From positions 1 to 38,470 of IMG/VR virus record IMGVR_UViG_3300032315_002013: a DNA stretch of 38,470 bases; one strand, 5' to 3'. Positions 1 through 38,470 of this stretch are shown in pieces. Source of the DNA: a virus. The notes under the pieces were generated by a model, which had not been told where the DNA came from, ran no database searches, and worked only from the letters and a program-made list of their open reading frames with translations. A program made the position numbers and the translations under genes. Numbering within the stretch: the stretch's first letter is position 1; the number at the start of each line of letters is the position of its first letter.

Positions 1-90
1 TGGGTGTTGGCGTAGCAGTTGCCGTGGGTGTTGGCGTAGCAGTTGCCGTGGGTGTTGGCGTAGCAGTTGCCGTGGGTGTTGGCGTTGAAT
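1..90. repeat. 24-bp tandem repeat encoding ATATPTPT
   Basis: The unit tgggtgttggcgtagcagtt plus gccg is repeated three times exactly (1-24, 25-48, 49-72), followed by a partial copy to about 90. On the minus strand each unit encodes eight residues of the Thr/Pro linker. The array touches the window edge and may be longer. Confidence 0.9.
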
Positions 91-811
91 CTAAGTCGTA
101 ATATAGTCCATAAATACTATTATTTATTGAGCCTATGTAGTTTAAATTTAAAACATTATATGTGTATCCAACATCGATCAATGCAGGTGTTGCCGTTGCA
201 GTGGGCGTGGGCGTGGGCGTGGCTGTTGATGTTGGCGTGGCTGTATTTGTTGCTGGTATTATATAGAATTCACTAAAACCATCCACGAGTGCTGATATTC
301 TTTTTGTGCTAAAGTCTGGTGCTTTTGGACCGTTAAGTACAGTTGAGTCTGTGGTTTGTCCGTTTGAAACCTGAAATATTCTACATGAATTAAAAATTTC
401 TTGCGAAATACCTTCCGGAAGGTAAAAATCAATAACCACCACGCCAGAGAAATTCGCAGTTGAATTTATCGAAAAAGATGCTAAAGAGTCTCCAACCACG
501 AAATTGGCTGGGAGGTCTGGTGTGCCTAGGTTTGGATTTATCACACTTACAGTAGTTACCCCAGAATTAACAACAGAGTCAAAATTTAAAGATATTCCTA
601 TGTCAGAAGGTTGTTGTTTGGGAACAGAAACCACAACATCTGATCCAATCGAAGTCTCCAACAATAATGCAACCTGCGTGGGAGTTGGTGTGGCACTCGC
701 CGTTGGTGTGGGTGTTGGAGATGCGTCTATTGTGCGCAAAATACGAAATTCCGCCCCGGTTTTTTTTACGTAAATTTTTCCGTCGTTTTTGTATTTTGTT
801 TTATATGCCAT
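1..811 (-). CDS. Pro/Thr-repeat-rich virion-type protein, C-terminus cut by window edge
   Basis: Translating the minus strand from the ATG at 811 gives 270 codons without a stop, open through base 1, so the gene continues beyond the window. The N-terminus reads MAYKTKYKNDGKIYV and is followed by a short PTPTPTASATPTPT linker. A domain of about 150 residues with beta-like alternation comes next (LPANFVVGDSLASFSI, FSGVVVIDFYLPEG). A second ATPTSTATPTPTPTATAT linker and a final run of ATATPTPT units follow. I do not recognise the globular part. Pro/Thr linkers between beta-rich domains are common in phage fibre or surface proteins, so a virion role is inferred. A perfect T4-type late octamer lies 128 bases upstream (939-946), and an 11-bp terminator hairpin separates it from the next gene. 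Confidence 0.75.
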   Translation of the reverse strand, partial: MAYKTKYKNDGKIYVKKTGAEFRILRTIDASPTPTPTASATPTPTQVALLLETSIGSDVVVSVPKQQPSDIGISLNFDSVVNSGVTTVSVINPNLGTPDLPANFVVGDSLASFSINSTANFSGVVVIDFYLPEGISQEIFNSCRIFQVSNGQTTDSTVLNGPKAPDFSTKRISALVDGFSEFYIIPATNTATPTSTATPTPTPTATATPALIDVGYTYNVLNLNYIGSINNSIYGLYYDLDSTPTPTATATPTPTATATPTPTATATPTP

Positions 812-938
812 ATTGCTCTAAATTCGCGCTCCCATATCTATTCCCGCCGCTAGAAAAGTTAAATGTACTTGAAAAATACACCTATGGAATCTAGTCCACC
901 TGAGAACATTATTAGAACCGTTGGCTTTTCCATGCTAC

Positions 939-946
939 TATTTATA
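939..946 (-). promoter_or_regulatory. T4-type late promoter TATAAATA
   Basis: The plus strand reads tatttata, an exact reverse complement of the T4 late-promoter octamer recognised by the gp55/gp33 sigma system. It points at the minus-strand gene starting at 811, with a leader of about 110 bases. This is the only perfect octamer I found upstream of a gene in the window. Confidence 0.6.
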
Positions 947-959
947 AGTATAAAAAAAT

Positions 960-998
960 AAAGCCGGTCCCAAGCCAAACGACCCAGGACCGGCTTTT
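960..998 (-). terminator. Rho-independent terminator
   Basis: The arms aaagccggtcc (960-970) and ggaccggcttt (987-997) form an 11-bp stem with a 16-base loop. Reading the minus strand, the stem is followed by TATTTTTTTATAC, a good U-tract. It lies directly after the stop at 1004 of the minus-strand propeller gene. Confidence 0.85.
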
Positions 999-1003
999 AA
1001 AAC

Positions 1004-3256
1004 TTATGACGAAAGCGGATTTCCCGTTGGTATAACCTGCACAGATATGGAAGGAGTTTCATTCTGTCCGAACGTAGGATGTCCGTTCGGGTTGTTGGTC
1101 GCCTCGGGAGACTCAGGAGCGTCGTCCCAGCTTTCTCCGTCCCTGACCAATACAATCTTTCTGTTGCCATTTGAATCAACCAACTCATAATATCCATCCC
1201 TTTGAATGGACACTCTTTGGCCTTCCACCATGACAATTGCTGTGTCCAACGAACCCTCGCCAACCTGCTTTACAGGCGTGGGAGAAAGATCATAGGCTCC
1301 GCTGTCATTGGCAGAATAACTCTGAACACCCGACATGCCACCGGTTACCTCCAAGAACTTGACTGCAATCGCTTCTGCGTCTTCGTAAGAAATATAATCG
1401 CTTGTTTGTCTTGCAACAACAAGATAAGCGATTGATTTTCTGCCTGCCAATCCTCTGATGCAGTGATCGTCATAATCATCGCCATCTTCATTGATTGTCT
1501 GAGTTAAACCCTCTGGAACTCCGGGAACAATTATCATGTGATTTACAGATGGTTCATTACTCTCTCCGCCACTACCGTATCTGCTGACTTTGACAAATAC
1601 TGTGTATGTTGCACCTTCGTGAACAACAAGCATTGTTGAGTCATTTTCGGTGCTGCCGCCCGACCCTAGATCACCGACTATTGAAAATTCTTCAATGTCA
1701 ATATTGGTGGCGACCATGGCATACATTCCGGGATAATAATTTGTGAAGTAACTGCTATCATTGCCGAAATAACCAGAGCCCGAAGATACCTGTCCATCCA
1801 TGGCGGGCTCGTAAACGGGCGAACCCTCATCTTCCAAATCGCTTTCATCCAATGCGGCAGAATGAGTATTTGGGACACTCAAAAGCCTTTCAACACGCCC
1901 GACGCCATCACCTTCAAAGCCAGATATATCTTCAAAAAGTTGAGTCAAATTGGTGTTGATGAAGTTTCCATCATCATACATGTCATAATAGCCATCGTTT
2001 ATGCCAAAACTTACATATCTGAAGAGTCTTTCTGGGTCTAGCGATCCTGTTTGACTCAACTTGGCAAAACCATAAAGTGCCTTGCCGCCATAATTGTACA
2101 AGCCTCCAACACAAATAATTTTGTTGTTGTCTAAAAGTATGTCTTGGACTCTTTGACCTTCATATGAACCATCGTCACCAAAACCATACCCGGTAACAAA
2201 AGTAGAGTCTTTGGTTCCATCCGTATTGAATCTGATGATGTGGCCTTGTCTGTTGCCGTCATATTCATTAAACCAACCGCCAACGACTATCTTGCCATCC
2301 GACTGAATAGCCAAGCATTGAACCACGCCCTCGGTATCGTTCAATCCGGCACCTTCTGTCTCAAAACTGGAGTCCAAGGTTCCATCGGCATTCAATCTGA
2401 CAATTCCACGACTGCAAGGCGAACCATTGTACTCATTGAACCATCCTCCAACAACAACCTTGCCATTAGAGTCTACCTCAATACTAGAAACCCTATTGTT
2501 AAAACCAGTGCCTACATCAAAAGTATCATCCGTGGTTCCATCGCTGTTGAGTTTGATTACTTTGTTTGTGAAATTTCCGCCGACATAAATCTTGCCAGAC
2601 GATAAAACATGAATTGCAAAAACATCGTCACCTAAAGTGACAGTGTCAGAAAAACTTGTGTTCAAAGACCCATCAGAATTCAACTTGACCAATCTACTTA
2701 CAGATGCATCATTATAATTGGCAAATGTTCCTCCCACCAGGAAACTTCCATCGGAAAGAAGTTTTAATACAAGTGCATGATTACCAAACCCACGGTCGTC
2801 GTAGGAGCCTTCAAAGTTGAAAGTAGAGTCCAACGATCCATTTGCGTTCAGTCTTGCAATTTTACCTACCGATGTTCCATTGATGGTTGTAAAATGCCCA
2901 ACAATAACCAACTTGCCATCAGATTGTTCTACTGCGTCTCTAACGAAACCACTGCTGCCGTCTGAAAATATAGGAGCGGTAAAAGTCTCGTCTAAGGTAA
3001 AATCAGCGTTGTATCTGCGAACATTTCTGGCGTTGTTGCCTTCGTCGGATGCGCCATCAATACCCACCCACAGATACTTGCCGCCACTTAATGCGATGAA
3101 TCTGCTTCCAAGCGGAGAATTGCCGGGGACATATGCGTCGTATTCATTTTTCGCAACGTCAAAATCGTCCACGAAAACTCTCTTGTCCGGAATGAGATCA
3201 GTCACCTGCTCGTAACCGGAATTTAGATTAGATAAGATATCATTTATATCAGCCAT
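1004..3256 (-). CDS. Delta-60 (DUF5122-type) beta-propeller repeat structural protein
   Basis: The 750-residue protein carries at least seven repeats between about residues 55 and 420. Their pattern is DGK-h-h-VGG-x-F...R-h-x-RLN-x-DG-oLD-x-oF, for example GKIVVGGWFNEYDGN and IARLNANGSLDSTF. This is the delta-60/DUF5122 repeat, which is predicted to fold as a propeller. The C-terminal 300 residues are not recognised. They contain GSGYFGNDSSYFTNYYPG and an acidic, Ser/Gly-rich stretch. The start is fixed by GGAGG eight bases upstream of the ATG. A CATAAATA late-type octamer lies 32 bases upstream and a strong terminator follows. A tail or fibre-associated virion component is likely from repeat type and context; no enzymatic motif is visible. 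Confidence 0.75.
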   Translation of the reverse strand: MADINDILSNLNSGYEQVTDLIPDKRVFVDDFDVAKNEYDAYVPGNSPLGSRFIALSGGKYLWVGIDGASDEGNNARNVRRYNADFTLDETFTAPIFSDGSSGFVRDAVEQSDGKLVIVGHFTTINGTSVGKIARLNANGSLDSTFNFEGSYDDRGFGNHALVLKLLSDGSFLVGGTFANYNDASVSRLVKLNSDGSLNTSFSDTVTLGDDVFAIHVLSSGKIYVGGNFTNKVIKLNSDGTTDDTFDVGTGFNNRVSSIEVDSNGKVVVGGWFNEYNGSPCSRGIVRLNADGTLDSSFETEGAGLNDTEGVVQCLAIQSDGKIVVGGWFNEYDGNRQGHIIRFNTDGTKDSTFVTGYGFGDDGSYEGQRVQDILLDNNKIICVGGLYNYGGKALYGFAKLSQTGSLDPERLFRYVSFGINDGYYDMYDDGNFINTNLTQLFEDISGFEGDGVGRVERLLSVPNTHSAALDESDLEDEGSPVYEPAMDGQVSSGSGYFGNDSSYFTNYYPGMYAMVATNIDIEEFSIVGDLGSGGSTENDSTMLVVHEGATYTVFVKVSRYGSGGESNEPSVNHMIIVPGVPEGLTQTINEDGDDYDDHCIRGLAGRKSIAYLVVARQTSDYISYEDAEAIAVKFLEVTGGMSGVQSYSANDSGAYDLSPTPVKQVGEGSLDTAIVMVEGQRVSIQRDGYYELVDSNGNRKIVLVRDGESWDDAPESPEATNNPNGHPTFGQNETPSISVQVIPTGNPLSS

Positions 3257-3287
3257 AGTTTGCCTCCATGCAAAAGGGTTCTGATAT

Positions 3288-3295
3288 TATTTATG
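3288..3295 (-). promoter_or_regulatory. Late-type promoter CATAAATA
   Basis: Minus-strand CATAAATAATATC matches the T4 late octamer at 7 of 8 positions. It lies 32 bases upstream of the ATG at 3256, leaving room for the GGAGG ribosome-binding site. Confidence 0.5.
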
Positions 3296-3333
3296 ATCCA
3301 AATTAAAACAAAAAATAAAAATCGGAATAAATG

Positions 3334-3888
3334 TTAAATTTCTTCTAAACTTAAGTCTTCAATAGGATTTGTTTTTTGATTTGACGCAGCAGGTTTTGGA
3401 CTTTCAAAAGAATTAGTTCTGAGTTTGTAACCCGAGTTGAATGTCCAGAATTCAGAGTCAGTCTTCGGAGGATAAGTACTAGGATCATTAAAACGAAGAT
3501 TGGGATACTTATTCATCATCAAGTTGTTTCTTGGTGTCGCAGGCCAATCATTCGGTTTCAAAGGAACTTTTTCAACACCACTAGTTCCATACAACGATCG
3601 CCATATATTCGCCGCAGAGTCAGAAGTACTATTTTTTGCCGGTGCCAATACCCCATTCGATTTCGTTACCAACTCAAGAGCAGCCATGTAAAGTTTTTTA
3701 CCATGTCCTTTTCCCTGAGGCTTAGCCCAAACCCTAGTTACTCTGTATATACCCGGGTTTTCACTGTCCTTTTCCGCATACAACGACCCAGTCGCATCAG
3801 ATCCTTGATAAGTCAATTCAAATTCATTCCCCATTTGCCTCGTCTTTATATCTGACTGGTTATTCATCCACTCTTTGAAATTAAACAT
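3334..3888 (-). CDS. GNAT acetyltransferase-like protein with capsid-targeting-like N-terminus
   Basis: Taking the ATG at 3888 gives 184 residues starting MFNFKEWMNNQSD. An upstream ATG at 3936 would add 16 hydrophobic residues and overlap the divergent neighbour. I prefer 3888 because FNFKEW fits the tag seen on neighbouring proteins. Residues about 50-75 read YRVTRVWAKPQGKGHGKKLY, the acetyl-CoA pyrophosphate-binding motif A of GNAT enzymes (Q-x-x-G-x-G). SAANIWRSLYG later resembles motif B. The C-terminal 60 residues are not recognised. The gene is divergent from another GNAT gene at 3930. No I/L-x-E cleavage site is obvious right after the tag. The substrate is unknown. Confidence 0.65.
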   Translation of the reverse strand: MFNFKEWMNNQSDIKTRQMGNEFELTYQGSDATGSLYAEKDSENPGIYRVTRVWAKPQGKGHGKKLYMAALELVTKSNGVLAPAKNSTSDSAANIWRSLYGTSGVEKVPLKPNDWPATPRNNLMMNKYPNLRFNDPSTYPPKTDSEFWTFNSGYKLRTNSFESPKPAASNQKTNPIEDLSLEEI

Positions 3889-3917
3889 GAATATATCTAC
3901 ACTTCTTATAAAAAATA

Positions 3918-3925
3918 CATAAATA
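3918..3925 (+). promoter_or_regulatory. Late-type promoter CATAAATA, unusually close to the ATG
   Basis: Plus-strand CATAAATA ends four bases before the ATG at 3930. With normal late-promoter geometry the transcript would start at or next to the start codon, implying a leaderless or very short leader. Confidence 0.35.
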
Positions 3926-3929
3926 AAGC

Positions 3930-4301
3930 ATGACATTCAAAACATGGATCGAGTCATCCGAACCCGATCTCAAATACCTACTCGAACCAGCAGGAAAAGT
4001 CCCACAAATCGGACCGGAAAAACAAATCGGAAATGCAAAAGATGGATCCGTCAAATTCATCTCGCCAAACGGATCATTCAGATACGTTAGATACGTAAAT
4101 GGAGAACCAGTCAGCGCCATACAAATCGTATCTAAAGATGGAAAAAACGCACAAATAGCAAACGTATATACACGACCAGAATATAGAAGACAAGGATTCG
4201 CAAAAGAACTTCTTAATAGAGCAAAACAAGGATTTGAATTTATTACCCACTCCAAAGACCTCTCGACTCTAGGAGCAATTTGGAAAACAAAAGTTGAATG
4301 A
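3930..4301 (+). CDS. Small GNAT-family N-acetyltransferase with tag-like N-terminus
   Basis: The protein has 123 residues. The N-terminus MTFKTWIESSEPD resembles the neighbouring capsid-targeting-like tags (F-x-x-W followed by I-E). The core shows GNAT order: a beta pair around SFRYVRYVNGEPVSAIQIV, then VYTRPEYRRQGFAKELLNRA (about residues 83-102). The latter is motif A with R-R-Q-G-F-A, the acetyl-CoA binding turn. The end, HSKDLSTLGAIWKTK, resembles the terminal helix of small GNATs. It is divergently arranged with the GNAT-like gene ending at 3334 and convergent with the next minus-strand gene. No Shine-Dalgarno is clear. The target is unknown; transfer to a host protein or small molecule after injection is inference. 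Confidence 0.75.
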   Translation: MTFKTWIESSEPDLKYLLEPAGKVPQIGPEKQIGNAKDGSVKFISPNGSFRYVRYVNGEPVSAIQIVSKDGKNAQIANVYTRPEYRRQGFAKELLNRAKQGFEFITHSKDLSTLGAIWKTKVE

Positions 4302-4312
4302 GGTTAAATGTT

Positions 4313-5002
4313 TCAGACCTGCTCCACCCTCAAGGGGTCAGCGTTAGAAAAACCGAGGCTGACCGGATTCAAATTCAAGGCGTCCTGAACTCCATCCTGA
4401 TTCCAGTCGCAGTAAATGAGGACAAATCCAATGGTTCCGTCTGGCGAATTGCCACCAACCGGAAGATCCGACTGCGAAGTCAACTGCTCCACAAGCCGCC
4501 AGGTCACGACCCTAAGGCCACTCGCCAACTCCAAGTGAACGGTGATCCCGAGATCCCGCAGACGAGTCCCGACGCCCAATGAATATCCGACGTTCCCCAC
4601 GGGCTGGGCGACAAAAGTACTTTCAGACACTTCATTGTAAAAGTCATACAGATGGTCAATGTCCTCGAAAACTATCTTCTTGTCCTCCTCAACTATGGAT
4701 GGAGAAGATTCCCTGAAGTCCCTCAAGACCGAATTCATGTCCGCAACCGGATAAAGCCATATCGTGTCTATGACAGTTTTCCATCCCGAGACGTAAGAAA
4801 CCACGTCGTCGTAGGACTCGCCGTCCTTCCTGCTTCCGACAACCTTGACGTTGCCCTGTTGGTCCATCGTCATTACCATGTTGACGGTCCTCTGCAAAGA
4901 CACCCCGTTCAAGACGCTGGTGTCCAACCCGCCCTCAGTAGCAATATTGGTAAACGCAGGAGTGAGATCAACCGTATATTCAATTGGATTTGTGTAGTTC
5001 AT
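4313..5002 (-). CDS. Unrecognised 229-residue phage protein
   Basis: The reading frame is complete, starting MNYTNPIEYTVDLTPAF. I do not recognise the family. It looks globular and mixed alpha/beta, without membrane segments, signal peptide or cysteine clusters. The middle is acidic (SIVEEDKKIVFEDIDHLYDF), and the C-terminus contains YCDWNQDGVQDALNLN, a calcium-loop-like DxNxDG stretch. A DGESYDD string resembles DGESWDD in the C-terminal part of the propeller protein at 1004-3256, which may hint at a shared module. It lacks the tag seen on its neighbours. A CATAAATA octamer lies immediately upstream with almost no leader, so late expression is likely. Confidence 0.6.
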   Translation of the reverse strand: MNYTNPIEYTVDLTPAFTNIATEGGLDTSVLNGVSLQRTVNMVMTMDQQGNVKVVGSRKDGESYDDVVSYVSGWKTVIDTIWLYPVADMNSVLRDFRESSPSIVEEDKKIVFEDIDHLYDFYNEVSESTFVAQPVGNVGYSLGVGTRLRDLGITVHLELASGLRVVTWRLVEQLTSQSDLPVGGNSPDGTIGFVLIYCDWNQDGVQDALNLNPVSLGFSNADPLRVEQV

Positions 5003-5007
5003 ACAAT

Positions 5008-5015
5008 TATTTATG
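5008..5015 (-). promoter_or_regulatory. Late-type promoter CATAAATA, leaderless geometry
   Basis: Minus-strand CATAAATAATTGT runs straight into the ATG at 5002. The spacing places the expected start of transcription at the start codon, as at 3918-3925. Confidence 0.4.
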
Positions 5016-5044
5016 AAATCACAAATCGCTCTTAATGTGAGTGC

Positions 5045-5104
5045 GGAAGGGATTTAGACCGACTGCCCTTTCAAAAGGGATGTGAAAGCTCGTGGCAGAC
5101 TTCC
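5045..5104. ncRNA. Candidate structured RNA element
   Basis: Three nested stems can be read: GGAAG/CTTCC (5045-5049 with 5100-5104), CTGCC/GGCAG (5063-5067 with 5094-5098) and CTTTCA/TGAAAG (5068-5073 with 5083-5088). A 13-base internal loop lies on one side and a 5-base bulge on the other. A competing hairpin CCCTTT/AAAGGG (5066-5079) would break the inner two stems. I cannot match it to a known riboswitch or ribozyme, and the strand is undetermined. Confidence 0.35.
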
Positions 5105-5114
5105 TATTTAAAAT

Positions 5115-5188
5115 CTAATAATCAGCCGACTTTCCTAGGAGTAAACTCTTCATGCTTCTATTTAAACCTTCTTGGCCAAATATTTATC
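5115..5188 (-). pseudogene. Collapsed tagged-gene cassette (promoter, start and stop remnant)
   Basis: On the minus strand GATAAATA (5181-5188) is followed, 27 bases later, by ATGAAGAGTTT at 5153, like the MKS/MKT tag starts of neighbouring cassettes. It then runs directly into CCTAGGAAAGTCGGCTGA, which matches 16 of 18 bases of the 3' end of the zinc-ribbon gene at 5883 (PGKVG stop). Only a 12-codon frame remains (5115-5153). The simplest reading is an internal deletion that removed the gene body and left both ends. Confidence 0.5.
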
Positions 5189-5211
5189 ATTTGCCTCATA
5201 TGTCAATCAGC

Positions 5212-5258
5212 CAACGACAAAATATGCGAAGAAGGCCTAGATAGGGCATGAAATTTCC
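5212..5258 (+). repeat. Shared cassette leader, plus-strand copy
   Basis: The stretch from ccaacgacaaaatatgcg through ctagatagggcatgaa matches the leaders of the minus-strand genes at 8802 and 9206 (and more weakly 7520), but in the opposite orientation. An ACAAAATA string sits where the late-type octamer lies in the other copies. Confidence 0.65.
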
Positions 5259-5789
5259 TTGAAGGGAAGGAGAATTGTTTTTTCAAAATACAGAAATCCT
5301 CCTATCGCCCTACCCGTTTCCAACAAAGAAGTTTCTGCGGACCATCATCAAGGCGGGAAGCCGATCGGAGGATTGTGGTATGCGTTAGGGAGCTCTTGGA
5401 TTGAATTTATTGAGAATATTCCACACCGGATAGGAATGTTTGTCCACGAAATCAATGTTGACTACAGCAAAATTTTCGTGATAAACAGCAAACAATCCCT
5501 TTCAGATTTTGAAAAAAGATATGGAAGGTTGCGGGAGGGCGTGCTGATAAATTGGCCCGATGTGGCGAGAGACTATTCCGGTGTAGAGGTTTCCGGTAAT
5601 GGTTTTATGGGGATGGGCTGGCAAGAATACTGGGACGTTGCCAGTGGGTGCATCTGGGGTCAAGGGGCCATAAAGGACACGAGACTCTTGTATTTGTATG
5701 ACATGAAAAGCAAGAGGTTCGTCAAGCCTTCTGACTCGGGGGTGTATGCGGGGTGGTCCAGCAAGGCAAAAAGTCACCTGGGCGACTGA
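5259..5789 (+). CDS. Unrecognised enzyme-like protein; tag out of frame, start uncertain
   Basis: The frame from TTG 5259 gives 176 residues and is open back to 5241. The shared leader and its ATG (5248) precede it, but that ATG runs into a stop after four codons. The tag-like phase TTC CTT GAA lies in a third frame. Relative to neighbouring MKTFLEW starts, two bases are missing after ATGAA, and one further shift is needed to reach this frame. The body looks intact: GGKPIGGLWYALG, then LINWPDVARDYSGVEV, then EYWDVASGCIWGQGAI. This pattern recurs in phage hypothetical proteins, and an ADP-ribosyltransferase-like fold is possible but unproven. Either the tag was recently lost, a non-canonical start is used, or the assembly has small errors here. 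Confidence 0.55.
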   Translation: MKGRRIVFSKYRNPPIALPVSNKEVSADHHQGGKPIGGLWYALGSSWIEFIENIPHRIGMFVHEINVDYSKIFVINSKQSLSDFEKRYGRLREGVLINWPDVARDYSGVEVSGNGFMGMGWQEYWDVASGCIWGQGAIKDTRLLYLYDMKSKRFVKPSDSGVYAGWSSKAKSHLGD

Positions 5790-5800
5790 CTGGCTGTCAT

Positions 5801-5876
5801 ATTCCTCGCGTATTTCTTTTTGTCAATCAGCCTACCGTACGGAATATATTTTTTAACAGATGCATGTCAAATTTAT
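5801..5876. repeat. Intergenic repeat S, copy 1
   Basis: About 75 bases, containing gtatttctttttgtcaatca then gcctaccgtacggaatat, are repeated at 7535-7611 with few differences. Copy 1 lies between the plus-strand gene ending 5789 and the minus-strand zinc-ribbon gene and does not precede a minus-strand start. It may be another cassette boundary or remnant. Confidence 0.8.
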
Positions 5877-5882
5877 TTAATT

Positions 5883-6755
5883 TCAGCCTACTTTCCCAGG
5901 AGGATTATATGTAATTTCGTATTCCTGCTTGGCAATTCGGTAGTATTTGCCCTCGTTCTCTTTGACCAAATAGTCCCCAGGCTTAAGCACCATGCTCTCG
6001 CCCCAAGAAGCAGTGAATGTGACAGGTTGACTTCCCGTATACACTGCTACATTCCTCGGTCCTTGTTCGGGATGAACTTGACCGCCTATCTGTCCTTGGT
6101 AAAGTTTTGGGAATTTGGCAGCTTTTACCACATATTGCTCTCTACTCGGTCCGCTAATAATTACATCATTAGTTTCTGCTACATTCTGCGTCTCTTTCCC
6201 ATCCGCAGTGTTCGTCACTATTGGCATCTTTTGCTGAGCCACCGTATAACTCATCGGAGGCATGTTCTCAGAAGACTGCACATACTGGTAAACTAGTTTC
6301 TTCTTGCTGGTGGGTTGAAATTGCATCTGACTTGCAATTTGATTTATATCGGCATTCTGCATCTGCTCTTCTGTAACTAATCCGGAAAGATATAGGCATT
6401 CCATCTGCCTATTCGTCAAGGGAGCGGCGAAACTTCTGACTTTATCTTTTGGCAAGTGGGTCAATCCATAGCCTTTATCTAACGCATCCGGAGTTATTGA
6501 ATCATTCACGTGCCATTCCCTATTGCACTTGACGCAATGCCAAAGTTTTACGAGCGTGGGATAATAAGCGTCGTCGTTGGTCATGACGGCAGAGTTGCTT
6601 TTACAAAACGGACAAAAGGCTTTCGGCTCTGACTTTTTATTATTTGCTTGCGCCAAAAGATTTTCGACCTCTCCACCAGGAGGCAAAGCCTTCGGCTTGA
6701 ACATACCAAAAAACTCATTCAAATTTTCCTTGCGCCATTCCGCATAACTTTTCAT
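5883..6755 (-). CDS. Zinc-ribbon protein with PGDYG-like C-terminal domain and capsid-targeting-like tag
   Basis: The start is ATG 6755 (290 residues), six bases after an AGGGGGT ribosome-binding site; a GTG two codons upstream is less likely. The N-terminus MKSYAEWRKENLNE matches the T4 capsid-targeting pattern, and LNE gives an L-x-E prohead-protease-like site. CPFC then WHCVKCNREWH (about residues 48-80) form a CxxC...CxxC zinc ribbon. The C-terminus, with KPGDYLVKENEGKYY and EYEITY, resembles the PGDYG family found in phages and bacteria. The Gln/Ser-rich middle is not recognised. A TATAAATC octamer lies upstream. I infer a packaged internal protein; its activity is unknown. Confidence 0.65.
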   Translation of the reverse strand: MKSYAEWRKENLNEFFGMFKPKALPPGGEVENLLAQANNKKSEPKAFCPFCKSNSAVMTNDDAYYPTLVKLWHCVKCNREWHVNDSITPDALDKGYGLTHLPKDKVRSFAAPLTNRQMECLYLSGLVTEEQMQNADINQIASQMQFQPTSKKKLVYQYVQSSENMPPMSYTVAQQKMPIVTNTADGKETQNVAETNDVIISGPSREQYVVKAAKFPKLYQGQIGGQVHPEQGPRNVAVYTGSQPVTFTASWGESMVLKPGDYLVKENEGKYYRIAKQEYEITYNPPGKVG

Positions 6756-6773
6756 TGACACCCCCTAGCGATA

Positions 6774-6781
6774 GATTTATA
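6774..6781 (-). promoter_or_regulatory. Late-type promoter TATAAATC
   Basis: Minus-strand TATAAATC (7 of 8 to the late octamer) lies 18 bases upstream of ATG 6755, before an AGGGGG ribosome-binding site. It overlaps the stop region of the Nudix gene. Confidence 0.4.
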
Positions 6782-7520
6782 TATGAGAAATGACAGATTT
6801 TAGTATCATATTGTGATGACTAAATGCCAGTGCTGGCAACTCATCCATGGCATACCACCCTTTCAACCCTCTCTTGACCATGGAAGCGCTGCCCAAGGCC
6901 TGAGACGCATCATCCCCAAATCTGAAACTCCTGATATCTCCGTCGGGAACCTCGTACAAATACGCCCAAGTCTTTACACGCCTCTCCCTCTTGTCAGACC
7001 CGCCCGCGTCAAACTCGCCGACATAGACGAGACGAGAGGCGTCCACCGATGCGCCGGTCTCCTCCCCCAGTTCCCTGGCTGCGGCCCGAGGAGCAACCTG
7101 CGTCGGGCTCGGCGGATTGTTCGCATCAAATCCGTCTTCCTTGTTATCAAAAAAACCCCCCGGTATGGCGATCCCCTTCGGATCCTTGTTCCTGTTGATC
7201 AAGTAAACTGCATTGTTACTTCTGCTGTAAGGCACGCAATCAACAGCCCTATTTTCTGCATAGGTAATTATATTCTTACCATCTTGCCGGACATACTCAA
7301 AGTACTTTACCCATGGAGGATTCAATTTCTGATTGATCGGACCCGCACCCATGTTAGTCACATTGTTTCTGATGGGAACATATAGATGGCCCAAGTCATT
7401 CGCTTCCACCTTGAGGAATTCACCCTCCACAGTCACAAGACTGTAGGGTCCCCAATACTTGCTCGAAGATGCCTGCTCAACCCATTCACGCTCGCTCAGC
7501 CATTCGTGAAATGTATTCAT
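6777..7520 (-). CDS. Nudix hydrolase with capsid-targeting-like tag
   Basis: The protein has 247 residues. Its first ten, MNTFHEWLSE, align one-to-one with the T4 internal-protein targeting sequence MKTYQEFIAE, including I/L-x-E at positions 8-10, where T4 protease gp21 cuts. The Nudix fold occupies about residues 95-230. GIAIPGGFFDNKEDG (116-130) is followed by RAAARELGEETGA (145-157), which supplies the REUxEExGU metal-binding part. About 14 residues are inserted between the G-x5-E and REU segments compared with the compact Nudix box. Later VKTWAYLYEV and GWYAMDEL are typical of ADP-ribose or nucleoside-diphosphate pyrophosphatases. The substrate cannot be fixed from sequence. The leader belongs to the repeated cassette type. 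Confidence 0.85.
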   Translation of the reverse strand: MNTFHEWLSEREWVEQASSSKYWGPYSLVTVEGEFLKVEANDLGHLYVPIRNNVTNMGAGPINQKLNPPWVKYFEYVRQDGKNIITYAENRAVDCVPYSRSNNAVYLINRNKDPKGIAIPGGFFDNKEDGFDANNPPSPTQVAPRAAARELGEETGASVDASRLVYVGEFDAGGSDKRERRVKTWAYLYEVPDGDIRSFRFGDDASQALGSASMVKRGLKGWYAMDELPALAFSHHNMILKSVISHI

Positions 7521-7534
7521 GCCCTATGTAGGAC

Positions 7535-7611
7535 TATTCCTTGCGTATTTCTTTTTGTCAATCAGCCTACCGTACGGAATATTTTTTCAACAGACGCACG
7601 CCAAATTTATC
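7535..7611. repeat. Intergenic repeat S, copy 2
   Basis: This is the second copy of the repeat at 5801-5876. On the minus strand it forms the upstream region of the Nudix gene and ends in the cassette leader CTACATAGGGCATGAA. Confidence 0.8.
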
Positions 7612-7621
7612 ATAAACAAAT

Positions 7622-7633
7622 AATAAATAAATA
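7622..7633 (+). promoter_or_regulatory. Late-type promoter, overlapping AATAAATA octamers
   Basis: AATAAATA occurs twice in overlap, each 7 of 8 to the T4 late octamer. It lies about 30 bases upstream of the tail-collar ATG at 7662 and before its GGAGG. Confidence 0.45.
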
Positions 7634-7661
7634 CAAAGGCATCCAAACAAGGAGGACAAAC

Positions 7662-8285
7662 ATGCCAGCAACAACCACAGAAGGTACGGGCCACGGATCA
7701 GTCGAAGAAATCAGAAGAAAAATACATAACTCACTCGTCAGGGAAGATAATATCCTCCCAGAACTATTAACAAGATCGTCAGTATTCGTCCCAGTCGGAG
7801 CAGTAGTTGCCTACGGCTCAAGTACCGCCCCGAAAGGATGGCTGAGCTGTCTCGGTCAAGAAGTCTATAGAGGCGATTATCCCGATTTGTTCGCTGTGAT
7901 CGGAACAACATACGGCGTAGGAAACGGAACTACTACATTTAATTTGCCAAACCTATCGGGCAGAGTTGTCGTTGGTCAGGGAACCGGATCGGGTCTAACA
8001 GCCAGAGCCATGGGAGCCACCGCAGGAGTAGAAACTCATGCATTGAACGTCAGTGAGATGCCAAGTCACTCTCACACATCCAACGCAGTGGGAAACACCG
8101 TGGGTCTAATCAAAGCAGACGGATTAAACACGGCAGTCGCTACAGACGCCTCGTTAGTAGAACCTAATATATACGCTGCACCTGTTGCACTGACCATAGA
8201 TAATACTGGTAGTGGAACTGCTCACAATAATATGCAACCATTCACAGTTTTAAACTATATCATTAGATATGGAAACAAAAACTAA
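7662..8285 (+). CDS. Phage tail collar domain protein (short tail fibre/tip type)
   Basis: The start is ATG 7662 (207 residues), set by AAGGAGGACAAAC directly upstream. Residues about 45-110 are a tail-collar domain: VPVGAVVAYGSSTAPKGWL, then LGQEVYRGDYPDLFAVIG, TTFNLPNLSGRVVVGQG. The second half has SEMPSHSHT and HNNMQPFTVLNYIIRYG, the conserved end of collar and microcollar proteins. These trimeric domains sit at fibre tips or in phage collars and can bind ligands. The gene is on the plus strand among minus-strand cargo genes, followed by a strong terminator and then a cassette-boundary repeat, suggesting insertion into the array. Confidence 0.85.
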   Translation: MPATTTEGTGHGSVEEIRRKIHNSLVREDNILPELLTRSSVFVPVGAVVAYGSSTAPKGWLSCLGQEVYRGDYPDLFAVIGTTYGVGNGTTTFNLPNLSGRVVVGQGTGSGLTARAMGATAGVETHALNVSEMPSHSHTSNAVGNTVGLIKADGLNTAVATDASLVEPNIYAAPVALTIDNTGSGTAHNNMQPFTVLNYIIRYGNKN

Positions 8286-8310
8286 CTAATTATTATTAGA
8301 TAACTTTGAG

Positions 8311-8345
8311 AACGGCTCCCGGGGAAACTTGGGAGCCGTTTTTGT
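8311..8345 (+). terminator. Rho-independent terminator
   Basis: A perfect 10-bp stem, aacggctccc (8311-8320) with gggagccgtt (8331-8340), has a 10-base loop and is followed by a T-run. It ends the tail-collar gene. Confidence 0.9.
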
Positions 8346-8396
8346 TGACATATTTCTCGTTGGCTAAACCCATAAGAACTCATTTGATTTGAGGGG
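8344..8396. repeat. Cassette-boundary repeat R, copy 1
   Basis: The repeat reads ttgacatatttctcgttggc, a short variable stretch, then aactcatttgatttgagg. On the minus strand it encodes the final Pro-Gln-Ile-Lys-stop of the 8380 gene, then spacer and the AGAAATA promoter-like string. No tagged gene follows it; the collar gene terminator does. Confidence 0.85.
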
Positions 8397-8802
8397 AGGC
8401 AGGTCTAATATCCATTCCCCCAAAGTCCTCTGGCCGTTTTCCTATCATCTTGATCCCTTCGTAAACCTGATCTATCTTGCCGTCGTACCAGGCCTCAGGG
8501 TTGAGCAGCAAGGACATAAATGAATTCATTTCGGGCGGGTTGCCTGTGTGGATGTTCTTGGCCGACAACTCATTCTTCGGTATGGATCGCAAGTTTGGAA
8601 GAGTTATTATGCTCGCGGAGTAGTCCCCCATCACCTCCGGCTTGCCATCCACATAATTGCCCTTGGCGTACCAGAAGAGAGGCTGGATGACCTTCGCCCC
8701 CATCATCGCTTTCCAATCCCAAGGCAGAGATGCAAAAGCCCTTGTGTCATAGGTGCGGGCAAGATTGTCCTCGCGCAAAACCCACTCAAGGAATGTCTTC
8801 AT
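8380..8802 (-). CDS. Unrecognised protein with capsid-targeting-like tag
   Basis: The protein has 140 residues. The N-terminus MKTFLEWVLRED is very close to the T4 tag MKTYQEFIAE, with L-R-E as a plausible prohead-protease site at residues 9-11. The first seven codons are almost identical in DNA to those of the 9206 gene. The remainder (SLPWDWKAMMGAKVIQPLFW, then SIITLPNLRSIPKNELS) has Trp and Pro clusters but no motif I recognise, no membrane segment and no zinc ligands. Its last codons lie in the boundary repeat R. I infer a packaged internal protein from tag and context. Confidence 0.65.
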   Translation of the reverse strand: MKTFLEWVLREDNLARTYDTRAFASLPWDWKAMMGAKVIQPLFWYAKGNYVDGKPEVMGDYSASIITLPNLRSIPKNELSAKNIHTGNPPEMNSFMSLLLNPEAWYDGKIDQVYEGIKMIGKRPEDFGGMDIRPASPQIK

Positions 8803-8819
8803 GCCCTATCTATCCTATT

Positions 8820-8872
8820 CTTGACATATTTCTCGTTGGCCTCGGGCCCATGGGAACTCATTTGATTTGAGG
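8820..8872. repeat. Cassette-boundary repeat R, copy 2
   Basis: Nearly identical to copy 1 except for the variable middle. It lies between the ART-like gene and the 8802 gene and contains a GAGAAATA promoter-like string 24 bases before the ATG at 8802. Confidence 0.85.
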
Positions 8873-8876
8873 ACTT

Positions 8877-9206
8877 TCAAATGACCCGTTCGCCGCCGGA
8901 CACCACTAGCCTTATACGAATTGGAGGAACATCCGACTTGATAAAAGAATAATCAACGCCGGGCAAGTCGCCCATCTCAAGTCCGCGAGCATCGACTTCC
9001 CATACATCCTGACCCCACTCCATGGCGTCCTCTATCTCTTCGGCAACCCAAACGCCCCTTCTCTCCTCGCCCTCGTCGTGAAGGTCGGAATCGTCTTCTG
9101 CGGGATTGCTCGCCCTCAAGCCTTGCGCCCGTATGCTCTCTCTATTGTGGGGGCTGGCTCCGTGGTAGTACAAACCACTTCCCATCCACTCAAGGAATGT
9201 TTTCAT
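8877..9206 (-). CDS. ADP-ribosyltransferase-fold-like protein with capsid-targeting-like tag
   Basis: The protein has 109 residues. The tag MKTFLEW is followed directly by GLYYHGASPHNRESIRAQGL (about residues 11-30), then RRGVWVAEEIEDAMEWG and VWEVDARGLEM. The order (YHG-T/A-S..., an I-R-x-x-G-L helix, a G-V-W-h-A strand with an acidic helix, then V-x-V) matches small ART/KptA-like phage proteins. Such proteins bind NAD or act as RNA phosphotransferases. The first His fits the H of an H-Y-E/H-H type site; the distal catalytic residue is not assignable by eye. T4 packages the ART Alt in its head, so a tagged ART here would be analogous. No I/L-x-E site follows the tag. Confidence 0.6.
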   Translation of the reverse strand: MKTFLEWMGSGLYYHGASPHNRESIRAQGLRASNPAEDDSDLHDEGEERRGVWVAEEIEDAMEWGQDVWEVDARGLEMGDLPGVDYSFIKSDVPPIRIRLVVSGGERVI

Positions 9207-9224
9207 GCCTTATCTATCTTTTTC

Positions 9225-9276
9225 TTTAAATATTTATCGTTGGCTGAACCCATAAGAACTCATTTTAATTGAGGGG
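9225..9276. repeat. Cassette-boundary repeat R, copy 3
   Basis: Diverged copy of R (cgttggctgaacccataaga then actcattttaattgagggg). On the minus strand it still encodes Pro-Gln-Leu-Lys-stop, but the gene body that should precede it is absent. Only about a dozen in-frame codons remain before the homing endonuclease start region, suggesting a lost cassette. Confidence 0.75.
9231..9238 (-). promoter_or_regulatory. Late-type promoter GATAAATA
   Basis: Minus-strand GATAAATA, 7 of 8 to the late octamer, lies 24 bases before the ATG at 9206. The other cassette leaders have AAGAAATA, GAGAAATA or GATAAATA at the equivalent position. Confidence 0.5.
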
Positions 9277-9321
9277 ATACTCGTTTAGTTAAGGTCGCCA
9301 ATCCACCTGTTCAATATTTTT

Positions 9322-10827
9322 ATGCCTAGACTATCAAGACGAAAATTCACATTTGAAACTGTCAAACAATATTACTTTGATCACGGTTGCGAACTGTTGT
9401 CAACTCAATATGAAAATGTAAAAACCCCACTTGAATACAGATGCAAATGCGGTCAAGTAAATCTGGCGTCCTTCGCTAGTTTTTTTGGCTCCAAGTACAA
9501 GAAGTGTCATTTTTGTGCCAAAGGCACGCCGGCTCCCTCCAAAGTCAATCTCGGCGAAAGATATGGAAAACTTCTTGTCTTGAAAGAGGCCGGCATGAAC
9601 AAACACGGCCAGCGTGTTCACCTTTGTCGTTGCGATTGTGGGCAAGAAAAAATAATCCTAGACAATTGCTTGAGAAGAGGACAGACAACATGCGGAAAAT
9701 GCAAAAAAGATTCTACCAGGCTTATAACACTTGAAGGTAAAATCTTTGGCTCTCTGAGGGTGATAAAAAAAACAGACTTAAATCCAACACCACATTTTCG
9801 CACGAACAAGAAAGTCAGAAGTCACGGAGAAGCGGTTTGGGAGTGTGTCTGCTCATGTGGAAAATCAATCAATGTAGTCTCTAGGAGATTAAGATCTGAC
9901 ATCTATCCTAGTTGTGGAGATAAAAATTGCTTAGAATCTCAAATCAGAAGTTTAAGATTGCAAAACATTCATTCCGAAGCAGGAATGAAAGCAAGTAAGA
10001 AATTCAGAGACTTCTGCAGGAAAGATTTAATTGGAAAGAGATTCGGAAAGATAAAAGTTGTTGAGTTAATCAACAAAAAAATTAAAGGATGTCAATATGG
10101 ATGCATTTGCATTTGCGATTGCGGCAATGAATTCATCGTTGGTGCTCATAGGCTTCGAGAATTAGGGATGGCCGATTGCGGATGCACTACGGCAACAAAC
10201 ACCACTAAATTCAATGTTGTTGAACTCAATTTGGTTCTAGGCACCCTGCTTGGCGACGGATGCATTAGAAAGTCAAAAAATCTTGCAAGCCTTAGCATAT
10301 CGCATTCAATCCAACAAGAAGAATTAGTGAATTGGAAATACGATATTCTCAAGAGATTTGTGCGAAGTGAACCCAAAGAATGCCCCAACCCAGGATACAA
10401 CAAATTAAGCAGAGCAAAAAGATTTAGAACCATATCTACAGAAAAACTGTCTGAAATTAATGAAATTTTGTATGGATCTGGACACAAAAAAGTTACCGAA
10501 CAATATCTGTCCATGATCACGCATCCGATAGCCCTTGCGGTCTGGTATATGGACGACGGATCGTGCAGTAGAAAAAGTTATGGATGTCTCATCTCTACCG
10601 AGTCTTTTTCTATGGAAGAAGTACAAATGCTCTCAGATTGGCTAAAAATAAAATGGGGAGTTGACGGAACCAAACCTTTTTCCTACAGAAGAAAGAACAG
10701 AGACAAAGATTATACCAAACTTGTTCTCAATGCTAAAGCCAGAGATCAATTCTTTGAAATAATAAGGCCATATATCATACCAAGCATGGAATACAAACTC
10801 GCCCAGCCTAAAAAAATTAAGAACTAG
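9322..10827 (+). CDS. Free-standing LAGLIDADG homing endonuclease with CxC-type zinc modules
   Basis: The protein has 501 residues. The N-terminal 290 hold three or four repeats of the type G-h-x-V...CxCDCG...L..G...CGxC, for example LCRCDCGQEKI and ICICDCGNEFIVG. These are zinc-binding modules found on HNH, AP2 and LAGLIDADG homing proteins. At about 300-312 LVLGTLLGDGCIRK is the first LAGLIDADG helix. At about 404-416 LAVWYMDDGS is the second, with the catalytic Asp retained in both. KARDQFFEIIRPYI completes the LAGLIDADG_2 fold. The protein makes a site-specific double-strand break. It stands between a cassette repeat and the PD-(D/E)XK gene and overlaps the latter's end by 11 bases, convergently. 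It looks intact. Confidence 0.85.
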   Translation: MPRLSRRKFTFETVKQYYFDHGCELLSTQYENVKTPLEYRCKCGQVNLASFASFFGSKYKKCHFCAKGTPAPSKVNLGERYGKLLVLKEAGMNKHGQRVHLCRCDCGQEKIILDNCLRRGQTTCGKCKKDSTRLITLEGKIFGSLRVIKKTDLNPTPHFRTNKKVRSHGEAVWECVCSCGKSINVVSRRLRSDIYPSCGDKNCLESQIRSLRLQNIHSEAGMKASKKFRDFCRKDLIGKRFGKIKVVELINKKIKGCQYGCICICDCGNEFIVGAHRLRELGMADCGCTTATNTTKFNVVELNLVLGTLLGDGCIRKSKNLASLSISHSIQQEELVNWKYDILKRFVRSEPKECPNPGYNKLSRAKRFRTISTEKLSEINEILYGSGHKKVTEQYLSMITHPIALAVWYMDDGSCSRKSYGCLISTESFSMEEVQMLSDWLKIKWGVDGTKPFSYRRKNRDKDYTKLVLNAKARDQFFEIIRPYIIPSMEYKLAQPKKIKN

Positions 10828-11932
10828 CCTTCTTCTTGGCATATTTCTCGTTCGCAATAGCCCTCCTGCACTCCTTGCACTTGCTGGCGTGACCGTCCGA
10901 ACGGCTCTTATCTGCTCCATATTCTGAGAAGGACAAGACCTGCTTGCACCCGAGGCACTCCTTCTTCCCATCGGTCGCATGGGGGTTGTCCTTCTTCTTC
11001 TTGGGCCTGCTCCCCGCTATGTGGCCGCCCTCGCACTCGCAGATGTACCGGCCGTTGCGGGTTATGTTCTTATCATGAGTCAGCCTGAGGGCCTCGTGGG
11101 TCACCTGGCAATACTCACAGAAGACAGAGACCTTGTCGGTGGCGATGTGGGTGTCATAATATTTTTTGGCTTTGTTGCTGTCCATTTCTTTCCTGTGTTT
11201 CGTGTAATCAATCCCAGTGAGTTGCTGCCTATATTCGTCCGCCCAGTTCCTGATCTGGTGGTAGGGCATCCCGAAGTTCGTCTCGGTGTAAACTTCAAAA
11301 TCCCACCCGTTCTTGGCGGAGAACATCCTGCTGTCCGAAATCTGCTCCTTGAACTCCTCTACCCTGTCCAAAGGCTTTACCTCTATCGCCTTCTTCCTTC
11401 CGTCCTTGAAGGTGACCAGGCAGTCCAGGCACCTTCCCCTGCCCTCCCAATTGAATCCCAACTGGGTCTCGAAGAAGTCCACATTGTCGTCCTGATCAAG
11501 AATCCAGCAGAGCCTCAATTCGTAGGATGAACCGAAGAAGATCCACTTGTCCATCTTGGCCGACCTGAACCAGCCCTGTCTATTGGAATTTTCATATTTA
11601 TTGACTGCGTGTCCTGCGGCGGCGATTTCGGAAAGTTTTTTCTTGACTTCCTTTCCCTTTTCAGTCTCGTAGAAAGCCTTCTTGGCATCCGCCATCTTCT
11701 GGCAGGTCTCCGGGGATCGCTTGTAGGAATTGGTCTCTGATATCTTCTTCCTACCTTCTTCCGTGTAGCAGCACGTACGGCACTTGAACGCGCCGTGCTT
11801 TTTAATGTTTCTTACGGCTGAGTCTTTATTTGTTAACGTGTGATTCTCGCAGCCAGAGGTGCTGCATGAGATGGAAATCTTTTCTCGGAAGCCATATTGC
11901 TCGTATTGGCTTTTAAATTCTTCAATATTCAT
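10817..11932 (-). CDS. Putative PD-(D/E)XK homing endonuclease with zinc fingers
   Basis: The protein has 371 residues. N-terminal CxxC motifs (FKCRTCCYTEEGRKKISE) lead into a NUMOD3-like DNA-binding helix. Residues 136-186 look like a PD-(D/E)XK nuclease: SSYELRLCWILD (E138), GRCLDCLVTF (D170), KKAIEVKPL (E184-V-K186). The C-terminal part has CEYCQ...CEC and CLGCKQVLSFSEYGADKS...CKEC, finger-like pairs common on phage homing enzymes. Its start overlaps the upstream small gene by ATGA, so the two are translationally coupled. GC content appears higher than the neighbouring glyco genes. Its position beside the capsid gene fits homing enzymes that target conserved head genes. A non-homing nuclease role is possible. 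Confidence 0.7.
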   Translation of the reverse strand: MNIEEFKSQYEQYGFREKISISCSTSGCENHTLTNKDSAVRNIKKHGAFKCRTCCYTEEGRKKISETNSYKRSPETCQKMADAKKAFYETEKGKEVKKKLSEIAAAGHAVNKYENSNRQGWFRSAKMDKWIFFGSSYELRLCWILDQDDNVDFFETQLGFNWEGRGRCLDCLVTFKDGRKKAIEVKPLDRVEEFKEQISDSRMFSAKNGWDFEVYTETNFGMPYHQIRNWADEYRQQLTGIDYTKHRKEMDSNKAKKYYDTHIATDKVSVFCEYCQVTHEALRLTHDKNITRNGRYICECEGGHIAGSRPKKKKDNPHATDGKKECLGCKQVLSFSEYGADKSRSDGHASKCKECRRAIANEKYAKKKASS

Positions 11933-12288
11933 TTGTTTTTCTTCTTGTTTTTGAGTGTTTTCTTCATTGATTCCGATATCTTCTGCTTGGTTTCTTCGGA
12001 TCGTTTCGGCAGTTCAGCGCCCTTATTCCATCCGGCGGAATGACCAAAAACCAGATTGCCCTCCCAGACTTCGGGATGGTCTTTCATGAACTGGCTCTTC
12101 TTCTCAATGACCTCTTCGGTCTGGAGAGCCTTCAAAGACTCGGAAAGCTTCGCCCTGCACTCAGGAGTCTTTTCCTTGCCTTTCTGGCAGCACGCCTTGC
12201 AGATTTTGACAAGGCCATCCTTCATCCAGTCCTTTTTTGCCTTTACGATTCTTTCTTGACCGCACTCGGGGCATTTAACTTGGTACAT
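11929..12288 (-). CDS. Small zinc-ribbon/NUMOD3-like DNA-binding protein
   Basis: ATG 12288 is chosen because AGGAGG lies six bases upstream; an upstream start at 12336 has no such site. The 119 residues begin MYQVKCPECGQERIV and continue ICKACCQKG, a CxxC...CxxC ribbon. Residues near 100 read SEETKQKISESMKKT, a NUMOD3-type helix used by homing endonucleases to bind DNA. The end is a Lys-rich tail. There is no nuclease motif. It is coupled to the PD-(D/E)XK gene by an ATGA overlap, so it may be a DNA-recognition partner or a piece split from a larger homing protein. Confidence 0.65.
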   Translation of the reverse strand: MYQVKCPECGQERIVKAKKDWMKDGLVKICKACCQKGKEKTPECRAKLSESLKALQTEEVIEKKSQFMKDHPEVWEGNLVFGHSAGWNKGAELPKRSEETKQKISESMKKTLKNKKKNK

Positions 12289-12393
12289 GATTATCCTCCT
12301 GTTTAATATAGTACCATCATTGCGGGTTTCACGCAATAGAATTTTGCTTCCTCCCGAAGCAGTTCACGCAATAATTTTATCAACAGACAAATA

Positions 12394-12427
12394 AAAAACC
12401 CCCCGGTCTTGCGACCGGAGGGTTTTT
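12394..12427 (-). terminator. Bidirectional rho-independent terminator after the capsid gene
   Basis: The arms aaaaaccccccggtc and gaccggagggttttt, with loop ttgc, form a long stem with one mismatch. On the minus strand it is followed by TTTTTTATTTG. It lies 33 bases after the capsid gene stop. Confidence 0.85.
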
Positions 12428-12459
12428 GTTCGTTTTGACCGCAAAAATGCGGTGTAAAA

Positions 12460-13887
12460 CTAAATCACAAAATTGGCTATGCTGAGGCGGGCATAAAACT
12501 TTGCTCCCTCTCTAAGCAACTTCTTCCCATATCGAGTAAGGATTCCCTTGCGTGGGCAAAAGGACTCTGGGTCGAGTACCACTGGGGTCTGGGTGAGTGG
12601 CACGTATGGGCAGTAGAAGTAACCACTGTCCATATAGCTGTCGCCCTTATAACCCATGAGGATCTGTCCGGTTGGGAACAGTGGATCCTTATAGAGTCTC
12701 CAACGGTTGTTCACAGTGCCGACATACTGGATGCCGAGCGACGATGTGAAACCTTCCGAAGGAGCCGGAGCGAAACCAGCGGTGGCTGTCTCGAAGATCG
12801 AGGCAACTTCTGGGCTGGTAACGAGCCAGTTGCATCCGCCACGAAGCGTCTTGCGGTGCACGACGTTCGAGACTTCTACGACCTTGACGTAGAGCGACTC
12901 ATACTTTTCCTTAATGGTATCACCAAGGGCAGTATTGAAGTCCCACGAGGCGACTGTGCCCGCATTATTGCGGAGGTCGCTGAGAACTTCACGGTCGATC
13001 TCGAGGTTGATCTCTTGCGCCAATACGGCGGTGAGTTCGGCCTCGGCGTCGAGGTTGTGCTGGCTGCGGAGGTCCTGTTGGGCCTCGTAGCTCCACACTG
13101 CCTTGAGCTTTCTGGTCTTGGCAGCGATCTCTTCCGATTCAACGACGAGGTTGATTTCGGGGAGATCTTGGTTGCATTCCATGTTGTACTCATACGAGAC
13201 AACAACACGGTTTGGACCTGGATCACTGTTCCAAGTCATGCCAAGTTCACCTGTGGTGAGGTTGAGCGTACCGGCGGTTGCCTTAGCGGAAGGAGTGCCG
13301 ATGTCGCTGAACGTGAAACTGCCATTTTCCGAGACCACGAAGGTCTGGACGGCTACGTTTCCGTCGTATACTGTTCCGGTCACTGTTCCGGCAAGAACCG
13401 GTGTGTGCTCGAGAACAAATGTTGACGATGTGCCGCCGGCATCAACACTGCTCGACTCGTTCTCAACGAACTGGTGCGAGTAGTACACGCTCAGGTTGGC
13501 ATCGCCACTGGCGAGCTGCTGGAGCGAGTTGGCATCGTCGCCTGGGAAGCCACTCTTGTTGGCTCCACGGACGCTGCCCTTGTTGCTGCCGTATCTAAAA
13601 CGGAGGTAGTACACTAGACCGGTTGGGCCAAGTAGTGGCTGAACCGAGACTACCTTGTTAGCGATAAGCTGCGGATAGATTCTACGAACGAGTGGAATCG
13701 AGATTCTCTTGAACTGGGCTACGTCGCCCGAATCAGTAGAACTCTCGTTGATGAGCCTCTGGTTTTCTAGGAGAACGGCAGTGCAAGAACGTGTGTACTT
13801 GTCGCTTATGTTCTCTAGCAAACCTGTCTGTGCCCAACGAGATTCCAGCTCTCTTGCTTCATTTAGAAATTTAGCATTTGCTTGCAT
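12460..13887 (-). CDS. 23: Major capsid protein (T4 gp23-like)
   Basis: The protein has 475 residues. Residues 62-100 read ISIPLVRRIYPQLIANKVV then SVQPLLGPTGLVYYLRFRYG, the N-arm/P-domain signature of T4-type major capsid proteins. The C-terminus, FYCPYVPLTQTPVVLDPESF then KGILTRYGKKLL, is also characteristic. A prohead-protease site is likely within RLINESST, after E48, removing an N-terminal propeptide somewhat shorter than the 65 residues in T4. AAGGAG eight bases upstream supports the start. It is the last gene of the head block and ends at a strong terminator. It forms the hexamers of the shell. Confidence 0.95.
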   Translation of the reverse strand: MQANAKFLNEARELESRWAQTGLLENISDKYTRSCTAVLLENQRLINESSTDSGDVAQFKRISIPLVRRIYPQLIANKVVSVQPLLGPTGLVYYLRFRYGSNKGSVRGANKSGFPGDDANSLQQLASGDANLSVYYSHQFVENESSSVDAGGTSSTFVLEHTPVLAGTVTGTVYDGNVAVQTFVVSENGSFTFSDIGTPSAKATAGTLNLTTGELGMTWNSDPGPNRVVVSYEYNMECNQDLPEINLVVESEEIAAKTRKLKAVWSYEAQQDLRSQHNLDAEAELTAVLAQEINLEIDREVLSDLRNNAGTVASWDFNTALGDTIKEKYESLYVKVVEVSNVVHRKTLRGGCNWLVTSPEVASIFETATAGFAPAPSEGFTSSLGIQYVGTVNNRWRLYKDPLFPTGQILMGYKGDSYMDSGYFYCPYVPLTQTPVVLDPESFCPRKGILTRYGKKLLREGAKFYARLSIANFVI

Positions 13888-13921
13888 TTGATTTTCTCCT
13901 TGGTTATACTAGATGGTAAAA

Positions 13922-14836
13922 TTAGTCGTTGTTTTTCGTTCCTGCTAAGACCTGCATTTGACGTAGCAGATCAGGATCGAGACTTTCGACTAAAGTTGTG
14001 TCAACGTTAGTGTTCTTTTCTTCGGTCTTTTTGCCATTCCATTCGGCAACTATCTCCGAATCGTTGACGGCACGTCCTCTCCCCTGCACATTCTTCGCTT
14101 TTTCTGCTCTTTCTTTCTTCTCTTCCTTGACCGATTCTGTGATTACCTTTTGGCTTTCACGGACGGCTTCGGTGAGTTTCGTATTTTCCGCACTGAGGCG
14201 GATGTTTCTAGCTTCGAGGATCTTAACTTGGCTCTTGAGTTCTTCGAGCTTTGTTCCGATTTCCTCTACTTTAGTATTGTTTACATTGCTAACGCCTTCT
14301 TCGCCGATGAATTCAGATACGCATTCGACGATTTTATCGAGGGCGACCTTGTGTTCAGCGGTTCTGGGGTCGTTGCTGACGTCATTTTTTGCGGCTTCGT
14401 ATATTTCTTGACCTTTGTACTGTAGGAACTGATCAACTTTGTCGACCATGTATTCCTTCATTTCTTGGAGTTTGGTGTTGAACTGTTCGTACATCTCGAC
14501 TTCGAGATTTTCGTTCTTACCTTTCTCCGCAACTAGCATTTGGTAGGCTTCTTCGTATCCTTCTTCCATGCTTAGTTCGAATTCTTTTTGTTGTGTTTCG
14601 AGACGACCACGGAGGTCTTCGATGATGGCATAGGCTTCTTTGTAGCCTTGGTACGCTGTCTCTTCGGAGGTCTTGAGTTCGTCCGAGAGTTCGGCATAAG
14701 CCTCTTCGAGCTTGCTGCTATATTCCTGTTCGTAGGCTTGTTTTGCACCTTCGAGTTCGGACTTTACAGCTTCGGTTACTTCAGCGACTGCTTCTTCTGG
14801 GAGCAGCTTTGTTAGAGCCTCAACAATTTTTTCCAT
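13922..14836 (-). CDS. 22: Prohead core scaffold protein (T4 gp22-like)
   Basis: The protein has 304 residues, almost entirely charged helix and coiled coil (EGAKQAYEQEYSSKLEEAYA, LEELKSQVKILEARNIRLSA), with the tail ESLDPDLLRQMQVLAG that is typical of T4-like scaffolds. It occupies the gene 22 position between protease and capsid genes. Its ATG overlaps the protease stop (TAATG), so translation is coupled. The scaffold nucleates the prohead core and is degraded by the protease. Repeated Glu with Leu or Val nearby offers many cut sites. Length is close to T4 gp22 (about 270). Confidence 0.9.
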   Translation of the reverse strand: MEKIVEALTKLLPEEAVAEVTEAVKSELEGAKQAYEQEYSSKLEEAYAELSDELKTSEETAYQGYKEAYAIIEDLRGRLETQQKEFELSMEEGYEEAYQMLVAEKGKNENLEVEMYEQFNTKLQEMKEYMVDKVDQFLQYKGQEIYEAAKNDVSNDPRTAEHKVALDKIVECVSEFIGEEGVSNVNNTKVEEIGTKLEELKSQVKILEARNIRLSAENTKLTEAVRESQKVITESVKEEKKERAEKAKNVQGRGRAVNDSEIVAEWNGKKTEEKNTNVDTTLVESLDPDLLRQMQVLAGTKNND

Positions 14837-15552
14837 TAGTTCAACCTCTCTTTAATTTCTTTAGCTTGTTTCTGGACAATCCCACCGATTGCAGCAAGAA
14901 TTAGCTCTTTGCTTAGAGTATGTATGCTGCTGGATTCATTTTTCACCAACGCGGTCTCTCCGGACGTTGTGGTTTGGTTTACGCTTTCCTTTGAAACCAC
15001 CTTCTTTTGGAAAGCTTGGCTTGTGCTTGGGTCGGCAACCGCGTCGAAAGTTATGAGTTTGTAGCTCTCACCTATGACGAGGATTCCTTCTTCGTTCACT
15101 TTGCCATTACCTACCCCTCGGCTACTGATACCAACTCGGACTCCGTCGTTGATGAGTGCCTTGAGGATCTTCCCGTGGGGTGTATTAAGTATGATTCCTT
15201 CGCCCATGAGTGTTTTGCCTTCCCACCATAGTTTTGTTATTTTGTGGCTTGCATTGGCGAAGTGTACTATGCTATCGGTTGGGTGGTCGAGTTCTCCAAT
15301 GAGTCCACCACCTTCTATTGCTTCATTGAGTGCTTTGACATTATCATCGAGCACACTGAAGGGATATGTTCTTTTGTTTTTGTTAACTGCATCTGCTTCT
15401 TGGAATTTGCCACGGAACTTTACGATAGTAGATCCTTGTGAGGAAGACTCGTGCAGATCCATTTCGTTAAGGATTGCGCTTGCTCCTCCCATGATCAATC
15501 TGTTTTCGTATACGACTCCGGGCGTCCTGTCGTGTTCTACCAATAGTTCCAT
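14836..15552 (-). CDS. 21: Prohead maturation protease (T4 gp21-like)
   Basis: The protein has 238 residues. NKRTYPFSVL (59-68), IGELDHPTD (His90), VGISSRGVGN (Ser143 or Ser144) and YKLITFDAVADPST (Asp170 or Asp174) match the T4-type prohead serine protease, with a His-Ser-acid catalytic layout. GELDHP and ISSRG are the most diagnostic. The C-terminal region has LVKNESSSIHT, a possible self-cleavage site. The start has AAGGAGG six bases upstream. It cleaves scaffold, capsid protein and packaged proteins after I/L-x-E type sites inside the prohead, which links it to the tagged genes at 3334-9206. Confidence 0.92.
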   Translation of the reverse strand: MELLVEHDRTPGVVYENRLIMGGASAILNEMDLHESSSQGSTIVKFRGKFQEADAVNKNKRTYPFSVLDDNVKALNEAIEGGGLIGELDHPTDSIVHFANASHKITKLWWEGKTLMGEGIILNTPHGKILKALINDGVRVGISSRGVGNGKVNEEGILVIGESYKLITFDAVADPSTSQAFQKKVVSKESVNQTTTSGETALVKNESSSIHTLSKELILAAIGGIVQKQAKEIKERLN

Positions 15553-15567
15553 CGAATACCTCCTTGT

Positions 15568-17364
15568 TTATTCTTTGACGGATTCAGGTGCAGCAGAATC
15601 TTTTACGTAGGGATTCTGAAGGTTTGGCCAAGTTTCGTTGTCGCCCCATTGAGCAAGTTGATCACTGTCTGAGTCAACATCTTTTTCGCCGGCGATTTTG
15701 TAATCTCCTGCTTTTGGCACGTAGGGATTATCGAGACTTGGATAAACTCCTTCGCCTCCGAGGTTGCTCCATCCACCGGTGGCTAGTTCTTTGGCTGCAT
15801 CGCCTTGAACTTCTTTTCCGTCGCTGGTGTGGTGTTGCTCGGGTGTGTTTCCTTCCATATCTGCTGGTGACTGTGAGTGCTTACCTTTCTTAGCAACTTC
15901 GGGATGTTCTCCTTCGGCGCTTACGACTGGTTCGTTTGTCTTCCATTCTTCTCCCATGGTTCCTTCTACGATGTCGTAGAGCCATTCTGCGGCTTCTGCG
16001 AGCACTTCAAGAGAAAGGTCAGATTCATTCTTTACGATTGGAAGTAGTTCATCGAGGTGCGTGGCAGTTTCTTCTGCTACGACTTCATTGTTTTCTTCCT
16101 TGGCAAGTTCATGAACTTGTCTGAGGGCTTCATAGACATCGACGAATGCTTGCATTTCTAGAGCCGAAGATTCGTCAAGGCTCTTGTAATAGGCATTTAC
16201 GGTGTTCTTGAATTCCGCATACTTGTCTGCTGCGGATTCGTTGATTTTGGCGCCCGCGAGTTTGACGATCTTACTTACGCGATCCACGAAGTTATCATGG
16301 ATTGTGCGGAGAATGCCTTCCGCTAGGAATCTGCATGTCTCATCGTCATAGTTGCTCGCGTTCGCTGATTCGAGAACTTTTTTGATCTTTCCTGCGAGTT
16401 CTTCTTCTGTGAGATAGATTACACTTGGAAAGTTAGCTGATATTCTTTCGATGCATTCTTCTGTTGCCTTGTTGTCAGAGAGAGCATTGAAACGCTTGAG
16501 TTCGACAATTTCGTTGCTAAACTCTTTGTTTTCGTGGATTTTCTTGCTTTCGTTTCTCTTAACGACAACATCAGTGTTGAGAGTTTTCCAATTGAATTTG
16601 AGGAGTTTGGCTTCGTTTCTGAGTTTCACAGTGGGAACTCTAACTCCGACTATTTCTCCGCCATTCTTTAGAACTTGGCATTGATCGACAATTGGACCAT
16701 TTTCGTTTAGATCAACGTAGCTGAGTACATTTTCTGCGATTACGTGCCATTCTCCGATTGTCTTCTTTATTCTGGCGCGTCTTTGGGCGAGAAACTTTCT
16801 GAGTCCTTCGGGTAGTTTTTTCTGGTTTATTTTCTTACTACGCATGCGCTTGGCAGTTTTTCCAGCGCTTTCGTGTGAATGAGGAGTGACATTCCAACGA
16901 GCCTTTTTGTAGCCTACGATCTTTGTTTTTCCTCCGACCTTTTTTCTGATCGGAACAACGCGCATTTTCTTGACTTCGTTGAAAATTCTTTTTGTTCTTG
17001 GGAGACCCATCCATTCGGCGAAGAGTTCGTCAGCCTTGGCATTATTTGATTCGATGAGCGAATCAATCATTTGGGAGATGACTTCTTTGCTTTTTGCGTG
17101 TTCTGTTTCTTCGTTAATTACGAGTTGTTCAACGTTATCGAACTGAACATGGCCATTTTTAATTTGAAAATCAGCGTGAACATAGTCACCGTCTACTGTT
17201 TCAAATAGGGCGCTTTCTGATCCGTAGGAATCAAGGGAGAGTCCTTCGAGTTCGAGTGTTCTGGCGAGAAGGGGCGCTGCGGCCTCGAGTTCGCGTTGGA
17301 CGCTTGAAAGCGATTCTGTCTTGATTTTGCTGAAAGCGTCGAAGTCGATGAGTTTTCTTTTCAT
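15568..17364 (-). CDS. Large prohead core/inner head candidate (gp67-68 position)
   Basis: The 598 residues have no family I recognise. Composition is strongly helical and charged. There is a basic zone around residues 125-200 (PIRKKVGGKTKIVGYKKARW, KTAKRMRSKKINQKKLPEG). An acidic, Pro/Gly/Ser-rich C-terminal 100 residues carries a repeated NPYV element (LDNPYVPKAGDY and LQNPYVKDSA). It lies between portal-side genes and the protease, where T4 has the small core proteins 67 and 68. Several possible cleavage sites occur (INEE, INESAA, LDESSA, KNESDL). By position it is probably a prohead core or DNA-binding internal protein, unusually large. AGGAGC lies 11 bases before the start. Confidence 0.65.
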   Translation of the reverse strand: MKRKLIDFDAFSKIKTESLSSVQRELEAAAPLLARTLELEGLSLDSYGSESALFETVDGDYVHADFQIKNGHVQFDNVEQLVINEETEHAKSKEVISQMIDSLIESNNAKADELFAEWMGLPRTKRIFNEVKKMRVVPIRKKVGGKTKIVGYKKARWNVTPHSHESAGKTAKRMRSKKINQKKLPEGLRKFLAQRRARIKKTIGEWHVIAENVLSYVDLNENGPIVDQCQVLKNGGEIVGVRVPTVKLRNEAKLLKFNWKTLNTDVVVKRNESKKIHENKEFSNEIVELKRFNALSDNKATEECIERISANFPSVIYLTEEELAGKIKKVLESANASNYDDETCRFLAEGILRTIHDNFVDRVSKIVKLAGAKINESAADKYAEFKNTVNAYYKSLDESSALEMQAFVDVYEALRQVHELAKEENNEVVAEETATHLDELLPIVKNESDLSLEVLAEAAEWLYDIVEGTMGEEWKTNEPVVSAEGEHPEVAKKGKHSQSPADMEGNTPEQHHTSDGKEVQGDAAKELATGGWSNLGGEGVYPSLDNPYVPKAGDYKIAGEKDVDSDSDQLAQWGDNETWPNLQNPYVKDSAAPESVKE

Positions 17365-17552
17365 ATCTTATTATGCTCCTAGTCTTTTTTGGTCCCGAAA
17401 GCCATACACATAGACCTATATAGTCGCTCCGGGCTTCTTTTTTGATCTCTAATTACCGAAACAGAAATAACTAATAGGTATAGTATGCTTCAGGAACCAT
17501 TTTTTTCGGTTATTGGAGTTGCATTTTTGCTGAAGTTCTATAAAATAGGGTG
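17365..17552. other. Divergent intergenic region between core gene and AAA+ gene
   Basis: These 188 bases separate a minus-strand from a plus-strand gene. On the plus strand TATAAAAT (17539-17546) lies just before the AAA+ start and could be a degenerate late or -10 element. A weak gaaagcc/gggcttc pairing precedes a T-run near 17440. No convincing gene is present. Confidence 0.4.
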
Positions 17553-18674
17553 ATGGAAACAAATTTTAACCCTTATGCTCGCAAGGTTCACACCAACGAT
17601 TACGGCGTATATTTCAATCTTCTTTATTATTATTGTAACAAGTACGCAGCACAGCCTTTTATTCATGAAGTTAATTTTTCTATAAACGAAAGCAGTATTA
17701 AAAAAATTGAGAAAATGGGCGCAAAACGCATTTTCTCCTGTGAAAATGAAAAGTTTATTGATGAAGAACGTTCCGTGAACAACACGGAAGTTTGTTTTGA
17801 ATTTGAAGATGTACTGTGTTTTTTCTATAGAAGAGAGAGTATCGTCAGTCGTTTTGTGATGGAGTATGAAGATGGCGTGGAAGATGAAGAAGAAGATCTG
17901 AAAGAGGCGTCTGCATATCGGTGTAAAATACTTTTCCAAAAAAAGGAAAATATGGAAAAGGTTCGATCTTGTATAGAAAGAGATCCTGAACCAAAGAAAC
18001 ACAGCAATGTTTATCTTTTATGTAGTTCGGATGGCATGCTCGCCCTTCAACGGTTCGATATTAAACTCCCGCAGAAGAAAATAGATTTAAAGTTAAATTA
18101 TGGCGAAGCAGCGTCTGAGAAATTTGACAAAGTAATAAAATGTCTGAGCAAGAACAAGAATGGACTTGTTCTGTTTTCAGGAGATCCTGGTACTGGGAAA
18201 AGTACATTTATCAAGTATCTTACAACCAAAACCACTAGGAAAGTAATCTATATTTCTAGTGCTGCCGCCGAGCAACTCACCAATCCGGATTTTCTTAGTT
18301 TCATAATGAGACACAGAAATGCTGTGCTTCTATTAGAGGACGCGGAGAAAGTACTCCGGAGTAGAGAATCTCAAGATAATGAGGCTATTAGCAACATTCT
18401 TAATATTACGGATGGAATTTTAGGCGACTGCTTGAATATCATGGTCGTTGCAACATTTAATATTGATCGAGAAAATATAGATAAAGCCCTTGTGAGAAAA
18501 GGAAGACTTCTTGTTGAACATCACTTTAGTCCTTTAAAATCTGAAGAGGCTAACCTTGTTCTAAAGTCTCTTGGTTCTTCAAGAAAAGCCGAGTCTCCTA
18601 TGACTCTTGCTGAAATTTATAATGAAGACGAAAACTTTCACGAAAAAGAAGAAAAGAGAAAAGTTGGTTTTTAG
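17553..18674 (+). CDS. AAA+ ATPase (BCS1-like core)
   Basis: The start is taken at ATG 17553; a GTG lies one codon earlier. The 373 residues comprise an unrecognised N-terminal 170 with an acidic patch (GVEDEEEDLKEA), then an AAA+ module. LVLFSGDPGTGKSTF (about 205-219) is Walker A. NAVLLLEDAEKVL (about 256-268) is Walker B, with Glu-Asp. NIMVVATFN (about 295-303) is sensor 1. DKALVRKGRLLVEHHF supplies arginine-finger-like residues, as in BCS1-type ATPases. Such genes occur in aquatic T4-like phages as probable chaperones or remodelling factors; the substrate is unknown. It is on the plus strand inside the otherwise minus-strand head block, so its expression is probably separate. Confidence 0.85.
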   Translation: METNFNPYARKVHTNDYGVYFNLLYYYCNKYAAQPFIHEVNFSINESSIKKIEKMGAKRIFSCENEKFIDEERSVNNTEVCFEFEDVLCFFYRRESIVSRFVMEYEDGVEDEEEDLKEASAYRCKILFQKKENMEKVRSCIERDPEPKKHSNVYLLCSSDGMLALQRFDIKLPQKKIDLKLNYGEAASEKFDKVIKCLSKNKNGLVLFSGDPGTGKSTFIKYLTTKTTRKVIYISSAAAEQLTNPDFLSFIMRHRNAVLLLEDAEKVLRSRESQDNEAISNILNITDGILGDCLNIMVVATFNIDRENIDKALVRKGRLLVEHHFSPLKSEEANLVLKSLGSSRKAESPMTLAEIYNEDENFHEKEEKRKVGF

Positions 18675-18820
18675 TTTTCCTCTTTTTCTTTAGCTTTAAG
18701 TTCTTTCTCAAGTTCTTCTAGTTGCTTGTATAGTCTTTTTCTCTCTTCTACGCCGGGCCAATCCGATGCGATGTATGATCTTATTTCGCATATTTTGTTT
18801 TTAATTTTGAAGAGATCCAA
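18671..18820 (-). CDS. Small coiled-coil protein directly after portal (gp67-position)
   Basis: The 49 residues begin at TTG 18820, immediately after the portal TAG, with AGGAGG five bases upstream inside the portal's last codons. The sequence runs LDLFKIKNKICEIRSYIASD, then a heptad-like Lys/Glu helix ending KEKEEN. T4 has gene 67, a small highly charged core protein, at this exact place, so a similar role is inferred by position, size and charge only. It overlaps the end of the AAA+ gene by four bases, convergently. The TTG start is unusual, but the ribosome-binding site supports it. Confidence 0.55.
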   Translation of the reverse strand: MDLFKIKNKICEIRSYIASDWPGVEERKRLYKQLEELEKELKAKEKEEN

Positions 18821-21319
18821 CTACCCCTCCTCGCTCCAATCTATTTCTTCACTATCTATTGTTCTGCTATAGTCTTCTATTCCTAAGTTATATTTTTTAA
18901 TATCTTCTTCGGAAGGCTCGGGAAGTGGTTCTGGTTTAGATTGGGTTTCCTCTTGTTCAGGTTGTTCTGATGGTTCTTCTGGAGTTTCCTCTTGCGGTTG
19001 TTCTTGAGACAATTCTAGATTAGGAGTCGGTCCTCCTGCTTCCGTACCCATCTCAGGCTCGCCAGATTGTGGTCCTGGTGTCCCCACGCCGAGTAGTTGT
19101 GGATTTTGACCTATTATCTGAATCTTGAGATCTTCGATTTTTTGAATCTTGTTTCTTGCAACTATTCTTTCTGCTTCGTCCTGTGGGATCTTCATATATT
19201 TTGTTAAAAGATCAAAATCGCTCATCAGAGTACTTGATTTGAGAGTCGTCACAGCACTGATTCTGTTGTTCATTACTTCGGCTTCACTCAATTCTCTCCA
19301 ACTTGAAGGAGGAGTCATTTGTATTTTAAGATCTTCAAATGATTCTTGAGGAAATCCACGCATTTCAAGGTGGCGCTCGCATACTTCTAAAATTCCATCT
19401 TCTAAGGTTGCTTGTATTCTTTCGATCATTCTTGCGAATCTAGCATCTTGAGCAGACAAGGTGATTCTTGTTGCTCCGACATCTTCATTGCTGAGATAAT
19501 TCTTTGGAAAGTTCAGAGCAGTGAAAAGTTTATTTCTGAAATAGAGTGCATCATCGATCTCTCCTAGATTCTGGGCTCCAGGAAGTGTGTCTATTCTTGT
19601 GTTTGCATTAGGTCTGATAGGAATCCAGTAATCTTCATCAGCCGCTGGAGCGTGCCATCTTTCGTCTACGGCATTTGCTCCCTGTCCGGTTCCTGTTCTT
19701 GTTTGAACTTTTTTCTTTCTGAACTGGTCCTTCATTCGTTCGACAAATGCTTCTGCCTTGAATGGCGGCAATTGGCCAACATCGATGTAAAAAACTCTTC
19801 TTTCTGGACTTCTTGTAAGACGATATACCATCATTGCGTCTTCCATAAGTCGCAATTGATGTGCTGGACCTCTTGCTGGTTCCATAAGGCTTTGACCGTA
19901 TGGGTAGAAGGTTTTTCTATCTTCTCCAAGGAACATATGAATTACTTGAGATGGCGCGAATCTAATTGCTGTAGACTGCATAAGTTCTTGGTCAGTGGCT
20001 GTTGTGACATTACTTCTTGTTAATGCCTGATAGTCTGGACCTTCTCTACTTTGCTGGTATTCGACAACTCTTCCTTTGGTTGTAACTATCTTGTACATAC
20101 TTTCCGCCGGAAGTTCTTGAATTTTTAATATTCCTTCTTTGGGATTGGTTGGATCTGTTATGAGTTCATAAAAACCGTCACCGAATACGCAGAGTTTTTT
20201 GACCATCTGCCAAATTTTTCTATTAAGATTTAGCATTTTTCTGTTGAAACAAAGAAATTCTAATTCTTTTCTAACTTCTTCGTTGTCAGATTCAATTTTG
20301 AATATATCGCCGTCTTCATTTTTCTGGCAGTTATGCATGACAACTGAATCGGTGCAGAAATTTTCATGATCTTTGACGCTCAAATCATAAACTTGCACTT
20401 CTGGACCAGGTAATATTCCTAGAACTTTTCTTTTATCTTCGTGTTCGCCTAGCCATTTAAGCTCTCTTCCACTAAACCCTTCCCTTGTTATCCAGTTATG
20501 CACACTCTTCCATGGATGTCGCATGATTTTTTCAACTGATTTGCATGTTGTTCCTGCCGCAATGAGTCTGCTTGCTTCATTTAATTTCTTGTATTTTTCC
20601 TTGGTTCTTTTATCTCTCCATTCGTCAATGAATTGTCTTTCGTGCTTCCATCCGTTAAATGTGAATATTCTTGGAAATTGACGATTTTTTGCTTTAGTTA
20701 AATTTCTATTCGGATCTAGCCTATAGAATGGCATCAATTCATCGCCTTCTTTTAGATCTCCTGCTTCGATCCATTCTTGATCTCGTTTTAATATGCGATG
20801 ATCCGTTGTTACTGTGAAGGTGTGGCCATCATCCATCAAAACTTTAATAGTTTTAGATTTCTTTACCTTCCTAGGTTCATATGCCCATCCAAGGGTATAG
20901 TCTTCTTTGTCAAAGTCCCAGCAGTACACCAAAAATGGACTTGGATCTTTTTTCCATCTATCTGTAAGCCACTCTATGGTTCTTGGTCCATCAAAAAGGG
21001 TTGATATTCTTGTTTCTCCGGCTATGCATGCTTCATCACTTATGACGGTCATTGCCATTTCGACTTCCGCAACGCTTCGGAGCCTTTCGTATTCTTTGTA
21101 TCGAGACTGTCTGTTCATGACAGTTGATAAATCTATAAAATCATTGCTGTCGTGGAGTCTTAATTGAGATTGTCCAGCACCGTATTGGTCTCCTCTAAGG
21201 TCTGGCATGGCATCTGGGACAACCATGCCTGCGCCTGTAATCTGACTATTATCCACTCTTTCGATCGGACCTTTTTCGAATTGATATGTCCAAAGTTTAT
21301 AAAAATCCCACCAGGGCAT
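18821..21319 (-). CDS. 20: Portal protein (T4 gp20-like) carrying an intein
   Basis: The precursor has 832 residues; removing the intein (98-330) leaves 599, near the T4 portal's 524 plus a longer tail. Recognisable portal parts include YERLRSVAEVEMAMTVISDE before the intein. After it come FLCFNRKMLNLNRKIWQMVK, FGDGFYELI, SLMEPARGPAHQLRLMEDAM, YRLTRSPERRVFYIDVGQLP and NYLSNEDVGATRITLSAQDA. The last is the conserved crown/wing region of T4-type portals. The C-terminal 80 residues are Glu/Pro/Gln-rich. GAGG lies four bases before the ATG. The dodecamer nucleates head assembly and passes DNA. The intein must splice out for function because it interrupts a conserved helix. Confidence 0.93.
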   Translation of the reverse strand: MPWWDFYKLWTYQFEKGPIERVDNSQITGAGMVVPDAMPDLRGDQYGAGQSQLRLHDSNDFIDLSTVMNRQSRYKEYERLRSVAEVEMAMTVISDEACIAGETRISTLFDGPRTIEWLTDRWKKDPSPFLVYCWDFDKEDYTLGWAYEPRKVKKSKTIKVLMDDGHTFTVTTDHRILKRDQEWIEAGDLKEGDELMPFYRLDPNRNLTKAKNRQFPRIFTFNGWKHERQFIDEWRDKRTKEKYKKLNEASRLIAAGTTCKSVEKIMRHPWKSVHNWITREGFSGRELKWLGEHEDKRKVLGILPGPEVQVYDLSVKDHENFCTDSVVMHNCQKNEDGDIFKIESDNEEVRKELEFLCFNRKMLNLNRKIWQMVKKLCVFGDGFYELITDPTNPKEGILKIQELPAESMYKIVTTKGRVVEYQQSREGPDYQALTRSNVTTATDQELMQSTAIRFAPSQVIHMFLGEDRKTFYPYGQSLMEPARGPAHQLRLMEDAMMVYRLTRSPERRVFYIDVGQLPPFKAEAFVERMKDQFRKKKVQTRTGTGQGANAVDERWHAPAADEDYWIPIRPNANTRIDTLPGAQNLGEIDDALYFRNKLFTALNFPKNYLSNEDVGATRITLSAQDARFARMIERIQATLEDGILEVCERHLEMRGFPQESFEDLKIQMTPPSSWRELSEAEVMNNRISAVTTLKSSTLMSDFDLLTKYMKIPQDEAERIVARNKIQKIEDLKIQIIGQNPQLLGVGTPGPQSGEPEMGTEAGGPTPNLELSQEQPQEETPEEPSEQPEQEETQSKPEPLPEPSEEDIKKYNLGIEDYSRTIDSEEIDWSEEG
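20330..21028 (-). mobile_element. Intein in the portal gene, 233 residues
   Basis: Portal residues 98-330. Block A starts at Cys98 (CIAGETRISTLFDGPRTIEW). Block B is FTVTTDHRILKRD with T-x-x-H (T171-H174). Block F/G is VYDLSVKDHENF then SVVMHN, with penultimate His, terminal Asn330 and a +1 Cys331. All residues for class 1 protein splicing are present. Residues about 200-300 lack LAGLIDADG or HNH signatures. They contain a helix-turn-helix-like segment (SRLIAAGTTCKSVEKIMRHP then WKSVHNWITREGF), perhaps a DNA-binding remnant of a homing domain. The insertion lies between VISDEA and CQKNEDGD of the portal. Confidence 0.9.
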
Positions 21320-21354
21320 CTGACCTCGCTTTTCTTTACTCTTATAATAGTGTT

Positions 21355-21954
21355 ATGAAGAAAGTCTGCTTTATAGTTAGTCATCTGGGATCGGGTTCTG
21401 ATGATCTTGTTCGTATAATTAATGACAATCCAGCATGTACTATTTATAATTCGCAAAATAGGTACGACAGCCCAGAATCATTAAATTGGATGTTTTCTAG
21501 CCCACACAAGCGGAGAGACAACTCGGCTATTTATGGCGATCATCTTCTTTACAACCCCAGCATGTCGCATAAATCGTTCTTTAATTTCTGTAAATTTATA
21601 TATGTCATAAGGCCAGCCAGACCATCTTTAAATTCAATAATATCCACCCAGGGCAAAATCTACTCTGAGAATTATGCGGCAAATTATTATAGATTTAGAC
21701 TTCGAAGGATTTGTGAAATGGCTCGCAAAACTCCGCGCGCCCTTTTTCTTTCATGGGATGATCTTGCGAGTGGGCGTGCTTTTAGTACAATTGAAGAATA
21801 TTTGGGATTAAATGATCCCATCAAAGTTAGCCATGAAGATTTCGTAGCGGATTATTCTGACTCTGTTCGAGAATCCATCGTAAAAGAGTCTCAAGACGCT
21901 TATGAAAGATACTATTACTATCTTAACAACATAAATTTGAAAAGGTGCGCATGA
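21355..21954 (+). CDS. Sulfotransferase-like protein
   Basis: ATG 21355 gives 199 residues; an upstream in-frame start lies within the portal coding region and is less likely. The N-terminus KKVCFIVSHLGSGSDDLVRI resembles the 5'-phosphosulfate-binding loop of sulfotransferases (G-S-G-S-x-x-L). FIYVIRPARPSLNSII fits the 3'-phosphate-binding strand-helix. ALFLSWDDLASGRAFSTIEE is the usual later element before the final helix. The protein is shorter than typical sulfotransferases (250-300). A TATAAT hexamer lies at 21343-21348, so an early-type promoter close to the ATG is possible. It is coupled by ATGA overlap to the oxygenase gene. The acceptor is unknown. Confidence 0.6.
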   Translation: MKKVCFIVSHLGSGSDDLVRIINDNPACTIYNSQNRYDSPESLNWMFSSPHKRRDNSAIYGDHLLYNPSMSHKSFFNFCKFIYVIRPARPSLNSIISTQGKIYSENYAANYYRFRLRRICEMARKTPRALFLSWDDLASGRAFSTIEEYLGLNDPIKVSHEDFVADYSDSVRESIVKESQDAYERYYYYLNNINLKRCA

Positions 21955-22577
21955 TAAAATCCACGGAAACTTCTGATTTTGTAGTATATGATGATGTGCT
22001 GGAACAAGAACAATTTCTTTCTGTTTGGCAAGCAGTACAAGCAGAAGACTATTCCATGCCGCACATAGGAGGATGGTCGAAAGTTTGGAGGCTTACTGAC
22101 GGCTCCTGTATTGGAAGCAAAAACTACGAGACAGAAAATGCTCCATTCAATAATTATATGGATCTCATGCTTTTTCTTGTGAAAAATGCTGCTGCTGCTA
22201 GCCCACAAATAATTACAAATTGGAAAACATTAACTTTAAGGTCTTATCTTTATCCAAGAGGCACAAAATTGTCGTGGCACAATGATCTAGGATATGAAGG
22301 TGCGGCCATCTTTTACATACACCCGGAATGGGGGTCAACTTGGGGTGGAGAATTGATGATTGCCTCAACACCCCCAGGTTTTAGCTTGCCCGCCCCACAC
22401 CTTGATCATAAAGAAGAAGATAAATTTCTTTCTTTACATGGAATGGGAACTTACATCACTGCTAAGCCCAATCGTCTTGTGGTCACCCGCCCAGGCGTCT
22501 GGCATTCTATTAATCGGGTAGATGACGACGCAGGCGACCATTGTCGAGCAACTATTGTGGGGTTTTTCAAGTCTTGA
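21951..22577 (+). CDS. 2OG-Fe(II) oxygenase (prolyl 4-hydroxylase-like)
   Basis: ATG 21951 follows AAAGG by five bases and overlaps the upstream stop (ATGA); 208 residues. TKLSWHNDLGYEGAAIFYIH supplies H-x-D, the first two iron ligands. STWGGELMIAS is the conserved strand with the G-G-E-L turn. PNRLVVTRPGVWHSINRV supplies the distal His, and RATIVGFF the 2-oxoglutarate-binding Arg. This is the double-stranded beta-helix of P4H-type hydroxylases, common in aquatic T4-like phages. The substrate is unknown; a surface glycan or protein is suggested by flanking sulfo- and glycosyltransferases. Confidence 0.85.
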   Translation: MIKSTETSDFVVYDDVLEQEQFLSVWQAVQAEDYSMPHIGGWSKVWRLTDGSCIGSKNYETENAPFNNYMDLMLFLVKNAAAASPQIITNWKTLTLRSYLYPRGTKLSWHNDLGYEGAAIFYIHPEWGSTWGGELMIASTPPGFSLPAPHLDHKEEDKFLSLHGMGTYITAKPNRLVVTRPGVWHSINRVDDDAGDHCRATIVGFFKS

Positions 22578-23296
22578 AAATATCTTTTTGTACCACATGC
22601 ATGAATAGGCTTTTTCATCTTGAGCAAACGTATCTCAAGAATATACAAAATGCATCTTCTTATCCTGATGTTGAGTTTATCTTATTGGACTACAACAGCA
22701 CAGATGGATTGAAAGAATGGGCAAAACAAAATCTTTCAAATCAAAGTGTGGTTAAATTTTATAGAACTTCTGAACCGAGATATTGGGTTGCCGCCCATGC
22801 CAAAAACATAGCACACAAGATGGCTAGTGGCGATGTGCTATGTAATTTAGATTGCGATATTTTAATTCCCGAGGGATTTTGCGAATATATTAATGAAGCG
22901 TTTTCTACTGAAAGGAAGATTGTCATGAGTTTTAGTAGTGAAGACGCACATGGAAATAATGGATGCGCTGGAATAGTTGCTGCTTTGCGAGAGCACTTCT
23001 ACTCAGTTAATGGATATGATGAGAGTATATCCATGGGGTGGGGTTGTGACGACATGAACTATCAGTTTCGAGTAAGGATGCAGAATGATCTTTTTTTGTT
23101 TGTTCCTCCTCCAATATGCTTGTGCATACCACATTCAAACGAAACGCGAACTGCAAATTGTCAACTTAAGAATATAGAAATGACAAGCGAAATGAGTTTT
23201 TCGCTCTGTCAAGATGCTGCTCTGGCACAAGATTACGTTGCAAATAAATCTCACGATTGGGGAAAAGCAACGCTTCAAAGTCTAGAAGAAGGCTAA
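22574..23296 (+). CDS. GT2-type glycosyltransferase
   Basis: The start is set at TTG 22574, overlapping the previous stop (TTGA), giving 240 residues beginning with KISFCTTCMNRLFHLEQTYL. An in-frame ATG at 22541 lies inside the oxygenase gene. VEFILLDYNSTDGLKEWA and GDVLCNLDCDILIPEGF give the GT-A nucleotide-sugar fold with D-C-D as the metal site. FYSVNGYDESISMGWGCDD plus MNYQFRVRM resembles the galactosyltransferase-type C-terminal acceptor region. It probably transfers a sugar to a virion or host-surface acceptor. It is part of a tightly coupled three-gene plus-strand operon. Confidence 0.85.
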   Translation: MKISFCTTCMNRLFHLEQTYLKNIQNASSYPDVEFILLDYNSTDGLKEWAKQNLSNQSVVKFYRTSEPRYWVAAHAKNIAHKMASGDVLCNLDCDILIPEGFCEYINEAFSTERKIVMSFSSEDAHGNNGCAGIVAALREHFYSVNGYDESISMGWGCDDMNYQFRVRMQNDLFLFVPPPICLCIPHSNETRTANCQLKNIEMTSEMSFSLCQDAALAQDYVANKSHDWGKATLQSLEEG

Positions 23297-23314
23297 TCCA
23301 CCTCCCGGTCTAGG

Positions 23315-23695
23315 TTACGCTGTTTGTCTGCATCCTTCTGGAGGTATTGGAAAACATCCATCTTCTTCAAACAATCTTCTTCCTTCTTGTTCTATATTTT
23401 GCCAATAAATTCTCGCCAAATCCACAGCGTCCTCTTCAGACAACAATTCGCTTTCTTCCCATATTCTGTTATGTGTGTCAACATACATGATATTTGGTTG
23501 AGCGCCCTGTCTTGAGACAAATTGTGGTTCTTTTCTGTGGATTCGCTTGACGACTACAGATTCTATATCGCCCAATCTTGCTTTTTTTCTTATGTACGCA
23601 CGATCTCCTACAAGAAACAATGTTAAAAAGTTTTTTTTAAGGGACAGCCCGGCGCAGCCGACTACTCTTATAGTTCCTGTTGATTCGTATTGCAT
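23315..23695 (-). CDS. Conserved-type phage protein of unknown function
   Basis: The 126 residues comprise a basic, beta-rich first half (FLVGDRAYIRKKARLGDIES, VVVKRIHRKEP) and an acidic helical second half (YVDTHNRIWEESELLSEEDA). The first half could be a small SH3-like or KOW-like barrel. I do not know a function. It is the only minus-strand gene among plus-strand sugar genes. It faces the GT2 gene convergently and the propeller gene divergently, so it has its own promoter; none was clear. Confidence 0.55.
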   Translation of the reverse strand: MQYESTGTIRVVGCAGLSLKKNFLTLFLVGDRAYIRKKARLGDIESVVVKRIHRKEPQFVSRQGAQPNIMYVDTHNRIWEESELLSEEDAVDLARIYWQNIEQEGRRLFEEDGCFPIPPEGCRQTA

Positions 23696-23753
23696 CTAAA
23701 TATATGTATCATTTTGAATTGACAAAATAGATATTTTTTGACTCATTTATTGT

Positions 23754-24728
23754 ATGTTTGCTAGAAAAGTTTTAGAAAATGGCGGAATAGTCAAGCCACT
23801 TCTTGTTCCCCATCAAAATCTTAATGGCCCTTCTTTGTGCAATCCTTCTGTTCTGAACAAAGAAGGTGAAATTATTGTAAACTTACGCAACATCAATTAT
23901 GTCCTCCACCACAGTGAGCAAGGCAAGTACGAGCATAGTTGGGGACCACTTTGTTATCTTCATGGAGAAAATGACCAAAGACTTTTTACCAAGAACATGC
24001 TCTGCGTCTTGGACGACAAACTGGGCGTGGTTAAATTCAACACAATAGACACTTCTTTGCTGGATGAGACACCTCTTTGGGAGTTTGTTGGTCTTGAAGA
24101 CGGAAGACTTGTTAATTGGAATAATGAAATTTATTTAAGCGGGGTAAGAAGAGACACAACTACAAATGGCCAGGGCAGAATGGAACTTTCCAAAATTTCT
24201 AGAAAAAATAAAGTTTTTGAGACTGAAAGAAAAAGAATACCTGCTCCGCCACCGGATACTAGTTATTGCGAAAAAAACTGGATGCCTATTCTAGATCAAC
24301 CATTTACATATGTAAAATGGACCAACCCGACCGAGGTTGTAAAGTTCGATATGAAAACTGGATCTTGCGATACTGTTTTTCTTTCTGATCACAAGCCATT
24401 TCATACAAAAGATCTTCGGGGTGGATCACAAGTGTTGTCCTTGGGTGACAAATATCTAGCGGTAGTTCATGAAGTTGATCTTTTTAATTCAGAAGCAGGA
24501 AGAAAAAATGCTGTGTACCTCCATAGATTTGTTTTGTGGGATCAAAAATTTAATTTAATCGACGTGTCTGATTCTTTTTCTTTTATGGGCGGTAAGATTG
24601 AATTTTGTTGTGGAATAGCAGAAAAAAATGAAAATTTAATTATAACTTTTGGGTTTCAAGATAACGCTGCATTCATTGCTTCATTTCCGAAGAAAATGTT
24701 GAGTTTATTTTTGAAGGAGGCAATTTGA
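23754..24728 (+). CDS. Five-bladed propeller glycosidase/phosphorylase-like protein (GH130/GH43 type)
   Basis: The 324 residues read LCNPSVLNKEGEIIVNLRNI, EFVGLEDGRLVNWNNEIYLS, KNWMPILDQPFTYVKW, LRGGSQVLSLGDKYLAVVHE and AVYLHRFVLWDQKFNL, then EFCCGIAEKNENLIITFGFQ. Order and motifs (N-P-S, L-E-D-G/R, K-N-W-x-P, G-G-S, E-F-x-x-G) fit the propeller of GH130-like mannoside phosphorylases and related proteins often found beside glycosyltransferases. Whether catalysis is retained cannot be judged by eye. It is followed by a TTGA-overlap start of the TPR-FkbM gene. Confidence 0.65.
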   Translation: MFARKVLENGGIVKPLLVPHQNLNGPSLCNPSVLNKEGEIIVNLRNINYVLHHSEQGKYEHSWGPLCYLHGENDQRLFTKNMLCVLDDKLGVVKFNTIDTSLLDETPLWEFVGLEDGRLVNWNNEIYLSGVRRDTTTNGQGRMELSKISRKNKVFETERKRIPAPPPDTSYCEKNWMPILDQPFTYVKWTNPTEVVKFDMKTGSCDTVFLSDHKPFHTKDLRGGSQVLSLGDKYLAVVHEVDLFNSEAGRKNAVYLHRFVLWDQKFNLIDVSDSFSFMGGKIEFCCGIAEKNENLIITFGFQDNAAFIASFPKKMLSLFLKEAI

Positions 24729-25960
24729 ACGAAGTTGAATCATACCTGGAAAACCCTCTAGGCGCCCAAGAAAATTTACGCGTGGCTCGGTGGTATGAAA
24801 CACAAAAACATCTTTCGCCTGCTTGTGGCTTTTATTTAAGAGCTGCCGAATTCTCTACAGATCCTAAAATTGTATATGAATGTATGATCAGACTTTATTA
24901 TTGTTATTCTGCATTGGGAGATAGAGATTATACATGCGAGAACGTTCTGAAAACAGCACTGAAAACTATGCCCAAAAGTCCCGAGGCATATTTCCTTCTG
25001 AGTCAGTTTTATGAGAGAAAGAAGAATTGGATGGATTCTTATTTGTATGCATCTTTGGGGCTTGATCTTTCTGATAAAAATCCTTCTGATCTCTTGTTTG
25101 GGTCCGAATATGAACATGAATATATGTTGCTGTTTCAAAAGGCAGTGTCATCATGGTGGTATGGAAAGCCGAATGAGTCTAGAGAAATCCTCAGAATCTT
25201 AATTGAAAATTTTCGTCATGTGATGAATAATCGATATTTTTCTCTCGTTCAACAAAACATATCTTCTATAGGAAGCGGAAATGAAACGGAAAGTTCCGTT
25301 AAATATGACAAAAGCAAATACGAGTCTTATAAATTTAAATTTGATGGCTTAGAAAGCATAGGTAAAAACTACTCCCAAGTATGCCAAGACCTTTTTGTGC
25401 TCTCCGTATTAAACGGCAAAAGAGATGGAACGTATTTAGAAATAGGGGCGGCACACCCCTATCACAATAGCAACACGGCTCTCCTTGAGGAATTGGGATG
25501 GAAGGGTTTTGGAATAGAATTAAAAAAGGAATTGGCAGACCAACATTCAGTAAGAGGAAACAGGGTGATTTGTGCCGACGCCTTGGCTGTGGATTATGAT
25601 TCCATACTTGTTGGTCTTGGCGAAGTAGTGGACTATCTTCAAATTGATATAGAGCCGCCCAAGAATACTTTTGAGGCTATGCTTGCCATACCGTTTGAAA
25701 AATACAAATTCAGGGTCATAACATACGAACACGACCATTATGCTGATGTATCAGGCACCTATCGAGATAAATCCAGGAGATTTTTATCAAACCTTGGGTA
25801 TAAATTAGTCGTGAACGATGTGTCTCCAAACGACAATTGCAGTTTTGAGGATTGGTGGGTCATGGAGGATCTCGTCGATATGGATATGGTTAAAAAAATC
25901 AAGAACGAGACCAGAGAGATAAATTATATTGGAAAAATCATGTTTGATGTGATTAAATAG
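24725..25960 (+). CDS. TPR-like/FkbM methyltransferase fusion
   Basis: TTG 24725 is supported by GGAGG five bases upstream and overlap with the previous stop; 411 residues. The first 170 form helical pairs typical of TPR repeats (YYCYSALGDRDYTCENVLKT, SPEAYFLLSQFYERKKNWMD). From about 210 a FkbM-type class I methyltransferase follows. YSQVCQDLFVL leads to GTYLEIGAAHPYHNSNTALL (SAM motif I). GWKGFGIEL, VVDYLQIDIEPPKNTF and FRVITYEHDHYAD then follow, ending with GYKLVVNDVSPNDN. FkbM enzymes O-methylate sugars or natural products, so a glycan acceptor is likely here. Confidence 0.8.
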   Translation: MNEVESYLENPLGAQENLRVARWYETQKHLSPACGFYLRAAEFSTDPKIVYECMIRLYYCYSALGDRDYTCENVLKTALKTMPKSPEAYFLLSQFYERKKNWMDSYLYASLGLDLSDKNPSDLLFGSEYEHEYMLLFQKAVSSWWYGKPNESREILRILIENFRHVMNNRYFSLVQQNISSIGSGNETESSVKYDKSKYESYKFKFDGLESIGKNYSQVCQDLFVLSVLNGKRDGTYLEIGAAHPYHNSNTALLEELGWKGFGIELKKELADQHSVRGNRVICADALAVDYDSILVGLGEVVDYLQIDIEPPKNTFEAMLAIPFEKYKFRVITYEHDHYADVSGTYRDKSRRFLSNLGYKLVVNDVSPNDNCSFEDWWVMEDLVDMDMVKKIKNETREINYIGKIMFDVIK

Positions 25961-25991
25961 CATATGCCCAAAATGGCGACAAGTGCCGTAG

Positions 25992-26282
25992 GGAGGGGCC
26001 AGCGGCAACGATCACAGGCTTTACTTGGTGGGATTCGTGATCCTAGAGTACTTGAATAAGATCAGCACAAATGGAATATTAGTGATAGAGGATATACAAG
26101 ACTTCCATTGGACTAATATTCTGAAGAGACAAATCCCCGAAGGATTCAAGTCAGATGTATATGACCTAAGGAAGGTGCGAGACCGCTACGATGATATACT
26201 TATGACCATAAGAAGACCATCATCTCCCATAATTCAATGCGACCGACATCAGTGCCGCACTCTCATCGTCCCGCAGACATGA
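25992..26282 (+). pseudogene. C-terminal fragment of a SAM methyltransferase
   Basis: The open frame from about 25992 has no good start (TTG 26025 at best). It encodes LEYLNKISTNGILVIEDIQD, then SDVYDLRKVRDRYDDILMTI. G-I-L-V-I-E-D-I-Q and D-L-R-x-x-x-x-R-Y-D-D-I-L are the C-terminal signature of class I methyltransferases common in aquatic phages. The SAM-binding N-terminal half is missing. A frame just upstream (25964-26059) encodes only 31 codons and looks meaningless. This and intergenic sequence fill 25961-26300. Confidence 0.6.
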
Positions 26283-26300
26283 GTTCAATAATGTTGTGTT

Positions 26301-26681
26301 TCATACCTTCCATCCAATGCTGAACCGCCAGCAATCTGCGTAGACCATGTGCCACTGAGGCGTGTCGAAGATTCTTGCGTTCCAACCCTTCTTGTCTGGA
26401 TCGTCGATAACTTCTCCATCCCTGTACCATTTCATTCCGCTATCGCCAGTTTCGCTCCATGACACATAGAGTCGCTTGCCGGGATTGTTGCTATTCGTAT
26501 GCCAATCCATGAATCCACCCGGCGGATACCAAATAGCAGCCGTGCATGACTCGCCGTATTGTTCGCGGTCTAGCCAACCGACACAGCACTGATTGTTGGA
26601 TATTGGTAAATCTTCGTTTGGTGGAACTTCAGAATAAAAACGACCATTCACATCGCAATATCTTTTGGGGGGTATGTTCAT
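26301..26681 (-). CDS. 2OG-Fe(II)-oxygenase-like double-stranded beta-helix protein
   Basis: ATG 26681 overlaps the stop of the FN3 gene (ATGA), giving 126 residues from MNIPPKRYCDV. AAIWYPPGGFMDWHTNSNNP then GKRLYVSW has His-Thr-Asn where classical enzymes have H-x-D. ARIFDTPQWHMVYADCWRFS gives the distal His and an Arg. The HTNS...PGxR pattern is found in a phage-rich branch of this fold. The Asn in place of Asp makes iron binding uncertain. As the last gene of the fibre operon, it could modify a fibre protein. The collagen-like repeats here contain almost no proline, so classical prolyl hydroxylation of them is unlikely. Confidence 0.6.
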   Translation of the reverse strand: MNIPPKRYCDVNGRFYSEVPPNEDLPISNNQCCVGWLDREQYGESCTAAIWYPPGGFMDWHTNSNNPGKRLYVSWSETGDSGMKWYRDGEVIDDPDKKGWNARIFDTPQWHMVYADCWRFSIGWKV

Positions 26682-27712
26682 ACAAACCAAACTCTGTAAT
26701 AGCCATCTGCGCAGTCGTTGTATGTGACAAGTTTGTCTCCAGTATTTAAAGTTACTGGATTTGAAATTTGCGCCGCGCCGTCTCTTCTGTCATTTGCAGA
26801 TATAAGAGCATTACTCGAATTTCTTCTTTCTAGCGTAACGTGATCTCCGTAGTCGCAGTTGTAACGACCTGTTGCTACTTGTTGCCATTGTATGGTAACT
26901 GATGCGGTTGCTGATACTGTTACGTTGTTAAGAATATATGGGTCAGAAACTGTTCCCGATCCGGAAGTAGCACCTAAGAAACTGTTGCCCGCTGTTGGCG
27001 TGGCTGTCGTGGTGGAGGAATACGATCCGGTGCCCACGCCGTTGACCCCCGCCACGCGAAATTGATACGAGGTGCCGTTCGTCAGGCCGTTGATTGTGGC
27101 GCTCAGCGCGGTCGATGCAGACCGACTGACCGTAGTCCAAGTTGATCCGCTGTTGGAACTGTACTGCACAACGTAGTCGGTGATTGCACTGCCGCCGTCG
27201 TTTGCCGGTGCAGCCCATGTTAGATACGCGCTTCCACTGCCCTGCGACGGCGAGGCAAGCGATGTCGGAGTGGGTGGTGCGGCAGCCGGAATTACCCACA
27301 CTTGTAGGTTGTTGAAAGAACCATCGTGGTATTCAGCCGCGAATGTGATCGTCTGATTGGCAGTCACCGTCTTGGTGATGTTAACACTCCACGATCCGCC
27401 AGTGCCACCAGAGTTTCCTGTGTAGGTTTCACCCCCTGCCACAATCGTCATTAATCCGCCAGTGCCGTCACCAACTCCGCTTGTCGTGGCCGTGATGCGG
27501 AGCAGACCGGCGATGTTTATTGTGATTGTGTGCGCGTCGGAAACCGTGCCCGGGAGCGTAGCGCGTCCCAGTTTGCTCTCCACACTGCCGTCGCCAGTCC
27601 AGCCGGATGTGGATGGAGAGAGAGCCGGCGGAGTTGGCACGCTAGGTTTTATGTAAAATCTGGAGTTTCTTGAAAGAAGATAATATCTTCCATTTTTTGT
27701 CTGAACTAACAT
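26678..27712 (-). CDS. Fibronectin type III-containing fibre/adhesin protein
   Basis: The 344 residues begin MLVQTKNGRYYLLSRNSRFY, followed by a Ser/Gly/Thr-rich beta domain (about 30-145). A clear FN3 domain (about 148-240) shows AYLTWAAPANDGGSAITDYV, VQYSSNSGSTWTTV and INGLTNGTSYQFRVAGVNGV. A C-terminal domain has GRYNCDYGDHVTLERRN and a Cys-Asp pattern ending YYRVWFV. FN3 modules in phages are surface binding or spacer domains. The middle of the gene (about 27000-27640) is clearly GC-richer than its neighbours, consistent with recent acquisition. It is part of the minus-strand fibre operon. Confidence 0.8.
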   Translation of the reverse strand: MLVQTKNGRYYLLSRNSRFYIKPSVPTPPALSPSTSGWTGDGSVESKLGRATLPGTVSDAHTITINIAGLLRITATTSGVGDGTGGLMTIVAGGETYTGNSGGTGGSWSVNITKTVTANQTITFAAEYHDGSFNNLQVWVIPAAAPPTPTSLASPSQGSGSAYLTWAAPANDGGSAITDYVVQYSSNSGSTWTTVSRSASTALSATINGLTNGTSYQFRVAGVNGVGTGSYSSTTTATPTAGNSFLGATSGSGTVSDPYILNNVTVSATASVTIQWQQVATGRYNCDYGDHVTLERRNSSNALISANDRRDGAAQISNPVTLNTGDKLVTYNDCADGYYRVWFV

Positions 27713-27745
27713 ATGCTACATATATATCAGCACTTTGGATGTTTT

Positions 27746-28168
27746 TCAAAGAATTGAGGCTTCTATAAAAGCCTCGTCTATTTGTTGAGAATTTAATCCT
27801 AAAATCGAGCCCAATGTATTTATCCATGGGTGATTCCGTTCTACATAAGGGGCATACTCCCATTCTATATTGATCAACTGTTTTTGTATTGGGTCTTCTA
27901 TAGAATTAATGGCTTGTTCGACTGCTTCTAAAGAAATATTGTGTAAAACCAACCACATTCTAATCTGTCTTGCGGAAATGGATTCTGGAATTGGCGTCGT
28001 TAATTGTTGCCACTCTCCATTATTCCAAACATAGTTGTCTCCGGGCTTTTCCGGGGCTACAGCCCAAACACTAGATTTTGGATTATTATTAATGTTCCAA
28101 TCATCTAATACTGATTGTTCTATTTCTTTTAGTTCGAAAGTTTGTACATTGTAGCATAATTTCATCAT
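27746..28168 (-). CDS. Tail-fibre assembly/chaperone-like protein
   Basis: The 140 residues start at ATG 28168 or the adjacent ATG 28165, overlapping the LamG-gene stop. NYVWNNGEWQQLTTPIPES is followed by ISARQIRMWLVLHNISLEAV, EWEYAPYVERNHPWI and LGLNSQQIDEAFIEA. The S-A-R-Q-x-R...L...W-E-Y-A...R-x-x-P...L-G-L...I-D-x-x-F-x-x-A pattern is typical of small proteins encoded beside phage fibre genes and considered fibre assembly factors. Position between fibre genes supports this; activity is inferred. Confidence 0.65.
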   Translation of the reverse strand: MMKLCYNVQTFELKEIEQSVLDDWNINNNPKSSVWAVAPEKPGDNYVWNNGEWQQLTTPIPESISARQIRMWLVLHNISLEAVEQAINSIEDPIQKQLINIEWEYAPYVERNHPWINTLGSILGLNSQQIDEAFIEASIL

Positions 28169-28797
28169 ATATAAATCCTCGGATGATCTGAAGACTGTGT
28201 AGATCCATTCATGTTTGTAATTTGTCCACCTTTAAGATCGTTCAAATCTCTGATTAGTGGAGCATAAAAGACTAGATTGTTGTTTATAATCTTATTGCAC
28301 GCTATGCCTGTTGCTAAGGAGGTTATTTCTGGATTAGTCACCACTCTCTCCCATATACCCACATTGGCTATCGAGCCATTAAAAAAAACAGAATAATTGG
28401 ATGAGCCTATCTGAACCACAGTAAATGGATCTTGTCCTCCGGTAATAGCGTTGTTGTTACTGCCACTAGCCCCATTGACGAATGCGTTTCTTGCAGAATC
28501 GGAAACGAATCTGGCCACAACGTGAGTCCATGTATTGGTTGATACTGAAGCAAAACTAGTAGCTGTTTGCGAAGTAGTTTTAGTGACATGTGTTGCTAAA
28601 ATTCTTCTACTGGTATCAATGAGCATTGTCATTCTGCCATTAGTGCCCTGAAAGGCTTGAACACCCATTATTCTTTGAGTGGCGCTTGGAGTAGCACTTA
28701 TTTTAATCCAGCAGCTCATGGTGATTGGCGTGTTGACAGAAAAATTATAGTCCTCTGTCAAGTATTGAGAAGAAGCTGCTGTGAATGAGTAGCTCAT
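28165..28797 (-). CDS. LamG/concanavalin-A-like fibre protein
   Basis: The 210 residues comprise one jelly-roll domain: SYSFTAASSQYLTEDYNFSV, TPITMSCWIKISATPSATQR, TNTWTHVVARFVSDSARNAF, VNGASGS, then FFNGSIANVGIWERVVTNPE and NLVFYAPLIRDLNDLKGGQI. This is the LamG_3 pattern (W-h, a two-stranded core, V-N-G, I-x-x-V-x-I-W), a carbohydrate-binding fold. The ending LNDLKGGQITN is common to phage LamG tips. It overlaps the collagen-like gene by one base and the assembly-like gene by four, so the operon is translationally coupled. A receptor-binding role is likely. Confidence 0.8.
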   Translation of the reverse strand: MSYSFTAASSQYLTEDYNFSVNTPITMSCWIKISATPSATQRIMGVQAFQGTNGRMTMLIDTSRRILATHVTKTTSQTATSFASVSTNTWTHVVARFVSDSARNAFVNGASGSNNNAITGGQDPFTVVQIGSSNYSVFFNGSIANVGIWERVVTNPEITSLATGIACNKIINNNLVFYAPLIRDLNDLKGGQITNMNGSTQSSDHPRIYI

Positions 28798-29639
28798 CAG
28801 TTGTACCTTAAAGTAATGCCTATCAGTTCAGCATCCCCAACCATGGTGTCGTTTGTGGCATCTGTGCCAACTCTGCTAATTCTCACCCTAAACAGATCGC
28901 CAGCCGATAAAGAGTCTATGTTGGTTGAGCTAATATCTAAATAGACAGGTATGCCTGCCGTTGCTGAAGCGGTTGAGTTTGCCTCTGTAGCAGTGTGGAA
29001 GGAGTCTGCGTCATAATCTGTATTGCCTCTTTCAAATTCCACTCGCCACCTCACATTACCAGACGTAGCACTAGTAGCTATCCAAGCAATCCTAACCGTA
29101 ATACCGCTAGCTAAAGAAATACCATCAGGTATGATACCGACAAATACGCTTGATTCAACTAATGAATCATCAAAATCTAATACCAAGATACTATTTCTAG
29201 TATCAATCGTTGCAAAATTTGAGGATGGTGGTTGATTATCTTCGCTAGTAAATTGACAAAATGTTTTAGTTGTAGTCCCTTGGACGCCTTGAGTTCCTTG
29301 GATGCCTGTGGTTCCTTGGATGCCTGTGGTTCCTTGGATGCCTGTGGTTCCTTGGATGCCAGTGGTTCCCTGGATGCCAGTGGTTCCCTGACTACCAGTA
29401 ATGCCTTGTGAACCAGTGGTTCCTTGACTACCAGTAATGCCTTGTGAACCAGTGGTTCCCTGACTACCTGTTAATCCTTGACTACCTGTTGTTCCTGTAG
29501 TGCCTTGCCTTCCTTGAATTCCTTGAACTCCCTGAAGCCCCGAAGCAGTTTCTACGAATGTCGCATCACTAAACGTTAGTCTTTGAAGCGTTACGCTGCC
29601 ACTCGTTGTTACATTATTGGTTCCATAGTCTATAGGCAC
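28797..29639 (-). CDS. Collagen-like fibre protein
   Basis: GTG 29639 is preceded by GAGG; 280 residues. After [20 protein letters not shown] comes a Gly-x-x region of about 28 triplets (roughly residues 35-125), with [12 protein letters not shown] and [11 protein letters not shown] units and no proline. The rest is a beta-rich C-terminal domain ([34 protein letters not shown]). Collagen-like helices in phages trimerise into thin fibres. A CGTAAATA octamer (29656-29663, 6 of 8 to the late promoter) lies upstream. It heads the minus-strand fibre operon. Confidence 0.85.
29270..29520 (-). repeat. Collagen-like 9/18-bp coding repeats
   Basis: Tandem Gly-x-x codons, with units such as ggttccttggatgcctgtgg and gactaccagtaatgccttgt on the plus strand. 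Close relatives of these units recur at 37880-38470 in the large adhesin gene. Confidence 0.9.
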
Positions 29640-29763
29640 GATTTATTCCTCATATTATTTACGCTGCTGACTTCAAAATGTGTATTTTTATTGCTCTGGC
29701 CACCTTGATCGTCTATGATGCACGTTGCGGTCTTAAAGAGTTGCCCCAACACTATATTAGAAC

Positions 29764-30579
29764 GTGAAGAGACATTATTTCATCAGCGGAATGCCAAGAT
29801 CGGGATCTACTTTGTTGTGCAACATTCTTGCGCAAAATCCCAAGTTTTTTGTATCTCCTGCAACATCGGGTTGTCATGATGTTCTTTTTAACGTACGAAA
29901 TCAATGGGATCGTCTCATTGAGCACCAAGCGGAAGGCGTAGACTACGAAAGGTTACGTTCCGTTCTTCGTGCTGTACTTGATTCGTATCATGGCACGGAA
30001 AAAGATATTGTAATAGATAAGGGTCGGGGCTGGCTATCTCTGATAGAGATGCTACAGTTCATAAAAAACGAGCAGCCCAAAATAATAGTTCCAGTTAGGG
30101 ACGTAGCAGAGATACTTGCAAGTTTTGAGCAACTTTGGCGAAAGAGCACAGGACAGAGTCAGTGGATGTTTGAAAGTTCTGAATACTTCAAGGCCCAAAC
30201 ACTAGAAGGAAGATGCGATATATGGGCTTCCCAAGAACAGCCCGTGGGCTTGGCCTACAACCGCGTCAAGGATGCAATCTCTAGAGGACACGGCAAATTA
30301 CTTCTTTTTGTTGAAATGGACGACTTAACAACAAACCCTGCACAAACAATCAATAAGATATACAATTTTCTGGATGAGCCCCTTTTCAATCATGATTTTA
30401 AGAATGTCCAGCAGTACACAAAGGAAGATGATCTCGGAATACACAGAATACCAGAACTTCATTCCATAAGACCTGTTGTGGCTCCCGTGCCTCATAGAGC
30501 AATGGAAATACTAGGCTTGGTACTTAAAAATAAATATCTAGGATCAGAAATATGGCGAGATGTAACTAATATAAGTTAA
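29764..30579 (+). CDS. Sulfotransferase family protein
   Basis: GTG start, 271 residues. HYFISGMPRSGSTLLCNILA (residues 4-23) is the P-loop-like 5'-PAPS-binding motif. PKIIVPVRDVAEILASFEQL (about 111-130) is the 3'-phosphate-binding segment with Arg. KLLLFVEMDDLTTNPAQTIN and KIYNFLDEP are the C-terminal family elements. The length is normal for the sulfotransferase_1/3 families. It transfers sulfate from PAPS to a hydroxyl, here probably on a sugar or fibre protein. It is divergent from the collagen-like fibre operon. Confidence 0.85.
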   Translation: MKRHYFISGMPRSGSTLLCNILAQNPKFFVSPATSGCHDVLFNVRNQWDRLIEHQAEGVDYERLRSVLRAVLDSYHGTEKDIVIDKGRGWLSLIEMLQFIKNEQPKIIVPVRDVAEILASFEQLWRKSTGQSQWMFESSEYFKAQTLEGRCDIWASQEQPVGLAYNRVKDAISRGHGKLLLFVEMDDLTTNPAQTINKIYNFLDEPLFNHDFKNVQQYTKEDDLGIHRIPELHSIRPVVAPVPHRAMEILGLVLKNKYLGSEIWRDVTNIS

Positions 30580-30600
30580 ATACTTACTAGAGGAGTAAAA

Positions 30601-30924
30601 ATGGGAATTTTAGACAACAATCCGAATCAAGAAATAAATCCTTCTGAGAGAATTGCAAACATGCTAAAGCAACAGACCAGAAACACATTCATTCAGCTGG
30701 TTCAATCGTTCAACCAAGGAGCGCAATCTTTTTGGGATAATCCTGACGCATCGCCTGCGGAGATCGCATTGTCGCTTGGCGAAGATGCCAAGGAAATTTT
30801 TGAATTACATGGAAAGATAGGTGCTCTTTTGGCTGAGATCAAACCTGAAGCCATACAGCCTGGATTATCTGTCGTGGGTCAATTTCAATATAATTCAGAT
30901 GGTACGGTCACAATTATCAGTTGA
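30601..30924 (+). CDS. Small conserved phage protein of unknown function
   Basis: The 107 residues have GGAG before the ATG. RIANMLKQQTRNTFIQLVQS, FNQGAQSFWDNP, ASPAEIALSLGEDAKEIFEL, HGKIGALLAEIKP, then a beta end FQYNSDGTVTII. Proteins with FWDNP...LG.dA.e.F.LH.k...L occur in aquatic phages near fibre genes. A small structural or assembly role is plausible, but I know of no defined function. It lies 21 bases after the sulfotransferase, probably in the same transcript. Confidence 0.65.
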   Translation: MGILDNNPNQEINPSERIANMLKQQTRNTFIQLVQSFNQGAQSFWDNPDASPAEIALSLGEDAKEIFELHGKIGALLAEIKPEAIQPGLSVVGQFQYNSDGTVTIIS

Positions 30925-30928
30925 TTCA

Positions 30929-31216
30929 ATGACTGATCAACTTGCCCTAGCCCAGATATGCTCCTTGTATGCCACCGATAAGAATGTTCTCCATTCTTAT
31001 GTGGATAACGTCTACGAAGATATTTTCAAGGACTTAAGGCAATCAACCAAAAAAATGCTTGAAATAGGAGTTGAGACGGGAGGAAGCCTTTTGATGTGGA
31101 GGGAGTATTTCCCGAACGTGACCATAACGGGAATAGACATTAAGCCTTGTCCCCAAGCAATCGGCAGGGATCGCATACTCAGGTGCGGTTTAGTAGACAT
31201 ATTTTGGGTTTCTTAA
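30929..31216 (+). pseudogene. Truncated SAM methyltransferase, N-terminal half only
   Basis: From ATG 30929, 95 residues: LAQICSLYATDKNVLHSYVD, then KKMLEIGVETGGSLLMWREY (SAM motif I), FPNVTITGIDIKPCPQ, after which homology stops and the frame ends RCGLVDIFWVS. The family normally continues with an acidic motif and the I-L-V-I-E-D-I-Q signature, as in the fragment at 25992-26282. Loss coincides with the start of the AT-rich region and a direct repeat at 31223. A folded function is unlikely without the second half. Confidence 0.6.
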
Positions 31217-31222
31217 AAATTC

Positions 31223-31289
31223 TATAAAATAACATTATTTTGAGAAAAAAATAAATTGAACTGATTTTTACAAAAATCAACCCGTTGAT
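31223..31289. repeat. Direct repeat flanking a sulfotransferase gene, left copy
   Basis: The first 51 bases (31223-31273, beginning tataaaataacattattttg) are identical to 32083-32133, and similarity continues to 31289. The sequence corresponds to the last codons of the pyruvyltransferase gene at 32082, so it is a detached copy of that 3' end. Confidence 0.95.
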
Positions 31290-32071
31290 AGAAAATAATT
31301 TTTATCGAAAGAATAGTTATAGAGATGTAGAACCTCTAAGCATATTTTATTGTGAGTTTCTTTTTGTTCATCGGTCCAATTAATAGTATCTATATCCAAT
31401 ATTGATGGTTTTTGGTTTATACTCCATTGTGTTTTATCTCCTTTTACAATATTAGTAGAAAAAAAGTTAATTATTTTTTTATTTATTTCTGCATACTCTG
31501 GTAGTAAATTTATGATATCTTGTGCTACTTTCTCTATATTAAATAAAATATCATAGTGTTCGATTTCTATAAAATTATCACCTAATATACTTTTGTCTAA
31601 ATGATACCAATTTTTCATTATATCGCTCCATTGTTGACAATGCTGCGCAAAGGACGCATCTTTCCATTTAATAATTCTAGAATTTATATTTTCTAAGGAT
31701 CTTCGTTTTAGCATTATAAATTTAGCATTTGGCCACATATACAATATATCACTGATAGGCATGCTTCCTGGCGTTTTATCAAACCAATATTTTTTGGAAT
31801 TGTCGAACAATGATTCATACGTATGTTTAAATCCAGATAGTAGATTGCTCATTAATACGTCTTTTTTTATATTACCCATTGCCGTGCTTTGATGTTTTTC
31901 GTGTGATGTTAATTTATCAAATATGCCATCTGTAGTCTCCTTATATCTATTGATGTGCTTTAAGAAGTGTCCCTCGACGTACCCCTGTATCTGTAAAACT
32001 TCTTTGAGACATGTGGCTAGAGCAGTTGTTCCGGACCTAGGATTACCTAAAACAAATATTGGTGTTGACAT
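31277..32071 (-). CDS. Sulfotransferase family protein, AT-rich
   Basis: The 264 residues show STPIFVLGNPRSGTTALATC (residues 2-21), the 5'-PAPS loop. WFDKTPGSMPISDILYMWPN is followed by AKFIMLKRRSLENINSRIIK, the 3'-phosphate segment with Arg-Arg. NFIEIEHYDILFNIEKVAQD completes the family pattern. Codon use is strongly AT-biased like the next two minus-strand genes, unlike the plus-strand sulfotransferase at 29764. The stop lies inside a 67-base direct repeat shared with the end of the neighbouring pyruvyltransferase, indicating insertion or replacement by recombination. Confidence 0.85.
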   Translation of the reverse strand: MSTPIFVLGNPRSGTTALATCLKEVLQIQGYVEGHFLKHINRYKETTDGIFDKLTSHEKHQSTAMGNIKKDVLMSNLLSGFKHTYESLFDNSKKYWFDKTPGSMPISDILYMWPNAKFIMLKRRSLENINSRIIKWKDASFAQHCQQWSDIMKNWYHLDKSILGDNFIEIEHYDILFNIEKVAQDIINLLPEYAEINKKIINFFSTNIVKGDKTQWSINQKPSILDIDTINWTDEQKETHNKICLEVLHLYNYSFDKNYFLSTG

Positions 32072-32081
32072 AAATTATTCT

Positions 32082-33185
32082 TTATAAAATAACATTATTT
32101 TGAGAAAAAAATAAATTGAACTGATTTTTACAATAATTAACTTGTTGATCCAAATAACTATAATCATCTTCTTGCCACATGCTCATTTCTAATATTTCTT
32201 TATGATTTTTGTTTTTTAATGTATTAACATCTATATGTTTAATTCCGTTTGTTATTGCCAATTCTTTTGTACGACTATCTATAGTAAAGATTGTACCAAT
32301 AATTTCATTTTGTAAACCTATAGCAACTCCGTGATATCTTGTTCCGATTACTAGATCATATAATTTCATTACTGAAGACCAATCATTTGTATTATAAAAC
32401 ATTCTCCCGTACCTGACAAACCATCTGCGCAGATCCTCATTGTCCATCTGGTATATTGCTGAAATACTATCAGGTATTTCTACATTTTCTCCATGTATAA
32501 GCGAAAAAATTATTAAGGGCGATTGAGCTATATGAACTCCATTATACTCTTCTGTTATAAGCTTTAATTCTTTTTCTAACCAAGCAGAAGCTTGATTGTA
32601 AGGATTGTTTCCTGCAACGCATGCATTAGCTATTTTTTTATTATTATATTTGTTTTTAAGATGTGTCCCCAAATTATCCCTAAAAAGCATAGTGCTGACA
32701 CACCCAGTAATCGAACTTTCGATACCATAAAAGTTTAATACTTTTTGAGAATATTCCCCTCTAACAGAAATATTCGGGTGTTCTGATATTCTTTTTGAAC
32801 TTATAATTTTTAATAGTTCTGGCCATCTGTTATTTTGTGGCAATATATCTAAATCATTAAAATTGTGATGCTGAGTACCCAAACAACACATAATAATTGG
32901 AATATTAATTTGTTCAATAAAATTAAATAATAAATCGCTAGGAACAAAATGTTTTCCTATCTGATTGGCACATTTAATTAATAATAAATCTTGAGAATTA
33001 ATAAATCTAGCATCAGAGAAATGAAAACTATTAAGTGAGTGATTATGTAAAACCTTTTCATAAGCATTTAAATGAACCAAATTACCAGTATTACCTCCAC
33101 AAAAATCGTAGTGATCTTTTGCTGTTGAGCCTATTGGTTTTTTCTTATTATCGGCAATTATCCAATCAATTGAGGCAATGTTCAT
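32082..33185 (-). CDS. Polysaccharide pyruvyl transferase
   Basis: The 367 residues show GSTAKDHYDFCGGNTGNLVH at the N-terminus and IPIIMCCLGTQHH, ISVRGEYSQKVLNFYGIESS, ITGCVS. Then MKLYDLVIGTRYHGVAIGLQ and FTIDSRTKELA follow. V-I-G-x-R-Y-H-G is the hallmark of the PS_pyruv_trans family, which adds ketal-linked pyruvate to cell-surface polysaccharides; some members act as other glycan-modifying enzymes. It is coupled to the upstream giant glycosyltransferase by ATGA overlap. The 3' end carries the second copy of the direct repeat. Confidence 0.85.
   Translation of the reverse strand: MNIASIDWIIADNKKKPIGSTAKDHYDFCGGNTGNLVHLNAYEKVLHNHSLNSFHFSDARFINSQDLLLIKCANQIGKHFVPSDLLFNFIEQINIPIIMCCLGTQHHNFNDLDILPQNNRWPELLKIISSKRISEHPNISVRGEYSQKVLNFYGIESSITGCVSTMLFRDNLGTHLKNKYNNKKIANACVAGNNPYNQASAWLEKELKLITEEYNGVHIAQSPLIIFSLIHGENVEIPDSISAIYQMDNEDLRRWFVRYGRMFYNTNDWSSVMKLYDLVIGTRYHGVAIGLQNEIIGTIFTIDSRTKELAITNGIKHIDVNTLKNKNHKEILEMSMWQEDDYSYLDQQVNYCKNQFNLFFSQNNVIL
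32083..32149. repeat. Direct repeat, right copy (native 3' end of pyruvyltransferase)
   Basis: Copy of 31223-31289 at an offset of exactly 860 bases; 51 bases identical, then about five differences. Here it is in frame as the C-terminus CKNQFNLFFSQNNVIL. Confidence 0.95.
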
Positions 33186-36169
33186 ACTGTTAATACCTTT
33201 TTGTTTTCTAGTATTAGAAAACCTATATATCTTTCCAAAGCATGCTCGAAGTGAAAGTCAGGAATTCCTTTTTTACCAAATTTATTGTATAATTCTAAAA
33301 AATTGTGCGCAAGTCCTTTTTCTACAATTTCTTTAGATTCTAAATCGATTGGTTCATTGTAAATGTTGTGTAAATAGTAATTGTAGTATTCGTCGAATAT
33401 TATTTTATCTTTCATGCAACTAACCCAAAAATCATTTTTTGTAGACATTGTCGTTAAGTTTAATTTTAATTCTTTGTTTAAGTCATATAATTTTTTTATA
33501 TGGTGTAACTTCGTTATGAAAATTGTGCCACCTATAAACTTAAAACTCTGTTCATAAACATCATCAAAAACGCTGTGGCTTCTTAGCACAGCTCTGTTTA
33601 AATCATTGACTTTGCATTCCAAACAGAATCTATCGTTAATGACTGTGTCGTAAGGCTCTATTTCATCTTCTCGTAAATAAAAAATTTTGTTTAACTCTTC
33701 TCTCCATAAAAGGTTAGATTTACTATGCAAATAGGCTAGTTTTTGATTATTTTCTTCCAAATTATTATTAGCATAAATTTTATTGACGCAACTTAACAGC
33801 CCGTTTAAATCCCAACCCATGTTCACTGATAGTTCGATGTTTTCTAGATTTAGGACACTATCAAAGTATTCTTTGTATTTCTTCGTGAAAAACTTTTCTT
33901 TTTCTTTAGAAAGTTTTTTTTCAAAACCATTTTCAACATTAACATTTATAAAAACTTTGTAAGATAAACTATTGTTGATGTTAAAATTGTTTATTATATT
34001 TACAAAATATTTAATTTGTGAATTGTTGTAGTCGTTATTTTTTTTGTAAAAATTGAAAATTAAAAAATTATTCTTTTCTCTTGTACTTTTAATTATTTTA
34101 GGTTTAGAAAAATTTTGTTTTATATAATTTGCTCCGATATCATTTTTTATGTATTTAGATAAATTTAACGATCCAAAAGCATCAATTATTTTGTCTTCTT
34201 CGTTTTCTTCTATCTCAATTAAGTTATCTTTTAAAGTAATTTTATTATGTTGATAGAAGATATTATTTTTTATAGTTATCACTCTGTTGTTAAGCAATAA
34301 ATTTTCTAAAATTACAATTGGACAGGGGTCTCTTTTACTCGTAAGAAAAAAATAGTCAAGATTTGCAAAGTAAGAGTAAGGATTTTTTGTATTGGGAATG
34401 TGTTTTAGGTTATCTAAGGGCTTCGACTCGCAGACTGCCCAATCTGGTTCTCCTCCTATCCATATAAAATCATACTGTGGATAGGCGTTGGCTAGCTTAT
34501 AAAAAAGATTTGGGTTTTTTCTTTCGCACGACGTACCGCTCATGCCTATTGTAACTTTATTATTTGTTTTTTGAGGTTTTGAAGATAGACTTTGAATATG
34601 AAAGATTTTTTCTTGAGGAACAAATGGTGGAAAAATTGAAACATTTGTACACCCAATGGTCTCGAACTCTTTTTTTATTCTATCCGCAACTACTAGGATT
34701 TTTTGATCTTTAATCTGAGCTAATGAATTCTTATTTACGTCGTATAACGTTTCATGAAAATGAAAATAAGTTTTATACCAATAATCTTTAAACTTGTTTA
34801 TGTTGTAAAAATATATGCTTAATGAATTGTTGTAAATAAAAACCGGGTTGATTTCGTGAACAAGCCCCAGTAGTCTATTTGGATCGTTGTGATGGTAGAG
34901 TTTGTCTATTTCATAATTGTCAAAATTATTGTTTTCATAAGGCTCAACTATTATAGGATTTTTAATTATATTGTTTTCTTTTAGATAAGTGACAAAATCA
35001 TATAAAAATATAGGAGCACCACTTAAATTGCAGTCGTGATTTATAAAAATTGGATAGAGACTTGGACCGAAATCTCTTTTTATTATCTTATAAATTCTTT
35101 TTTCTTTAATACCATGATCTAAATAGTGATTTACTAGTTCTTCATCATTTAGACCACTAAGATCTGCATATATTGTCTTATACTCTTTTGGATCAAAGTC
35201 TTCTGGCAGAGTCAGGGTTCTGTGACTTTTGTGAACTTGAGCTTTAATAGTAGCACTATCGCCCACTCTGTCATAAACTTTAATACCTGAATTTTGAGTA
35301 TGTTTCCAATTTATAATGACTTGATTATTTTCGTTAACCGAGTATTCCCCAAAAATTTTTGGATCTTCGGTTATGTAACACTCATTATTATACAATTTGA
35401 CTAGATTAAAATATTCTTTGTTGGGAGCTTCTTTGTTTATTACTTTTATAGTTTCATGCTTTGGAAAACAAAATTTAAGATTTTCTTGTTCTATTATGTA
35501 ACCAAAAATTCTTTCTAAAGAATGAGAGTACGAGCCTGTGGTTATGCTCGAAATATCTCCAGATTCTTGCTGTAACAATTCATTAATTTTAAAAAATTTG
35601 TGATTTAATTTGTCTTGGAATATTTTGCTTTTGCTCAAGAACATAGTCCCAGCAGCAAATTTTGAGTTCTTAACATCTTCATAATTCATATTCAACATTT
35701 TGCATAAATGTTTTATTTTCTCGGAGTTGTTGTCTTCTAGATTTTTCAATAAAAATTGTTTGCTACAAACCATTCCGCATTCCGGATTGGAAATAGACTC
35801 TATGTTGGATAAAAAAAGTTCTTTTGAAGCGAAAAAGTCATTTAAAAGAATTGCTCTCCAATTGACTTGATTGTTTTTGCCAAATCTACTTTTTTTGCTG
35901 TGAATCTTAATAAAAAAATCTTCATTCAACAATTGAAGTTGATGTAAAAACGGAGCTATATCCGCCCCATAGTTTTTATGATAAGATACGTGATGATCAA
36001 ACTCAATAAATTTGTTTCTTATAGCGTCATAAGAAATTGCTTCAAAGTTTTTTTCCTCGCATAAAGCAACATAAAGTTTTATGTGCTCACGATATGGGTA
36101 CATCAATTTTTCAAACTCTGGCCATAGATCTGTGTGGTAGAGTTGCAAACAAACTGCGATTTTTTTCAT
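33182..36169 (-). CDS. Giant modular glycosyltransferase: RgpF - GT4 - RgpF
   Basis: The protein has 995 residues. About 1-260 is RgpF/rhamnan-synthesis-like: [45 protein letters not shown]. About 375-680 is a GT-B (GT4-like) glycosyltransferase: HDCNLSGAPIFLYDF, KVTIGMSGTSCERKNPNLFY, FIWIGGEPDWA, RDPCPIVILENLL, the usual E-x7-E-like nucleotide-sugar region. About 700-990 is a second RgpF-like domain (MGWDLNGLLSCVNKIYANNN, LAYLHSKSNLLWREELN, GGTIFITKLHHIKKLYDLN). Such proteins build or decorate surface polysaccharide. AT content is very high. Its ATG overlaps the stop of the adhesin gene (ATGA), directly coupling fibre and glycosyltransferase synthesis. Confidence 0.85.
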   Translation of the reverse strand: MKKIAVCLQLYHTDLWPEFEKLMYPYREHIKLYVALCEEKNFEAISYDAIRNKFIEFDHHVSYHKNYGADIAPFLHQLQLLNEDFFIKIHSKKSRFGKNNQVNWRAILLNDFFASKELFLSNIESISNPECGMVCSKQFLLKNLEDNNSEKIKHLCKMLNMNYEDVKNSKFAAGTMFLSKSKIFQDKLNHKFFKINELLQQESGDISSITTGSYSHSLERIFGYIIEQENLKFCFPKHETIKVINKEAPNKEYFNLVKLYNNECYITEDPKIFGEYSVNENNQVIINWKHTQNSGIKVYDRVGDSATIKAQVHKSHRTLTLPEDFDPKEYKTIYADLSGLNDEELVNHYLDHGIKEKRIYKIIKRDFGPSLYPIFINHDCNLSGAPIFLYDFVTYLKENNIIKNPIIVEPYENNNFDNYEIDKLYHHNDPNRLLGLVHEINPVFIYNNSLSIYFYNINKFKDYWYKTYFHFHETLYDVNKNSLAQIKDQKILVVADRIKKEFETIGCTNVSIFPPFVPQEKIFHIQSLSSKPQKTNNKVTIGMSGTSCERKNPNLFYKLANAYPQYDFIWIGGEPDWAVCESKPLDNLKHIPNTKNPYSYFANLDYFFLTSKRDPCPIVILENLLLNNRVITIKNNIFYQHNKITLKDNLIEIEENEEDKIIDAFGSLNLSKYIKNDIGANYIKQNFSKPKIIKSTREKNNFLIFNFYKKNNDYNNSQIKYFVNIINNFNINNSLSYKVFINVNVENGFEKKLSKEKEKFFTKKYKEYFDSVLNLENIELSVNMGWDLNGLLSCVNKIYANNNLEENNQKLAYLHSKSNLLWREELNKIFYLREDEIEPYDTVINDRFCLECKVNDLNRAVLRSHSVFDDVYEQSFKFIGGTIFITKLHHIKKLYDLNKELKLNLTTMSTKNDFWVSCMKDKIIFDEYYNYYLHNIYNEPIDLESKEIVEKGLAHNFLELYNKFGKKGIPDFHFEHALERYIGFLILENKKVLTV

Positions 36170-38470
36170 GGAGTAAATTCTTCATCTAATTGCGACGACA
36201 ATCCCAGTAGGCTCATGCCACCTCCGGATCCGCCTATAACTTGGCTGATATCTATAACAGCTACCCAACGAATGTTTTTACTAGCAACCCCTGTTACTCT
36301 TATTTCCAATGCCTCATTGGTGTTGTCGGCCACCACACTGGCACTGGCGGTGCTAAGACTATTTTCGACACCGCTTTCGCTAATGACCGAACCCACCAGC
36401 GCCGTTTCGTTGGAATTGTTGCGTCGTATGCCGCCCCTGAATATCCACCAACCTCCTTCGCCGTTTGTGGTGTTATAAGCACTAAGCTTTATAGTGAATG
36501 TCCAAGCGCTTCTTGCCGGAAGGGTCAGTCTTGCTGAACTACCGTCCAAGAATAGAACCTGATTGGCTGTAGCATCGGTGGTGTTTCTTCTGGCAATTAA
36601 TATGCTATGCTGGGCATCACCATCAACAGAGAATCTTCCCGAAGCGTGAGACACTTCACCATATTTATTTGATAATGAATTTCGACCACCTATTGCGGTG
36701 CTGTAGTCGGCGCTTGCGGTGTTGCTCCGTCCCCCGGCCACGACGGCGATGGTTCCGCTTGAAACGTTGCCAAATCCCCCGCTCACGGTGCTACTGTAGG
36801 CGGTTGCTGCATTGCTATTTCCCCCGCCCACGGTGCTGCGTTCACCGCTTGCGGTGTTGCTAGTTCCCCCGCCTATGGTGCTGTAGGAGTTGCTTGCGGT
36901 GTTGTCAAGTCCCCCGCCCACGGTGCTACGACCTCCGCTTGCGGCGTTGCCAAATCCCCCGCCCACGGTGCTGTTGTAGTTGCTGGCGGTGTTGGTTTGT
37001 CCGCCGCCTACGGTGCTACGAATTCCGCTTGCGGTGTTGTTAAGTCCCCCGCCCACGGTGCTAGTGAAGTTGCTTGCGGCGTTGCCAAATCCCCCGCCCA
37101 CGGTGCTGGAGGTGGCGCTTGCGGTGTTGCTTTGTCCCCCACCCACGGTGCTACGAAGTCCACTTGCGGCGTTGCTTTGTCCTCCGCCTATGGTGCCGTA
37201 GAAGCCGCTTGCGGTGTTGCCATTTCCCCCGCCCACGGTGCTCCAGGCGCCGCTTGCGGTGTTGCTTTGTCCGCCGCCTACGGTGCCGTAGGAGTTGCTT
37301 GCGGTGTTGCTAATTCCATTAACTACTTGCCCGATTGCGCCATCAGTTTCTGCTGTGTTAACAACACTAACCTGGCTCCACGTTTGACCACCAGCCCCAA
37401 CATTAGATGTTACAACTAAATTTACATTACTAGAACTCTGAGTGGCACTAGCAACTGTTCTAGTGATTAAATTCCAAGTGTTGTTATAAAAGTATCTTAT
37501 TTGCAAAGCGTTAGTAGTGGTATTATCAAAATCTGCGGCTGTTGCACTCAACACCGTTATGGTGTTTGTGCTACTTGTTATATTATTTGCTCGTCTAACT
37601 TTTGCGGCAGCAACGTTATTGGCTCCTCCGCCGATGAATGATATTTGACTTTGTGCTAGATTGTTTTGCCCGCCACCCACGCTGCTATTTGTCCCTGCGG
37701 CAGAGTTCTGAAATCCTCCGCCTACGGCACTTTGTACGCCTGTGAATACTGACTGTATTCCTCCGATTATTTGGTTTGCTCTTAGGGTGTTGCCGTCAAA
37801 TGTGAAATTGCTGTCGCCGGATGCAATATTGCTTGAATTTTTATAAACAACCTGATTGGCGGATCCAGCTACAGGACCAGTTATTCCTTGTGTTCCTTGT
37901 GAACCTGTGGTTCCTTGTGAACCTGTGGTTCCTTGTGAACCTGTGGTTCCTTGTGAACCTGTAGTTCCTTGTGAACCTGTAGTTCCCTGTGAACCTGTAG
38001 TTCCCTGTGAACCTGTAGTTCCCTGTGAACCTGTAGTTCCCTGTGAACCAGTAATACCCTGTGAACCAGTAATACCCTGTGAACCAGTAATACCCTGTGA
38101 ACCAGTAATACCCTGTGAACCAGTAATACCCTGTGAACCAGTTAATCCTTGTGAACCTGTTAATCCTTGTATACTTTGTGCTGCACCTATTGTTAAGGTA
38201 TCATTAGTTGAATTGTATGTTAATACAATATTGTTGCCTGCAAGTAATTCTGTCGTTAAATTTGCGGTGCTTCCTTGTGTTCCTTGCACTCCCTGCGAGC
38301 CTTGTGTTCCCTGTGAACCTTGCACACCTTGTGAACCTGTTAATCCTTGTGAACCTGTTAATCCTTGTGAACCTTGTGAACCTGTTGTTCCTTGTGAACC
38401 TGTTAATCCTTGTGAACCAGTTAATCCTTGTGAACCAGTTAATCCTTGTGAACCAGTTAATCCTTGTGAA
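36166..38470 (-). CDS. Collagen-like plus Hep_Hag (YadA-head) fibre/adhesin, N-terminus beyond window
   Basis: The frame is open to the right edge, so the start is missing; at least 768 residues are encoded. The visible N-terminal part is Gly-x-x collagen-like ([12 protein letters not shown] units). An insert containing [17 protein letters not shown] is followed by more collagen-like triplets to about 37880. A domain ending near 37330 follows, then about 17 repeats of 14 residues ([12 protein letters not shown] type), as in trimeric autotransporter head domains. A C-terminal domain ([54 protein letters not shown]) resembles ends of aquatic phage fibres. A trimeric receptor-binding fibre is likely. 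Confidence 0.88.
36700..37315 (-). repeat. 42-bp Hep_Hag coding repeats
   Basis: A 42-bp period (for example cccccgcccacggtgctacg) repeats through the segment. It encodes 14-residue units S-T-V-G-G-G-x-x-N-x-A-S-x-x. The variable positions differ between units, so the array is old or diversified rather than freshly duplicated. Confidence 0.92.
37880..38470 (-). repeat. Collagen-like 18-bp coding repeats, two blocks
   Basis: Units such as ccttgtgaacctgtggttcc are repeated nearly identically at about 37890-38170 and 38280-38470, and the array reaches the window edge. Sub-blocks (tgtggtt, tgtagtt, cagtaat, tgttaat variants) show recent local expansion. Confidence 0.95.

What the first reader, a model, noticed from the sequence alone, without database searches (positions are those of the whole stretch)
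31277..38470. Adhesin translationally coupled to a three-enzyme glycan machine
The collagen/Hep_Hag fibre gene overlaps by ATGA the RgpF-GT4-RgpF gene, which overlaps the pyruvyltransferase by ATGA; the sulfotransferase follows. The fibre is very Ser/Thr/Asn-rich. Inference: the phage may build pyruvylated, sulfated glycan on its own fibre, or alter host polysaccharide recognised by that fibre. Tight coupling favours a fibre-linked role.
Basis: inference. Interest (0 to 1): 0.62.

Follow-up and report, generated by a model that had tools for sequence, protein, structure and literature searches.

The report
Phage fibre with coupled glycan-building enzymes
In a large T4-like phage, a collagen-like, serine/threonine-rich fibre gene is joined to sugar-transferring and sugar-decorating enzyme genes, and relatives keep the fibre but swap the enzymes, so the phage probably puts a custom sugar coat on its own fibre; no experiment has yet shown this.

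Summary
The gene layout is real: a collagen-like fibre overlaps a 995-aa glycosyltransferase by ATGA, which overlaps a pyruvyltransferase by ATGA; a sulfotransferase follows after 10 nt. The overlaps alone are ordinary (5 of 21 same-strand pairs in the window).

The support comes from relatives. A near-identical sister phage keeps the fibre-ATGA-RgpF junction but replaces everything downstream. A distant phage has the same fibre domain, ATGA, and a standalone RgpF module. Other phages place this module one or two genes after Thr/Pro-rich proteins, some with UDP-galactopyranose mutase. Of the ten closest non-redundant fibre relatives, nine carry a glycosyl- or sulfotransferase within three genes downstream; two of these also have TibC-like enzymes, a family known to glycosylate adhesins. 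Two further fibres carry a fused arylsulfotransferase domain. More distant carriers of the domain lack such enzymes.

Best reading: an exchangeable fibre-plus-glycan cassette that glycosylates the phage's own fibre (confidence 0.6; the substrate is inferred). The enzymes are AT-rich and probably recently acquired; the sulfotransferase is flanked by a direct repeat. The pyruvyltransferase is particular to this contig. Host-surface modification remains possible. New variant of a known kind.

The parts
36166..38469 (-). Collagen-like, Ser/Thr-rich tail fibre, 767 aa seen, 5' end missing at the contig end
   Evidence: PF01391 E 3e-25; PHROG tail fibre families; S+T 28%
36169..36684 (-). C-terminal fibre domain shared with 122 viral loci
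   Evidence: alignments A3/A6
33182..36169 (-). 995-aa multidomain glycosyltransferase, ATGA overlap with the fibre
35240..36169 (-). RgpF module (residues 1-310), the constant partner of the fibre; predicted GT-A-type fold
   Evidence: PF05045 E 6e-13; 60% identical in the sister; AF2 pLDDT 86.7; GT-A matches Z up to 13.2
34262..34582 (-). GT4-like part (residues 530-636)
   Evidence: PF00534 E 0.0013 whole protein, 2e-4 for the segment, below the Pfam cut-off
33671..33970 (-). Weak C-terminal RgpF-like stretch (about residues 734-833)
   Evidence: HHalign E 4e-4, 36% probability; tblastn E 6e-4
32082..33185 (-). Polysaccharide pyruvyltransferase, ATGA overlap with the 995-aa gene
   Evidence: PF04230 E 6e-12; TRYHG motif
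31277..32071 (-). Sulfotransferase with the PRSGTT motif
   Evidence: PF13469 E 1e-17
31223..31294 (.). Direct repeat copy behind the sulfotransferase
   Evidence: 72 nt, 92% identical to 32083-32154
32083..32154 (.). Direct repeat copy at the 3' end of the pyruvyltransferase gene
29764..30579 (+). Second sulfotransferase (phrog_27463); its homologues directly follow the fibre in relatives; here inverted
   Evidence: PF00685 E 2e-13; phrog_27463 E 2e-52
30601..30924 (+). Small conserved protein that follows the second sulfotransferase in relatives

Best explanation
An exchangeable 'fibre plus glycan' cassette of a T4-like, probably huge, phage. The collagen/head-repeat fibre is made together with a cytoplasmic glycosyltransferase whose N-terminal RgpF module is the constant partner. 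That module, with the GT4-like and RgpF-like parts, builds a short O-glycan on Ser/Thr of the fibre (Thr of the collagen GxT triplets, Ser/Thr of the STVGGGxxNTASG repeats). The pyruvyltransferase and the sulfotransferase then add negatively charged caps. The enzyme set is swapped between near-identical phages, so the sugar coat of the fibre, and perhaps adsorption or masking, can change quickly. Shown: gene order, families, conservation of the pair, block exchange, GT-A-type fold of the module. Inferred: that the fibre is the substrate, which sugar and linkage, order of steps, late expression, benefit.
For: Sister phage with near-identical core keeps fibre-ATGA-RgpF and swaps the rest. A distant phage has collagen fibre, ATGA, standalone RgpF. 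The module follows Thr/Pro-rich proteins in other phages, three lineages with UDP-galactopyranose mutase between. 9 of 10 closest non-redundant fibre loci have a glycosyl- or sulfotransferase within three genes downstream; all 8 genes of the second-sulfotransferase family in the survey lie within two genes of a fibre. TibC/Aah-type enzymes follow the fibre in two relatives; a fused arylsulfotransferase domain in two others. Fibre is rich in Ser/Thr, with 24 of 55 collagen triplets of the form GxT. None of the three enzymes has an obvious membrane segment. Proven analogue: SgtA acts on Thr in collagen repeats of the neighbouring BclA3 (PMC7157674).
Against: No experiment. ATGA overlaps are ordinary here. 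Enzyme genes are AT-rich and may be recent passengers. The pyruvyltransferase next to a fibre is seen only here. Six of the 20 close fibre loci have a readable downstream region with no recognised enzyme. The RgpF module of LR756511 is not next to a fibre. RgpF, WbsX and pyruvyltransferase families normally act on polysaccharides (general knowledge).
Confidence: 0.6

Rival explanations
1. The enzymes remodel the host surface polysaccharide (receptor masking or superinfection exclusion), and their place next to the fibre reflects co-inheritance of a receptor binder with enzymes that act on the same receptor.
For: RgpF, WbsX, PS_pyruv_trans and Sulfotransfer families are typical of polysaccharide pathways (general knowledge); the cassette is exchanged together with the fibre, as a receptor-matching block would be; UDP-galactopyranose mutase and nucleotide-sugar genes in relatives supply sugars for any acceptor.
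Against: No flippase, polymerase or lipid-carrier gene was recognised in the cassette; standalone RgpF modules follow Thr/Pro-rich proteins; TibC-type enzymes, known to act on proteins, take the same place in relatives.
Confidence: 0.24
2. Recently acquired passenger genes (morons) with no settled role, kept briefly by recombination near a hypervariable fibre.
For: GC 29-30% against 43% for the bulk; direct repeat flanks the sulfotransferase; enzymes differ between sister phages; truncated methyltransferase at the edge of the block.
Against: The RgpF module is kept beside the fibre at 60% and 33% identity with intact reading frames; enzymes recur in the same place.
Confidence: 0.11
3. The enzymes modify another phage component (DNA bases, capsid or tail proteins) and not this fibre.
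For: Phage glycosyltransferases are reported to modify DNA and capsid/tail-tube proteins (reviewed in PMC12619734).
Against: The conserved neighbour is the fibre or another Ser/Thr-rich protein, not a capsid or DNA-metabolism gene.
Confidence: 0.05

Closest known systems
SgtA-BclA3 of Clostridioides difficile spores (PMC7157674)
   Same: A glycosyltransferase gene next to a collagen-like surface protein; Thr of collagen repeats is the acceptor
   Different: sgtA lies upstream, adds GlcNAc to a spore protein, is not an RgpF enzyme, and has no pyruvyl/sulfo genes beside it as far as read here
TibC/Aah autotransporter heptosyltransferases (PMC4358343)
   Same: Dedicated enzyme modifying a repetitive adhesin; TibC-type enzymes sit behind the same fibre family in relatives G009 and G061
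   Different: The window itself has RgpF/GT4/pyruvyl/sulfo enzymes, no TibC-type one; bacterial hosts, not phages
Mycobacteriophage virion glycosylation (Freeman et al. 2023, cited in PMC12619734; paper itself not held)
   Same: Phage-encoded glycosyltransferases acting on virion proteins
   Different: Capsid and tail-tube proteins there; here a collagen-like fibre with coupled, swappable enzymes
Mimivirus collagen and its glucosyltransferase (PMC9546862, abstract only)
   Same: A virus encodes both collagen and a collagen-modifying glycosyltransferase
   Different: Hydroxylysine-linked sugar in a eukaryotic virus; unrelated enzyme family as far as tested
RgpF/WbsX polysaccharide enzymes (PF05045, PF14307)
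   Same: Same Pfam families
   Different: Here directly behind a fibre gene, without the rest of a polysaccharide cluster

Membership tests
RgpF (PF05045) | Profile match over the curated cut-off, N-terminal module | tested here: met
   48.7 bits against 25 for residues 2-229, to the C-terminal half of the model
RgpF (PF05045) | Second RgpF domain at the C-terminus | tested here: inconclusive
   No Pfam match; HHalign E 4e-4, 36%
RgpF (PF05045) | Sugar-transfer activity on a rhamnan or other acceptor | not testable with these tools
   No assay
Glycosyl transferases group 1 (GT4, PF00534) | Profile match over the curated cut-off | tested here: not met
   18.7 and 21.5 bits against 26.4
PS_pyruv_trans (PF04230) | Profile match over the curated cut-off | tested here: met
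   46.5 bits against 25.3
Sulfotransfer_3 (PF13469) | Profile match and 5' PAPS loop | tested here: met
   65.6 bits against 27; PRSGTT at residue 11
YadA_head / Hep_Hag repeats (PF05658) | Profile match in the window fibre | tested here: not met
   None at E 0.1 for the whole protein, none at E 10 for residues 206-767
TibC/Aah O-heptosyltransferase (TIGR04414), in relatives G009 and G061, not in the window | Score over the equivalog cut-off | tested here: not met
   126.4 bits (G009) and 108 bits (G061) against 200; the N-terminal barrel region is outside the match
TibC/Aah O-heptosyltransferase (TIGR04414), in relatives G009 and G061, not in the window | Four iron-finger cysteines | tested here: met
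   All four align to TibC 4rb4 for G009 (read); the same pattern is seen in the G061 sequence
Dedicated adhesin-glycosylation locus (SgtA-BclA3 / TibC-TibA kind) | Acceptor protein shown to be glycosylated | not testable with these tools
   Needs glycoproteomics
Dedicated adhesin-glycosylation locus (SgtA-BclA3 / TibC-TibA kind) | Enzyme gene adjacent to a Ser/Thr-rich repetitive surface protein gene | tested here: met

The most novel reading that the evidence does not exclude
A so far undescribed family of phage RgpF-like protein O-glycosyltransferases dedicated to Ser/Thr-rich collagen- or mucin-like virion fibres, forming exchangeable fibre-glycan cassettes in large T4-like phages that can switch the sugar coat, in this contig to a pyruvylated and sulfated glycan.
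Probability: 0.42. Interest if true: 0.78.

Novelty: new variant of a known kind. Interest (0 to 1): 0.62.

Why it matters
Phage fibres decide which cell is infected. If a phage builds a swappable, charged glycan on its own fibre, host range, masking and phage-phage competition would depend on sugars that cannot be read from the fibre sequence alone. It would also give a compact bacterial-virus counterpart of adhesin and collagen glycosylation, with sister phages and standalone modules available for direct tests.

Tried and rejected
ATGA coupling as evidence: rejected as ordinary. Relatives of the whole 995-aa protein, the pyruvyltransferase and the sulfotransferase in viral contigs and phage records: none found with the single proteins, apart from one weak RgpF match in LR756511 and the sister, found later through a neighbouring gene. 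RgpF module in 84,980 bacterial and archaeal genomes: none with the two short peptide patterns used, so only a limited negative. Pyruvyltransferase as a regular fibre neighbour: rejected; 2 of 50 related records have one, neither near a fibre. A glycan enzyme as a universal neighbour of this fibre domain: rejected; confined to the close group. Structure of residues 331-995 from a single sequence: pLDDT 34, unusable. My label 'GT9-like' for the 298-aa gene in L160 was not supported by Pfam; that locus counts only through its sulfotransferase. PDB sequence searches with the 995-aa protein, the RgpF module and the sulfotransferase gave no match. Fold matches of the module are to GT-A enzymes in general and do not tell the sugar. 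Literature searches found no report of this pairing in the titles and abstracts listed, but only open PMC text was searched and few papers were read.

Full report
What is there. The window is a 38,470-base virus record. It holds T4-type major capsid, protease and portal genes. Its capsid protein is 78.8% identical to that of LR756511.1, a 595-kb uncultured phage genome. On the - strand, reading in from the right end, come a collagen-like fibre without its 5' end (36166-38469), a 995-aa glycosyltransferase (33182-36169), a pyruvyltransferase (32082-33185) and a sulfotransferase (31277-32071). The first two junctions are ATGA overlaps; the third is a 10-nt gap.

Is the coupling special? By itself, no. 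Five of 21 same-strand neighbour pairs in the window, and 29 of 199 over the window and related loci, overlap by exactly 4 nt. Coupling alone cannot carry the argument.

The sister phage. Contig IMGVR_UViG_3300032304_002271 (loci L005 and L085, record G001) is nearly the same phage: capsid protein 100%, portal 99.6%, most shared genes 95-100% identical. At the fibre it differs. The fibre is 77% identical and overlaps an RgpF gene by the same ATGA. The first 310 residues of that gene are 60% identical to the window's. After that everything is replaced: the protein goes on as WbsX (PF14307, E 1e-111) and two further RgpF segments, and there is no pyruvyltransferase or sulfotransferase behind it, only a methyltransferase on the other strand. 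DNA homology resumes at about window position 30914. Fibre and first RgpF module are the constant pair; the rest is exchanged.

The same pair elsewhere. A search with the RgpF module (alignment A7) found 15 loci. L168/L244 has a 181-aa collagen fibre with the same C-terminal domain, then ATGA, then a standalone 314-aa RgpF. In the group L234-L240 the module comes 6 nt behind Thr/Pro-rich, mucin-like proteins. In L241/L247, L242 and L243 a Thr-rich protein is followed by a UDP-galactopyranose mutase (PF03275 E 2.5e-72 in L241; the other two by sequence resemblance) and then the module. L243 and L246 have nucleotide-sugar epimerase/dehydratase genes downstream. Ser+Thr content of these partners is at or above the 90th percentile except in L246. 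Whether the Thr/Pro-rich proteins are virion proteins is not established.

Survey from the fibre side. The fibre's C-terminal domain was found in 122 viral loci, 80 of which were kept. After removal of near-duplicates, 9 of the 10 closest loci (the sister included) have a glycosyl- or sulfotransferase within three genes downstream, 11 of 20 at E<=1e-40, and none of the 39 more distant ones. The commonest partner is a homologue of the window's second sulfotransferase (29764-30579); all 8 such genes in the survey lie within two genes of a fibre-domain gene, usually followed by a homologue of the small protein 30601-30924. In the window and its sister this pair lies inverted. The control is limited: the loci were collected by the fibre domain, and the annotation used only a handful of query enzymes, so enzymes of other families would be missed.

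Protein-modifying enzymes in relatives. G009 and G061 have an enzyme of the TibC/Aah O-heptosyltransferase type behind fibre and small protein. The G009 protein matches TibC structure 4rb4 (E 9e-19) with the four iron-finger cysteines aligned, but scores below the equivalog cut-off and lacks the N-terminal barrel, so I call it TibC-like. TibC heptosylates the adhesins TibA and AIDA-I (PMC4358343). In G007 and G041 the fibre itself carries an arylsulfotransferase domain. Different enzyme families in the same place are the strongest argument for a fibre-linked function.

The RgpF module as an enzyme. AlphaFold2 on ten aligned phage modules gives pLDDT 86.7, pTM 0.87. Its first 240 residues match GT-A glycosyltransferases (PcManGT Z 13.2, 163 residues at 2.7 A; RmlT and others tied near Z 12-13). 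This supports a glycosyltransferase and does not identify the sugar. Invariant residues include N66, G68, D70, H90, K92, E219 and R220.

Origin. The three enzyme genes have 29-30% GC against 43% for the bulk and 49.5% for the fibre. A 72-nt direct repeat, 92% identical, flanks the sulfotransferase: the end of the pyruvyltransferase gene recurs behind it. I read the sulfotransferase as a recently inserted cassette; a mis-assembly is less likely because one end of the copies has diverged, but is not excluded.

Mechanism. Most likely the fibre and enzymes are made together, the RgpF module and its associated domains build a short O-glycan on Thr/Ser of the fibre, and pyruvyl and sulfate groups are added to the sugars. 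The nearest proven analogue is SgtA-BclA3, where a glycosyltransferase encoded next to a collagen-like protein adds GlcNAc to Thr in the collagen repeats (PMC7157674). The window fibre has 55 collagen triplets in two runs, 24 of them with Thr in third position. Shown: order, families, conserved pairing, swapping, fold. Inferred: substrate, sugar, linkage, order of steps, benefit. The main rival, host-polysaccharide modification, is weakened by the recurrent Ser/Thr-rich partners and the TibC-like enzymes, but sequence cannot rule it out. The pyruvyl step is particular to this contig: 2 of 50 related records have another pyruvyltransferase, neither by a fibre.

Novelty. Phage-encoded virion glycosylation is known for mycobacteriophages (as cited in PMC12619734), and a collagen glucosyltransferase is known from mimivirus (PMC9546862, abstract). 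I found no report of an RgpF-family enzyme paired with phage fibres, or of a pyruvyl/sulfotransferase fibre cassette, in the open literature searched. I rate it a new variant of a known kind.

Noticed in passing
window 31223-31294 and 32083-32154: A 72-nt direct repeat (92% identical) flanks the sulfotransferase gene; the 3' end of the pyruvyltransferase gene recurs behind it, as if the gene had been inserted as a cassette.
   Followed up: partly
window 30929-31216: Truncated methyltransferase gene on the + strand; a full-length relative (197 aa) lies in the sister phage at L085 11425-12018. It marks the edge of the exchanged block.
   Followed up: partly
window 28797-29639: Second collagen fibre: 280 aa here, 189 aa in the sister, the difference being the collagen repeats (96% identical elsewhere): repeat-number variation.
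   Followed up: no
window 21286-25960: A + strand cluster next to the portal with a GT2/GT7-like glycosyltransferase, a 2OG-Fe(II) oxygenase-like protein and proteins without clear family, another possible modification island.
   Followed up: no
L143 and L144 (records G007, G041): Fibres that fuse the same C-terminal domain to an arylsulfotransferase (PF05935) domain; G007 also has a major-tropism-determinant N-terminal domain (PF18454).
   Followed up: partly
L241, L242, L243, L247: Operons of Thr-rich protein, UDP-galactopyranose mutase and RgpF module in T4-like viral contigs, suggesting galactofuranose as a possible donor sugar.
   Followed up: partly
L166 10972-13334 (record G061): Behind two tandem fibres, sulfotransferase and small protein come a TibC-like enzyme and a 504-aa protein that looks like a GT8 glycosyltransferase joined to a methyltransferase (by eye only).
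   Followed up: partly
LR756511.1 86669-87388 (L136): An RgpF match is read through three TAG codons, possibly a sign of TAG reassignment in this huge phage, or of a decayed gene.
   Followed up: no
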